Source: Fibrobacterota bacterium | GTDB taxonomy: Bacteria > Fibrobacterota > Fibrobacteria > UBA11236 | Assembly (NCBI GenBank): GCA_028287505.1 | Contig: JAQBPN010000011.1 | Coordinates: forward strand, 1-64,000 | Length of the DNA stretch: 64,000 nt | Reading direction: 5' to 3' | In this document: positions 1 through 64,000 of the stretch, in pieces | Layout of the letters: every line of letters starts with the position of its first letter | Position numbering within the stretch: the first letter of the stretch is position 1 | Notes under the pieces: model-generated | What the model was told of the DNA's origin: nothing | The model's input: only the letters and a program-made list of their open reading frames with translations | Databases searched by the model: none | Made by a program: the position numbers and the translations under genes

Positions 1-55
1 GGGTCTTTTGCACCGTTTTTTCGAGGGTTTCCAGACCGGTCGCCGTGATCGACAT
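1..55 (-). CDS. DUF2267-like protein, N-terminus only (runs off window)
   Basis: The first 18 codons of a minus-strand gene are visible, starting at the ATG whose first base is 55. They read MSITATGLETLEKTVQKT, which resembles the start of DUF2267 family proteins, where a conserved helix containing a 'K-T-x-x-T/K-T' segment opens the domain. The start is supported by a strong AAGGAGG ribosome binding site a few bases upstream. The gene is divergent from the hybrid kinase. The family has no firm function; members often sit near stress or redox genes. The assignment rests on very few residues and is tentative. Confidence 0.5.
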   Translation of the reverse strand, partial: MSITATGLETLEKTVQKT

Positions 56-124
56 TTCATCCTCCTTGGGCGGATCCATAAAATCATTCTTACGCGTAAA
101 AAGGAAAAGAAGAATTGGATTCGG

Positions 125-147
125 TATCGTGCCTTTTTGTCACGATA
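125..147. promoter_or_regulatory. Inverted repeat in divergent intergenic region
   Basis: A perfect 7-bp inverted repeat (TATCGTG at 125-131 and CACGATA at 141-147, 9-bp spacer) lies in the 243-bp gap between the divergent DUF2267-like gene and the hybrid kinase. It could be a regulator-binding site or a small hairpin. No convincing -35/-10 pair was found in this gap, so the role is only a suggestion. Confidence 0.25.
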
Positions 148-298
148 TATCATTAATGCTCGGGCGGCATTCTTCCCGGACGCGCTGGCAAACAATCGCC
201 CACCTCCATTCGCGATTGGCTATCTTATAAGGGCAGGGTGTCCGCCCACCCGTTCCTTTCAATCCACGTGCATCTGCCGGAAGGGAACCGCCCCACTC

Positions 299-3200
299 AT
301 GGAAAACCAAGGCCGATCAGGCACCCCGATTCTGATGATTGTGGATGATCCCGTCAAAATCGAGGCGCTGGAAAAAGCCCTGAAAGCGCAATCCCTGGAA
401 ATCGTAAAAGCGGCCACAGCCGCGGAGGATCTCGATCTTGTCCGTCTGAGAACGTTCGCCCTGATCATCGTGGATATGGACATGCCGGGCGTGGACGGGT
501 TCGAGACGGTCCGCCGGATCCGGGAGTCCCTGGCTTCCAGGGCCATCCCCATCCTTTTCATCAGTTCCATCAAGCCGCGCGAATCCGATCTCCACCGCGG
601 ATACCATCTGGGCATCGTGGACTACCTGTACGCGCCTTTGGACAGTCGGTCCCTCAATTCCAAGGTAGAGCTGCTGGCGCGGATCTATCGTGAAGCGGCG
701 GACCTGCGTGAAGACGCCCTGAACATGAAGGCGCAAGCCGAGGATTTTCGGAAAAACGCGGAGGAAAGCAGCGAGCGCCTGAGGCAAGGCGAGGAAAACC
801 TGCGTTTGATTTTCGAAAACGCCCGGGACTATGGGATTTTCATGATGGATACGAAGGGCAGGGTTTCCACCTGGAACCCCGGGGCCGAACGGCTGCTGGG
901 ATATTCGGCGGAAGAGATCATCGGCCAAGAGGCCTCCATCCTGTTCACCCCCGAAGACAGGGAGAGCGACGGATCGAAAGCGGAAATGGAAGCCGCGCGC
1001 CGGAATGGCAGGGCCGAGGACGAAAAGTGGCACGTACGGAAGGATGGCAGCCGGTTCTGGGCTTCCGGGATCATGTCGAGCATCAAGGATGAAAAGGGGG
1101 ATGTGCGCGGATTCGTGAAAATCATGCGGGACTTCACCGATCGGGAGATTGCGCGAGAGCAGCTCAGGCAAAGCGAAGAACGGTACCGGACATTGGTCGA
1201 GGAAATCCAGGACTATGCGATCATCCTGCTGGATCCCTCGGGGGTGGTTTCCAGCTGGAACAAAGGATTGGAACGCATCATCGGATACCGGAGCGATGAA
1301 ATCCTGGGCAGGCATTTCTCGGTTTTCTATACGCAGGAAGATCTGGCGATCGGCATGCCGGAGCAGGAAATGAACCGCGCCTTGAAGTGGGGAAGGAACA
1401 AGGAAGTGGGATGGCGCATCCGCAAGGACGGTTCCCGGTTCTGGGGAGAAGAGATCGTTTCCCCCATCCGGGGCAAGGACGGGGTTCTCACCGGCTTCAC
1501 CAAGGTGACCAGGGATATCACGCACCAAAAGGAGATCGATGAAGCCCGCTCCTCCCAGGTCCGCTATCTGGAAGGCATGAGCGAAATCTCCCGGGTGATC
1601 GAACAGAATCTGGAGATGGAGCGTGTCCTGCAGATGGCGGTGGAAAGCGTACTGGAACTGTTCCAGGGAGACCGGGCGTTCCTGATCCATCCCCTGGATT
1701 CTTCCCCGTCCGAATTCCGGATCCCCTATCTCGCGGAAAAACCGGATCTGAACGGCATGGCCGGCATGGGAGAGTCGGCTTTGGCGGAATTCCACCGGGC
1801 CCTGGCGTTCGATCATCACCTGCTGGAATCCTCCGATCCGGTGGTGATGGAGCCCGGTAAAGGAATTCCCGGAATCGATGACCTTTGCGGCCGGGAATAC
1901 AACGGTTCCATGGTGGCCGTCGCCATGCGGCCCAAAAACGGCGAGCCCTGGGCGCTGGGAATCCATCTCTGCTCCAGCGGGAAAAAATGGTCCTCCAACG
2001 AGCTCAGGCTGGTCAAGGACATCGCCCAGCGTCTCACGGGAGTCCTTGACAATCTTATCCTGCATCGCAACCTGCAGGCTTCCGAAAAACGCTTCCGGTG
2101 GCTGGTGGAGAATACGACGGAAATAGTCTGGCGTATCGACCTCCGGACACCCATTTCAACCGCCCTCCCGGAGGATGAGCAGTTGGAACTTTTCTACCGG
2201 AACGGGTTCCTGGCGGAGTGCAACGATGCCATGGCAAAGCGATACAGGTATTCCTCCGCGGCGGATATCATAGGGGTACCGATTGGAAAAATCCTTCCCA
2301 AGACGGAGTCCGGAAATATCGCTTACTTGCGGAATTTCATCCGGACGAAGTACCGGTATCTGGATTCGGAATCGGTTGAGCAGGATAAGAATGGAGGCGC
2401 CAGATACATACTCAGCAATCTTGTGGGGATACTCGATGGGGGATATCTCACGGGGGCCTGGGGAACCAGCCGCGATATCACCGATCGGAGACTGGCCCAG
2501 GAAGAGGTACGGAGATCCCGCGACCAGCTCGATATCATCCTGCAAGGTATCGCCGATGCGATCATGGTGTATTCTCCATCCGGCAACCTGGTGTATTTCA
2601 ACCAGGCGACATCCCGGATGTTGGACTTTCCTTTGCAGGGAATCGGACCGGATAGCCTGAAAGCCGCGGATGCGGAAGCGCTCATCAGCAGGATCGAGAT
2701 CATGGATGAATCCGGCAAGCCCATGGACAGGGAAATGAGACCCATCCAAAAGGCATTGCATGGCCTGGAAACCCCTCCTACTTTGCTGCGCTTCAAGCTG
2801 TTTCCCTCGGGATCGGAGCGATGGCTCATCTCGCGCGCCAAGCCCATTCTGGACGAATCGGGAAACGTGCGCATGGTTATCTGCATCGCGCAGGATACCA
2901 CCGAATTGCGCAAGATCGAGGAGCAATTCCGCCAGTCCCAGAAAATGGAGGCCATCGGCCGCCTGGCCGGAGGGGTCGCGCACGATTTCAACAACCTTCT
3001 GACGGCGATAAACGGCTATTCGGAACTGCTCCTGGCCATGACGGAAGACGAGGATCAGCGCCGTCCCTACCTGGAAGAGATCCGCAAGGCGGGGGAAAGG
3101 GCCGCGTCCCTGACCAATCAACTGCTGGTCTACAGCCGCAGGCAGATCGTGTCCCCCAAAATCGTCAACCTCAACAGCGTGGTTTCCCAGATGGAGACGA

Positions 3201-4078
3201 TGCTCCGCAGGCTGATCGGCGAAGATATCGATCTGATGGTCCGCCTGAGTCCGGACCTCGATTCCATCAAGGCCGACCCGGGGCAAATCGAGCAGGTGAT
3301 CCTGAATCTGGCCGTGAATTCCCGGGACGCCATGCCCAAAGGAGGCCGGCTGGCTTTGGAAACGGAACCGGTTCAATTGCATCAGGGGCATCCCGGAATA
3401 AATGAAAACATCGTTCCCGGGAGGTACGTCCGGCTTACCGTGAGCGACTCCGGCATGGGCATGGAGGATTCCGTCAAGAGCCACCTCTTCGAGCCTTTCT
3501 TCACCACCAAGAAAATGGGCCGGGGAACCGGCCTCGGCCTTTCCACCGTCTACGGAATCGTGAGGCAAAGCGGAGGTTATGTCGGCGTGGAGACCGAGAA
3601 GGGCCATGGCACCGCATTCAAGGTCTACTTTCCCGCCGCCACTTCCGGGCCCAAGGAACGGTCGCCCAGGGAGATCGTGACGGAGCGGACGGATTTGGGA
3701 GGGAGTGAAACCATCCTGGTGGTGGAGGACGATTATGCCGTGCGGAACCTGGTCAAGGACATCCTGGCCAATCACGGGTACGCGATCCTGGAAGCTGGCA
3801 ACGGCTTGGAAGCGTTGGAGGCGGCCAATGGATTCAAGGGGAAAATCGATCTCCTCCTGACCGACGTGATCATGGCGCAAATGGGCGGCAGGGAACTCAC
3901 CGACAGGATGAAGCTGCTGAGGCCGGATTTGAAAACCATTTACATGTCCGGATACACGGATGACGCCGTGGTCCGGCATGGCGTGTTCGCCAAGACGGAG
4001 CCCTTCCTGCAAAAGCCATTCTCTCCCGAGAATCTGGCACGGAAAGTCCGGCAAGTCCTGGATTCGGTCCCCGCATAG
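299..4078 (+). CDS. Hybrid sensor histidine kinase (REC-PAS-PAS-GAF-PAS-PAS-HisKA-HATPase-REC)
   Basis: A 1259-residue cytoplasmic hybrid kinase with no predicted membrane segment. In order: an N-terminal receiver with phospho-acceptor Asp59 (VDMDMPG); a coiled coil; two PAS domains with NARDYG and WNPGAE/WNKGLE signatures, each followed by a PAC-type RDFTDRE/RDITHQK end; a GAF-like region; two more PAS domains; a HisKA domain with the H-box GGVAHDFNNLL (His895); an HATPase with GRGTGLGLS; and a C-terminal receiver with Asp1189 (LLTDVIM) and LQKPF. The N-terminal receiver has Ala where the conserved Lys should be (LYAPL), so it may be a poor phospho-acceptor. The ATG at 299 is chosen over upstream in-frame codons because GGAAGGGA precedes it and the receiver starts there. 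No DNA-binding partner is adjacent, so this looks like an orphan signalling hub. Confidence 0.93.
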   Translation: MENQGRSGTPILMIVDDPVKIEALEKALKAQSLEIVKAATAAEDLDLVRLRTFALIIVDMDMPGVDGFETVRRIRESLASRAIPILFISSIKPRESDLHRGYHLGIVDYLYAPLDSRSLNSKVELLARIYREAADLREDALNMKAQAEDFRKNAEESSERLRQGEENLRLIFENARDYGIFMMDTKGRVSTWNPGAERLLGYSAEEIIGQEASILFTPEDRESDGSKAEMEAARRNGRAEDEKWHVRKDGSRFWASGIMSSIKDEKGDVRGFVKIMRDFTDREIAREQLRQSEERYRTLVEEIQDYAIILLDPSGVVSSWNKGLERIIGYRSDEILGRHFSVFYTQEDLAIGMPEQEMNRALKWGRNKEVGWRIRKDGSRFWGEEIVSPIRGKDGVLTGFTKVTRDITHQKEIDEARSSQVRYLEGMSEISRVIEQNLEMERVLQMAVESVLELFQGDRAFLIHPLDSSPSEFRIPYLAEKPDLNGMAGMGESALAEFHRALAFDHHLLESSDPVVMEPGKGIPGIDDLCGREYNGSMVAVAMRPKNGEPWALGIHLCSSGKKWSSNELRLVKDIAQRLTGVLDNLILHRNLQASEKRFRWLVENTTEIVWRIDLRTPISTALPEDEQLELFYRNGFLAECNDAMAKRYRYSSAADIIGVPIGKILPKTESGNIAYLRNFIRTKYRYLDSESVEQDKNGGARYILSNLVGILDGGYLTGAWGTSRDITDRRLAQEEVRRSRDQLDIILQGIADAIMVYSPSGNLVYFNQATSRMLDFPLQGIGPDSLKAADAEALISRIEIMDESGKPMDREMRPIQKALHGLETPPTLLRFKLFPSGSERWLISRAKPILDESGNVRMVICIAQDTTELRKIEEQFRQSQKMEAIGRLAGGVAHDFNNLLTAINGYSELLLAMTEDEDQRRPYLEEIRKAGERAASLTNQLLVYSRRQIVSPKIVNLNSVVSQMETMLRRLIGEDIDLMVRLSPDLDSIKADPGQIEQVILNLAVNSRDAMPKGGRLALETEPVQLHQGHPGINENIVPGRYVRLTVSDSGMGMEDSVKSHLFEPFFTTKKMGRGTGLGLSTVYGIVRQSGGYVGVETEKGHGTAFKVYFPAATSGPKERSPREIVTERTDLGGSETILVVEDDYAVRNLVKDILANHGYAILEAGNGLEALEAANGFKGKIDLLLTDVIMAQMGGRELTDRMKLLRPDLKTIYMSGYTDDAVVRHGVFAKTEPFLQKPFSPENLARKVRQVLDSVPA

Positions 4079-4159
4079 GGCGGGGGACACTTCCGGAATC
4101 GGGCCGGCCCGGCGCCAAAGTAATATGCTACCTTCTGGATTTTTTCCGGCAGGTGACGC

Positions 4160-5131
4160 ATGGGTTGGAAACCTCAGAGCCAAACGTGGCCCAGACAGAC
4201 GGCCGTCCTTTTCATCCACGGAATCGGCAGCGCCAAGCCCGGCCATTACGATTCCCTTCTCCAGCTGTTCGACAAATCCATCGGCCCGGGACCCGCGCAA
4301 GGAATCGCCAAGTACTGCATCTACTACGACGACCTCAACGATTGGTTCCAGGACAAGGTCGGGCTCGCCTCCCAGCTGACCGCGCTGCAGGGGTTCTTAC
4401 GGCAGGAAGCGGCCGCGGAAACCGATCCGGGCTTCGGCGCGGCGGTCGCAGCCTATCTCGGGGACGTGCTGCTTCCCATCCTCAACGAGGCCGCCCGCAT
4501 TTCCGTGCGCGACAGGATCCTGGCCCAGTTGCAGCAGATCCGGTTGGACGGCCACAAATCCGGAGTGCAATACCAGAACCAGAAGATTTCCATCGTCTGC
4601 CACAGCATGGGTTGCTTCCATACCTATGAGGCCTTGCATGCCGCCGCCACGGACCCCGATCTCAAGCTGATGCCGATTTCCGATCTGATGCAATTCCGTT
4701 CGGTCCTGTTCATGGCTTCGCCGGTGCAATTGATCCGGACGGTGGCGCAGAAGATCGGCGCCCTGGTGCCCAAGGGCCACTTGGCGGTCCTTTCCGACCA
4801 AGGCATCTTCAGGCCGTTCGAAACCAACGTGGTCACCGGACAGGCGGAGTACTGCGCGCGCAATTGGGTTTCCATCGCCGGGAACCTGGATCCGGTAGGC
4901 GGCAACTTCTTCAAGAAACTCGTACCCTGGGCCTACATGTCCCCGCAAGGCCAGGAATCGATCATCGACGATCAGGGCTTCCTGAACATCAAGGACAAGA
5001 TGGAACTGATAGGCATCCTTTCGGATATCGCATTGAAGGGGGAAGGATCCGCCGAGATCCTCCGCGATCCGCACTCCTGGAACAACTACGTCGCCAACCA
5101 TGCAACCCGAATCACGCAGTGGATCGCATGA
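4160..5131 (+). CDS. Putative alpha/beta-fold serine hydrolase
   Basis: A 323-residue protein beginning with a beta strand and an HGIG oxyanion-type turn (LFIHGIGSAKPGHYD, about residues 18-32). It carries a nucleophile elbow CHSMGC centred on Ser149, i.e. a G-x-S-x-G-like motif with Cys replacing the first Gly. This is the layout of lipases/esterases of the alpha/beta hydrolase fold. No signal peptide is visible, so it is probably cytoplasmic. The stop overlaps the start of the next gene (ATGA at 5128-5131), which suggests translational coupling with that exported protein. The substrate is unknown; lipid or peptide ester cleavage would be plausible. Confidence 0.6.
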   Translation: MGWKPQSQTWPRQTAVLFIHGIGSAKPGHYDSLLQLFDKSIGPGPAQGIAKYCIYYDDLNDWFQDKVGLASQLTALQGFLRQEAAAETDPGFGAAVAAYLGDVLLPILNEAARISVRDRILAQLQQIRLDGHKSGVQYQNQKISIVCHSMGCFHTYEALHAAATDPDLKLMPISDLMQFRSVLFMASPVQLIRTVAQKIGALVPKGHLAVLSDQGIFRPFETNVVTGQAEYCARNWVSIAGNLDPVGGNFFKKLVPWAYMSPQGQESIIDDQGFLNIKDKMELIGILSDIALKGEGSAEILRDPHSWNNYVANHATRITQWIA

Positions 5132-6039
5132 GCGGGCCTGCGCGGGGAAGGGTGATGGCGGCATGGATGCTGGCGTTCGTTCTGGCCGGGCCTTTGTCCG
5201 CCAAGGAAACCGGAACGCGGCATTCGGGATTCAAGGCGGCCATAGCCTCAGTCCGGGCCGCGGCGTCGGAAATCAAGCTGGCGCAATTGGACTCCGCGGT
5301 AAACCTCAGGCTCACCGATTCCCTGGACTTCCTGGATTCCACGGTCGTGGCCGACGGCTGGGCCGTGGCGGGACATGATCTGCCTTTGACCGCTCCGGGG
5401 GAAAAGCTCGCGCGCGCGGCCAGGCTGCGCGGCGCCTTCCTGTTCGTCAAGAACGTGACCAATGGATTCATCCGCCGTCAGCTCGATTCCGCCCGGCAGG
5501 AAACGCTTCTCAAGCCTCTGGATGAATTCCAGACCAGGGAATTGGAAAACGCCCTGGCGGAGCGGATGCGCAATCTGGAAATGTTGGAAATCAAGTACGG
5601 CCCCAATTCGGCCAAGCTGAACGTCGTGGAAATCCTGGTCAATCATTTCCTTTTGCGCGGCATCCCGGCGTTCGGCATCGACGGGGAGGGGAGACCGGGT
5701 CCCCTGGAGCTGGTCCTGGCCTACAGCGCTTCCTATCTCACGCCCGCCTGGAGCAAGAGCGACGGAACCGGCGTCCTGATCACCTCAGCTTTCGAAGGCG
5801 GCCTCCGGATTTATTTCCTGCGTCCGGGATGGGGCCGGAATGCATTGCTGCCGGCGTACATGACGCTGGGCGGATTGATGGGGTCCAAGGAAGAAGGGGC
5901 GCTGCGGAACCCGTTCGAAACCACTCCCGATTTCGGAGGCTTCCTGTCCTGGGGAGCGGTCAAGGCCGGTGTCGTGTTCGGTGACGATACCCGCTTTTTG
6001 CTGAACCGGCAATTCCAGTTCATCCCATACTTGTTCTAG
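5128..6039 (+). CDS. Exported protein of unknown function
   Basis: A 303-residue protein whose start codon overlaps the stop of the hydrolase gene by 4 bp. The N-terminus (MSGPARGRVMAAWMLAFVLAGPLSA) is a classic signal peptide with a likely cut after the LSA motif. The mature part has a charged, helical first half and a Gly- and aromatic-rich second half ending in FQFIPYLF, which is compatible with an outer-membrane or periplasmic protein. I do not recognise the family. The overlap with the hydrolase suggests that they act together. Confidence 0.6.
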   Translation: MSGPARGRVMAAWMLAFVLAGPLSAKETGTRHSGFKAAIASVRAAASEIKLAQLDSAVNLRLTDSLDFLDSTVVADGWAVAGHDLPLTAPGEKLARAARLRGAFLFVKNVTNGFIRRQLDSARQETLLKPLDEFQTRELENALAERMRNLEMLEIKYGPNSAKLNVVEILVNHFLLRGIPAFGIDGEGRPGPLELVLAYSASYLTPAWSKSDGTGVLITSAFEGGLRIYFLRPGWGRNALLPAYMTLGGLMGSKEEGALRNPFETTPDFGGFLSWGAVKAGVVFGDDTRFLLNRQFQFIPYLF

Positions 6040-6068
6040 GACTTGCGCGCGGCTTTCCCGGCGGCCGA

Positions 6069-7112
6069 CTAAGCGGCTTTGGAGAAATGCGGCTCATCGG
6101 GAGCCGGCGTGTTCAAAGCGGCGGCGGGCGTTTCCGCATGCGCGGGCACGGCGGTCCAGTCCGCCTGGGCGGGCCCGGTCTCCAACAGATGCCGCGGCAC
6201 GGGTTTGAGATCCCACACCAATCCGAGTTTGGAAAATCCCCACAGGAGGTAGAATGAGACATCGATTTCCCACCAGCGGAATCCCTGGCGGACGGTGTTG
6301 GCGTAATGATGATGGTTGTTGTGCCAGCCTTCTCCCAATGTGATCAGGGCGAGCAGGAAGCTGTTCTTGCTGTCGTCGCCGGTCGCATAGCGTTGCCGCC
6401 CCATGATGTGCCCCAGCGAGTTGATGGAAAAGGTGCCGTGGTAAAGCGCGATGGTGGAGACGAAAAATCCCCATATCAACATCTGCCCGGCTGTGGTGTG
6501 CAGTTGCGGCGCGACGCGGTGGAGGACCCATCCCAGGACCAAGGTGAGGGCTCCCAGGCTGATGGGGGCCACGAAGTCGAACCGATCCAGGAACATGAGC
6601 TCGGGGTATTTCGCGAAGTCCTTGCAGTGGCGGCTTTGCGCCGTTGCATTCTCCTTTTTGCCGAACCACAGCATGTGGCTGATCCAGAATCCGTGCTGCC
6701 GCGGGGAATGGGGATCTTCCGGCTGGTCGGAAAAGCGGTGGTGGTTGCGGTGATGCGCGGCCCAATGCAAGGCCCCGCGCTGCGCCGAAGCGTTGCCGAT
6801 ATAGGCGAAAAGGAACTGCATGACACGGCCGGTCTTGAAGGTGCGATGGGAGAAATAGCGGTGGTACCATCCGGTGATGGCGAACATGCGTATGAAGTAG
6901 AGAGAAGCCGCCACGGCCACGGCGACGGGGCTCACGCCCACCCAGAGAACCGCCAGCACGGGGAGATGCAGAATCCAGAAAGGCAGGAGGCGGAGGTGGG
7001 AGACTTTCCTGTCTTCCGGACCGAAAGTGATCCCTTGGGGAGCCTCGTTATCGAACCATTGCACGATGCCGGTGAAAAAATTCTTGGTTCCGGGGCCGGT
7101 AATTGAAGGCAT
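6069..7112 (-). CDS. Acyl-CoA desaturase (delta-9 type, membrane di-iron)
   Basis: Introduces a double bond into saturated fatty acyl chains. All three histidine boxes of the membrane fatty-acid desaturase family are present: HRYFSH (residues 84-89), HRNHH (121-125) within HWAAHHRNHH, and HNNHH in EGWHNNHHHY. Two hydrophobic hairpins lie between them. Length (347 aa) is normal. The ATG at 7112 is preferred over the one at 7121 because AAGG is correctly spaced only for the former. The C-terminus ends in a Pro/Ala-rich tail. It is monocistronic with its own upstream promoter candidate and palindrome. Confidence 0.9.
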   Translation of the reverse strand: MPSITGPGTKNFFTGIVQWFDNEAPQGITFGPEDRKVSHLRLLPFWILHLPVLAVLWVGVSPVAVAVAASLYFIRMFAITGWYHRYFSHRTFKTGRVMQFLFAYIGNASAQRGALHWAAHHRNHHRFSDQPEDPHSPRQHGFWISHMLWFGKKENATAQSRHCKDFAKYPELMFLDRFDFVAPISLGALTLVLGWVLHRVAPQLHTTAGQMLIWGFFVSTIALYHGTFSINSLGHIMGRQRYATGDDSKNSFLLALITLGEGWHNNHHHYANTVRQGFRWWEIDVSFYLLWGFSKLGLVWDLKPVPRHLLETGPAQADWTAVPAHAETPAAALNTPAPDEPHFSKAA

Positions 7113-7146
7113 GGTACACATCCTTGTCCACCACTGGAGCGCATGG

Positions 7147-7189
7147 TGGTATTACCATCGTATAGACAGGTTACACCTCCCGGAGTCAA
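7147..7189 (-). promoter_or_regulatory. Candidate promoter and operator of the desaturase gene
   Basis: On the minus strand a TTGACT hexamer (7184-7189) is followed after 19 bp by TATACG (7159-7164), an imperfect sigma-70-type pair. Just downstream, near the expected transcription start, lies the perfect 11-bp palindrome TGGTA-T-TACCA (7147-7157). A palindrome at the start site of a desaturase gene would suit a repressor that senses acyl chains, but no regulator gene is nearby. Confidence 0.35.
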
Positions 7190-7296
7190 CTATCGCGTTC
7201 CCTGACATCTTTTTACATGTTAGGAAATTGAGGCCGGGGCATTTTCAGCCCTTTTTGGACCGGTTGCGGATCGATTAATGGGATTTATGGGACCTA

Positions 7297-8115
7297 TTAC
7301 GGGGTTTTGCCGAACCGGAAGCTGGAAACCGTGGTGCCGCCGAAAAAGCCTTCTTCATGGTAGACCCTGGCGATGGGTTCGCCCTCGGCGGCGCCCATGG
7401 CGGTCATAATGGGTATGAAGTGGTCTTCGCGCGGATGCGCGAGGCGGGCGGCCGGGGCTTTAGCCCATTCCATCATCCTCTTCAAGCGCTCCTCCGGAGG
7501 GGATCGGAGCAGGGTCTCGTTCAGCCAGTCATCGAGTGCCTGCGAGGGGGCTTTGGCCTCCGGGCCCATCATCCGGAGATTATGCCAGCTCAAGCCGCTT
7601 CCCAGGATGAGGATGCCTTCTTTTCTCAAGGGCGCCAGCGCGCGTCCCGCCGCCATGTGGGCCGCCGGATCCAGGCTGGATCGCAGGGACAATTGCACGA
7701 CGGGCACATCCGCGTCGGGATAGATGGCCGCCATGGGGGCATAGGTGCCGTGGTCGTATCCGCGCTGGGTGTCCAGGGCGGCCGTGAGACCCGCGCCCGT
7801 CAACAGGTCCCGGGCGCGCGACGCGAGTTCCGGCGAACCGGGCGCGGAATACTGGATCCGGTACGTGTGGGGTGGGAATCCGCCGAAGTCATAAATCATG
7901 GGCGGCCGGAGATTCGCCTGCAGCGTGAAATCCTTTTCCTCCCAATGTCCCGAGATCATCAGCACCGCCTTCGGCACCGTCCCGATTTGGCGCGGGATGT
8001 CCTTGAGGGACGCTTCCAGGGCATCGAAGGTGGCCCCGAATTCTTTTTTCATCCAGGGCCAGGGGCCGCCGCCATGGGAAAGGAAATAAGCGGGTAGGGA
8101 AGCATCCATGGCCAT
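7297..8115 (-). CDS. ygiD: Class III extradiol dioxygenase, YgiD / 4,5-DOPA dioxygenase family
   Basis: A 272-residue member of the LigB superfamily, which opens catechol-type aromatic rings with a non-haem metal. Recognisable family segments are FLSHGGGPWPWM near the N-terminus (metal-ligand His), MISGHWE, YDHGTYAPM and GSGLSWHNL. Length matches plant-type DOPA dioxygenase and E. coli YgiD. Start: ATG at 8115 (another at 8109). Monocistronic; no catabolic neighbours, so the physiological substrate is open. The symbol denotes family membership rather than a proven substrate. Confidence 0.85.
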   Translation of the reverse strand: MAMDASLPAYFLSHGGGPWPWMKKEFGATFDALEASLKDIPRQIGTVPKAVLMISGHWEEKDFTLQANLRPPMIYDFGGFPPHTYRIQYSAPGSPELASRARDLLTGAGLTAALDTQRGYDHGTYAPMAAIYPDADVPVVQLSLRSSLDPAAHMAAGRALAPLRKEGILILGSGLSWHNLRMMGPEAKAPSQALDDWLNETLLRSPPEERLKRMMEWAKAPAARLAHPREDHFIPIMTAMGAAEGEPIARVYHEEGFFGGTTVSSFRFGKTP

Positions 8116-8253
8116 CAAATCTAAATCCCCAATCGCGGCTTCCCCCAGGGAGATTGTGTTTGCTTTTCCCCAAGGGGATTTTTCTTTGAGTGCAGGGGTA
8201 GATGCCTCGGATTATAGGTTCGACATCATCCCCACTACTCCAAGGAGGTACTC

Positions 8254-8418
8254 ATGTTGCACTATTCCCTGGTTTTTCTCGTCTTCGCCCTGGTCGCCGC
8301 TTTCCTGGGTTTCTGGGGTATTGCGGGTCTGGCCGCCACCATCGCCAAGGTCTGCTTTTTCGTCTTCCTGGTGGTCTGGCTGGTCACCTTGCTGATGGGC
8401 CGTCGCAGCGTGCTCTGA
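8254..8418 (+). CDS. DUF1328 (YtjA-like) small membrane protein
   Basis: A 54-residue protein with an ideal AAGGAGG ribosome binding site at 8242-8248. The sequence starts MLHYSLVFLVFALVAAFLGF and contains GIAGLAATIAKVCFFVFLVV, giving two transmembrane helices with the Gly-Ile-Ala-Gly turn typical of DUF1328. Members are inner-membrane proteins of unknown function, often stress-associated. It is a stand-alone gene, convergent with the next membrane protein gene. Confidence 0.85.
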   Translation: MLHYSLVFLVFALVAAFLGFWGIAGLAATIAKVCFFVFLVVWLVTLLMGRRSVL

Positions 8419-8504
8419 TCGGGCGTCCGGGAACCCGACCGCCCTATTCCCAAGACGTCCGGTGGCGGAGCGCCACCGGCTTCATCCCGTCCCGGACAGA
8501 GGAA

Positions 8505-8918
8505 TCAAGCGCCGGCGCCCCGGACCCTTCCGGTGGCTCCCAAATCAATGCCTTTCTTCCGGTACGCGGCATCGGCCGCCTTGTAGTCCGTTGTCAGCCA
8601 GACGAAGAAGAGGGCCACTCCGGCCACGATGTAGAAGTTCCGCGAATGGGAATCGTAGTTGAAGCGCGCGATCCATGGCAGGGCTATCAGCAACGGGCTC
8701 AACACCAGCTCAATCGCGCCATGCACGGTGAACGGGATCACTTTGAAAACGCCCAGCGGATAGGCGGTGGCAAGGACCATCACCAGGTAGAGGACGGCAA
8801 GGACGTAGGAAACCCTCGCGGCCTCCGTGGCGAAATTGAAAAGGGATGGTGCGATCAACAGCAGCAGGATGACCGCGTAATCCAAGTAACCGTGGATTTT
8901 CGGGGATAGGAATTTCAT
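8505..8918 (-). CDS. SPW-repeat-like integral membrane protein
   Basis: A 137-residue protein with four hydrophobic helices (about residues 12-30, 36-55, 62-82, 94-110). It opens with MKFLSPKIHGYLDY and has a PFTVHGAIELVLSPLLIALPWIA-type second half, which resembles the small SPW-repeat membrane proteins. A good AAAAGGAG site precedes the ATG at 8918. Its C-terminus carries a short charged tail. Function unknown; the neighbouring DUF1328 protein is another small membrane protein, which may point to a shared envelope-stress role (inference). Confidence 0.6.
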   Translation of the reverse strand: MKFLSPKIHGYLDYAVILLLLIAPSLFNFATEAARVSYVLAVLYLVMVLATAYPLGVFKVIPFTVHGAIELVLSPLLIALPWIARFNYDSHSRNFYIVAGVALFFVWLTTDYKAADAAYRKKGIDLGATGRVRGAGA

Positions 8919-8951
8919 GGGATTCTCCTTTTAGGGATCGGCTCTGGAATC

Positions 8952-9003
8952 CATGGTCCAGAATCCCATATCCTTTGCATGGCCCAGGATCCCTTATCCT
9001 TAA
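8952..9003. repeat. 26-bp imperfect tandem duplication
   Basis: Two adjacent 26-bp units (8952-8977 and 8978-9003), each starting CATGG(T/C)CCAG, match at about 21 of 26 positions. They lie upstream of the small membrane protein gene (minus strand) and could overlap its promoter. No function can be read from the sequence. Confidence 0.6.
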
Positions 9004-9031
9004 AAAAAAATTATTCGGCGCGGGGCGATAT

Positions 9032-9082
9032 GGGCGTATCAAGGAGATGGACGCATCAAGGATGCGGGCGTATCGGGGAAGC
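9032..9082. repeat. 17-bp tandem repeat, three copies
   Basis: Three consecutive 17-bp units (9032-9048, 9049-9065, 9066-9082) share the core GGGCGTATC with minor changes (GGACGCATC in the middle copy). They sit just downstream of the chitinase stop codon (minus strand), next to a hairpin. A slippage-prone spacer is the simplest explanation. Confidence 0.6.
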
Positions 9083-9099
9083 CCTCCCGGAGGGAGGGC
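9081..9099 (-). terminator. Hairpin downstream of chitinase gene
   Basis: A 7-bp GC stem (GCCCTCC / GGAGGGC) with a 5-base loop lies 10 bases beyond the chitinase stop. There is no T-tract, so it is either a weak terminator or a 3'-end-protecting hairpin. Confidence 0.35.
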
Positions 9100-9109
9100 G
9101 GAGAAAGGC

Positions 9110-10291
9110 TTATTTCAGGATCAGGGTCTGCGCCGTCCGGCTTTCCGAACCGGCGGAAAGCTTGACAACGTAAGCGCCCGGGCGGACCTCGCCGTAGCTC
9201 TGATCGAGCGCGACGGTGTATGCGCCGGGCGCGCTCTTGCCGTGCACCAGGGTCTTCACCATGCGGCCGTCCGAACTGTACAGTCCCAGGTCCAGCACGG
9301 CGCCGGCAAGCTCAGCGGCCTGGGGAACCATGTAGCTGATGATGGGCTTGCCCATGGATCCGTTGCCGACGATGGTCATGGACAGTATTTCCTGCCCGGC
9401 CTGGCGGAAACTGGGTCCGGCCAAGCGGGTCGAAGCGGCGGGTACGTAAGGGAGGAGCGCGGCATGGCTGGGTTCCTGGCCATTGTAGCGATGGGTGTCC
9501 TGCTCGATGGCCCAGACCATCACGCCGCCATAGTTGTTGGCTATGGCATAGTCGCATTTCTGTTTGACCGAAGTCGGGTCGCAGTCCACTTCCGGATTGC
9601 CTTCTTCGTAGTCGAAGCCGATGCCCACGCCCATTTTCAATTTGGGAATGCCTTTGTCCACCAGGGCCTTGAAGTCATTGGTCAGGCCGGAGGCATGGGT
9701 CCAATAGCACATGTTGTTCATCTGGTCGAACACCTGGTACACGGGGCCGCAGGCATTGGCGATGTAGTTGGCCATGGCAACGGTCAGCATGGGCCTGGGG
9801 GTGATTTTGTCGAGCTCGGCGCGGAGCTCCTTGTTCAGGGCCTGGTAATTGGCTTCCTTGCCCCCGATTTCCTCCCAATCCATGTCCACGCCGTCGTACC
9901 CGTACTTCTGCATGAAATCGATGATGTTCTTGATGAAGGTCGCCCGTATCGTCGCATTCGCGCTGGCGGCCTGGAAATTCCCGCCCGTGCCGGCGCCTCC
10001 GAGGCAGATCAGGGCCTTGACGTTGTTCTTGTGCGCCTCGGCCACGAAACCTTTGCAGGATGCGTCGGTCAGGCCCATGTCCATTTTCACGCCGCCAGCG
10101 CCGCCGTTGGGAGTGATGGAAAAGTGGCACATGTGGGTGTACGCTTTCCAATTGATCTTGTTGACCGGGTATTTTCCCTGCGCCCATCCGGCATAGTATC
10201 CAGTGGACCAACCCACCTTTTTCTGGTCCTGAGCGAAGGTCAGGGTCGCCGCCGCCGCAATGGCGAGAACGAGGATGTTGGATTTCTTCAT
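9110..10291 (-). CDS. Secreted GH18 chitinase with C-terminal FlgD/sorting-type domain
   Basis: Hydrolyses beta-1,4-GlcNAc links in chitin by substrate-assisted retaining catalysis. Residues 1-20 are a signal peptide ending TLTFA. The GH18 barrel carries the family motif DGVDMDWE (133-140) with catalytic acid Glu140 and the upstream sugar-binding strand KALICLGGAG. The last 80 or so residues (LDLGLYSSDGRMVKTL to the terminal QTLILK) resemble the FlgD-like Ig or type-IX-type C-terminal sorting domains common in the FCB group, so the enzyme is probably exported and perhaps surface-attached. A GGGAGA ribosome site precedes the ATG. The catalytic domain is compact, with no visible chitin-binding module. 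Monocistronic. Confidence 0.9.
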   Translation of the reverse strand: MKKSNILVLAIAAAATLTFAQDQKKVGWSTGYYAGWAQGKYPVNKINWKAYTHMCHFSITPNGGAGGVKMDMGLTDASCKGFVAEAHKNNVKALICLGGAGTGGNFQAASANATIRATFIKNIIDFMQKYGYDGVDMDWEEIGGKEANYQALNKELRAELDKITPRPMLTVAMANYIANACGPVYQVFDQMNNMCYWTHASGLTNDFKALVDKGIPKLKMGVGIGFDYEEGNPEVDCDPTSVKQKCDYAIANNYGGVMVWAIEQDTHRYNGQEPSHAALLPYVPAASTRLAGPSFRQAGQEILSMTIVGNGSMGKPIISYMVPQAAELAGAVLDLGLYSSDGRMVKTLVHGKSAPGAYTVALDQSYGEVRPGAYVVKLSAGSESRTAQTLILK

Positions 10292-10705
10292 TGGATTCTC
10301 CCTGTTGAGTTCTTCAAATACCGCGCAACGGCGGCCAAGCCGTCGCTGAGTAACTCCTGCGTTACATTGCGGAATGAAGCGAAACTTCCCCCAGCCCCAC
10401 CTCTATGTCCTGGCGTTTATGATAATGCGACGGGAAAATATACGGGTTCGACAATTCCTCCCGGAGTCTGGTTTCCGCTTCTTGGCGAAAAACACGCAAA
10501 AACCCATTAGACCTCAGCAATTACCGACGGGAAATGGGGATTCCGGGTCAAAAACGGCATCTGCCTGGAATCGGATTTTGGGAATCGGGGAGTTCGGCCT
10601 GGAATCAGGATTCACATTTGTGAAATTATGCCGATCCGGCCCCGTTTCCGGGGGTGGAGAGGAGAATGGGTATCACGGCAGGTACCCCAGGGAATCGGAG
10701 AGATC
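10292..10705. other. 414-bp intergenic region without a supported gene
   Basis: This gap lies between the start of the chitinase gene and the terminator of the chaperone gene (both minus strand), so it must hold the chitinase promoter. The AT-richer part around 10415-10445 is the most promoter-like stretch, but no hexamer pair with proper spacing was found. Open frames crossing it have no ribosome site and no family resemblance. Confidence 0.5.
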
Positions 10706-10739
10706 AAAAAAAAGGGAAAGGCCGCGGCCTTTCCCTTTT
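10706..10739 (-). terminator. Strong rho-independent terminator of the chaperone gene
   Basis: A perfect 30-bp palindrome (10710-10739, centre CCGCGG) is followed on the minus strand by a run of eight T residues (10706-10713 on the complement). It lies 20 bases past the stop of the minus-strand peptidyl-prolyl isomerase gene, an ideal intrinsic terminator position. Confidence 0.9.
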
Positions 10740-10759
10740 CCGGTTCCCGGCGGGACGGG

Positions 10760-13360
10760 TTATTTCCTGGCCGTGGTATCCGCCTTGGCCGGCTTTTCGG
10801 CGGCGGGCGGCGTAGCGGGTTTCGCGGCGGCCTTGGCCGGCTTTGCCGCTTTGGCGGTCTTGGCGCTGTCGACCGGAGCGGGCGCCGCCGTCTTTGCGGC
10901 CTTGGTGGAATCGGGGGCCACGTAGCCGCTATCTCCTTCAAGGACCGGCATCAGTTTGCCGCCGCTGCGGATGTTGCGGATCATCCAGTCCGCATCGTCG
11001 GAGAGATCGCTGGAAGGATATATCGCCAGCATCTTTTCGAAGGCCCGCACGGCGGCGGAGTCGTTCTTGAGATGTTCGGCGTGGATGAATCCAACCATGA
11101 ACATGGCCTTGTAGTTGTTGCTGCTCTTGGGATACAGGTAGGACAGGCGGCGGTATTCGGCCAGAGCCTGCTGGTATTTCTCCTGCTCGATATAAATCTG
11201 GGCCAGGCCGAAGCAGATTGAATCCTGCAGGGTCTCATTCTTGGGGAACTCATCCCGCAGGCGCTGGTAAAGCTCCACGGCCACGTCCAGTTTGCGATCG
11301 TAGTGCAGGTTCTGGGCCTGCTTATAGGCCTCCTGGGGGTTCTTGATCTTGGGGGGCAGCAGGGTGGGGTCCATGATCACCACCTGGAATTCGCGCTGCA
11401 GGCGGTCCGTCTGGCGGTCTTCCGCCTTGGCGTAGGCGACGCCCTTCAGGTTCTGGAAGATGTCATAGCGGGATTCCTCGAAGGAGAGCGCGGTCGTGTC
11501 CTTGCGGTAGCGCTCAGGGCTGGTGCGGTACTCGATATCCAGGTCCTTGGAATCCACGGTGAGGAATGCCGCGATGTCGCGCACGAATTTATGGTAATCC
11601 TTTTCCGCGCTGTCCTTGGTGAAGAAGGCGCGGTTGGTCTCGAACGTCTTCTTCAGGGTCAGGGAGTCCAGGCCCGCGGTGCGGGAGATGATGGAATCCT
11701 GGTAGATCTGGCCCCAATAGTTCACGCGGTTCTCTTCGCGCTGGGCCTGCATCTTGACTTCGTCAAGCAGTCCCAGGCTCTTGGCTTCGGCCGTGGCCAG
11801 CTCCCAGGTCAGCAGATAGTCGACCAGGGCTTCACGGGTGTAGCGATCCTGCATATGCGCGGGGATTTCCTCGCGCAGGAACAAGACGTCCTTCTCGCGG
11901 ATGACATGGCCTTTGGGATAGATCGCGAGCGTGTCCGCGGGCCTGATGGTGTTGGTCTTCTCGGACTTGTATTCCAGCTTGGCCAGGGCCTGGACCCGCT
12001 CGAAGGCCTTCGCCTGCTTGGGGAACTTGGCGGTCAGCCAGAAGAGATGCCATTTCTTGGTGTCCGGGTTCTGGATGGGCGCGGGGAGGAGGCCCGGGGA
12101 CATGCTGTCCAGGGCGGAGAAGAGCGCCGGCATCATGCCGATTCCATCCGGAAGGCAATGGTCGCGTTTGATGAGACCAATCTGGCCCTGAGCGGGCTTG
12201 GTCCATGCGTTCTCGGAATATTGGCCGGCCAGCTTCTTGAAGCCGTCCAGATCCTTGATGTCCTTGGCGCGCTTGACCAGTTGGTCCTTGCTCTTGGACT
12301 CGATATGCCAGACATCGTAGGTTTCCGGGGAGAAGTAGTTGTCTTTGTGGGCCTCGTAGTATTTCCGGATTTCGGCGGGGGAGACCGAGTCGCTGGCACT
12401 GACCATTTTCACGGAGTACTTGGCCTTCAGATTGGCCAGGGCGTTGTCGGAGAGTTTGGACTTGTATTGGGTCAGATAGTCGTCGCCTACCTGCTTGCGG
12501 ACCGTTTCCAGGGGCGGAATCACCTGCGGCGTGCAGGCATCCACCTTGACCAGCAGCCAGGTGCTGTCCTTCTTGATGGGACGGGAGACCGCGCCGGTCT
12601 TGAGCTTGGTGGCGTCGTTGAAGAACAGGCTGTCCGGGTTGACGTTGCCGCCCAGTTCCCACATGGTTTCGCCCTTGACCTGGCGTCCCAGCTTGCCCTG
12701 GTTGGTTTTGCTGGCTTCATGGATGGAGTATTTCTTGGCGGCATCGCCGAAGGCAAGTCCGCCGGCCAGGGCCTTGGCGGCCTCATCGGCGGTTCTCTTG
12801 TCCTTGGTCTGGATCAGGGACAGGTCGCAGGCAGCCTTTTGCTCATACTTGCGGCTGTTGGCCTGATAGAAGGAATCCAGCGGGGCCTTGGCGACCACCA
12901 TGGAATCGGCCACCCGGGTGCGGACGTCCTCGAAAGGAAGCACCCGGCCGGAATCGTTCGCGAACTTGGCGGAGTTGGCTTTGTAGTACGCTTCCAGGTC
13001 GGCAACCGTGAAGCCCGCATTCTCGGCCAGAAAGGTCTGGAAGTAGGCCTGGGTGATGATGCGCTTGTCGATCAGGTCCTGGCGGCCCAAAAGGCTCGCG
13101 CTCTTGCCGTACTTGGATTTCTGGGCGGCCATGGCCTGGAGCTTTTGCTTCAACATGAAGTTGAATTGCTTACGCCGGGCTTCCGGATCCTTCATGATTT
13201 CGGCCTGGCGATCCGGGGTCATGGTTTTCAGCATGAATTCAAAGTCGCTTTGGGTATAGCTGGTTCCGGCGATCTTCGCCAGGACTTGACTGCGATCTTC
13301 CCGCTTGCCTTCACAGGCCACCAAGGCGAACAAGGGAAGGAGGCACAAAATGCGCTTCAT
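10760..13360 (-). CDS. Lipoprotein with two parvulin (PpiC/SurA-like) domains and TPR tail
   Basis: An 866-residue envelope chaperone/peptidyl-prolyl isomerase. The ATG at 13360 gives MKRILCLLPLFALVAC, a lipoprotein signal with lipobox LVAC, and has AAAGGAT upstream. A SurA-type N-terminal helical region (LAKIAGTSYTQSDFEFML, about 25-120) is followed by two parvulin-like segments: about 180-290, with 'YSIHEASKTNQGKLG', and a second about 345-450, with 'YSENAWTKPAQGQIG'. Then come a helical region and TPR-like helices (about 690-800, YQQALAEYRRLSYLYPKS). The tail is Ala/Lys/Pro-rich low complexity. It probably helps outer-membrane proteins fold in the periplasm. No essential neighbour; it ends in a strong terminator. 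Confidence 0.85.
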   Translation of the reverse strand: MKRILCLLPLFALVACEGKREDRSQVLAKIAGTSYTQSDFEFMLKTMTPDRQAEIMKDPEARRKQFNFMLKQKLQAMAAQKSKYGKSASLLGRQDLIDKRIITQAYFQTFLAENAGFTVADLEAYYKANSAKFANDSGRVLPFEDVRTRVADSMVVAKAPLDSFYQANSRKYEQKAACDLSLIQTKDKRTADEAAKALAGGLAFGDAAKKYSIHEASKTNQGKLGRQVKGETMWELGGNVNPDSLFFNDATKLKTGAVSRPIKKDSTWLLVKVDACTPQVIPPLETVRKQVGDDYLTQYKSKLSDNALANLKAKYSVKMVSASDSVSPAEIRKYYEAHKDNYFSPETYDVWHIESKSKDQLVKRAKDIKDLDGFKKLAGQYSENAWTKPAQGQIGLIKRDHCLPDGIGMMPALFSALDSMSPGLLPAPIQNPDTKKWHLFWLTAKFPKQAKAFERVQALAKLEYKSEKTNTIRPADTLAIYPKGHVIREKDVLFLREEIPAHMQDRYTREALVDYLLTWELATAEAKSLGLLDEVKMQAQREENRVNYWGQIYQDSIISRTAGLDSLTLKKTFETNRAFFTKDSAEKDYHKFVRDIAAFLTVDSKDLDIEYRTSPERYRKDTTALSFEESRYDIFQNLKGVAYAKAEDRQTDRLQREFQVVIMDPTLLPPKIKNPQEAYKQAQNLHYDRKLDVAVELYQRLRDEFPKNETLQDSICFGLAQIYIEQEKYQQALAEYRRLSYLYPKSSNNYKAMFMVGFIHAEHLKNDSAAVRAFEKMLAIYPSSDLSDDADWMIRNIRSGGKLMPVLEGDSGYVAPDSTKAAKTAAPAPVDSAKTAKAAKPAKAAAKPATPPAAEKPAKADTTARK

Positions 13361-13518
13361 AACGATCCTTTGGTTCTGATAAATCTGGGATATCCCCAAC
13401 ACGACGGGGAAACCCCGCAAGCGGCTTTAATTTAGTAAAAAGGAAAGGCAAAGGTTACAGGGGTAAGAGGAGGATGTGGGTGGAGTAGTAGGAGATTTGA
13501 GGTCGGGAGCCTCTTATT

Positions 13519-13664
13519 GGCGTTTCGTCGGGCGACGGGCGTCGGGCGTCGGGCGTAAAAACCAGTAGAATGGATGCCTTTTTGCCTTATCCCCGGTTTT
13601 TACGCCCAACGCCTAGGCGGAAGACCGGAGGCTGAGGGCAGGCCGTACGCCCGACGCCCGACGA
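13519..13664. repeat. CGTCGGG-heptamer palindromic element, copy A
   Basis: Left arm 13526-13555 is four tandem heptamers (CGTCGGG, one variant CGACGGG) ending GGGCG. The right arm ends with CGCCCGACGCCCGACGA at 13648-13664. The core contains the inverted pair GCGTAAAAACC / GGTTTTTACGC (13553-13605 region), a terminator-like stem. The left flank GGCGTTTCGTCGGGCG (13519-13534) is the exact reverse complement of the right end of copy C (40325-40340), which defines the element boundary. It occupies most of the 334-bp gap between the chaperone gene and the STAS gene; nothing else was seen there. Confidence 0.8.
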
Positions 13665-13694
13665 GGGACCTAAGGCAACGGACCCAATGACCTC

Positions 13695-14060
13695 TTACCT
13701 TCGCGACTGCAGCGAGGCGATCGCCTCTTCCACGTTATCGTAGATGTCCAAGAGGGTGTTGGCGCCGATGATCTCGATGATTTCGTAGACGTTGTCGTTC
13801 ACGTTGGCGATTTTGAAACAGCCGCTTTTTTCCTTGGCCGTCTTGCTGAAGTGGAGCAGAATGCCCAAGCCGGTGGAGTTCACGTAGCGCAGGTTGCGGA
13901 AGTCGGCGACGATTTGCACGAAACCTTCCTTGATGAGCTTGGTGACCTGGTCCAGGGTGGATTCCACGTTGGTCGCATCCAGATCGCCCATGAACTTGAT
14001 GAGTTTGCCGTGCGGGACATTGTCCAGGTCAGAGATCTGGAGTTCGATTTGGGTGTCCAT
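13695..14060 (-). CDS. STAS-domain anti-anti-sigma factor
   Basis: A 121-residue single STAS domain of the SpoIIAA/RsbV type. The phospho-acceptor region VNSTGLGIL carries the conserved serine, whose phosphorylation by an HATPase partner would switch binding to an anti-sigma factor or kinase. It is the third gene of a minus-strand set: 3 bp separate it from the upstream STAS-HATPase gene. It is cytoplasmic. The target of the switch (a sigma factor or other effector) is not in the window. Confidence 0.88.
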   Translation of the reverse strand: MDTQIELQISDLDNVPHGKLIKFMGDLDATNVESTLDQVTKLIKEGFVQIVADFRNLRYVNSTGLGILLHFSKTAKEKSGCFKIANVNDNVYEIIEIIGANTLLDIYDNVEEAIASLQSRR

Positions 14061-14063
14061 GGT

Positions 14064-14843
14064 CTAGCTATCCTCCCGCATTTTCGTGATTTTCACTTCG
14101 GTGCCCGATTTGTCTATGGAAACGTTGATGGAGTTGCTGATCAACTTCACCAAGGCCAGTCCGCGGCCGCGGGTATCCCCGGTCTGGGCCGTTTCCTTGT
14201 TGGCTTCCAGCACGTATTTGAGCTGGTTGGCCTTGTCCATCAATGTCTTGTTGCGAACCAGCAACTCGAATTTCTTGCGATCGATGCGGAGTTCCACCGA
14301 GATTTCCGGTTGCGAGGAATCCCCATGTTCGATGGCGTTGTTGGCGATTTCGTCCACGATGGTTTCTATGCGGAAGGAGTCGCGGGCGGTGTAGCCCTTT
14401 TGCTTGGCGATGCCGGCGATGAAGCGGCGGACCGCGGGAACCGATTGGAGCTTGGGAGGCAGGGTGATGCTCACCACCTGAGCCGTCTGGGTGTATTCCC
14501 AGTGGTAATGGTTGTAGGCGGTATGGGTGTCCGGATAGAACTGGAAGATCTTGTCGGCGCCCATCTGGATGAGGCGCTCGCGCAAGTCGTAATTGAGCCC
14601 GACAATCACCATGTTTCCGCCCTTTTCCACCAGGCGGAGCTTGCAGCCCATCAATTCGCCCCGGAAGGGGGAGGACACGAAGGTCACGTTCTCCATAAGA
14701 GCCACGATGAAGTACTTCTTGGAGTCTATGATCTCCTGGAAAATCTTGCTGGTGGCCTCGCAATCGCTGGCGTTGAGATCGCCCTCGAAGTGGAGCAGGA
14801 CGATGCGCTCGTCATGGGAACTGACTTGCTGGGAAATCCTCAT
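14064..14843 (-). CDS. STAS-HATPase fusion regulator (RsbV/RsbW-like in one chain)
   Basis: A 259-residue protein. Residues 1-110 form a STAS-like domain (FEGDLNASDCE, then FVSSPFRGELMGCKL where the phosphoserine loop would lie). Residues about 125-259 form a GHKL ATPase/kinase domain with the N-box VDEIANNAIEHG and G-box GDTRGRGLALVKL, as in SpoIIAB/RsbW serine kinases. The ATG overlaps the stop of the upstream HATPase gene (ATGA, 14840-14843). Combining antagonist and kinase modules in one chain suggests self-regulation or competition with the separate STAS protein downstream (inference). Confidence 0.85.
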   Translation of the reverse strand: MRISQQVSSHDERIVLLHFEGDLNASDCEATSKIFQEIIDSKKYFIVALMENVTFVSSPFRGELMGCKLRLVEKGGNMVIVGLNYDLRERLIQMGADKIFQFYPDTHTAYNHYHWEYTQTAQVVSITLPPKLQSVPAVRRFIAGIAKQKGYTARDSFRIETIVDEIANNAIEHGDSSQPEISVELRIDRKKFELLVRNKTLMDKANQLKYVLEANKETAQTGDTRGRGLALVKLISNSINVSIDKSGTEVKITKMREDS

Positions 14844-15355
14844 AGGTCGCTTTCGTAGAGGAGCTTTTCACGCTGGGGCTGGTTCTCGTCCGGGTCCTTG
14901 GTCTTGACCACGTGAACCTGGGTCTGGCCGTTTTCCCCGAGGTCTATCTTGATTTCGCTGCTGAGCATCTGGACGATGACCAGACCGCGGCCTTTTTTCT
15001 TGTCGTTGGACGGAGGCTTGGGGCTGTACACCGCGCGTTTCAGGTTTTCCAGGTTCTGGCGCGTGCCGCCCTGGTCCTGCACCGACAGGTTCATGGCGCC
15101 GTCTTCGAACTTGGCGGCCAAGGTGACCGAGCTGTGCACGTCCTGGGATCCATGGAGGATGCCGTTGGTCACCAGTTCGTCCACGATGATTTCCGTGCGG
15201 AAGCAGAATTTTTTCGAGAAGCCCTCGACCCTGGCGATTTCGGCCACGAATTGCCGCAACGGCGGAATATATTCCAGATCGCTGGGAAGATTGACGGAAT
15301 ACCCCGCAGCGCCGGCGGCACCCGAGGCCGATGTATTCTTTGACTGGCTATCCAA
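14840..15355 (-). CDS. Anti-sigma-type HATPase (RsbW/SpoIIAB family)
   Basis: A 171-residue GHKL serine-kinase/anti-sigma homologue with the N-box TEIIVDELVTNGILHG and G-box KKKGRGLVIVQM. The start is a TTG at 15355 with a GAGGGG site upstream; no good ATG precedes the domain. The first 15 residues are a flexible Ser/Ala/Gly tail. It is the first gene of the three-gene partner-switching set. No PP2C phosphatase (RsbU/SpoIIE type) or sigma factor is adjacent, so the rest of the cascade must lie elsewhere. Confidence 0.85.
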   Translation of the reverse strand: MDSQSKNTSASGAAGAAGYSVNLPSDLEYIPPLRQFVAEIARVEGFSKKFCFRTEIIVDELVTNGILHGSQDVHSSVTLAAKFEDGAMNLSVQDQGGTRQNLENLKRAVYSPKPPSNDKKKGRGLVIVQMLSSEIKIDLGENGQTQVHVVKTKDPDENQPQREKLLYESDL

Positions 15356-15452
15356 GCAAATCCCCTCTCGCTTCCCGAGTGGTATAAATTAACACCTATC
15401 GGGTTTTTTACAAACCTGTATTTCGATGCGCGCGGTAATTCCGAAGCCGCAT

Positions 15453-15743
15453 TCACTCATGCATTTTTTTTCCGGCCAGCGACGAGTCCATCCGGTACAC
15501 CATGGCCATGATCTGGGCCACCACTTCGTACAGTTCCTCGGGGATGCTGTGCCCCACGTCCACATCGCCCAGCAACTCCGCCAATTCCCCGTCGGGATGG
15601 ATGGGAATGTCCAGGTCCAACGCTTTCCTCACAAGCGCCTGGGCCAAAGCGCCCCGGCCGGAGGCTACCACCAACGGCGAAACATCTTCATCCTGCCTGT
15701 ACTTGAGGGCGACCGCCAATTTCAGCTTATGTTGGAATTCCAT
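15453..15743 (-). CDS. FlhB-like C-terminal-domain protein (FhlB type)
   Basis: A 96-residue cytoplasmic protein matching the cytoplasmic domain of FlhB/YscU export switches but with no membrane part. Key segments are AVALKYRQDEDVSPLVVASG, then IPIHPDGELAELLGDVDVG, then IPEELYEVVAQIMAMVYRM. The autocleavage NPTH motif of true FlhB is absent, as usual for this stand-alone family, some members of which can partly replace the FlhB C-domain. No flagellar genes are in the window. Downstream on the same strand lie the partner-switching genes, 97 bp away. Confidence 0.8.
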   Translation of the reverse strand: MEFQHKLKLAVALKYRQDEDVSPLVVASGRGALAQALVRKALDLDIPIHPDGELAELLGDVDVGHSIPEELYEVVAQIMAMVYRMDSSLAGKKMHE

Positions 15744-15968
15744 GGTGCGATTTTACGATATTGGTTAAGACTCGGAAATATCCCAGATTATATCATCCGG
15801 CCCGGCCGAATAGAAGGTCAAATCCTTATGGCCGCCAAAGACGGGAAACGCCGGTTATTAGTAATTTGAGACATTGGACGCCAATCCGTCGGAGTCGGAA
15901 TCCGATTCGGACGGAGTTACGTAAGCCCATGCGAATCAAAAGGTTGCACAACCCTGCGGGTGGGACGG

Positions 15969-18900
15969 ATGACTAAGGCCAAACGCTGGCTCCTATGGGG
16001 GCTGATACTTTCCCCCGTGGCGATCCTGCCGTCCGCCTTCCTTATTTCACGCCTTTGGCTCAACCATCATCTCCAGCGGGAACTGGCTGTCGGGGAATTC
16101 AGGATCCGCCTGGTCAATCCCAATCTCGGCTGGAACCTGAACTTTTTTTCCGACTCCATGGAGCTTTCCGCGCCGCGGCTTTCCATGCGCACGGGAAAGA
16201 TTTCCACCGATGTCCGCTTCTGGAACTCCATCGCAAGCCTCAAGCCGAGCATCCAGGTAAGCGCCGACACGGTAAGCATCCGGGTGGAGCCGGACTCCTT
16301 GGACAGTCTGGCGCGGGAGCGCAAACGAAGAAACCGGAAGCCTCCGGCATTCCCGAATCTTCGCATCCCGGTGGAGTTCAGGATATCGGCTTCCCAAGTG
16401 GGCCTGGCGGTGGGCGGAATCGAAACGGCCCGCGTGCGCGATCTGGTTTTCCTTTCCCAGGGACCCAAGAGCGTGGCCATCGAAGCTTCCGGAATAGGGG
16501 TGAGGAACCCCCGCGATTCCTCCCTGCTCGACCTGGAAGCCTCCTATCGCATTTCCGCGCGATGGTTCGGCAAATCCGTCCGCTATCAGGTGCGCGCGCA
16601 GAATCGGGGCGGCGACTTCATCCGCTTGGATGGGGAACACCGCAAGACCGATCTGCGCATCGGAAAGGATTCCCTGTCCGCCCAGTGGGCGGACCTCTCC
16701 GCTTTCGTTCCCCTGTTTTCCGGAAAAGGCCCGCCGGATTTTTCCAACCTGGAAGTACAGGCCTCCTTGGAAACAGGCGAACACATCGCTTCCAGGGTGC
16801 GCGCCGCATTCACCACCCCGCGCGTCTGGCAAATCGGTCCGCAACGGATGGAATGGATCGGCAACCTGGCGGATTCCTCGGGACAAATGGCCCTTAAGTC
16901 GCACGGGGTGACGGGGGAGGAGATCTACCTGCAAGGGCATTTCCAATTGCCGAACCTGGACAGCGGCCTTTCCCGCATTCCCGCGGCCATGACCGCCTCC
17001 CTTTCCGGCTACAGCCGCGATTTCCGTTTCCGGATCGCGAACCGCATCCTTCCCGGCGACGCGGAAATCCGCCGGTTGAAACTCCTCCCGGGGCTCAACC
17101 TGGAAGCGGACGTGCGCACCCGGGACAGCTCGGTCTTCCATGGCCGCGCCTATCGGGTTCCGGATTCCTCCCTTAAAAAAGATTCCCGCCCTGCGAAACT
17201 CGTTTCGCGGACGGGCGGCCCGAAGCCGGTCAAACCCGATTCATCCTGGAAGTGCGCCTTTACGGGTACGGTGGATCCCCGGGAAACGTGGGTGCATGCC
17301 TGGGTGGACACCAATGTGACCTTCCGCAATGCCCGCGTCAGCGGCGAGGCCGGAAAAAAGGGACTGACGGTGGAGGCCTGGGTCAAGCAGCCCAAAGCCT
17401 ACGGGGCCGCGGCCGATTCCGTGTACGCGGTGCAGACCGTGAACAAGTCCGGTTATTACCTGACCGGCTCCAGGTTGAACTACAAAGACGTGATGTGGCC
17501 GATTACGGGACAGGTGGAATGGAGGAAAGCGAAATCCGGCAATCCATCGCCGGGAGCGCCCGTCCGCAGGCACAATGTCTCGCTTGCCTTCCGGACGAAA
17601 CACCCGCGTTACGGATCGGTGGAATATGCCATGCCCAGGCGCCGCTTCATGACGGTCCGGGCCGAAAACCTGGATTGCCAGCACCTGCCATACACGAAGT
17701 TGCAAAAGCTCATCGCCCTGAAACCCGTGGTCACCGGCGGCTTCGAATGGGATTGGCTGGCCCGAACGGGCTGGGTGGATGCCAGGGCCGCTTTGGCATA
17801 CGGCGGCCAGTCGCTGGGCGTGAATGCAAAAGCGGACTGGGACGCCCGCTTGTTCCAGGCCAAGGGATTGGATGTTTCCTTCGCGGGTTCCAAATTGCAT
17901 TTTTCCGGCGGAGTGCGGTTGGGGGGAAAGCAGTTCTGGCAGATGGGCAAATTGGGACTCAAGGACGTAAAAGGTTTGGCATTGGAGGCGGAGAAGTTCG
18001 ATGCCGCCAGTCTGGCCGTATTCCTTGGGCCCGGCTATCCGGTGGAGCGCGGAAGCCTGAACGGAAAGCTTTCCTACACGGACAGCAGCGGTTTCCATGG
18101 CCTCTACCAGGTTCGGGACCTGGAACTGGCGCCCGTCCGCAAGCTGGTGGCCGTTCCGCGCCTGGACCTGATCGGCCAAGGGGAGAGTCTGCTCTTGATC
18201 ATGCGCACCGCTTCCGGCGCGTATCCCTGGTTGAACGATTCCATCAACCTCAGGATCGGCGAAGTCCTTGGGAAGGTGCCGGGGATTTACCTCAAGGCCG
18301 TTTCCGATGACGGCTTGTCCGTCTCCTTCCAAGGGCGCGCCCGGGACTTCCGGGACCTGGACGGGACGTTTTCCGTGGTGGGAGACGCCGCCCTGCCGGG
18401 ACAGGCCGGAAAAATCCGGGACGTGGCCGTAGGCGGACACTTCCACACCCCGCTCGCCAAGGGCCTCCTCACGGCAATGGAGTTGGACTCGGGATATTTC
18501 GCCGGGCGTTACGCCATCCCCGGCCTGGAAACCCAGGTATTCAAGGGAAGCATGTCCTTGCGGGACGGACGTCTGCGCATTCCCGATTTGCGGGCCTCCA
18601 ATTCCGGGGGCGTCACCTTGTCCGGTTCCGCGGATTGCGAGTTCGCGGGACCTCCCAGGGTAACCGCGAAGATACGCGGGGAGAATCTGGCCCTGCAATG
18701 GCCCGGGATCCAGAAGCTCATCCTCAAGGACGCGGACGCCTCGTTGGTGGTCGACTCTTCCGGCCTCAGGGCCAAGGCGACCGTGGGCAAGGCGGATTTC
18801 GCCTCCTCCAAGCCGCCGATTTCCATGCGCGGCAGTCTGGAGCAACTGGATTTGGAGTATTTCCAGCCCCCCTCGCCCAAGGCCGCCAAAGGCCCGCCGA

Positions 18901-19940
18901 TCGCGTCCGCCGCCACTCCCCAGCTCAAGGTCAAGGCCAGGATGCGGAACTTCCTGTTCAAGCACAAGATAGGCTTCCGCGAATTGCAGAAGTCGATCCG
19001 CACGGTCAAAACCGATAAGCGCAAGAAACGGGTCAAGCCCATCGACCTGCAATTGAACCTGGAGACCGTGGGAGCGGAGAACCGGATCGAGACCGATGTC
19101 CTGAGAATGTTTTTCGTGGGCGACGTGGCCGTGAAGGGGGTTTATCCCTATACCCTCCTGACAGGCGAGTTCTCGGCGCTGAGCGGAGAGCTGGGCCAGA
19201 CCAGCCAGTCCTACGATATCACCGACTTCGATCTGAAATGGCAGAACGCCACCGTGGAAGAAGGCCGCATCTCGGTGGAAGGAGGCAAGCGCCTGAAATC
19301 CGATTGCAAACCGGAGACCCAGCGCACCTGCAACGTCTACGTCAAGCTCGCCGGCCGCTTGGACGAAATGGCCTTCACCTACGACAGCGATTGCGGCGGC
19401 AACTCCGGCGAGAACCTGGAGCCCGCCGCCCTCATCAATTCCGTCAGCCGAGGGTGCTATTCCGACGAGTACGTGGCGGGCGCCGGGGGCGGCAATTACG
19501 GCGAGGCCGTGTTCGTGCTGCTGGAGCCCACCATCAATGAAAAGCTGACCAGCGTGGGCGATCGTTTTTCGGGCGGCTGGATCAAGCGCACCTCCGTGAG
19601 CGGGATCGGCAGCGCGGTTTCCGGGGACACCACCGGATCGGAGCCCATCGCCATCGGGGTGGAGAGCAAGGAGAAATGGGGAGTGAGCTTCAAGGCCAAG
19701 GCCGGATACCATCCCGAAAAGAAGGTTCAGAACCCCTGGGAGAACGAAGTGGCCATGGAGTGGCGTCCGCCCCTGGAAAAGGCCTCCAAGAATTCCGAAT
19801 GGAAGCGCCGCGTCCGCGATCGCGTCACCCTGGAAGCCTCGGCGGGAACCCGTCCCGATGAGAGGGTGAAAGAGGAAAACCGCCAGGTGCGCGAGCAGGT
19901 CGGGATCCGCTATCGTTACAAATTCTGGAATCTCTGGTAG
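15969..19940 (+). CDS. tamB: TamB-like translocation and assembly module protein
   Basis: A 1323-residue AsmA/TamB-family protein: one N-terminal membrane anchor (LLWGLILSPVAILPSAFLIS), then a long stretch of beta-rich repeats expected to form a hydrophobic groove across the periplasm. A C-terminal TamB domain (about 1030-1323) ends in an aromatic residue (YRYKFWNLW). It lies 6 bp upstream of the TamA-like gene, the usual pair. The system helps insert outer-membrane proteins and/or move phospholipids to the outer membrane. Start: ATG 15969, three codons inside a possible GTG at 15960. The C-terminal domain contains two Cys pairs (SDCKPETQRTC, DSDCGG), which are unusual for TamB. Confidence 0.88.
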   Translation: MTKAKRWLLWGLILSPVAILPSAFLISRLWLNHHLQRELAVGEFRIRLVNPNLGWNLNFFSDSMELSAPRLSMRTGKISTDVRFWNSIASLKPSIQVSADTVSIRVEPDSLDSLARERKRRNRKPPAFPNLRIPVEFRISASQVGLAVGGIETARVRDLVFLSQGPKSVAIEASGIGVRNPRDSSLLDLEASYRISARWFGKSVRYQVRAQNRGGDFIRLDGEHRKTDLRIGKDSLSAQWADLSAFVPLFSGKGPPDFSNLEVQASLETGEHIASRVRAAFTTPRVWQIGPQRMEWIGNLADSSGQMALKSHGVTGEEIYLQGHFQLPNLDSGLSRIPAAMTASLSGYSRDFRFRIANRILPGDAEIRRLKLLPGLNLEADVRTRDSSVFHGRAYRVPDSSLKKDSRPAKLVSRTGGPKPVKPDSSWKCAFTGTVDPRETWVHAWVDTNVTFRNARVSGEAGKKGLTVEAWVKQPKAYGAAADSVYAVQTVNKSGYYLTGSRLNYKDVMWPITGQVEWRKAKSGNPSPGAPVRRHNVSLAFRTKHPRYGSVEYAMPRRRFMTVRAENLDCQHLPYTKLQKLIALKPVVTGGFEWDWLARTGWVDARAALAYGGQSLGVNAKADWDARLFQAKGLDVSFAGSKLHFSGGVRLGGKQFWQMGKLGLKDVKGLALEAEKFDAASLAVFLGPGYPVERGSLNGKLSYTDSSGFHGLYQVRDLELAPVRKLVAVPRLDLIGQGESLLLIMRTASGAYPWLNDSINLRIGEVLGKVPGIYLKAVSDDGLSVSFQGRARDFRDLDGTFSVVGDAALPGQAGKIRDVAVGGHFHTPLAKGLLTAMELDSGYFAGRYAIPGLETQVFKGSMSLRDGRLRIPDLRASNSGGVTLSGSADCEFAGPPRVTAKIRGENLALQWPGIQKLILKDADASLVVDSSGLRAKATVGKADFASSKPPISMRGSLEQLDLEYFQPPSPKAAKGPPIASAATPQLKVKARMRNFLFKHKIGFRELQKSIRTVKTDKRKKRVKPIDLQLNLETVGAENRIETDVLRMFFVGDVAVKGVYPYTLLTGEFSALSGELGQTSQSYDITDFDLKWQNATVEEGRISVEGGKRLKSDCKPETQRTCNVYVKLAGRLDEMAFTYDSDCGGNSGENLEPAALINSVSRGCYSDEYVAGAGGGNYGEAVFVLLEPTINEKLTSVGDRFSGGWIKRTSVSGIGSAVSGDTTGSEPIAIGVESKEKWGVSFKAKAGYHPEKKVQNPWENEVAMEWRPPLEKASKNSEWKRRVRDRVTLEASAGTRPDERVKEENRQVREQVGIRYRYKFWNLW

Positions 19941-19946
19941 GCCCCG

Positions 19947-21812
19947 TTGCGTCAGATCCCTTTCCCGACGTTTCCGTCCGCCGCTTTGGCTCTGTGGTTT
20001 TGCGCCGCCGCCTGGTCCGCCGCCCCCGTCGTTTATGAAGGCAACGATCACCTCTCGCGCAAGAAACTCGACGCCGTCCTGTCGGCGCCCGACAAGCCCA
20101 AAGAGCTTTCCCCCGAGGATTGGGAGGACTGGGTGGACGAAGCCGCCGCGTCCATTACGGATCTTTACGGTGAAACCGGCTATCTGGATGCGGCGGTCAA
20201 GGTGGATGCTCCCGGTTTGGACAGCGCCAAGGCGGACGATAACCGGATCCGCATCCATATCCGCGAGGGCGATCGCTACCGGTTCGGCAAGGTGGCCATC
20301 GTCACGACCGATCACGCCCCGTCCGTGATCGAAGCGGAGAAACTGCGCTCCCGCACCGGCAAGGCGTTCGAAAAGGATCTCGTATTCCGCGACCGCCGCG
20401 AAATCCTGAATGCCTACGGGGATGCGGGCTTTCTCCACGCCCGCTCCGCGGAAACCCTGGCTCCGGACACCGCATCCAAGACGGTCAATCTCGAAATCAC
20501 CGTCGACCCCGGCCCGGCGGTGGTATTCGATACCCTGGCGATCCGCGACCTGCGGGAAGGCGATACCACGGGCAAATCCGGGGTGACGAACACTCGCCTG
20601 CTCAAGTCCCTGCTGGGCATCAAACCCGGCGACACCGTAAGTCTTTCCACCATCAATACCTTCGAACGCAAGCTCAAGTCCACCCGCGCATTCAACTATG
20701 TGCGCTTGCGCGACAGCCTCCTCGAGACCAAAGGCAACCGGAGCGCCCTGATCCTGTCCACGGAAGAGCGCGTACCCGGCGAAGCCGATCTCTCCGTCTT
20801 CTTCGAAACCCAATATGGGGGCGGCGTGGCCGCCAATTGGACCCATGGGAACATGCTGGGGCAATTGCACGAAGGCCGTCTGGGAGGATCCTGGGCGCAA
20901 CGGAAGCAGAGCGTGTATCTGGGATACGCCTCGCCCTTGTTTTTCGGGACCAGCCTTCGCTTCGACAACGACTTGGTGGCCAATTGGTACCAGGACAGCG
21001 AACTCCAGAAAATGGCCCGATCCTATGAGGGGGATTTCGACATCACCAATGCCAGCAAGATTTCCAGGTCCATCACCAGCTGGTCCCGCGGCGTCAGCAC
21101 CACGGAATTGACGGGCCAGAGCGAAAAACTCGACAGTACCGTCACGGAAAGGGCCTTCAACCTTAACTTCATCAACTCGGTTTTTTTCAGCTTCCTGGAC
21201 GATGCGGTCAATCCGGCGCGGGGCGCCAGGTGGTCCTTCACCTGGGGCAATGGCGGATCCTTTCTCAATGAGGGCAAAATCGATGTGCCTGTTTCCGTGC
21301 GCCATAATTGGCTGGAAGGGGAGAGCGCCTATTATTACCCCCTAATGGAAAGGATCAAGCTGGCCTTTCGCCTGGACGGAGGCCGGTTCTACGGAGACGG
21401 CGGCCTGAATTCGGAGCGGTTTTTCCTGGGAGGGCCGCGGAGCGTCCGCAGCTTTGGATGGCGCAAGGTCTGTCCGGAAAGGGATTCCAACGACGTCTGC
21501 ATCAAACTGGGGCTTGAACCCGCCTATTTCCTGACCTCCTTCGAAGTCCGGTCCAGTCCCTTTTCCGCCGCTTTTATCAATCCCGATGGACATTGGCGAT
21601 GGCTCCTGGGCGTCCAGGTGGTTCCTTTCGTCGACTACGGAAACGTCTGGCAGGTTGGGAAAAGCGTCACTTCCGGGGGGGAAGGCCGGGCCTACGGCCT
21701 GGGATTGCGATATTCCCTGCTTTCCATTTTCAATCTCAGGGTGGATTATGCCGTGGATGGGTGGGAACGGAACAATAGCCAATGGGTTTTGGACCTGGCA
21801 CAGGCTTTTTGA
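19947..21812 (+). CDS. tamA: TamA/BamA-family outer-membrane protein
   Basis: A 621-residue Omp85 protein. A signal peptide (PSAALALWFCAAAWSA) is followed by POTRA-type repeats (about residues 30-270, with VNLEITVDPGPAVVFDTLAI as a clear POTRA strand pair) and a beta-barrel domain (about 280-621) ending in a C-terminal Phe (LDLAQAF), the usual outer-membrane insertion signal. The start is TTG at 19947, 6 bp after tamB, chosen because it sits directly before the signal peptide. Encoded with tamB, it should form the outer-membrane half of the translocation and assembly module. Confidence 0.88.
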   Translation: MRQIPFPTFPSAALALWFCAAAWSAAPVVYEGNDHLSRKKLDAVLSAPDKPKELSPEDWEDWVDEAAASITDLYGETGYLDAAVKVDAPGLDSAKADDNRIRIHIREGDRYRFGKVAIVTTDHAPSVIEAEKLRSRTGKAFEKDLVFRDRREILNAYGDAGFLHARSAETLAPDTASKTVNLEITVDPGPAVVFDTLAIRDLREGDTTGKSGVTNTRLLKSLLGIKPGDTVSLSTINTFERKLKSTRAFNYVRLRDSLLETKGNRSALILSTEERVPGEADLSVFFETQYGGGVAANWTHGNMLGQLHEGRLGGSWAQRKQSVYLGYASPLFFGTSLRFDNDLVANWYQDSELQKMARSYEGDFDITNASKISRSITSWSRGVSTTELTGQSEKLDSTVTERAFNLNFINSVFFSFLDDAVNPARGARWSFTWGNGGSFLNEGKIDVPVSVRHNWLEGESAYYYPLMERIKLAFRLDGGRFYGDGGLNSERFFLGGPRSVRSFGWRKVCPERDSNDVCIKLGLEPAYFLTSFEVRSSPFSAAFINPDGHWRWLLGVQVVPFVDYGNVWQVGKSVTSGGEGRAYGLGLRYSLLSIFNLRVDYAVDGWERNNSQWVLDLAQAF

Positions 21813-21856
21813 AGCCATTCCCAACCCGGGCCCCCGGGTAGACCAGGTCGGGTCCC

Positions 21857-21887
21857 TTGTCGCTTTTTGTACAATTCTGTGTATATT
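21857..21887 (+). promoter_or_regulatory. Candidate promoter of the PEGA-protein gene
   Basis: TTGTCG (21857-21862) and TATATT (21882-21887) are separated by 19 bp and lie 28 bp upstream of the ATG at 21915. The hexamers are imperfect and the spacer is long, so this is only a plausible sigma-70-type promoter. Confidence 0.35.
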
Positions 21888-21914
21888 AGTAGGGGTTTTT
21901 ACCCAGGAGGATTC

Positions 21915-22475
21915 ATGGCTTTCGCCGCGAAAACGCATCTTTTCGGAGCCTGCTTGGTAGTGGCATTGTCCCTGCCCGGCATCGCACTCAGTGAGACTTC
22001 GGGCAGCTGTCCCCAGGACGCCGACAATCCCGCCGCCGCTCGAGGCCAGACCGGTTCCATCAACGTGCTCACCACGCCGGAAAAAGCCATGGTGTATCTG
22101 GACGGCGACAAGCTGGGGCTTTCCCCGATCGATACGGCATTCCGCACCGGCCGCTTCAGCCTGACCATTATGCTGAATGGCGAAGAGCTGGTGAAAGAGC
22201 GCGTCAACATCTGCGCCGGACAGAAAACCGTTGTGGAGCAGACCTTGAAGATGCCCTATGGCAGCGTCGCGGTCAAAACCAATCCCCTGAAGATGAACGC
22301 CAGGGTGACCGTGGACGGGGAAGAGGTGGGCACGACCAAAGGCGGCGTGCTAACCATCAACCGCCTCGAAGCCGGAACCCGGGTTTTCAAGGTTTCCAAT
22401 GGAAAGCGTCATAAGGAAATATCCGTAAACGTGCTTCCCGAGGAAACCGTCGAACTCAACGTGGATTTGAAATAG
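21915..22475 (+). CDS. Exported PEGA-domain protein
   Basis: A 186-residue protein with a textbook AGGAGG site 4 bp before its ATG. Residues 1-27 form a signal peptide (GACLVVALSLPGIALS). Two PEGA-type beta modules follow: GSINVLTTPEKAMVYLDGDK (about 48-110) and GSVAVKTNPLKMNARVTVDG (about 118-186), each with the GxSPI/GTTKGG type turn. PEGA domains are found in cell-surface and periplasmic proteins and are thought to bind glycans or protein partners. The gene ends at a good terminator, so it is transcribed separately from the envelope run that starts at 22961. Confidence 0.82.
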   Translation: MAFAAKTHLFGACLVVALSLPGIALSETSGSCPQDADNPAAARGQTGSINVLTTPEKAMVYLDGDKLGLSPIDTAFRTGRFSLTIMLNGEELVKERVNICAGQKTVVEQTLKMPYGSVAVKTNPLKMNARVTVDGEEVGTTKGGVLTINRLEAGTRVFKVSNGKRHKEISVNVLPEETVELNVDLK

Positions 22476-22530
22476 AGACCATCGGGTCCGCGCAGAGGGA
22501 AGACAAGCCGTCCAACCTTGCAAGCATATC

Positions 22531-22566
22531 GGCCCGCTCGGATTCTCCGGGCGGGCCTCGTTTTAG
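22531..22566 (+). terminator. Rho-independent terminator after PEGA gene
   Basis: A 12-bp stem (GGCCCGC-T-CGGA / TCCG-G-GCGGGCC) with a 3-base TTC loop spans 22531-22557. It is followed by TCGTTTTAG. It lies 56 bases past the PEGA stop codon. Confidence 0.75.
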
Positions 22567-22601
22567 CAGGGAATTTCCAAACGGATTGGGTCCGGTGCCG
22601 A

Positions 22602-22627
22602 GAGAGGGTCTTCGGAGACCCGCTCTC
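22602..22627 (-). terminator. Hairpin downstream of tRNA-Cys
   Basis: A stem GAGAG-GGTCT / AGACC-CG-CTCTC with a 4-base loop starts 14 bases beyond the tRNA 3' end on the minus strand. It has no T-tract and may act in 3'-end processing or as a weak terminator. Confidence 0.35.
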
Positions 22628-22640
22628 AGCCTCGGGGAAG

Positions 22641-22715
22641 TGGAGGCGACAAGCGGATTCGAACCGCTGAATAAAGCTTTTGCAGAGCTCTCCCTTACCA
22701 CTTGGGTATGTCGCC
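22641..22715 (-). tRNA. tRNA-Cys (anticodon GCA)
   Basis: Read on the minus strand, a 75-base cloverleaf includes encoded CCA. Its parts are a 7-bp acceptor stem GGCGACA / TGTCGCC, a D-loop with AAGTGGTAA, an anticodon loop CTGCAAA, and a T-arm GCGGTTCGAATCCGC. The GCA anticodon reads cysteine codons. It lies alone between two plus-strand protein genes, with a candidate promoter directly upstream. Confidence 0.95.
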
Positions 22716-22724
22716 GCAGGGCTG

Positions 22725-22752
22725 AAGTTAAAAAAAACCGGGGGAATTTCAA
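22725..22752 (-). promoter_or_regulatory. Candidate tRNA-Cys promoter
   Basis: On the minus strand, TTGAAA (22747-22752) and TAACTT (22725-22730) are 16 bp apart and end about 10 bp before the mature 5' end of the tRNA. The -35 is good and the -10 is weak. Confidence 0.4.
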
Positions 22753-22960
22753 TCAATGGCACTCTTGACCGCTCCGGGGCTTTCCTCTGTAAGTGTAGCC
22801 GGGAGTGGCTTTGGGTGGGCCTTATCTCGGGAATCGCTTCACTTTTTTAATTTACGGGGTATATTTTTCCGGGCTTTGTTTATTTTTAGGACAAACGGAT
22901 CGGCTCGGGAGCCTACTTCGATTTCTCAATCTTCTTCCATTGGCATCGTTGGGAACTGAT

Positions 22961-24073
22961 TTGAAACTGATACCCATGTTGACGGTTCTGGCCGCTTTCG
23001 CCGTATCCACGGTCGATGCAGCCGCTCCCAAAGCGGAAGCCGTTCGGGGACCGAGTCGCATTGCTATCCTGGAATTCGTGGATCTCACCGATAACCAGCA
23101 AAAACCGGACATATCGGATATGGTCCGCAAGGCCCTGGCCTCCACGGGCAAGTGGTCCATCCTCGCCCGGGATTCCGTGGCCAAGCGCCTGGGCGAATTC
23201 AACATCAACCCCCATCAAAGCTGCAACAATCCCCAATGCAGCTTCGACATCGGCAACGTGGTGCAGGCTGAATACGTTCTGTTCGGGACCGCCACGCCCC
23301 TGGCTTCCGTCCATGCCGTGACCTTGAAGCTGCTCCACATCCCCACCGCCAAAATCGTGTGGACCCGGGTGATGGAAGGGGAAGGTTCATCGGACGCGGA
23401 TCGCCTGCGCTCCCTGGAAAAATCCTTCGCGGTCGCGGCGACGGAAATCTCCCAGATAAAACCCGACATGGACAAGTCAAAACACGGTAAAACCCTGGCG
23501 GTGATCGATCTCAGCGAAAACTCCCTCCAGTCCCGCGCTTTCTTCGAAAGAGTCTGCACGCGGATCTATGGAAACCCTTCTTTCGACCTGATGAGCCCGA
23601 CCGAGCTCACCGAACTGCTCACCGCCCTGGAGATCAACAAATACTCGGTGGTCCCTTCCCTGGAAAACATGATCGGATTGGGGCAGAAGCTAGGCGTGTC
23701 CAACCTTCTCTACTCGCGCCTCTACCGGGACGGCCGCAGCTACATCTACCGTCTGGCCATGTATGACGTGGCGAACAAGGCCCTGATCCTGGAGCTGCCC
23801 CCCCAACCTTCCGAGGATTTGATCAAATTACTGGACTACGAAAAGGTTTTTTTCAATACTCTATTCAGTAAAGAAAAAGACGAGCCGAAAATGGCGGTCG
23901 TAAAGGATGGCGGCAAATCCAACAAAGCGCTTTGGATCTCGTTGGGAGTGCTCGGAATCGGCGGCGGTGTGGCCGCATACTGGGTGGAGAATCTTCGCAA
24001 GTCGGACAAACCGAACAATACCGCGGACAATCATATCCCTTTTCCAAGGGATCCTCCTACTAATGCGGACTAG
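22961..24073 (+). CDS. CsgG/LpoB-like periplasmic protein with C-terminal membrane segment
   Basis: A 370-residue exported protein. A TTG start at 22961 gives MKLIPMLTVLAAFAVSTVDAA, a proper signal peptide, whereas upstream in-frame codons run through non-coding-looking sequence. Residues about 30-150 (RIAILEFVDLTDNQQKPDIS, then EYVLFGTATPLASVHAVTLK) resemble the nucleotide-binding-like fold of CsgG, TolB N-terminal and LpoB domains. A second alpha/beta region follows. A hydrophobic helix ALWISLGVLGIGGGVAAYW (about 323-341) near the C-terminus would anchor it in a membrane. It is first in a run with the TonB/TolA-like TPR protein (46 bp gap), a beta-propeller and a TPR protein, suggesting an envelope complex. 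Confidence 0.65.
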   Translation: MKLIPMLTVLAAFAVSTVDAAAPKAEAVRGPSRIAILEFVDLTDNQQKPDISDMVRKALASTGKWSILARDSVAKRLGEFNINPHQSCNNPQCSFDIGNVVQAEYVLFGTATPLASVHAVTLKLLHIPTAKIVWTRVMEGEGSSDADRLRSLEKSFAVAATEISQIKPDMDKSKHGKTLAVIDLSENSLQSRAFFERVCTRIYGNPSFDLMSPTELTELLTALEINKYSVVPSLENMIGLGQKLGVSNLLYSRLYRDGRSYIYRLAMYDVANKALILELPPQPSEDLIKLLDYEKVFFNTLFSKEKDEPKMAVVKDGGKSNKALWISLGVLGIGGGVAAYWVENLRKSDKPNNTADNHIPFPRDPPTNAD

Positions 24074-24119
24074 CAGGCTACGGACGAAGCCGATTTCAAT
24101 ATATTTTTAGGGACTGAAT

Positions 24120-25391
24120 ATGAGCGATACGAATTTTAGCTACATGGAAGTTTCCGCCAAACGCAAGAAGCGGAACCAATTCATTTCGGTCCTGATCATC
24201 GTTGCCATCGTATTGATGGGCGTGATCGTTTGGGGCTGGATCGAATTGCAGAAGAGCCGCAATGCGGAGCGTATCAAGAATGCGCTCAACAGCCAGATAG
24301 AACCCGGCTTCAAGGAGCCGGAAACGGCCCAGGAGCCGATCAAGGATTCCAGCAACGTCGTCGTGCAGGATGCTCCCGCCGCGGAGCCGGTCGCCCCCGC
24401 GGTGGTACCGGAACCCAAGCCTGAACCCGTCGCCCCCAAGCCTGTCGCGGTAAAGCCCGTGAAACCCCATAAGGAACCGGTGAAGGCGGCCGATCTTCCC
24501 AAAGAGCCCGGCTATGCGCCCGAGCCCGCCGTCGTGGAAGCGAAACCCGTTCCGGTTCCCAAGCCCGTGGCCGTCAAACCTTCCAAGCCGGCCCCCGAGC
24601 CGAAACCGGTGGTAGCGCCGGAACCCCCCGTTCAAGTTGCGATGCATAAGCCGGATCCCATCCCGGCCGTGCCCACCCCCAAGCCCGCTCCCGTGGCTGC
24701 AAAGGCCTATCCCCCTGAGGATCTGCCGTTGCCCGAGAAGGCGGAACCCACCGAGGATGTGAAAAACGCGGTGGCCGTCATTCCCGCTCCGGCCATGCCG
24801 AAGGCGGAAGCCGTGCCCGCCGACGACCCGAATGCTTCGGGCAGCTTCAAGCTGGGAATCTCCGCCTACAAACAACAAGACTACGTCAACGCCATCCGGT
24901 CCTTTTCCGCCGTTCCCAAGCCCGCTTCCAAGAAGCGCGGCGCCCAGGATCGGGACGAATACGTGCAGGCCAACTTCCTGAAAGGCATGTCGCTTCTCAA
25001 GGTCGGCCATCTCAGCGAGGCCGTGAGCGCCTTCCAGAATGTGCTCGAGTACGAGAAGTACTATCCTCTCGCCAACATGAATCTCGGTATCTGCTACGTT
25101 GAACTGAAGCAGTACGCCAAGGCCCATCAGGCTTTCGAGGCCGTGGTCCGGGACCAGAGCTTCATCGAACCGGCCGTCTTCGACGACGTGATGCAGCGGA
25201 CCAAATACTTCTGGGCGCTGGCCTGGACCCGTCTCTACAAGAACGCCACCAATCCGGATAAACAGAACTTCTACCGCCAGCAGGCCGTGCTCAAATGGAA
25301 AGACTATGAAGTGTGGTTTTCGAAGAACGACAAGTACAAGAACGAGAACCTGAAGGCCGAAAACTACCTAAAAAGCCTGAGCAGCCTTTGA
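24120..25391 (+). CDS. Inner-membrane-anchored protein with Pro-rich linker and periplasmic TPR domain
   Basis: A 423-residue protein. A short cytoplasmic stretch with a basic patch (KRKKRN) is followed by one transmembrane helix (FISVLIIVAIVLMGVIVWGW, about 21-40). A long Pro/Lys/Glu/Val/Ala linker comes next (about 75-230, repeated KPVAVKP, PEPKP, VAPKP motifs) of the type that lets TonB and TolA cross the periplasm. A C-terminal TPR domain (about 240-423; SGSFKLGISAYKQQDYVNAI, FLKGMSLLKVGHLSEAVSAF) takes the place of a TonB/TolA C-domain. It is second in the envelope run. The architecture suggests linking the inner membrane to outer-membrane or wall partners (inference). Confidence 0.75.
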   Translation: MSDTNFSYMEVSAKRKKRNQFISVLIIVAIVLMGVIVWGWIELQKSRNAERIKNALNSQIEPGFKEPETAQEPIKDSSNVVVQDAPAAEPVAPAVVPEPKPEPVAPKPVAVKPVKPHKEPVKAADLPKEPGYAPEPAVVEAKPVPVPKPVAVKPSKPAPEPKPVVAPEPPVQVAMHKPDPIPAVPTPKPAPVAAKAYPPEDLPLPEKAEPTEDVKNAVAVIPAPAMPKAEAVPADDPNASGSFKLGISAYKQQDYVNAIRSFSAVPKPASKKRGAQDRDEYVQANFLKGMSLLKVGHLSEAVSAFQNVLEYEKYYPLANMNLGICYVELKQYAKAHQAFEAVVRDQSFIEPAVFDDVMQRTKYFWALAWTRLYKNATNPDKQNFYRQQAVLKWKDYEVWFSKNDKYKNENLKAENYLKSLSSL

Positions 25392-25477
25392 TGATGAAAT
25401 CACTGGAATGCGGCAAGCGTGGAGTTGCGAAGCAACTCAATAGCGAAGTCGCCTATTATGCGGAGAAAAGGGTTTCC

Positions 25478-26776
25478 ATGATAAGCAGGATCCTGAATAG
25501 TTGCCTGGTGTTGGGCCTGGTTTCGATCACCGGCGCGACGGCCGCTACCGATGCCACCGATGCGAGCAAAACCGTGGTGGTGGTCTCCAGCGACAACCCG
25601 AAGATCTCCGGGCAGCTTTTCCACCCCAAAATCTGTCCCAACTTCGTCAACTACATCGCGTTCGTGCGGCAGATCCGGGACAACCGCCAGATCTGGCTCT
25701 TCGATTCCAAAACCAAGGAGCTGACCCAGATTACGCCCCATGCGGCTTCGGGGAAAATCGAAGACGTGAACATCGATGAAGACACCGATCAGAGCATTTT
25801 CAAAGGGTATGAAGATGAGTTGGAATGGTGCCCGGTCCTGCACGATGGGATCCAGTATTATCTGTATGTGAGCGCCGGCGGCGTGAACAACCACGATATC
25901 TACATCAGCGCCATCGGCTCCAAGACCCACACCCGCCTGACTTTCGACCCGGAAGTGGACGGCACCCCGCGTTGGTCTCCGGACGGCAAGAGCGTTGTGT
26001 TCGTGTCCGCCCGCACCGGGGACGGGGATCTGTACCTGGTTCCGGACATCACCAAGTACCTGGGCAAGGACATCAAGCGCGAGGCCCGCAATGCCTTTGA
26101 GCGCCTGACCACCAATCCCGGCGAGGAAATGTTCCCCTCCTATTCGCCCGACGGCCGTTTCCTGGCCTATACCACGCGCACCAGCGGAAACAAGAAGCGC
26201 GGCCTGTACACCATCGCCTTGATGGACTTCAAGGATGATCACAAGATCAAGATTTTCAACAATCAGATCACCAACAACAAGAGCCATCCTTCCTGGTCCT
26301 TCGACGGACATTTCGTGGCCTACCAGATTTCCAATGATCTGAACGACCGGGTGGTGGACATCGGAGTGATGCAATTGAAGGTGGATCCCCAGGGCCATCT
26401 GGTGGAAGTGGCCGATTTGCACGGGAAGACCCCCAAGATCGCCGAGAACGTTTATCCCAGCTCCTATACCGGGCCCACTTGGCTCCCCGGCTCGCGCGCC
26501 ATCGTGTACGCCAAGCGGGAATCCAGCCGGTTGAACCCCCTGGAAGTCGTCAATCTGGAAAAGTGGTTGTACGACCAGAACTATACCCGGGCGACCATCA
26601 CCACGCAGTCGAACATCCATCGGGACGTGGATTGCCTGCCCAATCATCCCATCATCGTATTCGCGGGCCAGTCGGGCCTGGATTTCCAAATCTTCGCCTC
26701 CGTGCTGATCGGTACCGATTTAAGGCTGGGAGCTGAAAAGGTGGATTTGGCCAAGTATGACCTTTTCAAAAACTAA
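25478..26776 (+). CDS. Periplasmic PD40/TolB-like beta-propeller protein
   Basis: A 432-residue protein. The ATG at 25478 gives a signal peptide (MISRILNSCLVLGLVSITGA) and has AAAGGG upstream. Repeated WD40-like PD40 blades are clear: PRWSPDGKSVVFVSARTGDG, FPSYSPDGRFLAYTTRTSG, HPSWSFDGHFVAYQIS and PTWLPGSRAIVYAKRE. This is the propeller type of TolB and of many periplasmic scaffolds; the TolB N-terminal domain itself is not obvious. It follows the TolA-like TPR gene by 86 bp and overlaps the next TPR gene by 20 bp, so the three are probably co-translated. Confidence 0.8.
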   Translation: MISRILNSCLVLGLVSITGATAATDATDASKTVVVVSSDNPKISGQLFHPKICPNFVNYIAFVRQIRDNRQIWLFDSKTKELTQITPHAASGKIEDVNIDEDTDQSIFKGYEDELEWCPVLHDGIQYYLYVSAGGVNNHDIYISAIGSKTHTRLTFDPEVDGTPRWSPDGKSVVFVSARTGDGDLYLVPDITKYLGKDIKREARNAFERLTTNPGEEMFPSYSPDGRFLAYTTRTSGNKKRGLYTIALMDFKDDHKIKIFNNQITNNKSHPSWSFDGHFVAYQISNDLNDRVVDIGVMQLKVDPQGHLVEVADLHGKTPKIAENVYPSSYTGPTWLPGSRAIVYAKRESSRLNPLEVVNLEKWLYDQNYTRATITTQSNIHRDVDCLPNHPIIVFAGQSGLDFQIFASVLIGTDLRLGAEKVDLAKYDLFKN

Positions 26777-28187
26777 GGGTCTCCTTCTCTTCCTGCTCGC
26801 TCTTCTGTATCTGCCAAGCGAAGGAAAAGAAGACCCCGTAGACCTTATCCGCCGGCATCGTTACGACGAGGCTGTATCGGCTTGGGATAAGGATCTGGAC
26901 GGCGGTAAGCTGGACGAGAAGGGCCTGCGGGCCCTTAAAGGCAAGTCCCTGGCTTACTTCCGCCTGGGCAGTCTTTATGGTGTGTACTCGACCTTTTCCA
27001 ACGCCATCATGGCCGAATATTACGCGGCGCTGCTGGAATCCGGCGCCAGCGCCATCCACTATCTCTACCTGGGCCAAATCCAGTACCAGAGCGGAAAATT
27101 CGCGGATGCCAAATCCTCTTTCGAAAAGGCCAAGAAGCTGGGCGGGGCCGGACCGGGGATACTGGAAATGGTCGACGTGTTCCTCTTCTTCGCGCGCAAG
27201 CGTCTGGGAGAGGCCACGGGAGAAATGAATCTCGGCGTCAAGGACAATTCCTCCCAATGGCAGGCCATGGAGCTGAAAGGTTCCGGAGCCGGCGACATTC
27301 CCCAGGGAATGGCCGGACAGTCCCAGCGCAGCCGCCGGTGCAAGCTTAAAATCCTGATCCGCAGCAATTCATCCCAGGTCGCCGATGTCGAAAGCACCCT
27401 GAAGGCCGTCCTGAACGATGCCCAACAGCCCGAGATGTATCTGGACCAGGGCAAAAACACCCAGATAAATTTTTACGACCCGTTTCTGATGGAAACCCTT
27501 TCCGATGCGTATTTCACCCTGAGCAAGCTGACCAATCTCCGCATCAAGGATGAGGAGAAGCGGTTCCCGGAACTGGCGGCCAAATTCAACACCGATCAGG
27601 CGTTGGCCGAGTCCTGCGCGCGTCTGGGTCAGTGGAAAGAGGCGGCCACGTATCTCCCCAAGGATGGCGATATCGAGTCCCAATTGGTAAAGGCGGAAGT
27701 GCTGGCCCATTCCAACAAAGTCGGCGAGGCCAAAAGCCTGCTTGAATCCGTTTCCAATTCCGCGAAAAACCCTTCCGATCAGAGAGATATCGCCGACTGT
27801 TATTATCTTTTAGGTTTCGACCTGGATAAGGGCTTGAAGCTGGCCGGACAAGCTGTTAGGGAGAAAAACGGACCCAATTATTATCGGACCTACGCAAATC
27901 TGTTGTTCGCCACGGGCCAAACCGAGTCGGCGATGCAACAATATGCAAAGGGATACAAAATCGAATACCGGAATCGCATCGATCAAATCGACCCGGAATA
28001 CATGACCGACTATGCTTTCGCCATTTTCAAGACCAATAAGCTGAGGTACGAGGAAATCGTGGAGACACTGTACCATTTGCAGAAGGAGTTCCCTGCCTGC
28101 CGGCAAATGCATTATTGCATGCAGGGGATTTCGGCGGGACTGGCGCGTAGCTATGAATCGCAGAGGATTTTCCGTAAGGGCGGCTGA
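26757..28187 (+). CDS. Exported TPR protein
   Basis: A 476-residue protein whose ATG lies inside the end of the propeller gene (20-bp overlap). Signal peptide: KGLLLFLLALLYLPSEG. Several TPR-like helical pairs are visible, e.g. HYLYLGQIQYQSGKFADAKS (about 100-120) and a later group around 310-440 with CYYLLGFDLDKGLKLAGQA. The sequence is less regular in the middle, with a segment LKILIRSNSSQVADVESTLK. TPR proteins such as CpoB and PorW-like factors serve as periplasmic adaptors; this one closes the envelope run. Its stop codon lies in the first of four tandem hairpins. Confidence 0.72.
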   Translation: MTFSKTKGLLLFLLALLYLPSEGKEDPVDLIRRHRYDEAVSAWDKDLDGGKLDEKGLRALKGKSLAYFRLGSLYGVYSTFSNAIMAEYYAALLESGASAIHYLYLGQIQYQSGKFADAKSSFEKAKKLGGAGPGILEMVDVFLFFARKRLGEATGEMNLGVKDNSSQWQAMELKGSGAGDIPQGMAGQSQRSRRCKLKILIRSNSSQVADVESTLKAVLNDAQQPEMYLDQGKNTQINFYDPFLMETLSDAYFTLSKLTNLRIKDEEKRFPELAAKFNTDQALAESCARLGQWKEAATYLPKDGDIESQLVKAEVLAHSNKVGEAKSLLESVSNSAKNPSDQRDIADCYYLLGFDLDKGLKLAGQAVREKNGPNYYRTYANLLFATGQTESAMQQYAKGYKIEYRNRIDQIDPEYMTDYAFAIFKTNKLRYEEIVETLYHLQKEFPACRQMHYCMQGISAGLARSYESQRIFRKGG

Positions 28188-28255
28188 AGCAGCCGTGAGC
28201 GGCTGAGACAGCCGTGGGGCGGTTGAAGCAGCCAATGCGGCTGATTTTGAGCCGC
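28182..28255 (+). repeat. Four tandem approximately 20-bp hairpin repeats
   Basis: Four short inverted repeats are spaced by 17-20 bases: GGCTG-aag-CAGCC (28182-28194), GGCTG-aga-CAGCC (28201-28213), GGTTG-aag-CAGCC (28221-28233) and GCGGCT-gattttg-AGCCGC (28237-28255). The first includes the stop codon of the TPR gene. Together they form an array between the envelope run and the peptide transporter operon and may protect the 3' end or reduce read-through. Confidence 0.7.
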
Positions 28256-28353
28256 CCCTGTGGCCGACCCCATTTTGGGTTTGCCTGCGGGGGGGATAGG
28301 CGATCATGGATCGCCGCGGGAGCCGGAGACGGCGACCGTTTATGAAAGGAACC

Positions 28354-30015
28354 ATGAAGGGACGGAAAGCCATAAACTCGGTGTTCAGGATGGGAACCAT
28401 GCCATATTTCAAGACTCTGAATTACGTGGCGCTGGCCTTGATATGCTGCACCGCGGCAATGGCCGCGGGCAAAGGCGGAGGTGGCGATGCCCTCAAGGGC
28501 GGGCGGCTGATCTATGCCGAACCCATATTGCCGGATACGTATGATCCCATCACCACGTCCGATAACGAAACTTCTTTGCGGCTGTCGGAACTTCTCTTCG
28601 AATCCCTGGTATACATCGATTACCGCGGCGAGGTGAAAGGCCGTCTGGCCGAGAAGTGGAACGTATTCAACGGCAACCAGCGTATCACCTTCTACCTCCG
28701 CAAGGACGTGAAGTGGCACGACGGCACGCCCTTCACGGCGAACGACGTCAAGTTCACCTACGACGCCATCATGAATCCCCTTTCGGACGTCCGCCCCGAG
28801 AGCCGCCAGGCGCTCGAGGTCATCAAGAGCGTTTCGGTACTGGGCGATTACGTGGTCAAGTTCGACTTCAACACCAGCGTGGCCGAACCCGAGCGCCGCT
28901 TCCTGTTCAAGATCGTTCCCGAGCATCTGTTCGGCGGCAAGCCCGTGCTGTCCAAGTTTTCCAAGTTCTCGAAGAATCCCATCGGCACCGGTTATTACAA
29001 GTTCGACCGCGAGACCAAGAACCACGATGTCATCCTCACCGCCTTCACCGATCATTACGGCGGACCTCCCAACATCGGCGAAGTGAAAATGGTCTATCAG
29101 CCGGAAATGTCCCTGTTGGTCCAGAGCCTGCTCCTGAACGCCATCGACCTGGTGGTCGAGGTCCCTCCGGGCAAGATCGCGGAAATCGCGAACACGGGCA
29201 AGTTCATGATCATTCCCTACAACTCGCTGGCCTTCGCATTCTTCGGCTACAACAGCAACAATCCCATCCTGCGCATCAAGGAAGTCCGGCAGGCCTTCAC
29301 CATGGGCATGGACCGGAACAAGATGCTGGAAGACATCTATTTCGGAAAGGGCGAAGTCATTTCCGGTCCCTTCTCCCCGGCATCCTGGGGTTACAACCCC
29401 GACGTCGCTCCCTGGCCGTATGACGCCACCAAGGCAAAGGCCCTGCTGGACAAAGTCGGCATCAAGGACACGGACGGCGACGGCATCCGCGAGTACAAGG
29501 GCATGCCTCTCAAGTTCAAGCTCAAGATCCCCATCTACAGCGGCAATGAAGGCGGCCTTTCCGTCTGCCTCCGGTTCCAGAATTACCTGAAGACCCTGGG
29601 CGTGGTGGTGGAGCTCCAGCATCGCGAATACGAGAAGTGGAAGGAAGAGGTCAAGTCCAAGCATGACTTCGATATCGTCTTCGCCGAGTGGCTCTTCGAC
29701 AACTCCTCCGACATCTCCTCCCTGTTCTACTCCACCAAGAACCAGCCGCCGTCCGGCGATAATTTCATCTCCTACAAGAACCCCAAGGTGGACAGTCTGC
29801 TGACGAAGTTCTCCACCACCATCAATCATGAGGTGCGCCGCCGCATCAACTATGAGCTGCATGAAATCCTGGCGGAGGAATGCCCCTACACATTCCTCTG
29901 GACCCTGGAGAAGAATGCGGCGATCGAGAACAAGGTCAAGAAGGCGGTGGTTCATCCCTACCGGTTTTTCACTTTTATCAACGACTGGTTCATTCCAGAG
30001 GACGAAAGGGATTGA
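28354..30015 (+). CDS. Peptide/oligopeptide ABC transporter substrate-binding protein (family 5)
   Basis: A 553-residue periplasmic binding protein (SBP_bac_5, DppA/OppA type). The family signature region is clear: KGRLAEKWNVFNGNQ, then ITFYLRKDVKWHDGTPFTAN-DVKFTYDAI (about residues 100-130). The signal peptide is in KTLNYVALALICCTAAMAAG; the lipobox is not canonical, so it may be free or membrane-tethered. ATG 28354 follows an AAAGGAACC site; ATG 28390 or 28399 are alternatives that shorten the leader. It is the first gene of a peptide importer; a small lipoprotein gene lies 6 bp downstream. Confidence 0.9.
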   Translation: MKGRKAINSVFRMGTMPYFKTLNYVALALICCTAAMAAGKGGGGDALKGGRLIYAEPILPDTYDPITTSDNETSLRLSELLFESLVYIDYRGEVKGRLAEKWNVFNGNQRITFYLRKDVKWHDGTPFTANDVKFTYDAIMNPLSDVRPESRQALEVIKSVSVLGDYVVKFDFNTSVAEPERRFLFKIVPEHLFGGKPVLSKFSKFSKNPIGTGYYKFDRETKNHDVILTAFTDHYGGPPNIGEVKMVYQPEMSLLVQSLLLNAIDLVVEVPPGKIAEIANTGKFMIIPYNSLAFAFFGYNSNNPILRIKEVRQAFTMGMDRNKMLEDIYFGKGEVISGPFSPASWGYNPDVAPWPYDATKAKALLDKVGIKDTDGDGIREYKGMPLKFKLKIPIYSGNEGGLSVCLRFQNYLKTLGVVVELQHREYEKWKEEVKSKHDFDIVFAEWLFDNSSDISSLFYSTKNQPPSGDNFISYKNPKVDSLLTKFSTTINHEVRRRINYELHEILAEECPYTFLWTLEKNAAIENKVKKAVVHPYRFFTFINDWFIPEDERD

Positions 30016-30021
30016 GCTCAC

Positions 30022-30447
30022 ATGGCACAAACTGCTGCAAGGAAGCGTAACGGCATAGGATGGGGGCTCTTCTTGATGCCCCTGCTTTTGGCAGGTTGCG
30101 GGACCACCATGAGCGGTCACGTGGTCAAGCCCGACGGTTCCGGTCTCACGGAGCCGAACGTGGTAGTCTACACGAGCCCGCGCACCGAATCCGTCCGGGT
30201 GGGCAAGGACGGCACGTTCAAGCTCGGCAAGAACGTCATCGAGGAGAATGAGTACACGCTCATCGCCGAGGACAAGGACGGCAACATGGGTTACGTCCGA
30301 TCGTTCAAGCCCAAGAAGGGCTCCAACAAGAACATCATCCTCCGTCTCTCCCGGGAGATTGACGGCAAGGATGCCGTCATGGAAGGCGGACCCAACGAAG
30401 GCAATACCACCGGGTTGGGCGAGAAAATCCTGAAATCCAGCCCGTAG
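30022..30447 (+). CDS. Small lipoprotein with carboxypeptidase-regulatory-like fold
   Basis: A 141-residue protein with a clear lipobox (LMPLLLAGCGTT; Cys at about 26). The mature part MSGHVVKPDGSGLTEPNVVV and RVGKDGTFKLGKNVIEENEY resembles the Ig-like carboxypeptidase regulatory (CarboxypepD_reg / Cna-B-like) fold, followed by a disordered acidic end. It is 6 bp after the binding-protein gene and so is almost surely part of the importer operon; it may help dock the binding protein at a membrane (inference). Confidence 0.7.
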   Translation: MAQTAARKRNGIGWGLFLMPLLLAGCGTTMSGHVVKPDGSGLTEPNVVVYTSPRTESVRVGKDGTFKLGKNVIEENEYTLIAEDKDGNMGYVRSFKPKKGSNKNIILRLSREIDGKDAVMEGGPNEGNTTGLGEKILKSSP

Positions 30448-30548
30448 CCCGGCCATTTACATAGATGAAGCCGGGTTTTGGAAATGCTCCCCTGGAGCGT
30501 TTCGCGAGTCCGGAATCGCGGCCCGGTTGCTTTGCAGCGGGCCGCAGC

Positions 30549-30578
30549 TTGTTCCTGGGCAGGCCGATACGCGATAAT
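30549..30578 (+). promoter_or_regulatory. Possible internal promoter before the permease genes
   Basis: TTGTTC (30549-30554) and GATAAT (30573-30578) are 18 bp apart and 60 bp upstream of the permease ATG, within a 190-bp gap in the operon. The -10 is good and the -35 weak. Confidence 0.35.
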
Positions 30579-30637
30579 CAGGGGACCGGGGCGCCATTTT
30601 CCACGCCTCCGGCACGCGGGAGAAGGTTGGAGTAGGC

Positions 30638-31546
30638 ATGCGGTCCATCGCCAAAATCGTCGGCTTCTTCGCCGGCTCCTTGTTCCTCGTTTCCCTGCTT
30701 ATCTTCGGCATCATCCATCTGACACCCGGCGACATCGCCGAGATCCACAATCTGTCTCCGTCCACGGCGCATCAGCTGTACCTGGATCGACCCATGGCCA
30801 TTCAATACTTCCTGTGGCTGAGGGGCTGCCTGACCTTGGATTTCGGAATCTCCATGGTCAACGGCGCCAAGGTCTCCAGCCAGATTGCCGAGTACGCGCC
30901 TCCGACCCTGTTGCTGACTTTCGGCTCCCTGTTCCTCTCTCTGCTGGTCTCCATCCCGTTGGGCGTCTACCGCGGTCTGCGCCCGGTCTCGCCATTGGGC
31001 AAGTTCATCAGCCTGGCTGTGTATACGCTTTCCTCCATTCCGGTCTTCGTGCTCGGCTATATCGTGTTGGCCGTGGTGTTCGGCGTGTTCCGCTTCTACG
31101 TGACGACGCCGCCCGACGGGCCGTTCCGGTTCTGGCCGTACGTGAGCTACTACTCCCTGCCCATCTTCGTGCTCGCGGTGGGCAACGGTACCATCGGCGA
31201 GTTCGTCCGCTTCATTTCCCTGGAAGTCCAGAACGTGAACAGCGCCATGTTCATCAAGGCGGCCCGCGCCCGCGGCAGCAGCCTTTGGAAGCATTTCTTC
31301 CGATCCATGGTACTGCCCATTTTCAACATCATCGTCACCAATATGGCCGTGCTCCTGGGCGGCCTGGTGGTGGTGGAGCGCATTTTCAATTTCCATGGCC
31401 TGGGCTGGCTCAGCTGGGAAGCCACCCTCAAGCGCGACTTCTCCGTCATCATGGGGATCACCCTGGTGATGGCTTTCCTCATCCGGGTATTCATGTTGGC
31501 GAATGATCTATTGGCCGTATGGCTCGATCCGCGGATGCGCGAATGA
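30638..31546 (+). CDS. Peptide ABC transporter permease, DppB/OppB type
   Basis: A 302-residue inner-membrane permease with six predicted helices. The first lies at about 7-28 (IVGFFAGSLFLVSLLIFGII), followed by the periplasmic 'LTPGDIAEIHNL' region and the binding-protein-dependent transport core. The EAA loop is MFIKAARARGSSLWKHFF (about 205-222), which contacts the ATPase. Length fits DppB. The stop overlaps the next permease start (ATGA, 31543-31546). Confidence 0.9.
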   Translation: MRSIAKIVGFFAGSLFLVSLLIFGIIHLTPGDIAEIHNLSPSTAHQLYLDRPMAIQYFLWLRGCLTLDFGISMVNGAKVSSQIAEYAPPTLLLTFGSLFLSLLVSIPLGVYRGLRPVSPLGKFISLAVYTLSSIPVFVLGYIVLAVVFGVFRFYVTTPPDGPFRFWPYVSYYSLPIFVLAVGNGTIGEFVRFISLEVQNVNSAMFIKAARARGSSLWKHFFRSMVLPIFNIIVTNMAVLLGGLVVVERIFNFHGLGWLSWEATLKRDFSVIMGITLVMAFLIRVFMLANDLLAVWLDPRMRE

Positions 31547-32685
31547 AGCGGAGCGCGTTCTACAAGTACCTTAAAAAGCCGGGAAGCTACCGCATCCTGG
31601 CCGGCAGCATCATCGTGGGCTTGCTGGCCTTGGCCACCCTGACCGGCGGCGCGTGGACCAGCTACGGGCCCGATGAACTGGATCTGGATCATCTGCTCAC
31701 GCCTCCTTCCGTGGGGTGGATGAAAAGGCTGCTCGCCACCGAGGCGGGCCTGCGCATGCAACAGCGCAATCAGGCCGGCGGGCGCGGGGATTCACATCCC
31801 CGGGCGGTGACCGCCGACGACGAGGATTTGGATTTCCTGCAAGGCGATTCCGCCCGGGACGGCAAGCCCGCGGAAGACAGCGCATCCCTGGGAGGCGCCG
31901 CAGGCTCTCCGACGGATGCCGGGTCCGGAGGCGAGGGCCCATCGGCGGCAGGGGCCGCCACCGGCGGCGACGGCGGCTACGGTCAGGAAGCCAGGCATAC
32001 CAACAAGGCCCACCTGCTGGGCACGGACAAGAACGGGCGGGACATGATGGCCCTGCTGGTGGCCGGGGCGCGCAATTGTTTCCTGCCGGGACTGGTCACC
32101 TGCGCATTCGCATTGGGATTGGGCGTGCCCCTGGGCCTTTTCGCAGGCTACTACGGCGGCCGGGTCCGCAAAATCGTGGGCACCTTCAACAGTACCATCC
32201 TGTCCCTGCCCCGCCTGGTCCTGATCCTGGTGGTGATCTGCGCCCTGGAGCCGAACGTCTACTACACCATGGGCGTGCTGGGGGCCACCTTGATCCCGCG
32301 CGTCTCGGAACTGATCGCCACGCGCGTGCGCATCCTGTCCAACATGGGTTTCATCCTGGCGGCCAAGGAAGCGGCCTTGAGCGATTTCAAGATCCTGTAC
32401 CGCCATCTTTTCTGGTACCAGAACCGGGCCGTCTTCTTCATCCAGTTCTCGCTGATCATGGCGGAATCGATCCTGGTGGAAACCACTCTGAGCTACCTGC
32501 AGTTCGGCACCAAACCGCCCGAGGTTTCCTGGGGCAATATCATAGAGGGCAGCCAGATGTCCTTCTTCAGCGGGTTCTATTGGATCACCTTCTTCCCGGC
32601 CATGGCCATCATCCTGGCCATCCTGGGATTCTTCTACCTGGGCGACGGATTGAACGCAAGGCTGGCATATCGTGAAGGAAGATAG
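31543..32685 (+). CDS. Peptide ABC transporter permease, DppC/OppC type, with long low-complexity insert
   Basis: A 380-residue permease. Helix 1 (AGSIIVGLLALATLTGGAW, about 20-38) is followed by an unusual Gly/Ala/Ser/Asp-rich insert (about residues 60-150) and then the family hallmark HLLGTDKNGRDMMALLVAGA (about 156-175). Five more helices follow, with the EAA loop AAKEAALSDFKILYRHLF. DppC proteins normally reach the LGTD motif within about 80 residues, so the insert adds about 80-90. It is probably periplasmic, facing the binding protein. The gene overlaps the DppB-like permease by 4 bp. Confidence 0.88.
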   Translation: MKRSAFYKYLKKPGSYRILAGSIIVGLLALATLTGGAWTSYGPDELDLDHLLTPPSVGWMKRLLATEAGLRMQQRNQAGGRGDSHPRAVTADDEDLDFLQGDSARDGKPAEDSASLGGAAGSPTDAGSGGEGPSAAGAATGGDGGYGQEARHTNKAHLLGTDKNGRDMMALLVAGARNCFLPGLVTCAFALGLGVPLGLFAGYYGGRVRKIVGTFNSTILSLPRLVLILVVICALEPNVYYTMGVLGATLIPRVSELIATRVRILSNMGFILAAKEAALSDFKILYRHLFWYQNRAVFFIQFSLIMAESILVETTLSYLQFGTKPPEVSWGNIIEGSQMSFFSGFYWITFFPAMAIILAILGFFYLGDGLNARLAYREGR

Positions 32686-32704
32686 GATCAGGATGTCCAT
32701 AGGA

Positions 32705-32897
32705 GTTCGTCGGGCGTCGGGCGTCGGGCGTCGGGCGCGGGGAGCGGCTGCTACTGGGGCTGGGCACAGCTATTTAATTTGCGACTCTGCGAGGCGGCGG
32801 TGGAATGCCACGCCGTTCGCCCCAGCCGCCCACTCCCGCAAGGTAAAATGCGCTCTTCGCATTTTACGCCCGACGCCCGACGCCCGACGCCCGACGA
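32705..32897. repeat. CGTCGGG-heptamer palindromic element, copy B
   Basis: The left arm 32708-32737 is four perfect CGTCGGG heptamers plus CG. The right arm ends CGACGCCCGACGCCCGACGA at 32896. Inside the right half is a hairpin GTAAAATGCG / CGCATTTTAC (32843-32852 and 32858-32867, loop CTCTT). The element fills the gap between the second permease gene and the fused ATPase gene, so it interrupts the transporter operon, and it could reduce or tune expression of the ATPase. Confidence 0.85.
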
Positions 32898-32919
32898 TCT
32901 CTTCGCAGGCGGAGGCTCA

Positions 32920-35022
32920 ATGCTAGAAGTCCCTCTGCTCTCCATCAAAGACCTGTGCATCTGGTTCGGCGGCGGCGGCAATTATCTCAAGGCCGTCAAC
33001 CATGCCAGCCTGGAAGTGGGCCGCGGGGAAATCGTAGGGCTGATAGGGCAATCGGGGAGCGGGAAAACCACCCTGGCCATGGGGCTGCTGGGCCTGGTCA
33101 AAGGCTATCCGGGCCTATGGGCGGGTACGGCCGAATTGGACGGGAAGAACCTGCTTCCCGATATGAGCCGGTTGATCACCCTGAAGGGCGACAACGTCGA
33201 GAAGCGTTACATCCCGTATCAGCGCGCCCATCGACGCCAACTGCATGGCGTGCTCGGCCGCGAAATCGCCACCATTTTCCAGGAGCCGAAGGCATCCCTG
33301 GATCCCTTCTATACCGTGGGCGAGCACATGCTGGAGGCTTTGGAGCGGAACCTCGATCGCCACGGGGGCGCCGCAACGGGCGGCGGGCTCAAGGCGGTCG
33401 GCATCGGCCTGCTCAAGGATGTGGGCCTGGTGGACGCGGAAAACCTGTGGGGGCTGCATCCCCATGAAATCAGCGGCGGCATGGCCCAGCGGGTTATGAT
33501 TTCCATGGCCTTGTGCGCCAAGCCCAAGCTCCTGATCGCCGATGAGCCTTCCACGTCCCTGGACGTAACGACGCAAGCCAAGCTCTTGCAACTGTTCCTG
33601 CACCTGCGCGACAAGCACGGGCTCTCCATCATCATCATTTCCCACGATATCGGCGTCATCCAGGAGATCAGCTCCCGCATCTATGTCATGCACCGCGGAT
33701 CGGTGGTGGAAACGGGCGCCTCGGCCAGGGTATTGTCTTCGCCCAAGCACCCTTACACCGCGTCCCTGCTGGATTCCTTTTCCCGTTTCGGAGAGAAGCT
33801 GCCCATGCCGCCCGCCAATCCGGATGCGGGCAAAGGGTGCGCCTACCGTGAGATGTGCGCGGCCTATCGGGGCATGCTCACCCAGGATGAGAGGACGCGC
33901 TGCGAAGGGGACAAGCCGCCGGGGCAGGCGGAAAGCCTGGCCGCCGCCGCGGGCGTCGCTCCGGTCGATTGGTCCAAGTGCCATTACGCGGACAAGAACA
34001 AGGCCCACGGGCCGGGAACCCCCTCCACCGCGAATATGGACCGCCTGTCGGCCGCGGACGGTTCCCAAGAGAACATCGTGGAAGTGCGCGCCCTGCGTAA
34101 GCGCTTCTCCCAGGGAACCCGGTCCTTCCTGGCCCTCAACGACATCTCGCTCTCCATCCCCAAGGGAGGCACTTATGGCCTGGTGGGGGAGAGCGGTTCC
34201 GGCAAATCCACCTTGGGGCTTTCCCTGATGGCCCTGCAGGACGTGGACGGCGGGGAAATCATCTACAAGGGCGAGGACATCCTCAAGCAGAGCAAAGCCC
34301 GCATGCTGGTCCTGAGGCGGGAAATCCGCATGTTGTTCCAGCATCCCGAAGGCGTGCTGAACAGCGGCATGACCATCGAAAGCATCCTGGCCGAGGGCCT
34401 GGAACGGGAAGGCCGCGTGGAGACCGCGGACAAACGCCGGCGCGTATCGGAAGCCCTGGAGCAGGTCCGCCTCGATCCGAGCCACGGGGCCCGCTACCCC
34501 AGCAACCTGAGCTCGGGGGAAAAGCAGCGGGCGACCATCGCCCGGGCCCTGATCACCAAGCCCGCATTTCTGGTCTGCGACGAGCCCGTGGCCAGCCTGG
34601 ACCTGGCCATCCAGAGCCAGGTCATGTCCCTGCTGAAGGAGTTCCAGCGCCACCTGGGTCTGTCCTATCTCTTCATCTCCCACAATCTCGCCCTGGTGAA
34701 AATCCTGGCGCATCGCATCGGCGTCATGTACATGGGGTATCTGGTCGAAGAGGCGCGCGTGGAGCACTTCACCGTCTCCGGGGTGCGCCATCCCTATACG
34801 CGCCTGCTGCTGGCTTCGACGCCCAGCCTGGACCCGGGAATCCGGGAAGTGCTGGCGGCCTATCCCGACGTGGAGCCGGTGCGCCTGGAAGGCGGTTGCC
34901 CATTCCGCAACCGGTGTCCGGTCTACCTCTCCAAGCGCGATTCGATCTGCGAGACGGCCATGCCGCCTTTGGTGGAGCACTCCGCAGGGGCGCGCGTAGC
35001 CTGCCATTTTCCCTTGGGCTGA
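32920..35022 (+). CDS. Fused double ATP-binding protein of peptide ABC transporter (DppD-DppF fusion)
   Basis: A 700-residue protein joining both ATPases. Domain 1 (about 1-320): Walker A GQSGSGKTT, signature ISGGMAQRV, Walker B LLIADEPST, plus the oligopeptide-type C-terminal Cys-rich extension (GKGCAYREMCAAYRG). A linker of about 40 residues follows. Domain 2 (about 380-700): Walker A GESGSGKST, signature LSSGEKQRA, Walker B FLVCDEPVA, and a second Cys-containing tail GGCPFRNRCPVYL. One chain replaces the usual heterodimer. ATG 32920 is preceded by GGCGGAGG; upstream in-frame sequence is repeat copy B. The gene ends at a strong terminator. Confidence 0.92.
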   Translation: MLEVPLLSIKDLCIWFGGGGNYLKAVNHASLEVGRGEIVGLIGQSGSGKTTLAMGLLGLVKGYPGLWAGTAELDGKNLLPDMSRLITLKGDNVEKRYIPYQRAHRRQLHGVLGREIATIFQEPKASLDPFYTVGEHMLEALERNLDRHGGAATGGGLKAVGIGLLKDVGLVDAENLWGLHPHEISGGMAQRVMISMALCAKPKLLIADEPSTSLDVTTQAKLLQLFLHLRDKHGLSIIIISHDIGVIQEISSRIYVMHRGSVVETGASARVLSSPKHPYTASLLDSFSRFGEKLPMPPANPDAGKGCAYREMCAAYRGMLTQDERTRCEGDKPPGQAESLAAAAGVAPVDWSKCHYADKNKAHGPGTPSTANMDRLSAADGSQENIVEVRALRKRFSQGTRSFLALNDISLSIPKGGTYGLVGESGSGKSTLGLSLMALQDVDGGEIIYKGEDILKQSKARMLVLRREIRMLFQHPEGVLNSGMTIESILAEGLEREGRVETADKRRRVSEALEQVRLDPSHGARYPSNLSSGEKQRATIARALITKPAFLVCDEPVASLDLAIQSQVMSLLKEFQRHLGLSYLFISHNLALVKILAHRIGVMYMGYLVEEARVEHFTVSGVRHPYTRLLLASTPSLDPGIREVLAAYPDVEPVRLEGGCPFRNRCPVYLSKRDSICETAMPPLVEHSAGARVACHFPLG

Positions 35023-35049
35023 TAACGGTTTCCGCCGGGCCGGAAATGA

Positions 35050-35082
35050 AAAAGCGCCGCGGATGCGGCGCTTTTCTGTTTT
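35050..35082. terminator. Bidirectional rho-independent terminator
   Basis: An 11-bp perfect stem AAAAGCGCCGC / GCGGCGCTTTT with GGAT loop (35050-35075) is followed by CTGTTTT. It lies between the plus-strand ATPase gene and the convergent zinc-ribbon gene and has A/T tracts on both sides. Confidence 0.9.
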
Positions 35083-35126
35083 ACCCTGGAACGGAAGGGC
35101 GGAAGGCGGGAAGCCTTCCGTACCGC

Positions 35127-35519
35127 CTACATGTCCTGGATGAAGTCGTTCACGTCCTTGACGCGGTTGAGATCGATCTTCAGGTTGGTGATGTCGTCGC
35201 CCATGAAATGGGAGTCCCGGATGGGCGCGCCCGCCTTGTGGGTGGCGCGGGCTTCCGCGGGCTTCACGATCAGGGAAGTGTGGCTCTTGGTGCTCTCGCG
35301 GGCGTTGATGTTCTTCAGGATACCCTGCACGGTAGTCATTTGCAGGTTACCCTGGATCTTCTCGATCTCGCTTTCGTCGATCTCGAAGGTCTTGCCGTAA
35401 TAATACATCAGGGCGGAATTGCAGGACGGGCAGTTAAGGACGATCATGTACGCCTCTGATCCCAAAAAGAGCTCGCTGACCTCTTTGCAGTGTGGACATT
35501 TAACGTAAAGGGGTTTCAT
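35127..35519 (-). CDS. Small zinc-ribbon protein of unknown function
   Basis: A 130-residue protein with two CxxC knuckles near the N-terminus (CPHC at 8-11 and CPSC at about 30-33), a likely zinc ribbon. A charged helical region follows, ending in a repeated Asp/Asn/Val pattern (NLKIDLNRVKDVNDFI). An AGGAG site precedes the ATG. I do not recognise the rest of the sequence. Monocistronic, convergent with the ATPase gene across a shared terminator. Confidence 0.7.
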   Translation of the reverse strand: MKPLYVKCPHCKEVSELFLGSEAYMIVLNCPSCNSALMYYYGKTFEIDESEIEKIQGNLQMTTVQGILKNINARESTKSHTSLIVKPAEARATHKAGAPIRDSHFMGDDITNLKIDLNRVKDVNDFIQDM

Positions 35520-35713
35520 ATTTCGCTCCTGACTCCTTATGAGGAAAATACAAAGTTCCAGGGCACTTCCTGCAATTAAGTCTATTGCTTACCGCAGAGC
35601 GTGTCAAGTGGAAATATCGAGGGAAGCGGAGACCGCGAACCCCGGCGGCGCGGGGCATTGGAGCCCTCTGCGGCCCGTGGGGCCGGGCCTCCGGGGATGT
35701 TCACGGGGTTCCA

Positions 35714-36075
35714 TCATTCGATGATCGCGAAGGGGACGGCGTACTCGCCATGGTGGGATATCGAGACAAGGCAACGGGTTGCGCCCGGGCTCCGCAACTT
35801 GTCCAGGGCCGCTCCCGTGAGGGTGGCGACGGGGCTCCGGCGGCATCGGGAAGGATCTCGATTTGACCCCAGCCTAACCCTTCGCACCATCCGGTGCCTA
35901 GGGCCTTGAGGATCGATTCTTCCGCCGCGAAGCGGCCCGCGATCCTTTCGTCACGCGCCTGGAAGCGATTGCAGTATTCCGCTTCGGGCCCGGTGAGGAT
36001 TCCGGAAACGGCCTCGGGGGTTAATTTTTTTATCCTTTCGATATGGGATATATCGGTTCCGATGCCTATGACCAT
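35714..36075 (-). CDS. acpS: Holo-ACP synthase, frameshifted
   Basis: Transfers 4'-phosphopantetheine from CoA to acyl carrier protein. N-terminal half: MVIGIGTDISHIERI with conserved Asp8, then GRFAAEESILKALGTG with the metal-binding Glu. The ATG at 36075 follows GGGAGA. At the run of four C residues (35831-35834 on the complement) the frame breaks: the in-frame reading becomes Pro/Ser/Arg-rich and unrelated. Adding one base there restores a typical end, VATLTGAALDKL, then CLVSISHHGEYA and a stop at 35714-35716, giving 120 residues, the usual AcpS size. AcpS is normally essential, so a sequencing or assembly error in the C run is the likeliest cause; a true mutation with a second copy elsewhere cannot be excluded. 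Confidence 0.85.
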
Positions 36076-36265
36076 TATATCTCCCGGATTGGACCGCGAC
36101 CTTGCGAGCCAGGATCGGCGAAGGGATTTGCCTGTTTCCATTGGACCATTTTGCGCTTCATCCTCAAAACGCCCGCTAATACCTTAATATACGGGAATAC
36201 GCCTTTTTGGGAATACCAACCCGGATTCGGCAAGGTCGGCGCATTCGCGACTTTCGAGGGCCGGT

Positions 36266-37447
36266 ATGGCGGAGACTGATCCTGATCCGAAAATGGCATT
36301 TTTGCTGGAGCCGGCTTCCCAGGCCCTTCTCAAGGCCATCTGCGCGGATCCTCGCGATGATCTCGCCATCTCGGGATCGGCGGGCCTGCGGTCCCTTCCC
36401 GCGCCCAACCGCATCGCGCTCCTGGAACAGCGGAAGCTTCGACTGAAGGCGGCCCGCAAGTGTCCGCTGGCCCTGGACATGATATTCACCCCGCTGGGCC
36501 TGGAGCAGCTCACCCACTGGGAACTGGCCGCCTACAAGGCCTCCAAGCTTCCTTCCGACATCCGCTCCGTGGCCGATTTGTGCTGCGGCCTTGGCGGCGA
36601 TTCCCTGTATGTTCCCGATCGCATCCGCGTGGTGGGCGTCGATCTTTCGCGCACGGTGCTGCGCGCCTATCTTCACAACGTGGCGCTGCGGCGCCGCGCC
36701 GACGCGGTGCTGGCGGACGTCGCCTCCGGTCCCGTGCGCGCCGAGGTCGCTCTCCTGGATCCGGCGCGGCGCGCGTCCGGCCGATCGGACCGCTGGCAGG
36801 ATCAGGACATGTCGCCCGGTTGGGACGTGATGGAAAAGCTGATCCCGCGCTTCGAGGGCATGGCCATCAAGCTGGGGCCCGGCATCGCGTTCCCGGAGTT
36901 CCTGGAATCCTACGAGTGGGAGTATCTGGGGTTGCGGGATGAATGCCTGGAAGCGGTGGTCTGGACCGGGCGGCTGGGCAGGCCGGGAATGGTGCGGGCG
37001 GTGGAGCTTCCCGACGGAGCCTCCATCGAAGCCCTGCGCGCGGATCTGCAGGATACTTTCGGCGAGACCGGCGCGCCGGGGGAATACCTGTACGAGCCGG
37101 TGAAAGCGGTGGTGCGCTCCCATCTCTTCGGCGTACTGGCCTCGCGGTTAAAACTTTGGCAAATCGATCCGCGCATCGCCTACCTGTCGGGCAATGGCCT
37201 TCTGCGGCATCCGCTTCTGAAGACCTATCGCATCGAAAAGGAATTGCCCTACGACAACAAGGTCATCAAGGAGTTCCTGCGCAAGGAGGAAGTGGGCAGG
37301 CTGGAGATCAAAAAGCGGGGCGTAAACCTGATTCCGGAGGAGTTCCGCGCGGGATTGAGGCTGGCCGGCGGCAACGAAGGCACTCTGATCTTCACCAAGG
37401 TGATGGACCGCAAAACCGTGTTCTGGGCCAAAGCCGTTTCCAGGTAG
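36266..37447 (+). CDS. Class I SAM-dependent methyltransferase with THUMP-like domain
   Basis: A 393-residue protein. The SAM-binding motif I is VADLCCGLGGDSLYV (about 107-121), and a catalytic-region equivalent is ALLDPARRA. The C-terminal third (RIAYLSGNGLLRHPLLKTYR to NKVIKEFLRKEEVGRLEIKK) matches the THUMP-like domain found in this family of putative RNA methyltransferases. The target is unknown; RNA is likely. The ATG at 36266 lies in a GGTATGGCG context with GAGGGCC upstream. Monocistronic, divergent from acpS. Confidence 0.8.
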   Translation: MAETDPDPKMAFLLEPASQALLKAICADPRDDLAISGSAGLRSLPAPNRIALLEQRKLRLKAARKCPLALDMIFTPLGLEQLTHWELAAYKASKLPSDIRSVADLCCGLGGDSLYVPDRIRVVGVDLSRTVLRAYLHNVALRRRADAVLADVASGPVRAEVALLDPARRASGRSDRWQDQDMSPGWDVMEKLIPRFEGMAIKLGPGIAFPEFLESYEWEYLGLRDECLEAVVWTGRLGRPGMVRAVELPDGASIEALRADLQDTFGETGAPGEYLYEPVKAVVRSHLFGVLASRLKLWQIDPRIAYLSGNGLLRHPLLKTYRIEKELPYDNKVIKEFLRKEEVGRLEIKKRGVNLIPEEFRAGLRLAGGNEGTLIFTKVMDRKTVFWAKAVSR

Positions 37448-37461
37448 GGGCGGAGGAGCCG

Positions 37462-37734
37462 CTAGTCGTCGACCAGAAAGGTGGTCTGACCCACCGTAAA
37501 GCTGTCGCCGGGGTGGAGAATGGCGCTGGGAACCCTTTCTCCGGCAACCACCATGCCGTTGGTGGACCCCAAATCGATGACGGTTATGGTTCCGTCCCCG
37601 ACCACGTCTATAGACAGATGCTTACGTGAAATATGGGGATCCGGCACGAAAACGTCGCAACTTTGATCCCGGCCGACGATATTCATGCCGATTTTAAGGG
37701 GAAACTTGGAGTTGTTGCAAACCAAAAACGGCAT
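37462..37734 (-). CDS. Stand-alone FHA-domain protein
   Basis: A 90-residue protein made of one forkhead-associated domain. The phosphothreonine-binding loops are clear: GRDQSCDVFVPDPHISRKHL (Gly-Arg, Ser-x-x-His) and DLGSTNGMVVAG. FHA domains bind phosphothreonine and usually work with Ser/Thr kinases or secretion regulators. No kinase is adjacent; the nearest signalling gene is the divergent REC-DUF2225 gene. Confidence 0.85.
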   Translation of the reverse strand: MPFLVCNNSKFPLKIGMNIVGRDQSCDVFVPDPHISRKHLSIDVVGDGTITVIDLGSTNGMVVAGERVPSAILHPGDSFTVGQTTFLVDD

Positions 37735-37960
37735 AGGTCCTGCGACTACGGGTACATTCTATTCTGCGTACAGGCGGAATACCATATCGCCGACCAGTAG
37801 TTGCACGCCCATCGCCCCCTGAACAAGATTGTTGGAAGCAAAAACTTAGTAAAATTCGCGCTCCGCTTTGACCTGGGACCCCTCCATATCATAAAATCCT
37901 GCAGTAGACCACATCCGCCGCATCGGCTTGCGCGCGGCTTTCGCAAAGCTTGGCCCGACT

Positions 37961-39148
37961 ATGGCATATTCCGATAAACCGGTGATCTTGGTGGTGGAGG
38001 ATTCCCGCGTTCTTGCCAAAGTAATCGAGCAGCGTCTCTCTCCCTTTTTCCGCGTCGAAATGGCTTACGATGGGGAAGAGGCCACCCGGGTCCTGGAGTC
38101 CAATACCTTTTCGGCGGTGGTCCTGGATCTGGTGCTTCCGAAAATGGACGGCTTCGAAGTGCTTCACAGACTCAGGAATCTCGGCAAGCAGATTCCCGTG
38201 GTCATCGCCACCGCCAAACCCAGGCAAGTCGTGGAACCGGATGTCGCTGGTCTGGGAGTGGAAGCCATCCTTTCCAAGCCCTTGGATTTCGGGTTGCTCA
38301 CCGACATGCTGCAACAGGCCATCGCCAAATCCACCATCATGAAGGTGGAGGAAGCGGAAATCAACAAAGCCACGGGCAAGAAATATCCGTTCAGGATAGC
38401 CAGGAAATGCTGCTTCATCTGCGGATACGAACAGGTGCCGGTGTTCCTGCCCATCAAGGAAGGCTTCAACGAGGACTGGAACCGGGGCTCCTTCCCGCAG
38501 TACCACAGCCGCAACGGGTATGAAGATTGGGATATGCTCAAGACCATGGTCATGGTCTGCCCGTATTGCTTCTTCGCCTCGGCGGATCCGTCCGACTTCG
38601 CGGACAACAAGGACGCGTCCTATCCCTACAGCGAGGAGTCGAAGAAGATCCTGGCCCGCTCCATTTCCATCCGCAAGCGCCTGGTTCCCGAGGCCCTGGA
38701 CGTGGATCCGCGCTTCGATCATCCCCACCGGGACAGGGACACCGTGGTGATCTCCCTGGTGCTGGCGGAGAAATGCAGTAACGGTCTCATCCTGGCCGGC
38801 AAACCGGGAGCCTATTGCCAGGCGGGCATTTACACTACGCTGCAAGGCGCGCTGAACACCTGGGCGTCGGAAAAATTCTACCGCGAAGGCCTGGTGAGCT
38901 TCGAAAACCAGCTGAAGCACAAGGATACCCCGCGCCGCGTGCTGGTGCAGACCTATTTCTTCTGCATCGTTCTGAACATGCAGCTCAACCGCACCATCGT
39001 AGGGCGGGATATCATGCGGAAGGTCGAAGAACTCTACGCGGATGCGCGCTACGAGGAAATCTCCGAGGAAGAACGGGAGTGGCTGATGCGCATCAACATG
39101 GTCTGGAAGAACGGGTGCGGATCGGGAGTCCCCCGGGACATCGTGTGA
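37961..39148 (+). CDS. Response-regulator receiver fused to DUF2225
   Basis: A 395-residue protein. Residues 1-125 are a receiver domain (ILVVEDSRVLAKVIEQR, phospho-Asp in VVLDLVLPKMDG, conserved Lys in ILSKPLDF). After a short linker comes a DUF2225-type domain (about 145-395) with CxxC zinc knuckles (CCFICGYE and CPYCFFAS) and TPR-like helices (TLQGALNTWASEKFYREGLV). DUF2225 proteins are normally separate and of unknown function. Here phosphorylation would directly control the zinc/TPR domain, so this is an output domain rarely described. The ATG at 37961 is used because the receiver begins at once. It overlaps or closely precedes the glycosyltransferase gene. Confidence 0.82.
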   Translation: MAYSDKPVILVVEDSRVLAKVIEQRLSPFFRVEMAYDGEEATRVLESNTFSAVVLDLVLPKMDGFEVLHRLRNLGKQIPVVIATAKPRQVVEPDVAGLGVEAILSKPLDFGLLTDMLQQAIAKSTIMKVEEAEINKATGKKYPFRIARKCCFICGYEQVPVFLPIKEGFNEDWNRGSFPQYHSRNGYEDWDMLKTMVMVCPYCFFASADPSDFADNKDASYPYSEESKKILARSISIRKRLVPEALDVDPRFDHPHRDRDTVVISLVLAEKCSNGLILAGKPGAYCQAGIYTTLQGALNTWASEKFYREGLVSFENQLKHKDTPRRVLVQTYFFCIVLNMQLNRTIVGRDIMRKVEELYADARYEEISEEEREWLMRINMVWKNGCGSGVPRDIV

Positions 39149-39159
39149 GCCTTGCCGCC

Positions 39160-40257
39160 ATGGCCCTGGAGCCGTCGCGTCCCTTTATCATCCATACTTC
39201 GAATCCTGAAATCGGCGGCGCCGAAGCGAGCCTGCTCGCCGCGGCCGCGCAGATGGTCTCCGTCTCGAACGGCGCGAAGCCCATTTTCCTGGTGCCCGCG
39301 GAGGGATCCCTGTCCCGCGGGATTGCGGCCCGCGGTTGGGAATACCGCGTGCTGCCTTGGCCGCGCGGCCTCGCCGGCCTCACCCAGAGCCGATGGTTCG
39401 CCTTGCCGCTGGTGATCCCGGGCCTGATCCCGTATCTGTTCCGCCTGCAGCGCGAATGCAGGAACGCCGGGACCGTCTGGTCCAGCGGCGTGAAAAGCCA
39501 CGGCGCCTGCCTGTTGCTCGCCCCCCTGTTGGGCTCAAGACTCCTCTTCGACATCCGCGATTTCCTCAGGCCGCTGAAGTTGCGCAAAGCCATTGCATGG
39601 GCCTCGCGGCGTTTCGGATGCAAGGTGGCGGCCAACAGCATCGCCGTGGCCGCGGATTTCCCCGGTGCCCTGGTCCGTTACCCCAGGGTGGAAATGGGCC
39701 GCGCGCCCGTGGACCGGCGCCAAGCCGGTCCCGGTGGAAAACGCATCATCTCGCATCTGGCCTACTTCGCCCCCTACAAGGGCCAGGATCTGTTCCTGAC
39801 CTGCGCGCGCAAGCTGCTCGACGCGGGCGTGGACGCGGAGTTCTGGATGATCGGCGACGTGATCTACCCCGCGGACGCTTACGCGCGCTACCGGGAACGG
39901 ATTTACGAATTGACGGGACGTCTGCGCCTGTCCGCGCATGTGCGCTTTCTGGGCAAAGTGGAGGGCGGGGAAGAGGTGCAGAAGCTGCTGGAGCAGACGC
40001 ACCTGCTGTTGCATTGCACGCGCGAACCGGAGCCCTTCGGACGATCCGTGCTGGAAGCCCTGATGTGCGGCAGCGAGGCGATTTGCCACAAGGGAAGCGG
40101 CGTGGCGGAGGTGACGGAGACTGGAGAATACGAAGAGTGGATGAAGCCGCTCAGGGAGATTTTGGGTGAAGATTATATCAGGGTGCGCTTGAAGGACGAT
40201 TCGTCGGGCGTCGGGCGTCGGGCGTCGGGCGAAAAAACCGGGAAGCTCTCGGAGTAA
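39160..40257 (+). CDS. GT4-type glycosyltransferase with repeat-encoded C-terminus
   Basis: A 365-residue enzyme with the GT-B fold: an N-terminal IIHTSNPEIGGAEASLLAAA loop (about 8-27) and a C-terminal donor-binding domain with HLAYFAPYKGQDLFL, then EPFGRSVLEALMCGSEAI (EX7E-type motif). It transfers a sugar from an activated nucleotide donor. Alternative start: GTG 39145, overlapping the upstream stop (GTGA). The last 18 codons (SSGVGRRASGEK...) come from the left arm of repeat copy C and are unlike the rest of the protein; the stop lies in a terminator loop. It is separate from the large polysaccharide cluster at 54-64 kb. Confidence 0.82.
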   Translation: MALEPSRPFIIHTSNPEIGGAEASLLAAAAQMVSVSNGAKPIFLVPAEGSLSRGIAARGWEYRVLPWPRGLAGLTQSRWFALPLVIPGLIPYLFRLQRECRNAGTVWSSGVKSHGACLLLAPLLGSRLLFDIRDFLRPLKLRKAIAWASRRFGCKVAANSIAVAADFPGALVRYPRVEMGRAPVDRRQAGPGGKRIISHLAYFAPYKGQDLFLTCARKLLDAGVDAEFWMIGDVIYPADAYARYRERIYELTGRLRLSAHVRFLGKVEGGEEVQKLLEQTHLLLHCTREPEPFGRSVLEALMCGSEAICHKGSGVAEVTETGEYEEWMKPLREILGEDYIRVRLKDDSSGVGRRASGEKTGKLSE

Positions 40258-40340
40258 GCTCCGGAGCGGTTTTTTCTTCTCTTTACGCCCGACGCCCGAC
40301 GCCCAGGCACGCTTCGTGCCGGGTCGCCCGACGAAACGCC
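40202..40340. repeat. CGTCGGG-heptamer palindromic element, copy C
   Basis: The left arm 40202-40231 is four perfect CGTCGGG heptamers plus CG and lies inside the 3' end of the glycosyltransferase gene. The core carries an intrinsic terminator. The right arm (CGCCCGACGCCCGACGCCC, about 40287-40305) is followed by the small hairpin GGCAC-gcttc-GTGCC (40306-40320) and the end CGCCCGACGAAACGCC (40325-40340), which is the exact reverse complement of the left end of copy A. Confidence 0.85.
40231..40277. terminator. Intrinsic terminator inside repeat copy C
   Basis: An interrupted stem GCTC-T-CGGAG / CTCCG-GAGC with TAAG loop is flanked by AAAAAACC and GGTTTTTT, so it can work on both strands. 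It separates the glycosyltransferase gene from the convergent oxidoreductase gene. The glycosyltransferase stop codon TAA (40255-40257) is in the loop. Confidence 0.75.
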
Positions 40341-40371
40341 GGATCAAAGCACTGCATTCAATTCTCGGCTC

Positions 40372-41568
40372 TCAGCTGAAAAATGCTTTCTTCGTGGTCT
40401 TCCAATTCCCCGCCGCCAGTCCCAGCATGCGCGTATAACCGATCAACTTGGAGGGCATCGACAGATCCCCTTTGACCATGTCCCGGAAGATGCGGTAGAA
40501 CGCGGTCTGGGCCGGCAGCGGCAGGTCCACCACGAAGTCCCGGATGCGCATCTGATAGCGGTGGCCTTTGCCGAACTGGGTCCAGCAGTCCTCCTGGTAT
40601 TGCGACAGGAATTCCTTCGAGACGTTGCCCGCCTTCAATCCCGCGTCGATCCATTTGGAAGCGAGTTCTCCGCCCAGGATGCCGCTGATGATGCCGCCCC
40701 CCGTCAGGGGATTGGTATGGTGGGCGGCGTCGCCGCAAAGGACGAAGCGGTCCGCCACGTATTCCTGGAGATTGCCGCTGACGGGAACCGCGCCGCCGTG
40801 GACTTCCAGTACCTTGGCGTCCGGAAACAGGCGGTTCTTGTATTCCATGCTCAGGTCGTACATGTTCTTCTCGCCCAGTTTGGGCGTAAGCACTCCCGAT
40901 CCCAGGTTGATCACCCCGGACTTGACCTTGGGGAAGACCCACACATAGCCCTTGTTGACGGACTCGTGTCCCTGCCAGAAGGTGAGATGGTTGGGGTTGG
41001 CGTCCATGGCGTCGATACGGAGCTCGATGGCGGAGCAGACCTGGGGAGGCAGCAGGCGGGTCTTCAGGCCCACCCAGCGTCCGCTCAGGGACTCGGCGCC
41101 GTCCGCGCCCACCACCAGTTTGGCCGTGACCGTGGAAGACGCGCGCGTGATCTCATCGATTACGGTGAGTTCGCGGACGCCGTCCTTGACGGGTGAAATG
41201 CCCTCCACCCGGGTGCTGACGCAGAGTTCCACTCCGGCGCGCACGGCCTGGCGGGCCACATCCTGATCGAAGAGGGCGCGGTCGATCATGAGGCCCACGT
41301 CGGGCTTGTCGTAACGGACGGAAACGCCGCCCGGTCCGTGCAGGATGACCCCGTTGAGATCGGTTTCGATGTATTCTTCGTTGACGTCCATGAAGCGCGA
41401 CAGGCGCGCGCGCCTGCCCGTGGCTTCCCCGCAGCGGACGGGCACGCCCACCACCGGCCGCTTCTCCACCAGGAGGACCTGGTAGCCTTTGGCGGCGAGG
41501 TTGCGCGCGCACAGGCTCCCGGAGGGCCCCGCGCCGATGACTATGACGTCATAGCTTCGACTTTTCAA
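40372..41568 (-). CDS. Geranylgeranyl-reductase-family FAD oxidoreductase
   Basis: A 398-residue flavoprotein. The N-terminal Rossmann motif is VIVIGAGPSGSLCARNLAAKG (about 7-27) with VLLVEKRP. The family segment VGVPVRCGEATGRR follows, then the second FAD motif CGDAAHHTNPLTGGGI (about 285-300). Such enzymes saturate isoprenoid chains (chlorophyll side chain, menaquinone, or archaeal-type ether lipids). It overlaps the upstream ferredoxin gene by 20 bp, so the ferredoxin is the probable electron donor. The substrate cannot be read from sequence. Confidence 0.85.
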   Translation of the reverse strand: MKSRSYDVIVIGAGPSGSLCARNLAAKGYQVLLVEKRPVVGVPVRCGEATGRRARLSRFMDVNEEYIETDLNGVILHGPGGVSVRYDKPDVGLMIDRALFDQDVARQAVRAGVELCVSTRVEGISPVKDGVRELTVIDEITRASSTVTAKLVVGADGAESLSGRWVGLKTRLLPPQVCSAIELRIDAMDANPNHLTFWQGHESVNKGYVWVFPKVKSGVINLGSGVLTPKLGEKNMYDLSMEYKNRLFPDAKVLEVHGGAVPVSGNLQEYVADRFVLCGDAAHHTNPLTGGGIISGILGGELASKWIDAGLKAGNVSKEFLSQYQEDCWTQFGKGHRYQMRIRDFVVDLPLPAQTAFYRIFRDMVKGDLSMPSKLIGYTRMLGLAAGNWKTTKKAFFS

Positions 41569-41761
41569 TCGAGAGCGCTCCCACGGGACAGAATCGCACG
41601 CAGATGGTGCAGTACGTGCATTTGTCCTGGAAGACCTGGAGATCGACGCCGAACATGTCCAGCGCCAGATCCGGACACGTGCCTACGCAGCCTGCGCACG
41701 AGATGCACTTGTCCCGATCAAGGAGCAGGGTCTTGTTGGGTCTTTTGACTGCAGAGGGCAT
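41549..41761 (-). CDS. 2[4Fe-4S] ferredoxin
   Basis: A 70-residue ferredoxin with two complete cluster motifs: CISCAGCVGTCP (Cys 19, 22, 25, 29) and CTYCTICVRFCP (Cys 48, 51, 54, 58). It carries electrons at low potential. The ATG at 41761 is preferred because longer in-frame readings cross the intergenic region. Its 3' end overlaps the geranylgeranyl-reductase-family gene by 20 bp, so the two are translationally coupled. Confidence 0.9.
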   Translation of the reverse strand: MPSAVKRPNKTLLLDRDKCISCAGCVGTCPDLALDMFGVDLQVFQDKCTYCTICVRFCPVGALSIEKSKL

Positions 41762-41810
41762 TCCGGGCCAGGCTGAATGTGTCGAAAACGAGCTAAAATA
41801 GTACAAAAAT

Positions 41811-41874
41811 TTGAATCCCCGCACCGGCCGGCGCTGCGGGAATGCCGGGCCGAGATTCAATCGAAGCGGGGATT
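41811..41874. promoter_or_regulatory. Overlapping alternative inverted repeats in divergent intergenic region
   Basis: Two inverted repeats share the same left bases: TTGAATC (41811-41817) pairs with GATTCAA (41854-41860), while AATCCCCGC (41814-41822) pairs with GCGGGGATT (41866-41874). They cannot form at the same time. The site lies about 120 bp upstream of the radical SAM start and could be a 5'-UTR switch or an operator; no transcription start is known. Confidence 0.35.
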
Positions 41875-41996
41875 AAGTTATATTTCCGTCGGCCCTTGGC
41901 CGCGCGGACGGCAGCGATGGCAACCTGATTGCAATAGGCTTTACCCAGTTTCGGGCGGGAACCCTTCCAAGGGATCCTCCCGCCTTCCCTGAACGG

Positions 41997-44615
41997 ATGG
42001 AAATGCGAAAATCTCCCTTATTGGACGAACTGGAGAAGATTCTCCCCTTCGTCAAGAATCCCGGCAAGTATATCGGCGGGGAAAACAACCAGGTGGTCAA
42101 GGACCCCTCGACCCTTTTGGCCGACATGGTGCTGGTTTTTCCGGACGCCTACGAGTTGGGGATGTCGCATAACGGGACCAAGGTCCTGTACCATATCCTC
42201 AATCGGGAACCGGACCTGGCGGTCGAACGCGCTTTCGCCCCCATGCCGGACTTCGCCGAAAAGCTCCGCGAGCACGGATTGCCGCTTTACGCTCTGGAGT
42301 CCTATCGTCCCATTTCCGAATTCCACGCCATCGGCATCTCCCTGCAGACGGAGTTGAACTACACCAACGTGCCTTACGTGCTGGAATTGGGCGGCGTGCA
42401 AGCCTTCAGCAAGGACCGGGCGGAAGCGGACCCTTTCGTAATCGGCGGCGGGCCCTGTATGGCCAACCCGGAACCGGTGGCGGACTTCTTCGATCTGTTC
42501 GTGATCGGGGACGGGGAAATCCTGGCCGTGGAAGTGTTGCGTTGCATCGGCCGCGGCCGCAAGGCCGGATTGTCCCGCGAAGCCATCCTTCGCGAGCTTT
42601 CCGCCCTCAAGGGCGTCTATGTTCCCCGCTTCCTGGACGTGATTGAAAGCCCCCATGGCGAAACGGTTCCCAGCATCGACGGTTCCCAGGGACCGTACCT
42701 GCGGGCCAAGACCATCCAGCGCGCGTGGGTGGAAGTCCTGAACAAGGACGATTATCCGGTCAAGAACCTGGTGCCCCACGTCAAGCTGGTGCATGATCGG
42801 TTCTCGGTGGAAGTGATGCGCGGGTGCACCCAGGGTTGCCGTTTCTGCCAGGCCGGATATTGGTACCGCCCCAACCGAGAACTGAATGCGGACGCGGTGG
42901 TGGAGATCTCCCGCGCGGGGCTGGAAGCCACCGGCGAGACCGAACTGGGATTGCTCTCCCTGTCCACGGCCGATTACGGCCCCGTCGAGAAGGTGTTGGA
43001 CGCGCTCATCGATCAGGATGATTTCGAGGACATCAGCGTCTCGCTCCCGTCCCTGCGCGCCAACAGCTTCGGCCAGGGGCTGGCCCGCAAGGCCGCGGCC
43101 CTCAACGGAGGCAAGAGCGCCACCTTCGCTCCGGAGACCGGATCCGAACGCCTGCGCAAGATGATCAACAAGACCATCAGCGACAAGGACATGTACGAGG
43201 CGGCCGAAAGCGTGTTCGGCAACGGCTTCCACAACATCAAGCTGTATACCATGGTGGGCCTGCCGACGGAGAACCTGGACGACATGCGCGCCTTCTGCGG
43301 GCTGATCGACAACCTGAACAAAATCGGACAGAAGCATTCCAGCCGCAATACCGTGCATGCCAGCATCGGCATCCTGGTACCCAAACCTTTCACTCCCATG
43401 CAATGGGTCCCCTTCATGGACGAGGAGAGGGTCAACGAGCACATCCGCTTCGTGCGCGAGGCGTTCAAATACGTGCGCAGCGTGCGGATCAGCTGGGCCG
43501 ATTACGGCCTGGCCCACGTGGAGAGTTTCTACTCCCGCGCGGACCGTAAGGTTTCCGGGATGATCTACAAGGCCTATAAACACGGCCAGGTCTTCGAATC
43601 CTTCGGCGAACATTTCAAGTATGACGGCTGGAAGGGCCTGTGGGCCGAGAGCGGCTATCCCCAGGAGCGCGTCTTCCGCGAACGCGCGCTGGACGAGGTG
43701 TTCCCATGGGACTTCATCCATGCGGGCGCCAACAAGGGCTTCCTCAAGAACGAATACAAGAAGATGCTGAAAGAGGACAGCGCCCCGATTCCGGATTGCA
43801 AATGGGGCGATTGCCAGAAGTGCGGCATCCCCGGCAACGGCCTGGACACCAAACTGTCGCCCATGCCCGAGAAGTATGCGGCCATCAGCCGGACTCCTGA
43901 GGAGATCAAGGCGCTGGCGGCGGCGCGCAAGCATCGTCGTTCCGGCGTGTTCGCCTATCATCTGGTCTACCGGAAGTCGGGCCTATCGCGGTATATCGCG
44001 CACCAGAATACCCTGGATCTGTTCGAGCGCGGCTTCCGCCGTCTCAAGCTCAAGCTCAATTATTCCGAAGGCTTCAGCCCGCGTCCCATCATCCGCAACA
44101 CCGGCGCCCTTCCCCTGGGATTGGAGTCCCGCAAGGAATTGCTCGTGATCGAAACGCGGGAACGGCTGGAAAAAGATCTGGACGGGCTTTGCAAGCGCTT
44201 TTCCGCGGTCCTGCCCGCGGGCATGGAAGTGGTCTCCATCCGCGAGGTCCCCAAGTCCCGCATGCCGCACGTCTCCGACATCACCTACCGCTCCGGCAAA
44301 TTCCCGGGCGGCCTTTCCGCTCTGCAGGAAGGCTTGCGCCGGTTCGAATCCGGAACCTACAAGCGCCACCAGCGCAGCCGCGAAAAGGACATCGATCTGG
44401 CCGACGAGATCCAGAAGGTGTGGATGGAGAACGACGAACTGTGCCTGGTCGCCAAGACCCATCCCAGCGGATCGTCCATCAGCCCGTACCTGGCATTCGC
44501 GGGCTTGCTGGAAACCGACGCGGAAACCCTGAGAAGCACGCCCATCTACAAGGATGACTTCACCCTGGAAAACACCTTGCAAAAGAACCCCCTGCAAAAA
44601 GCGGTGGCCCCATGA
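41997..44615 (+). CDS. B12-binding radical SAM protein fused to DUF2344 (TIGR03960 + TIGR03936)
   Basis: An 872-residue protein. It begins with the TIGR03960 N-terminal region (KNPGKYIGGENN, then VFPDAYELGMSHNG, a B12-binding-like part). The radical SAM domain carries the cluster motif RGCTQGCRFCQAGYW (Cys277, 281, 284). The C-terminal DUF2344/TIGR03936 domain (about 650-860) starts at RYIAHQNTLDLFERGFRRL. This fusion is widespread and often near ribonuclease or ribosomal genes, but its reaction is not established. The start ATG is at 41997, with a second Met two codons on. It begins a six-gene run; the stop overlaps the next start by 4 bp. Confidence 0.9.
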   Translation: MEMRKSPLLDELEKILPFVKNPGKYIGGENNQVVKDPSTLLADMVLVFPDAYELGMSHNGTKVLYHILNREPDLAVERAFAPMPDFAEKLREHGLPLYALESYRPISEFHAIGISLQTELNYTNVPYVLELGGVQAFSKDRAEADPFVIGGGPCMANPEPVADFFDLFVIGDGEILAVEVLRCIGRGRKAGLSREAILRELSALKGVYVPRFLDVIESPHGETVPSIDGSQGPYLRAKTIQRAWVEVLNKDDYPVKNLVPHVKLVHDRFSVEVMRGCTQGCRFCQAGYWYRPNRELNADAVVEISRAGLEATGETELGLLSLSTADYGPVEKVLDALIDQDDFEDISVSLPSLRANSFGQGLARKAAALNGGKSATFAPETGSERLRKMINKTISDKDMYEAAESVFGNGFHNIKLYTMVGLPTENLDDMRAFCGLIDNLNKIGQKHSSRNTVHASIGILVPKPFTPMQWVPFMDEERVNEHIRFVREAFKYVRSVRISWADYGLAHVESFYSRADRKVSGMIYKAYKHGQVFESFGEHFKYDGWKGLWAESGYPQERVFRERALDEVFPWDFIHAGANKGFLKNEYKKMLKEDSAPIPDCKWGDCQKCGIPGNGLDTKLSPMPEKYAAISRTPEEIKALAAARKHRRSGVFAYHLVYRKSGLSRYIAHQNTLDLFERGFRRLKLKLNYSEGFSPRPIIRNTGALPLGLESRKELLVIETRERLEKDLDGLCKRFSAVLPAGMEVVSIREVPKSRMPHVSDITYRSGKFPGGLSALQEGLRRFESGTYKRHQRSREKDIDLADEIQKVWMENDELCLVAKTHPSGSSISPYLAFAGLLETDAETLRSTPIYKDDFTLENTLQKNPLQKAVAP

Positions 44616-45034
44616 ACGAGACCCCCAAATCCTCCGGCCCGGCGGAACTGAAAGAAAGCATCGAGCGCCTGGACGCGATGCTCGCCTCGGAAACGGCGGA
44701 AGAGAAGATCCGCGCGGGCATGGGCATACGCCTGGCCCTGGGCATGGCCCAGGAATTGAAATCCGGGAAGTCCCTGGGTTCTGAAACTGCAGATCTGGTT
44801 TCCGATTGGGTCGCGCATTACGGCCAGGACACCGTGAACGCGGCCGTGATAATCGCCCGCGAATTCCTGATCAAGCCGAATGCGATGCGCACCGCCCTGG
44901 GCAAGAAGTTGGGCCTGGAAAAAGGGGAAGGCGACGAAGAGGCAGGGGAAGACGCGGAAGACGATCTTGACGGGGAATTCGCGGCCGAAGGGGACGAGTT
45001 GGAAGACGGAGAGCCCGGGGAAGCTCCGGAGTGA
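44612..45034 (+). CDS. Small acidic-tailed protein of unknown function
   Basis: A 140-residue cytoplasmic protein. The first 100 residues are helical (ELKESIERLDAMLASETAEE, then GIRLALGMAQEL). The last 35 are very acidic (KGEGDEEAGEDAEDDLDGEF) and probably disordered. It overlaps the radical SAM gene and the Ppx/GppA gene by 4 bp each, so it is translated with them. No family recognised; an accessory role to one of its neighbours is likely. Confidence 0.65.
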   Translation: MNETPKSSGPAELKESIERLDAMLASETAEEKIRAGMGIRLALGMAQELKSGKSLGSETADLVSDWVAHYGQDTVNAAVIIAREFLIKPNAMRTALGKKLGLEKGEGDEEAGEDAEDDLDGEFAAEGDELEDGEPGEAPE

Positions 45035-45918
45035 GCGAACTCTTCGCTTCCGTCGACATCGGAACGAATTCGGCCCTGCTTCTGATTGCCGAACGCGGCG
45101 ACGGCTTTCTGCAACCGGTTTCCCAGCGGATCGCCGTACCGCGGGTGGGACGGAACCTGGCCGCTACCGGCCGCATTTCCGACGAGTCCTCCCTGGCCCT
45201 GACCGCCGCTCTGCGAAGCTTCCTGGCCGAAATCGCTCTCCGCAAGGCCAGGCTCGTAGGCGCGGTGGCGACGCAAGCCTTCCGCATCGCCGCGAATGGC
45301 CCGGAGCTGCTGGCCGGGATATCGGAAATCCTGGATTGCCGCGCCCGCATCATCACGGGACCGGAAGAGTCGCGCCTGGGTTACCTGGCGGTGGCGGACC
45401 GGCATCCCTCGCCGGCCCTGGCCGTGCTCGACATCGGCGGAGGCAGCACGGAAGCGACGCGCAGCCAAGGCGGAGAATCCATTCCCATCGGCGCGGTCAA
45501 CCTGCTGGAGTCCTGCGGCCGGGACGCAGCGGCCTGCAGGGCCAAGGCAGCGGAGGCTTTCCGCGGGAAGTTCCGGGACTGGAGCGGGACTCCCGATCTG
45601 GTGGCGGTGGGCGGCACGGCCACGGCCCTGGCCATGCTGGAACTCAAGCTTCCCGGATTCGATTCCGCCGCCATCGAAGGATTGGAAATCGGGCGCGCCC
45701 GCATCGGCGCGACCATAGACCTGCTGGCTGGCCTGTCCGAGGAAGCCAAGCTGGGCCTGCCGGGCATGGAAAAAAGCCGCGCCGACATCCTGATGCCGGG
45801 TCTCTGCATCCTGGAAGCCTTCCTGGACGCCGTGGGCGCCGCCCGTTTCCGCGTTTCCGATCGGGGCGTGCGGTATGGAATCATCCTCGATTGGCTTGCC
45901 GCCGCCGGGGGAAAGTGA
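45031..45918 (+). CDS. Ppx/GppA-family phosphatase
   Basis: A 295-residue protein of the exopolyphosphatase / guanosine-pentaphosphate phosphohydrolase family. Phosphate-binding motifs are FASVDIGTNSALLLIAERG (about 5-23) and VLDIGGGSTEATRS (about 132-145). It has only the minimal two-lobe domain and no HD or C-terminal extension, i.e. the short form. It breaks down polyphosphate or pppGpp and so links to phosphate and stringent control. Start is GTG at 45031, overlapping the upstream stop (GTGA). Confidence 0.88.
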   Translation: MSELFASVDIGTNSALLLIAERGDGFLQPVSQRIAVPRVGRNLAATGRISDESSLALTAALRSFLAEIALRKARLVGAVATQAFRIAANGPELLAGISEILDCRARIITGPEESRLGYLAVADRHPSPALAVLDIGGGSTEATRSQGGESIPIGAVNLLESCGRDAAACRAKAAEAFRGKFRDWSGTPDLVAVGGTATALAMLELKLPGFDSAAIEGLEIGRARIGATIDLLAGLSEEAKLGLPGMEKSRADILMPGLCILEAFLDAVGAARFRVSDRGVRYGIILDWLAAAGGK

Positions 45919-45976
45919 AAGTGAAAATCGAAGTGAGAGTTGCAGTGGATTCCCAATCAGACCAGAGTCTTTACCC

Positions 45977-46678
45977 ATGCGCATAAATCGTTACCTCGCC
46001 CTGTGCGGATTCGGCAGCCGCCGGGCCGTGGAAGACCTCATCCGCGGCGGCGCCGTGTCCATCGACGGGGAAATCGTTTATGATCTGGCCCGCCAAATAG
46101 GGGAGAACGACAAGGTCAAAGTGCTGGGCAAGCCCGCCGTTCCCCCGCGGGAACATGAGTATGTCATGCTCAACAAACCTAAGGGATACCTCTGCTCCGC
46201 GAGCGATCCCTTCGAGCGGCCCACCATCTACAAATTGATGCCGGCCGAGTTCCGCAAACTCCATTATGTCGGCCGCCTCGACTACAACAGCCGCGGCCTG
46301 ATTCTCCTCACCAACGAAGGAGGATTGACCCATTCCCTGCTCCATCCCAGCCGGGAAGTGCCCCGCACCTACCGGGTCTGGACCCGGAAGCCCCTGGCGC
46401 CCAAGGACATCAAACAGCTTTTGGCCGGGGTGGACATCGGGTTCGAGGATGATGCCGTGGCCGTGTCCGTAAAGGCCGTCCAGGATCACACGGAAATTGT
46501 CCTCCAGGAGGGGAAAAACCGTGAAATCCGCCGCATGCTGGAAGTCGTGGGTTACCGAGTGGTAGACTTACAGCGGATACGGTTCGGAAGCTTGGAGTTG
46601 GGCGATTTGCCCGAAGGCGAATACCGTCGATTGAGCGCTTCCGAAATATCGCGATTGCATGGAAAGAAAAAGGAATGA
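45977..46678 (+). CDS. RsuA/RluB-family pseudouridine synthase
   Basis: A 233-residue RNA-modifying enzyme. An S4 RNA-binding domain (MRINRYLALCGFGSRRAVED to about residue 55) is followed by the catalytic domain with GRLDYNSRGLILLTNEG; the catalytic residue is Asp102. The GKNREIRRMLEVVGY segment (about 177-191) is also typical. The target is an rRNA uridine, but RsuA, RluB, RluE and RluF types cannot be told apart with confidence. The 58-bp gap upstream makes a separate promoter possible. Its 3' end overlaps the next gene by 20 bp. Confidence 0.9.
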   Translation: MRINRYLALCGFGSRRAVEDLIRGGAVSIDGEIVYDLARQIGENDKVKVLGKPAVPPREHEYVMLNKPKGYLCSASDPFERPTIYKLMPAEFRKLHYVGRLDYNSRGLILLTNEGGLTHSLLHPSREVPRTYRVWTRKPLAPKDIKQLLAGVDIGFEDDAVAVSVKAVQDHTEIVLQEGKNREIRRMLEVVGYRVVDLQRIRFGSLELGDLPEGEYRRLSASEISRLHGKKKE

Positions 46679-48188
46679 TGCGGCGCTGATACTGTGGGCC
46701 TTACCGGCCCTCGCCGCCGCCGCGCTCGCGGTTTCCGCACACGCTGCTTCCGCGACCGCGGCCGCCGCGGCCGCTTCCAAGGAAACACCCACCATCCCGG
46801 TTCCGCGCCAGGAACACTCTCCCGTCCTTCTCTCCATTCCCACCGCCAACATGCTCATGCACGGACAATACCGCCTGTCCGGACGCTTCCAGTATTTCAA
46901 CAGCACGGAAATCGGCAACCAGGACACGACGTTCGAACCCGCCACGACGAGCGACGTCCAGAACCTGAACTACACTTCCGAAATCCTGGTCGGCATCGAG
47001 AACCGCGCCGAGGTAGGCGTCCAATACGGCCGGGAACTTTCCTTCTCCATCAAGGCCCTGCTGCTGCGGGAAGATCTCCTCTGGCCGGATCTCGTGTTCG
47101 GCGCGCGCAACCTGTTCGCCAGCCAGGAGGCCGGCCTCTACGGCGTCTCCGATGAACAGACCCTGAAGGATCTCCAATCCGAAAGCTTCGTGATGGCGGG
47201 GAAAAGCTTTTCCCGTTCCCGCGTGCACATGGGGCTTTCCGTTCTCACCCACGCCAACAAGGGTTTCGCCAGCGTCAATGGAGGGTTGGAGCAGGATCTG
47301 GGAGCCGGAGCATTCCTGGGATACGAAGTGTTCGAGCGTTTTTCCGATTTCCACCAGGTGCTGACCCTGCAATGGCGCTACCGCAACCTGGTGGGATTCA
47401 GCCTGGCCATGACCGAGTTCCAATCGTGGATCCGCCAGAGCGGCGAGTGGGGCTTTTTCCTGACGCCTTCGAAGAACCTGAACGATGGGTACAACTCGCC
47501 GGGCATCTCCTTTTCCCTGCAGGTGCTGGGCTGGGTCCCGCATCGCGACAAACGCACCTTGCCCGAACGGGTGGCCATCCTGGAAGTGAAGAACGCGGAA
47601 CTGGAAAAGCAATTGGAGGATTTGGACGCGGTCAAACGGAGGCTGGCCGAACTGGAAGTCCGGGGGGTGGCTCCCGCATCGGCGATGGGAGATTCGGATT
47701 CCCGCAATGCAGCCGCGGAACCCGTGAGCTCGCAGCCCCTTCCAGCGCCCCAGCAGGCGGTCGTTTACCTGAAGTCCATCGCGGAAAAATCCGGTTCCGA
47801 TCTGACCGATCCCAAAGAGGTCCGGGAGTTGATGGCCAAACTGGTGGCCTTGGGTCCGGAAGCCGCCGAGGTGGTCAAACGCGCCGCCGTCGACACCGCC
47901 GCCGGAGTCGTGCGCGTGCACGCGGTGCTGGTGATGGGCTACAGCAAAGACACCGGCTATGTGGCCACCCTGCGTCCCCTGTGCGCCGATTCCGATCCGC
48001 GCATCCGCCGCGAGGCCCTTACCGCCTTGGTCAAACTGGGCAGCCGCGCCGCCCTGGAAGACGCCAAGCGCCTCCTCTCCGATCCGGACGCGACCGTGGC
48101 CATGGCCGCCGGCCAGGCTTATCGCCAGCTCACTCCCGCCCCTGTGAAGGCCCGGACCCCCGCCGCCTCCCGCAAGCGCGCCAAGTAG
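46659..48188 (+). CDS. Exported beta-barrel-like protein with coiled coil and HEAT repeats
   Basis: A 509-residue protein with a signal peptide (LPALAAAALAVSAHAA). Residues about 50-300 are alternating polar/hydrophobic strands (YRLSGRFQYFNST, VGIENRAEVGVQYGRELSFS), as in small outer-membrane barrels. A coiled coil follows (about 310-335, LEVKNAELEKQLEDLDAVKR). The C-terminal HEAT-type repeats (about 370-490, DSDPRIRREALTALVKLGSR) are scaffolds for protein binding. Barrel plus HEAT in one chain is unusual. The start lies inside the pseudouridine synthase gene. Family not recognised. Confidence 0.6.
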   Translation: MERKRNDAALILWALPALAAAALAVSAHAASATAAAAAASKETPTIPVPRQEHSPVLLSIPTANMLMHGQYRLSGRFQYFNSTEIGNQDTTFEPATTSDVQNLNYTSEILVGIENRAEVGVQYGRELSFSIKALLLREDLLWPDLVFGARNLFASQEAGLYGVSDEQTLKDLQSESFVMAGKSFSRSRVHMGLSVLTHANKGFASVNGGLEQDLGAGAFLGYEVFERFSDFHQVLTLQWRYRNLVGFSLAMTEFQSWIRQSGEWGFFLTPSKNLNDGYNSPGISFSLQVLGWVPHRDKRTLPERVAILEVKNAELEKQLEDLDAVKRRLAELEVRGVAPASAMGDSDSRNAAAEPVSSQPLPAPQQAVVYLKSIAEKSGSDLTDPKEVRELMAKLVALGPEAAEVVKRAAVDTAAGVVRVHAVLVMGYSKDTGYVATLRPLCADSDPRIRREALTALVKLGSRAALEDAKRLLSDPDATVAMAAGQAYRQLTPAPVKARTPAASRKRAK

Positions 48189-48246
48189 CCCGCCTCCGGA
48201 TCCGCCTCCGGGCGGCCCGCGATGGATTGGCTATCTTTTCCCTCCC

Positions 48247-49362
48247 ATGCTGACTTCGGATTTCGATTTCGCCTTTCCGGAAAACCTGATTGCCTACCAA
48301 CCGTTGCCCAGGGGGGAATCGCGCATGCTGGTGGCGGACAGGGCCGATGCCGCCGGGGCGGGAGGCGGCGCCTTCCATTTCACGCATACCCGCGGCCTTG
48401 TCGACTATCTCAATCCCGGCGACGCCCTGATCCTGAACGATACCAAGGTGCTGCGCGCCAGGCTGTTGGGCGCCACTCCCGCGGGAGCCAAGGTGGAGGC
48501 CCTGCTGCTGGCCCCGGCAATCCGGCCGGATCCATCGGGGACGCCAGGCGCCGCTTCCCCGGGCCATCCCGCCGGGACCCGTTGGGAAGCCATGGTGAAG
48601 CCGGGAAAACGCTTCCGCGCGGGGGACAAGGCGATTTTCTCGGAACGTCTGATGGCCACGGTGGCGGAGGTGAAGGAAGACGGTACCCGCCTGCTCGACT
48701 TCGATTTGTCCGCGGAGGAATTCCTGCGGGAACTGGAAGTAACGGGAAAGATACCCCTGCCTCCCTATATCAAACGCGAGGCTTCCGAAGCGGATGCGCG
48801 CGCCTACCAGAGCGTCTTCGCGGAAAATCCGGGATCGGTGGCGGCTCCCACCGCCAGCCTGCACCTGAGCGAAGCCATGCTGGAGGCCATCCGGATCAAG
48901 GGCGTGCATATTCTCAAAGTCACCCTGCACGTGGGAGCGGGCACTTTCAAACCGGTGCAAAGCGACGACCTGGAAGACCATGCCATGCATTCGGAGAGCT
49001 ATGTGATGAGCCCGGCCACGGCGGAGGCGCTCAATGCGGTCAAGCGGAGCGGAGGCAAGGTCTGGGCGGTGGGGACCACGGCCGCGCGCGTGGTGGAAAC
49101 CCGGGCCCGGGGCCCGGGGACGCCGGGTTCCGGAGCCGATGTGTTCACGCCCGGGGCGGGGGAGACCCGTATCTTCATCTATCCCGGATACGTCTGGAAA
49201 GGCTTGGACGGTTTGCTCACCAATTTCCACTGGCCCAAGTCCACCCTGTTCATGCTGGTGTGCAGTCTGCTGGGTCAGGAGCGCGCCAAGCGCGCCTACG
49301 CGGAGGCCTTCGCCCAAGGCTTCCGCCTCTTCAGCTATGGCGACGCGATGTTAATCAGGTAA
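48247..49362 (+). CDS. queA: S-adenosylmethionine:tRNA ribosyltransferase-isomerase
   Basis: Adds the ribosyl part of SAM to 7-aminomethyl-7-deazaguanine in tRNA, making epoxyqueuosine. A 371-residue protein with the typical N-terminus DFDFAFPENLIAYQPLPRGE-SRML, then ALILNDTKVLRARLLG, LPPYIKREASEADARAYQSV and the C-terminal GLLTNFHWPKSTLFMLV. All are hallmark QueA segments and the length is normal. Last gene of the run that starts at 41997; a short palindrome and the convergent hemE gene follow. Other queuosine genes are not in the window. Confidence 0.95.
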   Translation: MLTSDFDFAFPENLIAYQPLPRGESRMLVADRADAAGAGGGAFHFTHTRGLVDYLNPGDALILNDTKVLRARLLGATPAGAKVEALLLAPAIRPDPSGTPGAASPGHPAGTRWEAMVKPGKRFRAGDKAIFSERLMATVAEVKEDGTRLLDFDLSAEEFLRELEVTGKIPLPPYIKREASEADARAYQSVFAENPGSVAAPTASLHLSEAMLEAIRIKGVHILKVTLHVGAGTFKPVQSDDLEDHAMHSESYVMSPATAEALNAVKRSGGKVWAVGTTAARVVETRARGPGTPGSGADVFTPGAGETRIFIYPGYVWKGLDGLLTNFHWPKSTLFMLVCSLLGQERAKRAYAEAFAQGFRLFSYGDAMLIR

Positions 49363-49376
49363 AGGGGAGCTCCCCG

Positions 49377-50450
49377 TCAAGATTCGTGAACGCTATCCAC
49401 GAATGCGCGCGCATGATCCGGGGAGATGTCCGGAAGGATGCCATGGCCCAGGTTGTACACATGCGCCCGCCCGCCCACTTCGGCCTTCATGGCCTTCACC
49501 TTGGCGGCGATTTGCTGCGGCGAAGCGTATAGGGCGCAGGGATCCAGGTTGCCCTGGAAAATCTGATTGGGATAGGCGCGCAGGGCGTCTCCCAGGTTCA
49601 CGCGCCAATCCAGGCCCACCACGTCCGCACCCAGTTCCGTGAAATGGGGCAGCAGGTGGGGCGCTCCGTTGGCGTAGTGGACCACGGGCACGTGGGGGAA
49701 TTCCGCTTTCAGGGTCGCGATGATTTTGCGCGTATGGGGGAAAACCAGGGCGCGGTAGGCTTCGGGGCCCAGGTAACCGGCCCAGGAGTCCATGATGGTG
49801 ATGACGTCGGCGCCATGGCGGACCTGCTCGCGCAGATAGGCGGACGTGACCGAAGCCAGTTTGCCGATCAGGACGGTGAAGACTTCCGGGCGGGAGAACA
49901 TGAGGGCTTTGAGGCGCGCCAACTCTTTGGAGGAACCGCCCTCCACCATGTAGGAGGCCACTGTGAAGGGACCGCCGGCGAATCCGATCAACGGCACCCG
50001 ATCGCCCAGGGCCTTCTTGCTCAGGCGGATGCCTTCGAAGACATAGCCGAGCTCGGAATTCAGATCCCCATCGGGCAAGGCGGCGATGACGGCATCGTCC
50101 CTCAGGGGGTTGGCCACGACGGGCCCTTTCTTTTCCTGGAACTCCACGCTCAGGCCCATGGGGGGCAGGAGCACAAGGATGTCCGAGAACAGGATGGCCG
50201 CGTCCACGCCGATTTGATCGACGGGCTGGACGGTGACTTCGGCGACGTGCTCGGGGGATCGGCAGAAGTCCAGGAAGTTCGGGAACAGGCTGCGCACGCG
50301 ACGGTAATCCGCGAGGTACCTGCCCGCCTGGCGCATGATCCAGACCGGAGGCCGCGCGGGCATGCGGCCCTGGGCGGCGTCCAACAGGGAGCTGTTGCGG
50401 AATTTTTGCGCCGCTCCGGCGGGCGCGCCCGTTGCTTTTGATTCAGACAT
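49377..50450 (-). CDS. hemE: Uroporphyrinogen decarboxylase
   Basis: Removes four carboxyl groups from uroporphyrinogen III to give coproporphyrinogen III in haem synthesis. A 357-residue protein with the hallmark PVWIMRQAGRYLADYRRVRS (about 35-54; Arg residues bind substrate carboxylates). Further family motifs are AAILFSDILVLLPPMGLSVE, GFAGGPFTVASYMVEGG and NLGHGILPD near the end. The ATG is at 50450; longer in-frame readings run through the neighbouring prmA region. Cytoplasmic, no other haem genes adjacent. Confidence 0.95.
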   Translation of the reverse strand: MSESKATGAPAGAAQKFRNSSLLDAAQGRMPARPPVWIMRQAGRYLADYRRVRSLFPNFLDFCRSPEHVAEVTVQPVDQIGVDAAILFSDILVLLPPMGLSVEFQEKKGPVVANPLRDDAVIAALPDGDLNSELGYVFEGIRLSKKALGDRVPLIGFAGGPFTVASYMVEGGSSKELARLKALMFSRPEVFTVLIGKLASVTSAYLREQVRHGADVITIMDSWAGYLGPEAYRALVFPHTRKIIATLKAEFPHVPVVHYANGAPHLLPHFTELGADVVGLDWRVNLGDALRAYPNQIFQGNLDPCALYASPQQIAAKVKAMKAEVGGRAHVYNLGHGILPDISPDHARAFVDSVHES

Positions 50451-50488
50451 GTTGGGTAATTTAGAACAAATCGATGGGGCTGACCCGG

Positions 50489-50509
50489 CGGGCCGGTAAT
50501 GCCGGCCCG
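50489..50509 (-). terminator. GC-rich hairpin between prmA and hemE
   Basis: A perfect 8-bp stem CGGGCCGG / CCGGCCCG with a 5-base loop lies 7 bases after the prmA stop. No T-tract follows, so it may mark an mRNA end or a processing site rather than a true terminator. Confidence 0.3.
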
Positions 50510-50515
50510 GGTAAG

Positions 50516-51514
50516 TTACTCCCGCGAGGCCGCGAAGCCCCACCATCCGTCCATTTCCACCTCTTGGACGATTCGGAACGGGGCGTTCTCGCGCCATGCG
50601 AGGAAATGGGGTTTGTCCTCCACGCGTTGGCCGGATACGACGAACAGGCCGCCACCGCCGATTCCGGAACCGGATTCCCCGGCGTTGCGGCTCCCCGGGG
50701 AAAGCCGGCTGCGCAGTTGTTCCCGGAACGGCCACAACTCGGTGCGGATCATATTGCAGATGACCACATCGAAGCGCGCGTTCGCTTCCAGGGCGTCGAT
50801 TTCCCCGATCAGGGTCCGGAAGCGGCAGCCGGCGGGCAGCGGATTCAGAACCAGGTTTTCATTCAGGCAGGGACCCACCACGGGATCGATATCCAGGGCG
50901 ACCACGGAAGCGGCGCCCAATAGCCCCGCATACAGGGCCAGGATGCCGGTGCCCGTCCCGATGTCCAGAACCGAACCCCCTGCGACCGGAATGCGTTCGA
51001 GCAAGGTGGCGGCGATGCGGGTGGATTCATGGGAGCCGGTGCCGAAAGCCATTTTCGCCTCCAGGCGGATCACGTGACGGCCGTCCGCGGGGATGGCCAC
51101 CCAGGGGGGCGTCACCACCAGGGAAGGCGTGACTTCCACCGGAGTCTGCCGATCACGCCAACTGCGATCCCAATCTTCGATTTTTTCCTCTCCGTGGGAA
51201 AGATCTTCGCGATCCCCGAACCGGGCGCGGGCGGTCTCCATGGCCTTGGCCGTTCCGAAAAATCCCTTCAGCAGTACGCCCTTGGAGGCCGACGGTATCC
51301 CTTTGGAAAGAGTCGCTTCCCCTCCGGGGGAACCGGATGGCTCTCCGCCGGGGGAACCAAACGGTTCTCCCGCCCGGTCGAGGGGCGGGTTTTCCTCAAC
51401 CTCCTCAATACCGGTCGCTTCCAGTTCGAAGAGCTGATCTTGATCCAGTTCCAGGGAATCGTGCGAGCTACGGAAACTTAGCCACCAATAGGAATCCAAA
51501 TCGAGCCTCCGCAT
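50516..51514 (-). CDS. prmA: Ribosomal protein L11 methyltransferase-like (PrmA family)
   Basis: Methylates L11 (or a similar target) using SAM. A 332-residue protein with N-terminal L11-recognition-like region (LDSYWWLSFRSSHDSLELDQ) and a SAM domain with AKMAFGTGSHESTRIAA (about 185-201) and motif I SVLDIGTGTGILALYAG (about 213-229), then VVICNMI in place of the usual NI(L/I) motif. Between the two domains lies a Gly/Ser/Pro repeat insert (about 60-85; GEPFGSPGGEPSGSPGGE). The ATG at 51514 starts at MRRLDLDSYWW. Plain prmA is usually about 290-320 aa; the insert explains the extra length. Confidence 0.85.
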   Translation of the reverse strand: MRRLDLDSYWWLSFRSSHDSLELDQDQLFELEATGIEEVEENPPLDRAGEPFGSPGGEPSGSPGGEATLSKGIPSASKGVLLKGFFGTAKAMETARARFGDREDLSHGEEKIEDWDRSWRDRQTPVEVTPSLVVTPPWVAIPADGRHVIRLEAKMAFGTGSHESTRIAATLLERIPVAGGSVLDIGTGTGILALYAGLLGAASVVALDIDPVVGPCLNENLVLNPLPAGCRFRTLIGEIDALEANARFDVVICNMIRTELWPFREQLRSRLSPGSRNAGESGSGIGGGGLFVVSGQRVEDKPHFLAWRENAPFRIVQEVEMDGWWGFAASRE

Positions 51515-51642
51515 TCTGTGAAATGGCCTGGAACTGCAAATATAGGCACTTTTCCTTTCATCTTCCGGCCGGTTTTCTATATTAAGCGCCTCAGTCCAAC
51601 CTTCCATGCCGGCCTTGCGCCGGGCCTTGGAAAAGGAGTCCA

Positions 51643-52653
51643 GTGAGCGATTTTCTGACCGCGGTCGTGTCTTATGAGCAGGTGCTCAAAGACGCCCGCG
51701 ATTGCGTCGCCGCGGGATTGGACGAAGTGCATAAAGTCATGCTCGAGGTGGCCGACAACGCTCCCGGTAAGCTTTCCGGCCAATTGAATTCCCTCATCGT
51801 CCGCAAGGGCAAGCGCATCCGCTCCACCTTCCTGTTCCTGCTCGCCTCTTCGGGACGGAACTGGAACTCCGAGCGCGCCGTGCGCGTGGCCGCCGCCATC
51901 GAACTCATCCATCTGGCTTCGTTGGTCCACGACGACATCATCGACGACAGCGATTTGCGCCGCAACGAGAAGACCGCCCACAAGCGCTGGGGCAACCGCA
52001 TGGCCGTCCTTCTGGGCGACTATACCCTGGCCAAGTCCATGGAGATGGTGTGGAGCGATCGCGACCACCGCATCCCCTTGAGCCTGAGCAAGGCCTCCAG
52101 CCGGCTGATCATGGCCGAGGTCATGGAAGTGGAAGGCGCCGGCAATGCGGACCTTTCCCTGGACCAGTATTTCGCCGTCATCGAAGGCAAGACCGCTGCC
52201 CTGCTGATGGCGTGCGGCGAGTGCGGATCCATCCTGGCCGGTTTCGACGAGACCATGGTCAAAGAGGGGAACGAACTCGGCCGGAATTTCGGCATGGCCT
52301 TCCAGATCATCGACGACCTGCTGGATTTCGGCTACGGGGCCGAGAACCTGGACAAGCGCACTTTTTCCGATCTCAAGAACGGATACTTCACCCTGCCTCT
52401 GATCCTGTTCTTCGAATCCTGCGATGCGGCGGAGCGCAAGGAGATGATGGCCCTCCTGACCACCGCCGGTCTGGAAAGCAGCCAGATCCAGATCAAGCGC
52501 TTGCTGGAATCCCGCATGGCCTTCCAAAAGGCCCGCGATATCGCCGTGGCCAAGATCAACGCCTGCATGCCCTTCCTGGAACGCCTGCCGGATACGCCGG
52601 CCTCGCAGCATCTCAAGAAGCTGTGCCGCCTCATGACGGATCGCTCCATCTAA
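51643..52653 (+). CDS. Trans-polyprenyl diphosphate synthase
   Basis: Condenses isopentenyl diphosphate with allylic diphosphates to make long-chain isoprenoids for quinones or carriers. A 336-residue protein with first Asp-rich motif HDDIIDD (Asp97-Asp102), a KRIRSTFL substrate-binding segment (about 57-64) and second motif IIDDLLDF. The residues four and five before the first Asp are small (Ala92, Ser93), which in this family is consistent with a long product. GTG start at 51643 has AAAAGGAG upstream. Could supply chains for menaquinone or for the geranylgeranyl-reductase-family enzyme. Confidence 0.9.
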   Translation: MSDFLTAVVSYEQVLKDARDCVAAGLDEVHKVMLEVADNAPGKLSGQLNSLIVRKGKRIRSTFLFLLASSGRNWNSERAVRVAAAIELIHLASLVHDDIIDDSDLRRNEKTAHKRWGNRMAVLLGDYTLAKSMEMVWSDRDHRIPLSLSKASSRLIMAEVMEVEGAGNADLSLDQYFAVIEGKTAALLMACGECGSILAGFDETMVKEGNELGRNFGMAFQIIDDLLDFGYGAENLDKRTFSDLKNGYFTLPLILFFESCDAAERKEMMALLTTAGLESSQIQIKRLLESRMAFQKARDIAVAKINACMPFLERLPDTPASQHLKKLCRLMTDRSI

Positions 52654-52659
52654 GACTCC

Positions 52660-52679
52660 GGAACCGGAATACCGGTTCC
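52660..52679. terminator. Hairpin between convergent genes
   Basis: An 8-bp perfect stem GGAACCGG / CCGGTTCC with AATA loop starts 7 bases past the polyprenyl synthase stop and lies before the convergent mltG stop. There is no T-tract close by, so termination is only possible. Confidence 0.45.
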
Positions 52680-52692
52680 CGACTCCCAATCC

Positions 52693-53805
52693 TTATTTCT
52701 TTTTGGTCTTGGAAGCCGTTTTTTTCGGCTTGGGCTTGTCGATGCCGCGTTTTTGGCGGTTGGACGCGGCCACGTCCTTGAAATGCACGTGGTTGGAATT
52801 GTCGACGGAGAAGAAATGCTCGCGGGAGCCGTCGTCCTTGGCCACGAAATACATCTTATCGGTTTGCATGGGGTTGAGAGCCGCCAGCAAGGCGCCGCGT
52901 CCGGGATTGCAGATGGGTCCCGGCGGCAGGCCCGTGAACTTGCGGGTATTGTAGGGGGAGTCGCAATTCAGGTCCGAGACGAAGAGCGGTCCGGTGGGTT
53001 TGCGCACCGCGAAGCGGACCGTGGGATCGGCTCCCAGGCTCCAACCCTGGGTCAGGCGGTTGTAGAAGACGCCGGCGATGGGGCTCTGCTCAGCGGCCAC
53101 GGCCGCTTCCTTCTCCACGATGGAGGCCAGGGTGATCCAACCGACCTGTCCGTATTTCCGGTACATGTCGGTCCGCAGGTCGAACTCCCGGGTCACGTCC
53201 TGGAACCGCTTGGCCATCACCTTGAGCACGTCCCGTTCCGTCACCTTCCACGGTAACACGTAGGTATCCGGGAACAGGAAGCCTTCCAGGGACGGCGCGT
53301 CCACATGGCAGGCCTTGGCGAACTCGGAGGAATGGACCAGGGAGTCGAAGCGCAGGCTGTCCAGGGGGAAACGCGCCCTGAGGATGCCATAGGTTTCCCA
53401 GGAGGTCTTGCCCTCGGGGATGGTCACCACCTGGGTGGCCATCTTGCCGCTCGTCAGTTTGAAGGTCATTTCCAGCACGGAGTTGGAGGGGCGGATGTAG
53501 AAGTATCCGGCGCGGATCTTCTTGTCCTGGCCGGAAACCCGGAGGAAGAGGCGGAATACCGTGGCGTTGGGGATAAGGCCCTTGTACTGGAGGTCCTGGG
53601 CAAGGTTGGCCAGGGAAACCTTGGGGAGTACCTCGTACAATACGTCTCCGGAGACGGGATCGGCTTCCAGCCCCGTTACCGCCGCGGACTTGGGCACGGA
53701 TTTGGCGGTCAGGGCCCAGACCATGGCCAGCGCGCCCGCGGCCGCCAGGGCCAGCAAAGCAAAGCCCTTGAAGAGAGAGAATCCTTTTTTTCCCCGTTTC
53801 GCCAT
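52693..53805 (-). CDS. mltG: Endolytic peptidoglycan transglycosylase MltG
   Basis: Cuts nascent peptidoglycan glycan strands at the inner membrane. A 370-residue protein with one N-terminal transmembrane helix (LFKGFALLALAAAGALAMVW), a LysM-like region, and the YceG/MltG catalytic segment LASIVEKEAAVAAEQSPIAG, whose Glu (the first E of EKE) is catalytic. Then FYNRLTQGWSLGADPTV and SPYNTRKFTGLPPGPICNPG, all family hallmarks. The C-terminus is Lys-rich. ATG 53805 preferred to TTG 53808. It lies 106 bp downstream of the polysaccharide cluster on the same strand. Confidence 0.93.
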   Translation of the reverse strand: MAKRGKKGFSLFKGFALLALAAAGALAMVWALTAKSVPKSAAVTGLEADPVSGDVLYEVLPKVSLANLAQDLQYKGLIPNATVFRLFLRVSGQDKKIRAGYFYIRPSNSVLEMTFKLTSGKMATQVVTIPEGKTSWETYGILRARFPLDSLRFDSLVHSSEFAKACHVDAPSLEGFLFPDTYVLPWKVTERDVLKVMAKRFQDVTREFDLRTDMYRKYGQVGWITLASIVEKEAAVAAEQSPIAGVFYNRLTQGWSLGADPTVRFAVRKPTGPLFVSDLNCDSPYNTRKFTGLPPGPICNPGRGALLAALNPMQTDKMYFVAKDDGSREHFFSVDNSNHVHFKDVAASNRQKRGIDKPKPKKTASKTKKK

Positions 53806-53914
53806 CAATGTATCGCCGGTCTGAGGTTAGTCCTGTCCTGAACCAAGTATGGAAATATTATCCACAAATTCCAATTTACCGCCGTTTGCCGCAACGGGCA
53901 GGGAAAGTTCCCCG

Positions 53915-55021
53915 TCAATTATACCCGTGGCGGCCCCGGGAGGCCAGTACCCGGCGGATCTTGTCCGCCACCAGGGCGGGTTCCATCTTCCGCAGGCAGG
54001 AAAAATGGCTGCAGGGGGGCATGGATCCCAGATAGTAGCACGGCCGGCACGGGACGTCTTCCAAAAAGACGGGCGTGGACGTGAGGGGGTTCCATTTCCC
54101 GGGATCCGTGGGACCGAACAGGGTCACGGTCGGCACATCGCAGGCCGCGGCCAGATGCATGGTTCCGGTATCGTTGCCCACCACCAGATCGCAGGCAGCC
54201 ACCTCGCGCTGCAGGGCCTGGAAATCCAGGGTGCCGGTGATGTCCTTGACCTTGCCCTTGGCCATCGCCGCTATCCTGCCGCCCTCCTCCTTTTCATCCG
54301 GGGCGCCGAGAAGGATGAATTCATGGCCCTCCGGAGACATGAGGGTGATCAGTTCCGCGTACTTTTCCCACGGCCATTTTTTCTGGGGCCAATTGAAGGA
54401 CGATCCGAAAACCACTCCGATGCGGCGGCCCTTTGCGACCGGTTCCGGCCCGGATTCGATGGCTTTGGGATACAACGCATCGGGAAGGGAGCCGGGGATC
54501 TCCATGCCCAGCACCCGGTAGAAGCATTGCCATTCGGGCATGTGGCGCGGCAGCGGGACTTCGAAGTCATGGTATTTGGGAAGGGCGCCCTCCACCTGGA
54601 ATCCGCGGGAATAGGGAATGCCTATCAGCCGCTTCAGCACGGGTCCGGTCCCGCGGTACAGTTCCAGATCGATGAACTGGGAATACCGGTTGCGGCGCAG
54701 CCGGATCAGCAAGGCCGCCAGCCGGCTCCACAGTCCGGGATTGAGCAGTTCCAGGATCAGGCGGCGGCCGGTGATGGGCAAGACGTGCACGCCCCGGATC
54801 TCGGGCGCGCGGCGGTATACCTCCGCGATGCGGGACGAAACGAGCATGTCCAGGACGATTTCCGGATGGCGGCGTTTGAATTCCCGGATGGCGTACAGGG
54901 AGACGATGGCGTCGCCCATGCAGCACCATTTGCAGACGAGTACGCGCTGGCGCCCCTCGGGTTCCGGGGGCTTGGCGCGGTTGCGTTCGCGCAAGCGGAT
55001 GAAGGCCAGGACCCCTTTCAT
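53915..55021 (-). CDS. GT9-family glycosyltransferase (heptosyltransferase-like)
   Basis: A 368-residue enzyme of family GT9, which adds heptose to lipopolysaccharide cores or related sugars. N-terminal RVLVCKWCCMGDAIVSLYAI (about 26-45), and the family signature DLVVGNDTGTMHLAAACDVP-TVTLFGPTDP (about 285-313). A Cys-rich segment near the end (CRPCYYLGSMPPCSHFSC) is common in this family. The ATG at 55021 is chosen; in-frame upstream sequence belongs to the next gene. Last gene of the minus-strand cluster, 41 bp after the upstream glycosyltransferase. Confidence 0.88.
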   Translation of the reverse strand: MKGVLAFIRLRERNRAKPPEPEGRQRVLVCKWCCMGDAIVSLYAIREFKRRHPEIVLDMLVSSRIAEVYRRAPEIRGVHVLPITGRRLILELLNPGLWSRLAALLIRLRRNRYSQFIDLELYRGTGPVLKRLIGIPYSRGFQVEGALPKYHDFEVPLPRHMPEWQCFYRVLGMEIPGSLPDALYPKAIESGPEPVAKGRRIGVVFGSSFNWPQKKWPWEKYAELITLMSPEGHEFILLGAPDEKEEGGRIAAMAKGKVKDITGTLDFQALQREVAACDLVVGNDTGTMHLAAACDVPTVTLFGPTDPGKWNPLTSTPVFLEDVPCRPCYYLGSMPPCSHFSCLRKMEPALVADKIRRVLASRGRHGYN

Positions 55022-55062
55022 GGCCGCGTTTTCCAGGGTCCGGATCAGGGCGTTGCTGCGGG

Positions 55063-56241
55063 TCACCGGGGCGTTCCCCGCGCTTCCGGACCCGGAAGTC
55101 CGGAGAAGGCTGCTTCCAGGCGGCGCGCCGCGGCCGCGGGTCCGTAGGTTTCCTCCGCAAGTCTTTTCGATCCGGAAAGGGCGGCCGCTTCCGGAAAGGC
55201 CAGGAACAGGCTGGCCACCGCTTCCGCCATCTGGGCGGGGGAATCCAGATCCCGCGCGGCCAGGGTGGGGAATACCTCCGCCAGGGCGGCCAGGTTCCCG
55301 GTGCGGCTGGCCAGCACGGGTAACCCGCAGGATACTCCCTCGATGGCGGCCTTGCCGAACTGCTCGGCCTGGCGCGGGTTCTCGGCGGTGGGCATCACCA
55401 CCAGGGAGGCGCCGTCCAGGACCGTTTCCAAATCCCCATTGTCGATGTGTCCGCGGAAATCCACCCGGGATTCCAGCCCCAGGTCGCGGACCAGTCCGGT
55501 CAGGCGCCGCCGTTCGGGACCGTCGCCGATGATGCGCAGCCGGTATTCCGGCAGGAGCCGGAGGCTTTCCACCAGCACGTCGACGCGCTTGAGCGGGATC
55601 AGCCGGCCCACGTAGGCCAGGCAACGCCCGGCCGCGTCCGCCCGCAGGGAACGGCGCGGACGGATCCACAAGGGGATGATGAAGACTTTCCCCCGGAAGC
55701 CCGCGGCTTTGATTTGCGCGGCGATTTCCAAGGTGGGGGCGATGCATGCGCGATAGGCGGAGAACGCCGATCGCATCAGGGCGGAAAACGGCCAGGGAAG
55801 TCTTTTGGGCCGGTTCTCGGCGGTGTAGAAGACCAGGGGGATGCCCAGGCTGCGCGCCAGATAGGCCACCTGCCAGGTGGACAGACACCAAGGTTCTTCC
55901 CAGCAATAGATGGCATCCGGTTTCAGGCGGCGCAGCAATCGGCCGAGCCCGATCCACAGGAACAGGGAATTGCGTCCGCCGGCGACGGTGGCAAGCGGAT
56001 GCAGGGCGGGTTCGCCGCTGCCGCCCGGGAAAGGGGCCGGTGCGCGGTAGACGTGTCCCAGCGAGCGCGCTTTCCAGACGCGGGGCAGAATCAGATCCAC
56101 ATGGTGGGAAGTCCAGCCGCGGAACGCCATGCGGTTCTCCTCCGCCGCCAGGGGATGGCCGATCACGGCGAGCTTTCTAGGGCTGCCCGGGCTTCCGGGA
56201 CTCCGGAGGCCATGCGTTCCGGCCGGGATGGGATCAGGCAT
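55063..56241 (-). CDS. GT4-type glycosyltransferase
   Basis: A 392-residue GT-B enzyme. The donor domain contains AYVGRLIPLKRVDVLVESLR (about 222-241), RIIGDGPERRRLTGLV and the EX7E-like region EQFGKAAIEGVSCGLPVLAS. Together these fit transferases that build O-antigen or exopolysaccharide. Its start overlaps the end of the O-antigen ligase-like gene by 8 bp (56234-56241), so it is co-translated. Sugar specificity unknown. Confidence 0.88.
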   Translation of the reverse strand: MPDPIPAGTHGLRSPGSPGSPRKLAVIGHPLAAEENRMAFRGWTSHHVDLILPRVWKARSLGHVYRAPAPFPGGSGEPALHPLATVAGGRNSLFLWIGLGRLLRRLKPDAIYCWEEPWCLSTWQVAYLARSLGIPLVFYTAENRPKRLPWPFSALMRSAFSAYRACIAPTLEIAAQIKAAGFRGKVFIIPLWIRPRRSLRADAAGRCLAYVGRLIPLKRVDVLVESLRLLPEYRLRIIGDGPERRRLTGLVRDLGLESRVDFRGHIDNGDLETVLDGASLVVMPTAENPRQAEQFGKAAIEGVSCGLPVLASRTGNLAALAEVFPTLAARDLDSPAQMAEAVASLFLAFPEAAALSGSKRLAEETYGPAAAARRLEAAFSGLPGPEARGTPR

Positions 56242-57793
56242 GGTGGGTCCCCGGGAAGGAAATCGCGCGTCCTTGGGGCTGCGGGCCCTTGGCAGGCGGG
56301 GCTCCGGCCTCCAGCGTCGCTTGCGCCGCCAGGGCGGCCTTCTCCAGGGCCTCCTCCTCGCGCCATTCGCGGTAGAAGCGGGAAATGCAGCCCATGCTGA
56401 ACCAGAAGAAAATATCGCCCGGGGGCGTGTGCAAATGCGTGCCCGTGAGATTGAGCACGGTGAGCATGAAAATGAGGGTGATGAGCATGCGGACCAATTC
56501 CACCTTGTCCTTGTCCTTGGAATTGGAAATCACCTTCATGCCGCGGTAGAAACCCACGAACACGATGGCCAGGAAACAAATGAAGCCGGGATAGCCTATT
56601 TCACCGAGCACCAGGAAATAATAGCTGTGGGCGTATCCGGTGGTTCCCTGGCCTTTTCCCAGGGGAAAGTAGAGGGAGGTATAGATGATCCCCAGCCAGG
56701 TTTCCATGCGCTTTTGCACGCTGTACTCCTGCAGCGGGTTGGCCAGGGCGGCCGTGCGGTTGGTGATCATGGTTTCGGTCAGGTTGGGATTCTTCTTGTT
56801 CAGTTTGGCGGAGATGACCGCGTTCTGGGCCATGCTGCCGCCGTTGCCGCCGCCGCCCTTGGCGGAGAGGCCCCCGATCCCGGCCGCCATGAGGGCGATC
56901 AGGGTCCATTGCAGCCAGGTCTTCTTGAGGCGCAGAAAGGTTCCGTAGAAGAAAATGCCTGCGGCCACCGCCAGCCAGTTGGTGCGCACGGTGGCGATCA
57001 TGATGGGCGCTATGGAAGAGAGCGTGAGCAGGATCCCGAAGGGCGCCAGATGCCGGCCCTTGGCGAAGATCCAGAATATCCCTAGCATGAAAAGGATGGT
57101 CATGCCGTCGGACATGGCGGCGGGAGACACATAGGTGGAAAAGGGGCGGACCACTCCGTCGATGCGCAGGGTGGTGAAGGTGATGGAATCGAGCCACTTC
57201 TGTTCGAAGCCGGTGAACCCGAAAAGGATCTGGTTGATACCGTAGAGAGCGGTGAGGAAGAGCAGCCAGGAAGAAAAGCCCAGGATGGCGCGGGTCTCCC
57301 TGTAGGTCCGGAGGATATAGCTCCCGGCGAAGAAGAAGAAGACGTAGAGTCCGTTGAACTTGAATCCGTACAGGCCCTCCTGCACGCTCAACTGGGCGCC
57401 CACGAACACCTTGATGAACAACAACAGGGTGTAGATCACGATGAGCACGGAAAAGAGATCCTTGGAGCGCTCCTTGTTCATGATCCAAAGGAGGATCAGG
57501 GCCATGATGAGGCCTCCCATGACTCCGTCGGAAATCAGCATCAGGTAGTCCAGGGTGGGCCTTTCGCTCACCAGGTAATACATGCGCCGGAACATGGGGA
57601 CGAACAGGGGCAGGCAGAAAAGGTAATAGACGCCGATCTTAGGATACTTCAGGGTGGGGATGAGGAAAAAGGCGATGCAGAAAATCGCCGTTTCCAGCCG
57701 GGAAGGAATGTGCACCAGACGATATACGAACCCGGCCCCGAGCAGGAGCAGGAGGGGGAAGATGAGATATTTGAAGAATACGGTTTTGATCAT
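56234..57793 (-). CDS. O-antigen ligase/polymerase-like membrane protein
   Basis: A 519-residue protein with about 11-12 hydrophobic helices, starting at FFKYLIFPLLLLLGAGFVYR. A large periplasmic loop lies between helices near the C-terminal third (SAKGGGGNGGSMAQNAVISA to YSVQKRMETWLGI). It ends with GYAHSYYFLVLGEIGYPGFI, where the His in this loop is typical of the Wzy/WaaL family. It would polymerise or ligate polysaccharide repeat units outside the inner membrane. The C-terminal tail is soluble, Ala/Pro-rich. ATG 57793 overlaps the upstream stop by 4 bp. Confidence 0.82.
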   Translation of the reverse strand: MIKTVFFKYLIFPLLLLLGAGFVYRLVHIPSRLETAIFCIAFFLIPTLKYPKIGVYYLFCLPLFVPMFRRMYYLVSERPTLDYLMLISDGVMGGLIMALILLWIMNKERSKDLFSVLIVIYTLLLFIKVFVGAQLSVQEGLYGFKFNGLYVFFFFAGSYILRTYRETRAILGFSSWLLFLTALYGINQILFGFTGFEQKWLDSITFTTLRIDGVVRPFSTYVSPAAMSDGMTILFMLGIFWIFAKGRHLAPFGILLTLSSIAPIMIATVRTNWLAVAAGIFFYGTFLRLKKTWLQWTLIALMAAGIGGLSAKGGGGNGGSMAQNAVISAKLNKKNPNLTETMITNRTAALANPLQEYSVQKRMETWLGIIYTSLYFPLGKGQGTTGYAHSYYFLVLGEIGYPGFICFLAIVFVGFYRGMKVISNSKDKDKVELVRMLITLIFMLTVLNLTGTHLHTPPGDIFFWFSMGCISRFYREWREEEALEKAALAAQATLEAGAPPAKGPQPQGRAISFPGTHHA

Positions 57794-58869
57794 GGGTTGC
57801 CCGAAGTGCGGGCTTGCGCCATGCGGTAGAGGTCCAGATAGGATGACGCCACCGTCGCGGGCGAAAACCGCCGCGAGAACTCCCTGGCCCGGCGCACGAT
57901 CTCCCTGCGGGAGGCTTCGTCCTTGAGCATGCGGCCCACCAAGGCTTCGGTCATGTCGGGCGGCGCCACGACGCCGGTTTCTCCGTCGCGCACCAGGTAT
58001 TCGCTGCCGGGATGGGGGGCGGTCACCACCATGCATGAGAAGGCCATGGCCTCGATGATTCCCACCCCGAAGCCTTCATAGCTGGAAAGGCACAGATAGA
58101 TCCAACTCTCGCGGTACAGCTTCGCCAGTTGATCCTGGGAAATGCGCGAATGGAAATCCACTCCCCGGTATTCGGTCCGGCCCTTCAACTCCTCCACCTC
58201 GCGCGCGGGGCCCACGTAGCTCAGGCGCAGATCCGGATGGGATTTCCGCAGGCCCAGGAACAGGCCCAAAGCGGCGTCACCCCGTTTGCGCGACCGGCGC
58301 GAACCGAGATAGATGAGACTGGGAAAGGGTGTCTTTTCGGAGGCCACTGGATCGGGTTGTCCGGGAAGCATGCAGGGAATGACCCGGTCCACTCCCGGCA
58401 GGTGGGCGGCCACGTGGGGGGAGATTCCCACCGTGAGGCGGCAGCGGCGGGCTTCCCGTTTTTCCAGCCAATAGGAAAACCCCTGGGCCAGCTTGCCCTT
58501 GAGGTTGCGGGCGTGCCGGTATTCGAGCGCGGCGGTCCCGTAGAAGGTGCGTACGTAGTTCCCGCGATAGCGGATGAAGCCGCCGTCTCCGTGGATGTGC
58601 ACCGCATCGTACCCGTCCATCGCCAGGCGGCGGTACCACAGGGGATACCAGATCCTTTTGAGGAAAGGGGCGTAACGCAAAGCGGTGCGCAGGCCGGGAA
58701 GATTGATGGGCAGGACGCGGTAGCGCGCCTCCGCCGATTGCCTGGAGTGGCTGTAGACGGAAACATCATGGCCCAGATCGGTCAGGGCGTTGGCGAGCCG
58801 ATGGACCTGGATGGCCACTCCCGTAAAGGTGTCGGGAGGGAGATCGCGATGGAGGAAGAGGATTTTCAT
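57790..58869 (-). CDS. GT4-type glycosyltransferase
   Basis: A 359-residue GT-B enzyme. MKILFLHRDLPPDTFTGVAI at the N-terminus (acceptor-side loop), AVHIHGDGGFIRYRG, and the donor domain with IYLGSRRSRKRGDAALGLFL and YEGFGVGIIEAMAFSCMVVT (EX7E motif). It assembles polysaccharide on the cytoplasmic side. The start overlaps the upstream gene (58866-58869) and the stop overlaps the O-antigen ligase-like gene by 4 bp each, so these genes are tightly coupled. Confidence 0.88.
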   Translation of the reverse strand: MKILFLHRDLPPDTFTGVAIQVHRLANALTDLGHDVSVYSHSRQSAEARYRVLPINLPGLRTALRYAPFLKRIWYPLWYRRLAMDGYDAVHIHGDGGFIRYRGNYVRTFYGTAALEYRHARNLKGKLAQGFSYWLEKREARRCRLTVGISPHVAAHLPGVDRVIPCMLPGQPDPVASEKTPFPSLIYLGSRRSRKRGDAALGLFLGLRKSHPDLRLSYVGPAREVEELKGRTEYRGVDFHSRISQDQLAKLYRESWIYLCLSSYEGFGVGIIEAMAFSCMVVTAPHPGSEYLVRDGETGVVAPPDMTEALVGRMLKDEASRREIVRRAREFSRRFSPATVASSYLDLYRMAQARTSGNP

Positions 58870-59972
58870 GCGGCCGCCTGCAGAAACTTCCAGGTTTCCC
58901 GGGCCACCGCCCGGGCCGTGAAGCGTTCGCGCACGTTGTTGAGCTGGGCCTCGCGCACGGCTTTCGCGTTCGCCAGGGGCAGGCCCGCAAGCATGCCGGC
59001 CAGCGATTCGGCATCGCCTTGGCGGAAAGTGGTTTCCGGGAAAAGGGTGAGCTCCGGAATGTGGCCGGAATCGCTTCCCAAGGCCGCGCATCCGCAAAGG
59101 ATGCCTTCGATCAAGGACCGGCCGATTTGTTCCTTCCAATCCGCCATGGTCATGGAGGGCAGGATGATATAGTCCCCAGCCTGGTAGAAGCGGCGCAGGT
59201 CTTCGCCTTCCAGGGCCCCGAGATGGGTCCATTTGCCGCCCGGGGTTTCCGCGCAGCTTTTTTCCAGGGGGCCGCTTCCGGCGCTCAGGACGCGCAAGCG
59301 GGGAAAGCGCGGCAACACGGCTTTCAAGAGCAGCAGTCCTTTCGCCTCCACCATGCTCCCGGCGTAGAGGATGGCCACGTCGTCGTCGGCCAGGCCCAGG
59401 CCGCGCCTGGACTCCCGGATGGAATCCCTCTCCCCGGGAAAGAAGAAGGCTTCCGATCCCCACAAGGGAATCACCCGCGTGGGTTTGGTGAAACCGTTGG
59501 ACTTGAGGATCTCGTCCGCTTCCTTGGACGCGGCGATGCTCCGGGACACCAGCTTCTGGTTGATCCAGGTGGCCAGGCGGTGGTGCCAGCGATGGTAGCC
59601 GGGGGCCTTGAGATTCTGCAGGGCGTAGTTGATCACCCGCACGGGCGGCCAGGCCAGGCGCGCGGCCAGGGCATGCCAGGCCAGACTGGGACGGTCCATT
59701 TCATCCATGATGTAGAGGTAACGCGGGCGGAACGCCCAGAGGTGGAAGGCCAGGGCGGGGACGAAATAGCGGGAGCTCCGCCCGGGAAGGTAGGCCACGG
59801 GAATGATCTCGCATGCGGCGTGGCCTTTTCCGGGACCTGCCTGGAAGGACTTGGAGCCGTGTGTCCAGCTGCGCGGGGACAGTACCCTCACGCGCATATG
59901 CGTGGCCAGTTCCAGGAAGAACTGCCGATAGGCGGGCACCACGGCCCCGGACCAGAGGATGAGCACCTTCAC
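58866..59972 (-). CDS. GT4-type glycosyltransferase
   Basis: A 368-residue GT-B enzyme. N-terminal KVLILWSGAVVPAYRQFFLE; donor domain AILYAGSMVEAKGLLLLKAV (about 225-244), RVLSAGSGPLEKSC and IGRSLIEGILCGCAALGSDS (EX7E-type). GTG start at 59972 overlaps the upstream GT2 stop by 4 bp (GTGA); no ATG fits near the fold start. The specific sugar is unknown. Confidence 0.85.
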   Translation of the reverse strand: MKVLILWSGAVVPAYRQFFLELATHMRVRVLSPRSWTHGSKSFQAGPGKGHAACEIIPVAYLPGRSSRYFVPALAFHLWAFRPRYLYIMDEMDRPSLAWHALAARLAWPPVRVINYALQNLKAPGYHRWHHRLATWINQKLVSRSIAASKEADEILKSNGFTKPTRVIPLWGSEAFFFPGERDSIRESRRGLGLADDDVAILYAGSMVEAKGLLLLKAVLPRFPRLRVLSAGSGPLEKSCAETPGGKWTHLGALEGEDLRRFYQAGDYIILPSMTMADWKEQIGRSLIEGILCGCAALGSDSGHIPELTLFPETTFRQGDAESLAGMLAGLPLANAKAVREAQLNNVRERFTARAVARETWKFLQAAA

Positions 59973-60901
59973 GGGGACTTGAGCCTGGCGATTTCGCCCA
60001 TTTGCAGGACGCAGATGGCCCCGATGCATAACTGTTCCAGGAAGGCCACGATCATGGCCTGTCCCGCCGGGACCACTCCCCGCAGGCGTTCGGAAACCGT
60101 CAGTCCGGGGGTTTTGAAAAGGTAACGCAGGCATTCCTTCAGATAAAGGGCGAAGTATTTCCGGCACCACGCGAACAGGGTTCCGCGCGCATCGGGGTAA
60201 TGGCGCACGCGCCCATAACTGGCCGGGTGCTTCCGATAGAGGCGCATCTCCGCCCGGACCACCCGGTCCTGGGAACTGTAGGCCGTGCGCAAGGCCTTGA
60301 GAAAGCTGCGGGGAATGTGCGGGTGCTCCACAGCCAGATCGGGGCAGAAGGGAATGGGTCCCAGTCGATCGAGGATGGTCAGCGCCAGGTCCGTGTCCTC
60401 GCGGAAATTGACCGTGAAGCCTTCGTCGAATCCGCCCAGGGCCAGGATGTCCTCTACTTTGAAGACCATGTTCGCGGTGGCGTAGGTGCCGCCGCTGGGG
60501 TTGTGGAGGGAATGGGTGAAGGGCGGCTTGGGGCCGGGAGTGGGCCGGACCGCGCCTTCCACGGCGGCGGCCTCCGGGAACCGGGCGGGAAGGCCCGCCA
60601 GGGTTTCGAAGTAACGCCCGTCGAGCAGGCAATCGGTATCGGAGAAGGCTATCCAGGGAGTGGGGCAGGCGCGCAGGGCATGGTTGCGGGCGTGCGCGGC
60701 GGAGACGTGCGCCAGGCGGTGGACGGTGATGCCGGGGTGCGATCCCATTTCGCGCAGCACATCCGGAGTCGCGTCTTCGGATCCGTCGTCGACCACGATC
60801 AAGGGAACGCGGGACGCGCCTTCGCGCAGGTAATGGTCCAGGAAAATCCGCAGCAGCGGGGCCTGGTTGTAGGTGGCGAGCGCCAGGGTGATGGAGGGCA
60901 T
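59969..60901 (-). CDS. GT2-family glycosyltransferase
   Basis: A 310-residue enzyme with the GT-A fold. SITLALATYNQAPLLRIFLD (about 3-22), LIVVDDGSEDATPDVL (donor-binding Asp-Asp) and the metal-binding WIAFSDTDCLLDGRYFE (DxD-type, about 83-99), then FNEG-like GGFDEGFTVNFREDTDLALT. Two hydrophobic segments near the C-terminus (MIVAFLEQLCIGAICVLQMG) may tie it to the membrane. It lies 4 bp after the sugar-phosphate transferase gene. Confidence 0.88.
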   Translation of the reverse strand: MPSITLALATYNQAPLLRIFLDHYLREGASRVPLIVVDDGSEDATPDVLREMGSHPGITVHRLAHVSAAHARNHALRACPTPWIAFSDTDCLLDGRYFETLAGLPARFPEAAAVEGAVRPTPGPKPPFTHSLHNPSGGTYATANMVFKVEDILALGGFDEGFTVNFREDTDLALTILDRLGPIPFCPDLAVEHPHIPRSFLKALRTAYSSQDRVVRAEMRLYRKHPASYGRVRHYPDARGTLFAWCRKYFALYLKECLRYLFKTPGLTVSERLRGVVPAGQAMIVAFLEQLCIGAICVLQMGEIARLKSP

Positions 60902-60905
60902 GGAA

Positions 60906-61541
60906 CTAGACCGCCCCTCTACCCAGGAAGACCGTGGGAAAGGTGGCCATCAGGATTTTCAGATCGATGGCCAGGGAAGCGTTCAGCGCATAATGGACGT
61001 CCAGATCGACCATGTCGTCGAACTTCAGGTTGGAGCGTCCGCGCACCTGCCACAGGCCGGTCATGCCCTGGGGCACCGTCATGCGCACCTTCTGGATGTC
61101 GTTGTATTGGCTGACCTCGCGCAACAAAGGCGGCCGCGGGCCGACCAGGGACATGTCCCCGCGCAACACGTTCCAGAATTGCGGCATCTCGTCCAGGCTG
61201 GTCCGGCGGAGAATGCGCCCCACCCGGGTGATGCGGGGATCGTTGTGCAGCTTGAAGGTGATGCCTCCGGATTCGTTGAGGTCGTCCAGCTCCCACTGCC
61301 GCAAATGCGCGCCCACCTTCATGGTGCGGAACTTGATGAACTTGAAACGGTGGCCGTATTGCCCCACCCGGGTCTGGACGAAGAAGATGGGACCGCGGGA
61401 ATCCAGTTTGATGAGGACGACCAGGAACAGGAAGAGGGTGAAGAGGACCATGAGTCCCAGCAATGCGCCGACGATATCCACCAGGCGCTTCAAGCCGTGG
61501 TAGACGCTATCCTCGATCCCTTTCCGCAAGGTTCGGCCCAT
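60906..61541 (-). CDS. Polyprenyl-phosphate sugar-1-phosphate transferase
   Basis: Starts repeat-unit synthesis by putting a sugar phosphate on undecaprenyl phosphate (bacterial sugar transferase family: WbaP/PglC-like). A 211-residue small form with one N-terminal membrane helix (LVDIVGALLGLMVLFTLFLF), FVQTRVGQYGHRFKFIKFRTM (about 56-76, conserved R and the KFRTM motif), TSLDEMPQFWNVLRGDMSLV and GPRPP (catalytic Asp-Glu region), then GMTGLWQVRGRS. The ATG at 61541 is used (MGRTLRKG). It overlaps the upstream glycosyltransferase by 35 bp. Confidence 0.92.
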   Translation of the reverse strand: MGRTLRKGIEDSVYHGLKRLVDIVGALLGLMVLFTLFLFLVVLIKLDSRGPIFFVQTRVGQYGHRFKFIKFRTMKVGAHLRQWELDDLNESGGITFKLHNDPRITRVGRILRRTSLDEMPQFWNVLRGDMSLVGPRPPLLREVSQYNDIQKVRMTVPQGMTGLWQVRGRSNLKFDDMVDLDVHYALNASLAIDLKILMATFPTVFLGRGAV

Positions 61542-62742
61542 AGGTTTCCAACAATCTCCGGGCACAGGCCTCCGGAGCGAACTCCGCCCGGACGCCGGCC
61601 GCAACTTCCCGCATGCTCTCCGGAATCTCCCGATCCCGCCGCATACATTCTCTTATTTTTTGGGCCAGAAATGCGCTGTTTTCCACCGGAAACAGCATCC
61701 CGCGCCCCGGCCGATCGATGATTTCCGGAATGCCGCCCACGTCGCTTCCCAGCAGGTAGCACCCGCGGGAAAGCCCTTCCAGGGCCGCGTAGGGATAGTT
61801 CTCCATCAGGGAGGGCAGGATCAGCACCCCCGCCCAATCATAATGGCGGAACATCCTGGCGTGGTCGCAGGGACCGGCGTATTCCAGTTCGTACCCATGC
61901 CGCCCGGCCACGGTATTTCCGGTGCGGTGGGTCTCGAAAAAATCGATGCACTTCACGTCCAGTTCCCGGGTGGGCGGATACATGTGCCCGACCACCCTCA
62001 GGGTGATTCCCTGGGCCTCCGATCCCAAATCGTCCAGGGCCTTGAGAAGGACCTGCAGGCCCTTGCGATGCTCCACCCGGCCCACGTACAAAAGGTTGGC
62101 GGTGCGTTTGGCGCTCCAATCGATGGGATCGTCCCAGAGCATCAGGGGATTCCGGTTGACCTTCACTTCCCGTCCCAGTCCCAGGGTCTTCCGCACATAG
62201 TCCCCGGCCATGTATTCGCTGGGGGAAACCAGCAGGTCCGCCCTCAGGCAGGCTTTGCGTTGGAGGGCGAGCAACAAACGCCGTTCCAGGAAGTTGTCGG
62301 CATACGCGTCCATCCAACCCGTATGCACGCGACAGACCAGGCGGGGGCGCCGGGATCCCGACCCGGCAGGGAAGAAAGCCCCTTCTCCGGCGGTCTCGGG
62401 AAACTCCCAGGCATCGAACGTTCCCGGATCCAACTGCGTGGCCAGATATTGTGCGGCCGTGCGCGCCCAGGTGAGGGCGTCTAGATAATGCGGCAGGGTG
62501 CGGCGATACCAGGCGCGGTATGGATAGAAAGGTCTTCCTTCGGGAAAATGGTGGTTCAACATGGGGACGCGGTGGACCGTGACGCCCCGTTGCAAAACCA
62601 CCTGGGATTCCGGCCCGTTGCAGACCACGTGGACTTCGTGGCCGCCGCGGGCCAGCAGCTCCGCGGCCGCCGCGGAATAAGTGGCGATGCCTCCCACGTG
62701 GGTGAGGGGGGGATATTCCCGCGACAGGATGCCTATTTTCAT
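61507..62742 (-). CDS. GT4-type glycosyltransferase
   Basis: A 411-residue GT-B enzyme. N-terminal MKIGILSREYPPLTHVGGIA (Gly-Gly-Ile acceptor loop), HVVCNGPESQVVLQRG; donor domain LLYVGRVEHRKGLQVLLKAL (about 222-241), ILPSLMENYPYAALEGLSRG (EX7E type) and LLGSDVGGIPEII. The start overlaps the upstream gene by 4 bp. Acts in the same polysaccharide pathway. Confidence 0.88.
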   Translation of the reverse strand: MKIGILSREYPPLTHVGGIATYSAAAAELLARGGHEVHVVCNGPESQVVLQRGVTVHRVPMLNHHFPEGRPFYPYRAWYRRTLPHYLDALTWARTAAQYLATQLDPGTFDAWEFPETAGEGAFFPAGSGSRRPRLVCRVHTGWMDAYADNFLERRLLLALQRKACLRADLLVSPSEYMAGDYVRKTLGLGREVKVNRNPLMLWDDPIDWSAKRTANLLYVGRVEHRKGLQVLLKALDDLGSEAQGITLRVVGHMYPPTRELDVKCIDFFETHRTGNTVAGRHGYELEYAGPCDHARMFRHYDWAGVLILPSLMENYPYAALEGLSRGCYLLGSDVGGIPEIIDRPGRGMLFPVENSAFLAQKIRECMRRDREIPESMREVAAGVRAEFAPEACARRLLETYGPNLAERDRG

Positions 62743-64000
62743 CGCGGCTCCAGCGCGCGCCGCCACGCGTCCAGCAATTGTCCCGGAATGGCTCCGCGCC
62801 GTTCCAGAAGGTAGGCCGCCTGGGCCGCCAAGGCTGTCCGGGCGGCTCCGGAACAATGGGCCCGCAAGGCGTTCAGCCAATCCTCTTCGTCCCCGGGTCC
62901 GGGCGAAAGCGCGCCCGTGATTTCCGCCACCGCCCGCATTTCCCCCGTGGCCGATCCGATGCAGGCGAGCCCGGCCGCCATGCCCTCGAAGTAGACATAA
63001 GGGCTGTTCTCCCAAAGCGAGGGCGCAACCAGGGCTGTGAACCGACGGAACAATGCCGGGCGCCCTTCCGGCGGGCAGGGAGGTTCCCATTGGATCCGCG
63101 GCCGGATGGACGAGGGCTGGGATTCGATCAGGTATCTGATCGCGGCGGTGTAGGGACCGGGCGGGGCGCCGCCCACCAAGGTCAGGAACGCATAGGGCTG
63201 TTCCGCGGCCAGGCGTATGAATGCCCTTATCAGGACCAGAACGCCTTTCCGTTCCTCCACCCTCCCCAGGTAGAGAAACCGGTCCGGGACGATGCGCGTG
63301 GGCCTGGGGGCGTTGCGTTCGGCGGTCTCGGCGGGATCGACATCGGCGGCGGTCCAGCCCGAATCCCCTTCCGGGGGTAACGTGTAGGGTTCCGGTACCT
63401 TGTCCGGTACGTGATTGGGGATTTGCGGGCCTTCCCCGCCCGGCGGCAAGGGATTGGGAACATGCTCCCAACCCGTCACCCATTGTAACTTTTCCCGCAT
63501 GAACCGGGCCGAAGGCACCGTGATCCGCCCCGCCCGCCGGAGGCAGTCCTTTTCCCGCCAAACGCCCAATCGGGCCGCCAAGCGTTCCGGAAGCCTTCCG
63601 GCGCGCCGGTGGGTCACCAGGAAATCCGGAGTATGCACGCGCAGGATTATGCGGGACTTGAGCGCCGGGTTGCGCAGCGCGAAAAATCCGTATCCCAGAA
63701 AGTCCGCGAACTCATAAACCCTGTCCGGCGAATCCCCGGATTGCAGTTCCGCGTTCAGCCAACAGGCGTGTTCCCAAAGGACGTTCTGGGCGTACCCCAA
63801 TCGGTAGGCCAGGCCGCGAATGGGCCTGCGCAACCAGGGCTTGCGCCCGATGGGGAATGCGGTCTCCCCGGGGTAGGCCAAGGCGTTGTGGGTATACACG
63901 CGGGAGGAATGGCCGGCCTCCCGGCAGATTCCCAGGGCCAGGCGGATATAGGTCCGGATGCCCCCGCCGGCCGCGTCCGGAGGCTCCGGATCGATGAATA
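62739..64000 (-). CDS. GT4-type glycosyltransferase, 5' end outside window
   Basis: At least 420 codons are open to the window edge. A GTG at 63897-63899 could be read as a start, but the frame continues upstream with a classic GT4 N-terminus (IDPEPPDAAGGGIRTYIRLA, then CREAGHSSRVYTHN), so the true start is beyond 64000. The donor domain has FLYLGRVEERKGVLVLIRAF and APSLWENSPYVYFEGMAAG (EX7E-type). A Pro/Asp/Glu-rich insert (about 40 residues after VPNPLPPGGEGPQIPN) splits the two lobes. First visible gene of the cluster. Confidence 0.85.
   Translation of the reverse strand, partial: FIDPEPPDAAGGGIRTYIRLALGICREAGHSSRVYTHNALAYPGETAFPIGRKPWLRRPIRGLAYRLGYAQNVLWEHACWLNAELQSGDSPDRVYEFADFLGYGFFALRNPALKSRIILRVHTPDFLVTHRRAGRLPERLAARLGVWREKDCLRRAGRITVPSARFMREKLQWVTGWEHVPNPLPPGGEGPQIPNHVPDKVPEPYTLPPEGDSGWTAADVDPAETAERNAPRPTRIVPDRFLYLGRVEERKGVLVLIRAFIRLAAEQPYAFLTLVGGAPPGPYTAAIRYLIESQPSSIRPRIQWEPPCPPEGRPALFRRFTALVAPSLWENSPYVYFEGMAAGLACIGSATGEMRAVAEITGALSPGPGDEEDWLNALRAHCSGAARTALAAQAAYLLERRGAIPGQLLDAWRRALEPR

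What the first reader, a model, noticed from the sequence alone, without database searches (positions are those of the whole stretch)
13519..13664. Dispersed palindromic element built from CGTCGGG heptamers (three copies)
Three intergenic sites (13519-13664, 32705-32897, 40202-40340) share the same architecture: four tandem CGTCGGG heptamers on the left, their inverted counterpart (CCCGACG) on the right, and a 60-130 bp core with terminator-like A/T-flanked stems. The outer boundary of copy A's left end is the exact reverse complement of copy C's right end, which shows a defined unit that can lie in either orientation. Core sequences differ, so arms are conserved while the inside varies. This resembles REP/BIME or MITE-type elements, but the heptamer-array arms are not a REP family I know. 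A mobilising transposase may exist elsewhere in the genome.
Basis: seen in the sequence. Interest (0 to 1): 0.7.

Follow-up and report, generated by a model that had tools for sequence, protein, structure and literature searches.

The report
Mobile hairpins with seven-base arms
The three sites are small copies of a hairpin-shaped, probably mobile DNA element; its gene-carrying version holds a single gene long known only from inserts in ribosomal RNA genes, and across many bacterial phyla that gene sits between the same kind of seven-base repeat arms, which points to an overlooked family of mobile DNA.

Summary
The host is a Fibrobacterota genome with about 85-90 such elements (estimated): inverted CGTCGGG arrays of up to four units around a core that often ends in a two-way terminator-like hairpin. 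They avoid divergent promoter regions and lie just after stop codons. Recent copies match from arm to arm and nowhere beyond. Sister species have empty sites, relics, or the same architecture built from another heptamer. Elements are copied units, not plain terminators or slippage repeats. There is no Y1/RAYT transposase, no reverse transcriptase and no target duplication.

The longest copy carries an intact gene, the genome's only PF05635 (23S rRNA intervening-sequence protein, a four-helix bundle related to DGR Avd). A sister species with GGGTAAA palindromes has its only PF05635 inside one of those; three sister species with few or no elements have none. Among 57 PF05635 loci not chosen for repeats, 42 have 7- or 8-base arrays on both flanks, against 1 of 546 control genes, with a different unit per gene. 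The Coxiella 23S rRNA insert has the same parts according to the literature.

Best reading: IVS-like mobile elements and their non-autonomous offspring. That the protein mobilises them is inferred, not shown.

The parts
13526..13663 (.). Element A, whole palindromic unit (non-autonomous)
   Evidence: DNA fold -48.7 kcal/mol, z -5.5
13526..13553 (+). Element A left arm: CGTCGGG CGACGGG CGTCGGG CGTCGGG
13555..13603 (.). Element A inner inverted repeat GTAAAAACC...GGTTTTTAC (terminator-like tip)
   Evidence: A-left/T-right pattern of the family
13650..13663 (-). Element A right arm: CCCGACG x2
32708..32896 (.). Element B, whole unit, inserted between two oligopeptide-type ABC transporter genes; absent at this site in four sister species
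   Evidence: RNA fold -150.9 kcal/mol, z -9.2
32708..32735 (+). Element B left arm: CGTCGGG x4
32843..32867 (.). Element B inner hairpin GTAAAATGCG-CTCTTC-GCATTTTAC
32869..32896 (-). Element B right arm: CCCGACG x4
40202..40333 (.). Element C, whole unit, at the 3' end of a glycosyltransferase gene; orthologous element in G005, one-heptamer relic in G002, absent in G003
   Evidence: DNA fold -66.3 kcal/mol, z -10.3
40202..40229 (+). Element C left arm: CGTCGGG x4
40231..40276 (.). Element C two-way terminator-like hairpin GAAAAAACCG...CGGTTTTTTC
40288..40301 (-). Element C right arm, inner two heptamers
40305..40320 (.). Element C side hairpin AGGCACGCTTCGTGCC; a hairpin of different sequence sits at the same place in the G005 orthologue
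40327..40333 (-). Element C right arm, outermost heptamer

Best explanation
The three sites are non-autonomous copies of a mobile element whose ends are inverted arrays of about four tandem heptamers. The complete version is about 460 bp: heptamer arm, one PF05635 gene (23S rRNA intervening-sequence protein / S23p / four-helix bundle, Avd-like), inverted heptamer arm. Copies that have lost the gene keep the arms and often carry a two-way intrinsic-terminator hairpin, so they are tolerated or useful just after stop codons and are purged from divergent promoter regions. Each PF05635 lineage uses its own heptamer, and the solo palindromes of a genome share the heptamer of its gene-bearing copy. 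Shown here: many copies, exact arm-to-arm units, empty sites, gene within the arms in three species, the cross-phylum gene-arm association, and purifying selection on the gene. Inferred: the PF05635 protein (a five-fold ring in Xanthomonas) binds the heptamers, possibly one per subunit, on the folded single strand (ssDNA or RNA) and brings about copying into a new site with host enzymes.
For: Copies: 147/138 double heptamers, control 0/0, about 85-88 elements. Unit: copies 85-92% identical align from -1 to +1 of the arms while flanks are unrelated. Presence/absence: B empty in G002, G003, G004 and G005; other sites empty in G002 or G005; G005-only sites empty in G000. Gene: the genome's only PF05635 (E 1.7e-36) lies inside a CGTCGGG palindrome; G003's only one inside a GGGTAAA palindrome; one of G005's three inside CGTCGGG; G001, G002 and G004, with few or no elements, have none. 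Association: 42 of 57 PF05635 loci not selected for repeats have 7- or 8-nt arrays on both flanks versus 1 of 546 control genes, Fisher p 9e-51; both-flank counts are 37 at period 7, 6 at period 8 and 0 at 4-6 and 9-12. Across phyla, left flank versus reverse-complemented right flank of the same locus scores 19 (median) against 8.5 for mismatched loci. Gene-bearing elements span a median 460 bp with median 4.4 units per arm. Selection: G000 and G005 genes at the same site, 71% amino-acid identity, dN 0.24 with dS saturated. Literature: the Coxiella 23S IVS has S23p, a 28-bp terminal stem and tandem heptamers.
Against: No transposition was observed; presence/absence between species can include losses. 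PF05635 has no known catalytic activity, and 15 of 57 loci lack clear arms on both flanks at this threshold. No target-site duplication and no defined target beyond a flanking T/A and purine-rich flanks. In Parathalassolituus the arrays are mostly in one orientation. PF05635 and many solo palindromes are inherited at orthologous sites, so at least part of the family is old and vertical. Many of the 57 loci come from related Fibrobacter species and are not independent.
Confidence: 0.7

Rival explanations
1. An RNA regulatory system: PF05635 is a host RNA-binding protein (TRAP- or Hfq-like ring) and the heptamer hairpins are its target sites at mRNA 3' ends, acting as terminators or stability elements; the arms round its own gene give autoregulation.
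For: Elements lie a median 55 bp after stop codons and avoid divergent gaps (1 of 65 against 157 of 608, p 2e-7). Cores carry A-runs left and T-runs right (57 of 68 each, against 27 and 20 for the reverse). Hairpin-plus-T-run in 27 of 67 elements against 9 of 67 shuffled. Side-hairpin stems change in a compensatory way. The gene is under purifying selection.
Against: Exact arm-to-arm copies at unrelated loci and insertion of B between two transporter genes that abut or nearly abut in relatives need a copying process. The association holds for one-gene elements on plasmids and between cas genes.
Confidence: 0.2
2. REPIN/MITE-type repeats moved by a conventional transposase (RAYT or other) that was missed or has been lost.
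For: Location, palindromy, copy number and lack of target duplications resemble REPINs (literature).
Against: No Y1 transposase (PF01797) in G000, G002, G003, G004 or G005; the gene inside the arms is PF05635 in three species with two different heptamers; REP tags and stems are absent. Only Y1 was searched, not other transposase families.
Confidence: 0.1
3. Quadruplex-forming simple sequence repeats that expand by polymerase slippage (the Xanthomonas/Nostoc GGGNATC class of Rehm et al. 2015), with no mobile unit.
For: G3N4x4 is strongly enriched in intergenic DNA here (65 against 0.4 expected, only for 4-nt loops); array size is capped at four.
Against: Slippage does not copy a 200-bp unit with its core between loci. 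Only 6 of 39 arm pairs round PF05635 meet a strict G4 motif; octamer families exist. So the inverted arrangement and the period, not quadruplex potential, are what is shared.
Confidence: 0.05
4. Ordinary ancestral intrinsic terminators that happen to share a stem sequence.
For: Terminator-like tips and position after genes.
Against: Empty sites, relics and heptamer replacement at orthologous sites; identical arms but diverged cores; an element inside a transporter gene cluster.
Confidence: 0.03

Closest known systems
23S rRNA intervening sequences with an S23p/IVP gene (Coxiella, Leptospira; PMC4990558)
   Same: A PF05635 gene within terminal inverted repeats; in Coxiella a 28-bp stem and tandem heptamers (GACAGAT) next to the gene; about 430 nt; long suspected to be mobile.
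   Different: Here the unit is in protein-coding intergenic DNA, not in a 23S rRNA gene, and has about 85 gene-less relatives in one genome.
Heptameric quadruplex-forming repeats of Xanthomonas and Nostoc (Rehm et al. 2015, PMC4692102)
   Same: Heptamer unit, preference for four units, intergenic, under-represented between divergent genes, 70-75 inverted pairs per Xanthomonas genome. Both taxa carry PF05635 (PDB 2gsc is XCC0516 of X. campestris; Nostoc plasmids).
   Different: No link to a gene, to a copied unit or to terminators was reported there; here the heptamer differs between sister species and quadruplex potential is not general.
REPINs / RAYT system
   Same: Small palindromic units dispersed in intergenic DNA, non-autonomous copies plus one gene-bearing copy, no target duplication.
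   Different: No Y1/HUH transposase; tandem 7-mer arms in place of GTAG-tagged stems.
GTAG/CGTC-tagged REPs (Di Nocera et al. 2013, PMC3733652)
   Same: Starts with CGTC; lies after genes; no dedicated transposase known for the CGTC group.
   Different: Those are 20-40 bp with an unpaired tag, an 8-9 bp stem beginning with AT and a CCA tail; none of this is present.
TAACTGA heptamer repeats of Beggiatoaceae and cyanobacteria (PMC4679880)
   Same: Intergenic tandem heptamers, patchy distribution.
   Different: Direct repeats upstream of start codons, not inverted arms; a PF05635 link was not tested here.
Avd of diversity-generating retroelements
   Same: Same fold; PHROG Avd match at 5e-6.
   Different: No reverse transcriptase in G000 or G003.

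Membership tests
23S rRNA IVS / S23p element | encodes PF05635 (23S_rRNA_IVP) | tested here: met
   Gene-bearing copy L152:12484-12968: PF05635 4.1e-37, TIGR02436 4.9e-36. The three window copies themselves carry no gene.
23S rRNA IVS / S23p element | terminal inverted repeats forming a long stem | tested here: met
23S rRNA IVS / S23p element | inserted in a 23S rRNA gene and cut out by RNase III | tested here: not met
   Elements lie between protein genes; RNase III cutting not testable
REPIN/RAYT | Y1 (PF01797) transposase in the genome | tested here: not met
   none in G000 or in G002-G005
REPIN/RAYT | GTAG-tagged 20-40 bp REP doublets | tested here: not met
   Arms are tandem CGTCGGG arrays
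CGTC-REP | unpaired CGTC tag, 8-9 bp stem starting AT, CCA tail | tested here: not met
   Arm sequence against PMC3733652
MITE of a classical DNA transposon | terminal inverted repeats | tested here: met
MITE of a classical DNA transposon | target-site duplication | tested here: not met
   38 elements, no direct flanking repeats of 2-9 bp above expectation
Heptameric G-quadruplex repeats (Rehm 2015) | heptamers, four-unit preference, avoidance of divergent gaps | tested here: met
Heptameric G-quadruplex repeats (Rehm 2015) | quadruplex formation | not testable with these tools
   Motif present here; only 6 of 39 PF05635 arm pairs have it
Intrinsic terminators | GC hairpin followed by a T-run | tested here: inconclusive
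   Met for a part only: 27 of 67 at -9 kcal/mol against 9 of 67 shuffled
Retroelement using Avd and reverse transcriptase | reverse transcriptase in the genome | tested here: not met
   no PF00078 in G000 or G003

The most novel reading that the evidence does not exclude
PF05635 four-helix-bundle genes define a widespread class of bacterial mobile elements without a recognised transposase: a ring protein that recognises tandem 7- or 8-nt inverted arms, with its own heptamer per lineage. 23S rRNA intervening sequences, PF05635 genes within cas loci, and the heptameric repeats of Xanthomonas, Nostoc and others would then all be its products.
Probability: 0.5. Interest if true: 0.92.

Novelty: new variant of a known kind. 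Interest (0 to 1): 0.85.

Why it matters
It would join observations that stood apart for decades: the origin and mobility of 23S rRNA intervening sequences, the function of the orphan S23p/IVP protein, and the origin of intergenic heptamer repeats. It makes a clear prediction (protein and heptamer go together) that can be tested by survey, binding assay and a transposition assay. It also points to DNA copying that uses neither of the enzymes tested here, a Y1 transposase or a reverse transcriptase.

Tried and rejected
RAYT/Y1 search: none in the element-bearing species. Reverse transcriptase, suggested by the Avd likeness: none in G000 or G003 (G005 was not in that set). CGTC-REP membership: rejected on structure. 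Quadruplex as the shared property: holds for G000, G003 and G005 but not for PF05635 arms in general. Outer 65-bp purine-rich flanks as part of the stem: left and right flanks of one element are no more complementary than random pairs; they may be a target preference or come along with insertion, unresolved. Target duplications: none. The named-genome scan mostly found one-sided heptamer arrays in other phyla, useful mainly as a route to further PF05635 genomes.

Full report
Check. The three sites are real and far beyond chance (12 double heptamers, 0 in shuffles). The window is contig C117 of a 6.07-Mb, 130-contig genome. Its congeners include records named Fibrobacteres bacterium nzgw217 and Fibrobacteria bacterium 336R_metabinner_36: loci from those records match contigs of G005 and G002 in length and content, so the host is taken to be a member of the Fibrobacterota.

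Family in the genome. CGTCGGGCGTCGGGC occurs 147/138 times with a reversed control of 0/0. In the fetched 1.47 Mb, 62 of 89 places are an F array followed by an R array, never R then F. From unit counts the genome holds about 85-88 two-armed elements. The longest runs of GGG tracts have 2 to 4 units and hardly ever more. Cores are modular: side hairpins and a tip that is A-rich on the left and T-rich on the right (57 of 68 cores each; 27 and 20 for the opposite). Terminator-like hairpins are enriched over shuffles and over other gaps, though present in only about 40% at a strict threshold. Folds are much more stable than shuffles. Side-hairpin stems vary in a compensatory way; the samples are small.

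Place. With genes called by a hexamer model, 68 elements fall in codirectional (42), convergent (22) and almost never divergent gaps (1), against 157 of 608 gaps being divergent. They start a median 55 bp after a stop codon. Flanks are purine-rich towards the element for about 65 bp on both sides, but not self-complementary.

A copied unit. Elements sharing a core at 85-92% identity align from the first to the last base of the arms, and the similarity stops there (L168 and L192, 92% over 203 bp). No target-site duplication is seen. In congeners the same sites can be empty: copy B is absent in four species, where the two transporter genes are 3-74 bp apart. Elsewhere sites hold a relic, or the same architecture with another sequence. 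At site A, G002 has a (CGCCAGT)6 right arm, G003 has AAGGGTA-type arms and G001 TTAGGGG-type repeats. G003 has dozens of F/R pairs of GGGTAAA, GGGTACA and GGGTTAA heptamers. So the site or architecture can persist while the heptamer is replaced. G002, with degenerate arms at several sites, looks like a genome where the family is dying.

The gene. No Y1 transposase is present in G000 or in G002-G005. [quoted passage not shown] closest solved structure XCC0516 of Xanthomonas campestris, 1.1e-25; Avd profile match 5e-6). It is the only PF05635 gene of the genome. G003's only PF05635 lies inside one of its own GGGTAAA palindromes, and one of G005's three lies inside a CGTCGGG palindrome. G001, G002 and G004 have no PF05635 and few or no elements. 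The G000 and G005 genes are at the same site, 71% identical in amino acids with saturated silent sites and dN 0.24: the protein is kept by selection. G000 and G003 have no reverse transcriptase.

Generality. In 30 named heptamer-bearing genomes of many phyla, 13 have PF05635, and most of those genes lie between inverted arrays, each with its own heptamer. These genomes were reached through a heptamer search, so I also used samples not chosen for repeats: Fibrobacterota relatives, plasmids and the phylum at large. There, 42 of 57 PF05635 loci have 7- or 8-nt arrays on both flanks, against 1 of 546 control genes. By period the both-flank counts are 37 (7 nt), 6 (8 nt) and 0 (4-6, 9-12). Arms have a median of 4.4 units and the whole gene-bearing element spans a median 460 bp. 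Related Fibrobacter loci are not independent, so the p-value (9e-51) overstates certainty; but plasmids of cyanobacteria, a Gemmatimonadota and an alphaproteobacterium show the same. Octamer families occur, among them the PF05635 gene between cas10 and cmr3 of Picosynechococcus.

Known work. The Coxiella 23S IVS is a 428-nt element with S23p, a 28-bp terminal stem and tandem GACAGAT heptamers beside the gene; earlier authors suspected a mobile element (PMC4990558). Rehm et al. described heptamers with four-unit preference, avoidance of divergent gaps and inverted pairs in Xanthomonas (PMC4692102) without a gene or mechanism. CRISPR surveys noted PF05635 in cas loci (PMC3936711). Ten literature searches found no paper that joins heptamer arms with PF05635; preprints and most subscription papers were not searchable.

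Mechanism. Shown: discrete copied units, gene within the same arms, heptamer specific to species or gene, selection on the protein, compensatory hairpin changes. Inferred: the protein, a homopentameric ring of four-helix bundles in Xanthomonas (PMC4990558 citing Lin et al. 2006), binds the single-stranded or folded arms, perhaps one heptamer per subunit, and lets the unit be copied to a new site with host enzymes. The main rival is an RNA-regulatory role at mRNA 3' ends; both can be true. The step from binding to insertion is not known.

Noticed in passing
L366 892-1260; L370 895-1251; L371 898-1257 (cyanobacterial plasmids): PF05635 genes lying between cas genes are flanked by inverted 7-mer (L366, L371) or 8-mer (L370) arrays, so their presence in cas loci may be insertion, not a CRISPR function.
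   Followed up: partly
L377, L365, L372, L356: Some PF05635 genes have arms with a period of 8, not 7, so the unit length is not fixed.
   Followed up: partly
window 39160-40257: The glycosyltransferase frame reads into element C, which supplies its C-terminal residues and stop codon; G005 shows the same at its own copy.
   Followed up: partly
window 32685-32920: Element B separates two oligopeptide-type ABC transporter genes that are 3-74 bp apart in relatives, so it may affect operon expression.
   Followed up: partly
L168:4001-4198, L192:4001-4201, window 32736-32868, L207:6727-6906: Several cores share a GGAAGCGGCGGCGGAACGC...GCCGCCCA multi-stem module; its role is unknown.
   Followed up: no
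elements of G000, 65 bp outside each arm: A purine-rich flank with weak motifs (GGAATTTGA about 30 bp out, TTTTAGCAGCATTT next to the arm) on both sides, not complementary to each other; target preference or part of the unit, unresolved.
   Followed up: partly
L047, L056, L110 and other Parathalassolituus penaei loci: Long one-sided CGTCGGG arrays (up to 67 units) in a genome whose single PF05635 gene (L332) has the same heptamer on one flank.
   Followed up: partly
G000 contig ends C4, C13, C40, C48, C58, C62, C66: Several contigs of the assembly begin or end in or near these elements, so the hairpins probably break the assembly and copy number may be underestimated.
   Followed up: no

Follow-up and report, generated by a model that had tools for sequence, protein, structure and literature searches.

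Four consecutive genes (G1 to G4) in a 64,000-nucleotide stretch of Fibrobacterota DNA (the window) encode proteins resembling parts of Tol-Pal and LpoB, which raises the question of whether they form a machine of their own or belong to a larger unit. All four open reading frames lie where the original prediction had placed them. Open reading frames and orthologous loci identify them as the first four genes of a nine-gene unit (22961-35022), whose five further genes encode a solute-binding protein (SBP), a small lipoprotein (LIPO), OppB, OppC and a fused OppD-OppF (OppDF), a complete oligopeptide ABC importer. On balance, the nine genes probably form an operon that encodes an oligopeptide importer together with a dedicated periplasmic scaffold. 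The features are as follows.

21915..22475, + strand: PEGA-domain exported protein, neighbour gene
22531..22557, + strand: terminator-like hairpin (12 pairs) in the PEGA-G1 interval
22961..24073, + strand: G1, exported; CsgG/LpoB/TolB_N-like domain and C-terminal membrane helix
24120..25391, + strand: G2, inner-membrane single span, long variable Pro-rich linker, conserved PEDLP-type motif, periplasmic TPR
25478..26776, + strand: G3, exported PD40 beta-propeller without TolB N-terminal domain
26757..28187, + strand: G4, exported TPR protein, C-terminal third strongly conserved
28354..30015, + strand: SBP, family-5 solute-binding protein; possible starts 28342, 28354 or 28393
30022..30447, + strand: LIPO, small lipoprotein, lipobox LAGC, weak carboxypeptidase-regulatory-like match
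30638..31546, + strand: OppB-type permease, BPD_transp_1
31543..32685, + strand: OppC-type permease, BPD_transp_1, with a long length-variable loop ahead of GTDxxGRD
32920..35022, + strand: OppDF, fused ATPase with two Walker A/signature/Walker B sets
35050..35075, + strand: terminator-like hairpin (11 pairs) 3' of OppDF

Gene order and distribution

The genes from G1 to OppDF occur in constant order in eight genomes of two genera (G000-G005, G007 and G008). G010, a ninth genome that belongs to a different family, has G2 to OppDF together, with other genes on both flanks. Orthologues of G3 and G4 are single-copy and found in these same nine of 167 Fibrobacterota genomes, and the SBP has orthologues (E 1.2e-290 or lower) in 8 of the 120 genomes drawn, the same eight; G010, whose SBP orthologue is in L097, lay outside this draw. 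LIPO orthologues are present in the conserved loci. Two genomes of the second genus (G006 and G009) carry none of the nine genes and have the flanking genes joined, TamA to the next gene; this empty site may reflect one deletion event and thus counts once. A contig scan with two short peptide patterns returned only these Fibrobacterota and one generic PD40 match in Algoriphagus, and since it rested on these two patterns, distant relatives in other phyla may have escaped it. So far, the operon is known from one Fibrobacterota branch only.

As had been proposed, G1 to G4 are a conserved, co-inherited set. Their clustering in other genomes indicates that the adjacency is not due to chance. Their layout, which resembles TolA, TolB, CpoB and LpoB, and their adjacency in eight genomes would both fit a separate inner-to-outer membrane machine (for wall synthesis, constriction or secretion) to which the Opp genes are merely adjacent. 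However, in all nine genomes that have G2 to G4 the five Opp-side genes accompany them, even in G010 with its other flanks. In addition, there is no motor protein within the window, and a Tol-Pal locus lies elsewhere in the genome (G000:C66), which also has separate ordinary Opp genes and SprA. A separate machine is therefore considered quite unlikely, while a joint function with the Opp genes is well supported. The part of the original prediction that stands is a conserved set distinct from Tol-Pal; its boundary does not, as the unit runs past 28187 into the Opp importer. Nor do the four genes hold together as the machine in the most distant genome (G010), where G2 to G4 stay with the Opp genes and G1 parts from G2.

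G1 is linked to G2 in eight of the nine genomes. Its paralogues in L100, L101, L102 and L106 adjoin unrelated genes, and its nearest homologue in G010 is about 34% identical and sits on another contig among unrelated neighbours. G1 as an obligate part of the operon was thus rejected, and it is taken as an operon member only in family f1.

Putative scaffold proteins

The predicted domain layout of the four proteins was borne out: a CsgG/LpoB-like protein, a TPR protein with a linker, a PD40 propeller and an exported TPR protein. G1 starts at a TTG (22961; alternative ATG at 22976) and translates to 370 aa; the N terminus resembles an export signal, and residues 324-342 make up a hydrophobic C-terminal helix. 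Its structure model has a mean pLDDT of 49 and is usable at residues 24-163 only; a second predicted domain has a like order of secondary structure at low confidence. The predicted domain at residues 24-163 shares the fold of the LpoB/CsgG/FlgT/TolB N-domain proteins, matching FlgT (Z 12.7), the TolB N-domain (Z 12.4), PelC (Z 11.5) and LpoB (Z 11.3). These four matches are about equally good, and the LpoB label describes a shared fold, nothing more. G1 differs from this group in its C-terminal membrane helix, in having no lipobox by pattern search of its first 40 residues, and in reaching the cut-off of none of the models. Scores were 20.8 bits for LpoB (TIGR02722, cut-off 110.55) and 13.9 bits for CsgG (cut-off 20.8), so that membership of either family was rejected. 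The proposed likeness to LpoB is therefore upheld for the fold and not at family level, where the LpoB, CsgG, FlgO and TolB_N models all fell below their cut-offs.

In G2, one N-terminal helix (residues 21-39) precedes a linker rich in Pro, Lys and Ala, and a TPR domain (TPR_2, 44.5 bits, cut-off 27) completes the protein. The TolA C-terminal domain had no match in G2 at E 1, and TPRs are there instead. G3 matches PD40 (61.3 bits, cut-off 20.9) and has no TolB_N match at E 1. Against the TolB equivalog TIGR02800 it scores 95.1 bits, below the cut-off of 343.15, and a true TolB (383.9 bits) is found elsewhere in the genome; G3 was thus rejected as a TolB orthologue. The G3 structure model is a low-confidence propeller (mean pLDDT 59.2) that matches many propellers, the best being 8wt1 (Z 20.9, 304 aligned, rmsd 3.9), with no TolB chain among the 50 matches listed, an absence that is uninformative. 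The expected overlap of G3 with G4 is 20 bp in the window and 14-20 bp in five tabulated orthologous loci. Overall, the locus resembles Tol-Pal in having a membrane-anchored linker protein, a PD40 propeller and a TPR protein, but differs in that TolQ, TolR and Pal are absent and G2 ends in TPRs. The predicted absence of a TolQ/ExbB-type gene from the window was confirmed, as every PF01618 match listed for G000 lies outside it, with C117:71126 the closest.

TPR and PD40 proteins are also found in the type IX secretion system (T9SS) and in gliding machinery. SprA is present in all 11 genomes searched, and Glt core genes are reported from Fibrobacter in the available text of one study (PMC3169522); an accessory of PorE/PorW or Glt-like type might therefore be suspected. 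However, the NCBIfam PorE model scored on G2 only, at 16.1 bits against a cut-off of 600, with no match for G3, in line with the expectation that G1 to G4 are not PorE orthologues. Moreover, G006 and G009 carry SprA without the operon. T9SS membership was rejected on these grounds, and an accessory role in T9SS or gliding is very improbable.

The predicted peptide importer

Searches with the SBP were run with 28378-30012. The protein matches SBP_bac_5 (256.5 bits, cut-off 32.4; Pfam), and its closest solved relative is Bacillus subtilis AppA (1xoc, E 3.2e-56). The permeases match BPD_transp_1 at 80.7 bits (OppB-type) and 32.2 bits (OppC-type), with a cut-off of 26.4. In the alignment, the OppC loop before GTDxxGRD bears a short acidic/leucine motif (DDEDLDFL in the window). 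OppDF matches ABC_tran (177.8 bits) and oligo_HPY (75.4 bits), has intact Walker A, signature and Walker B motifs and the oligo_HPY tail, and is split into two separate ORFs in G010. All three gene-level marks of an Opp/App/Dpp importer are present: a family-5 SBP, two permeases, and an ATPase with oligo_HPY. From its genes, the importer presumably binds and imports peptides.

The SBP aspartate D441 is kept in 8 of 8 aligned orthologues and aligns with the Asp of the DppA motif WTGD; we take it to be the same position as Asp439 of MppA. According to the available text of one report, MppA Asp439 binds the free amino group of the ligand, and AppA accepts peptides of varied length (PMC6022919). 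Belonging to this family therefore does not in itself imply a fixed ligand.

Sequence conservation and the ligand

The SBP of the window genome is 98/97/95% identical to those of G002/G004/G005, and G3 is 97/94/90% identical. In comparison, canonical TolB is 84/87/85% identical, and the ordinary Opp SBP is 77.6% identical between G000 and G005, giving 95-98% within the genus for this SBP versus 78% for the ordinary one in the same genomes. The conservation of OppB, OppC and OppDF is not markedly above that of their ordinary counterparts. The near-constancy of SBP and G3, while several other operon parts drift, suggests that the importer probably serves a single, invariant peptide of the cell's own making, such as one from the cell wall or a secreted one after processing, and not a mixture of food peptides.

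Most of the Opp/App family is nutritional, and co-regulation alone can keep genes as neighbours. The locus could thus be an ordinary nutrient operon whose TPR and propeller proteins are out of contact with the transporter, which is rather improbable: this SBP is far more conserved than the ordinary one, and inspection of gene calls found no TPR or PD40 gene in the ordinary Opp-type clusters L140 and L143. Alternatively, SBP and OppBCDF could serve sensing or envelope signalling, in which the loaded SBP reports a peptide such as a wall-turnover product via G2-G4-G1 and import is secondary. That SBP and G3 are so highly conserved, and that G1 has an LpoB/TolB_N-type domain, agrees with this. However, intact ABC motifs and two permeases above the Pfam cut-off point to real transport, and neither a regulator nor a receptor gene was recognised among the nine genes. 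Signalling as the main role is accordingly unlikely.

Proposed mechanism and closest precedents

The best reading is thus an organised ABC importer with a TPR/propeller scaffold; physical assembly of the two, the ligand and the direction of transport are putative. G2 would be anchored in the inner membrane beside OppB/OppC, with its flexible linker reaching into the periplasm. The SBP would be caged by, or dock on, a platform built from the TPR domain of G2, the propeller G3 and the TPR protein G4, and G1 and LIPO would attach this platform to the membranes. The SBP would hold the peptide in the usual family-5 pocket and then dock on OppB/OppC, and ATP hydrolysis by OppDF would bring the peptide in. 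The peptide would be handed over at a fixed envelope site. A more speculative version, to which little probability is given, is that the TolA/TolB/CpoB-like scaffold is driven by the Opp ATPase in place of a TolQ/R motor. The peptide-loaded SBP would then move, linking ATP hydrolysis at the inner membrane with work or hand-over at the wall or outer membrane, and TPRs would dock on the conserved acidic/leucine motif of the OppC loop.

Opp importers are usually viewed as a free periplasmic binding protein and a membrane pump. A pump in one operon with an anchored TPR protein, a propeller and a second TPR protein, and an SBP that is near-constant across a genus, suggest that some peptide importers are envelope-organised and serve one self-made peptide. 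The locus shares with AppA/OppA-type ABC importers an SBP_bac_5 protein, two BPD_transp_1 permeases and an ABC_tran ATPase with an oligo_HPY C terminus. It differs in sharing an operon with two TPR proteins, a propeller, a CsgG/TolB_N-like protein and a small lipoprotein, in the long variable loop of OppC, and in an SBP almost invariant in the genus.

No description of such an operon was found in the available portions of the literature, where the closest precedent is TPAT (TatT-TatP(T)-TatQM). It likewise has a periplasmic TPR protein encoded with an SBP and a transporter, and the TPR-SBP complex TatT-TatP(T) has been solved (PMC5812351). By analogy, a TPR protein of the locus may bind the SBP. 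In contrast, TPAT is a TRAP and not an ABC system, and the available text describes it without a propeller, a TolA-like TPR protein or a CsgG-like protein; the locus has an ABC transporter and neither a TRAP-type SBP nor a DctQM permease. A real complex of this kind would make the locus the ABC equivalent of the TPR-associated TRAP transporters.

Transcription signals and spacing

Promoter-like sites numbered 5 versus a shuffle mean of 4.7, showing no excess. The hairpin 3' of OppDF was not found in seven orthologous loci. A hairpin similar to that in the PEGA-G1 interval was found in L110 and L111, and not in L112, L113, L115 or L116. The PEGA gene was lost with the operon in G006 and G009 and stays with TamA in G010; it is probably outside the operon. 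Some first-genus genomes have gaps of 145-190 bp ahead of OppB and 146-166 bp ahead of SBP, which is space enough for internal promoters. In G008, the intergenic spacing is tight (13, 18, -14, 16, 3, 59 and -4 bp), as would be expected of genes on a single transcript.

Extent and conservation of the unit

The genome holding the window, which is C117:1-64000, is 6.07 Mb in 130 contigs and 98.7% complete; it has Fibrobacteres/Fibrobacteria metagenome-assembled genomes as its closest named relatives. All four open reading frames of the original prediction, G1 to G4, were confirmed as described. Its boundary after G4 was wrong, as the conserved gene order runs on through five further genes:

21915-22475, exported PEGA-domain protein (PEGA)
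22961-28187, G1 (CsgG/LpoB-like), G2 (TolA-like TPR), G3 (PD40 propeller), G4 (exported TPR)
22961-35022, G1 to G4 followed by SBP (binding protein), LIPO (small lipoprotein), OppB and OppC (permeases) and OppDF (fused ATPase)

Conservation of the neighbourhood was borne out when orthologous loci were examined by gene calling and BLAST. The order G1-G2-G3-G4-SBP-LIPO-OppB-OppC-OppDF is kept in eight genomes, G000-G005 from one genus and G007 and G008 from a second genus of the same family (f1), and spacing in G008 is operon-tight from G1 onward. In G010, from another family of the same order, G2 through OppF form an unbroken run on C22, in which OppD and OppF are two distinct ORFs. There, the flanking genes differ on both sides, PEGA remains with TamA on C32 (adjoining a different CsgG-type gene that scores above cut-off), and the nearest G1 homologue lies apart on C349. 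Therefore, the stretch from G2 to OppDF is the part retained most widely, and G1 is a member by position, within family f1. The G2-OppDF products very probably act jointly.

In the window and four tabulated loci, a gap of 202-487 bp separates PEGA from G1, which lies downstream. This gap holds a 12-pair terminator-like hairpin in the window, L110 and L111, and was not found in four further loci. In G006 and G009, of the same genus as G007 and G008, TamB-TamA is directly followed by the gene that comes after OppDF in other genomes. The locus lacks PEGA and all nine operon genes, and searches found no homologue of G1, G3 (at E below 1e-40) or G4 elsewhere in either genome. This loss may be a single deletion. 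TamB/TamA (15969-21812, directly upstream) are conserved with the operon in f1 and retained where it is lost.

In G003, G4 is split over two frames (C43:36061-36186, residues 1-42, and 36173-37390, about residues 67-69 onward), which is a frameshift or sequencing error; every other operon gene is found at the same locus. The OppC-OppDF gap is 234 bp in the window versus -14 to 46 bp in L110, L111 and L116, and holds a mobile-looking element (32703-32901) whose inverted 35-nt arms, 97% complementary, consist of CGTCGGG-type 7-bp repeats. It has 123 BLAST matches in its own genome, including near 13524-13560 and 40200-40304 of the window.

Distribution and relation to known systems

G3, a PD40 propeller that lacks a TolB_N domain, and G4, a TPR protein best kept in its final third, occur in the same nine of 167 phylum genomes (E below 1e-40 and 1e-8, respectively), one copy each. 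A looser G3 search matched 41/41 genomes because PD40 repeats are common, the best E outside the nine being 7.5e-9. The G2 TPR domain matched 10/41 genomes, strongly in the nine operon genomes only. G2 comprises a helix (residues 21-39), a linker and a TPR domain; linker length differs across genomes, while the helix, the TPRs and a PEDLP-like motif preceding them are kept. G010 has a second copy of this TPR domain (L099:5122-6594, about 48-50% identical) with a different exported N-terminal domain and no ABC transporter beside it on the 11-kb contig. SBP matched 12 of 120 genomes, eight at E 1.2e-290 or lower and four weakly at 24-25% identity; the eight are operon genomes, the ninth (G010) being outside the 120 drawn.

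The original prediction of a Tol/Lpo-like machine gave way to that of a scaffolded peptide importer. The cell's Tol-Pal system is separate, at G000:C66, where the gene order runs TolQ, TolR, a TonB/TolA-like protein, TolB, Pal and a CpoB-like protein. Two of these products exceed their NCBIfam cut-offs, TolB with 383.9 bits and Pal with 127.4. TolQ, TolR and CpoB were identified as best hits that fall short of the cut-off, and no model matched the TolA-like protein at the threshold used. Nor is the operon the cell's T9SS, since SprA is above cut-off in 11/11 genomes, including G006 and G009, which lost the operon. Identity with the ordinary Opp was likewise rejected: separate Opp-type clusters lie at G000:C5 and G005:C298, and reading their gene calls revealed no TPR or PD40 gene.

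Conservation rates and proposed mechanism

Percent identity of window-genome proteins to G002, G004 and G005
SBP: 98.2, 96.7, 95.0
G3: 96.8, 94.2, 89.8
OppB: 94.7, 94.0, 90.1
OppC: 82.5, 77.7, 76.1
G2: 76.9, 81.4, 76.6
Canonical TolB: 84.1, 87.1, 84.7

Of the 34 window genes that have a match in G002, SBP ranks 2nd and G3 5th in identity. G3 also exceeds the canonical TolB of the cell in conservation. The ordinary Opp, compared between G000 and G005, gave 77.6% for SBP, 85.7% for OppB, 79.3% for OppC, and 82.7 and 80.6% for the ATPases; therefore, the excess conservation sits in SBP rather than the pump. From these rates we infer that a fixed ligand and a fixed partner surface may be involved.

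SBP keeps its family features, including Asp D441, which is invariant in eight aligned sequences and aligns with the Asp of the DppA WTGD motif. We take this position to correspond to the ligand-binding Asp of the binding protein MppA. In MppA, that residue (Asp439) contacts the free amino group of the ligand (PMC6022919). The closest solved relative of SBP is AppA, which is described as accepting peptides of two to nine residues (PMC6022919).

The proposed scaffolded-importer mechanism is, by a modest degree, the reading we favour. OppDF would supply the energy; the window encodes no PMF motor. The OppC loop preceding GTDxxGRD varies strongly in length (the window OppC has 380 aa, with the motif at 160), and in all nine sequences it carries a pair of leucines spaced three positions apart within an acidic context (e.g. 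DDEDLDFL, DNSLDYL, DEDILGAL). A TPR domain may dock on this candidate motif, but the stretch is short and loosely aligned, and the pattern could be due to chance. In TPR-associated TRAP transporters (TPATs), a periplasmic TPR protein binds the transporter's SBP (PMC5812351); the likeness is one of analogy, not homology.

G1 and its paralogues

The nearest Pfam families to G1 (DUF3280, FlgO, TolB_N, CsgG and LpoB) all score below cut-off. Its AlphaFold model has a single confident domain, residues 24-163, with near-equal structural matches to FlgT (Z 12.7), TolB-N (12.4), PelC (11.5) and LpoB (11.3). A second stretch has a similar helix/strand order, but with pLDDT <50 there, the idea of a tandem domain is no more than a guess. 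G1 matched 11/41 genomes, several with paralogues, which adjoin unrelated genes. At L100, L101 and L102, a paralogue directly precedes a gene whose product, putatively a lipoprotein or an exported protein, starts with a DFDSPYxPGSxxYAGDxW-like motif followed by a DxDGxGVxDS calcium-type repeat, and the two form a recurrent pair.
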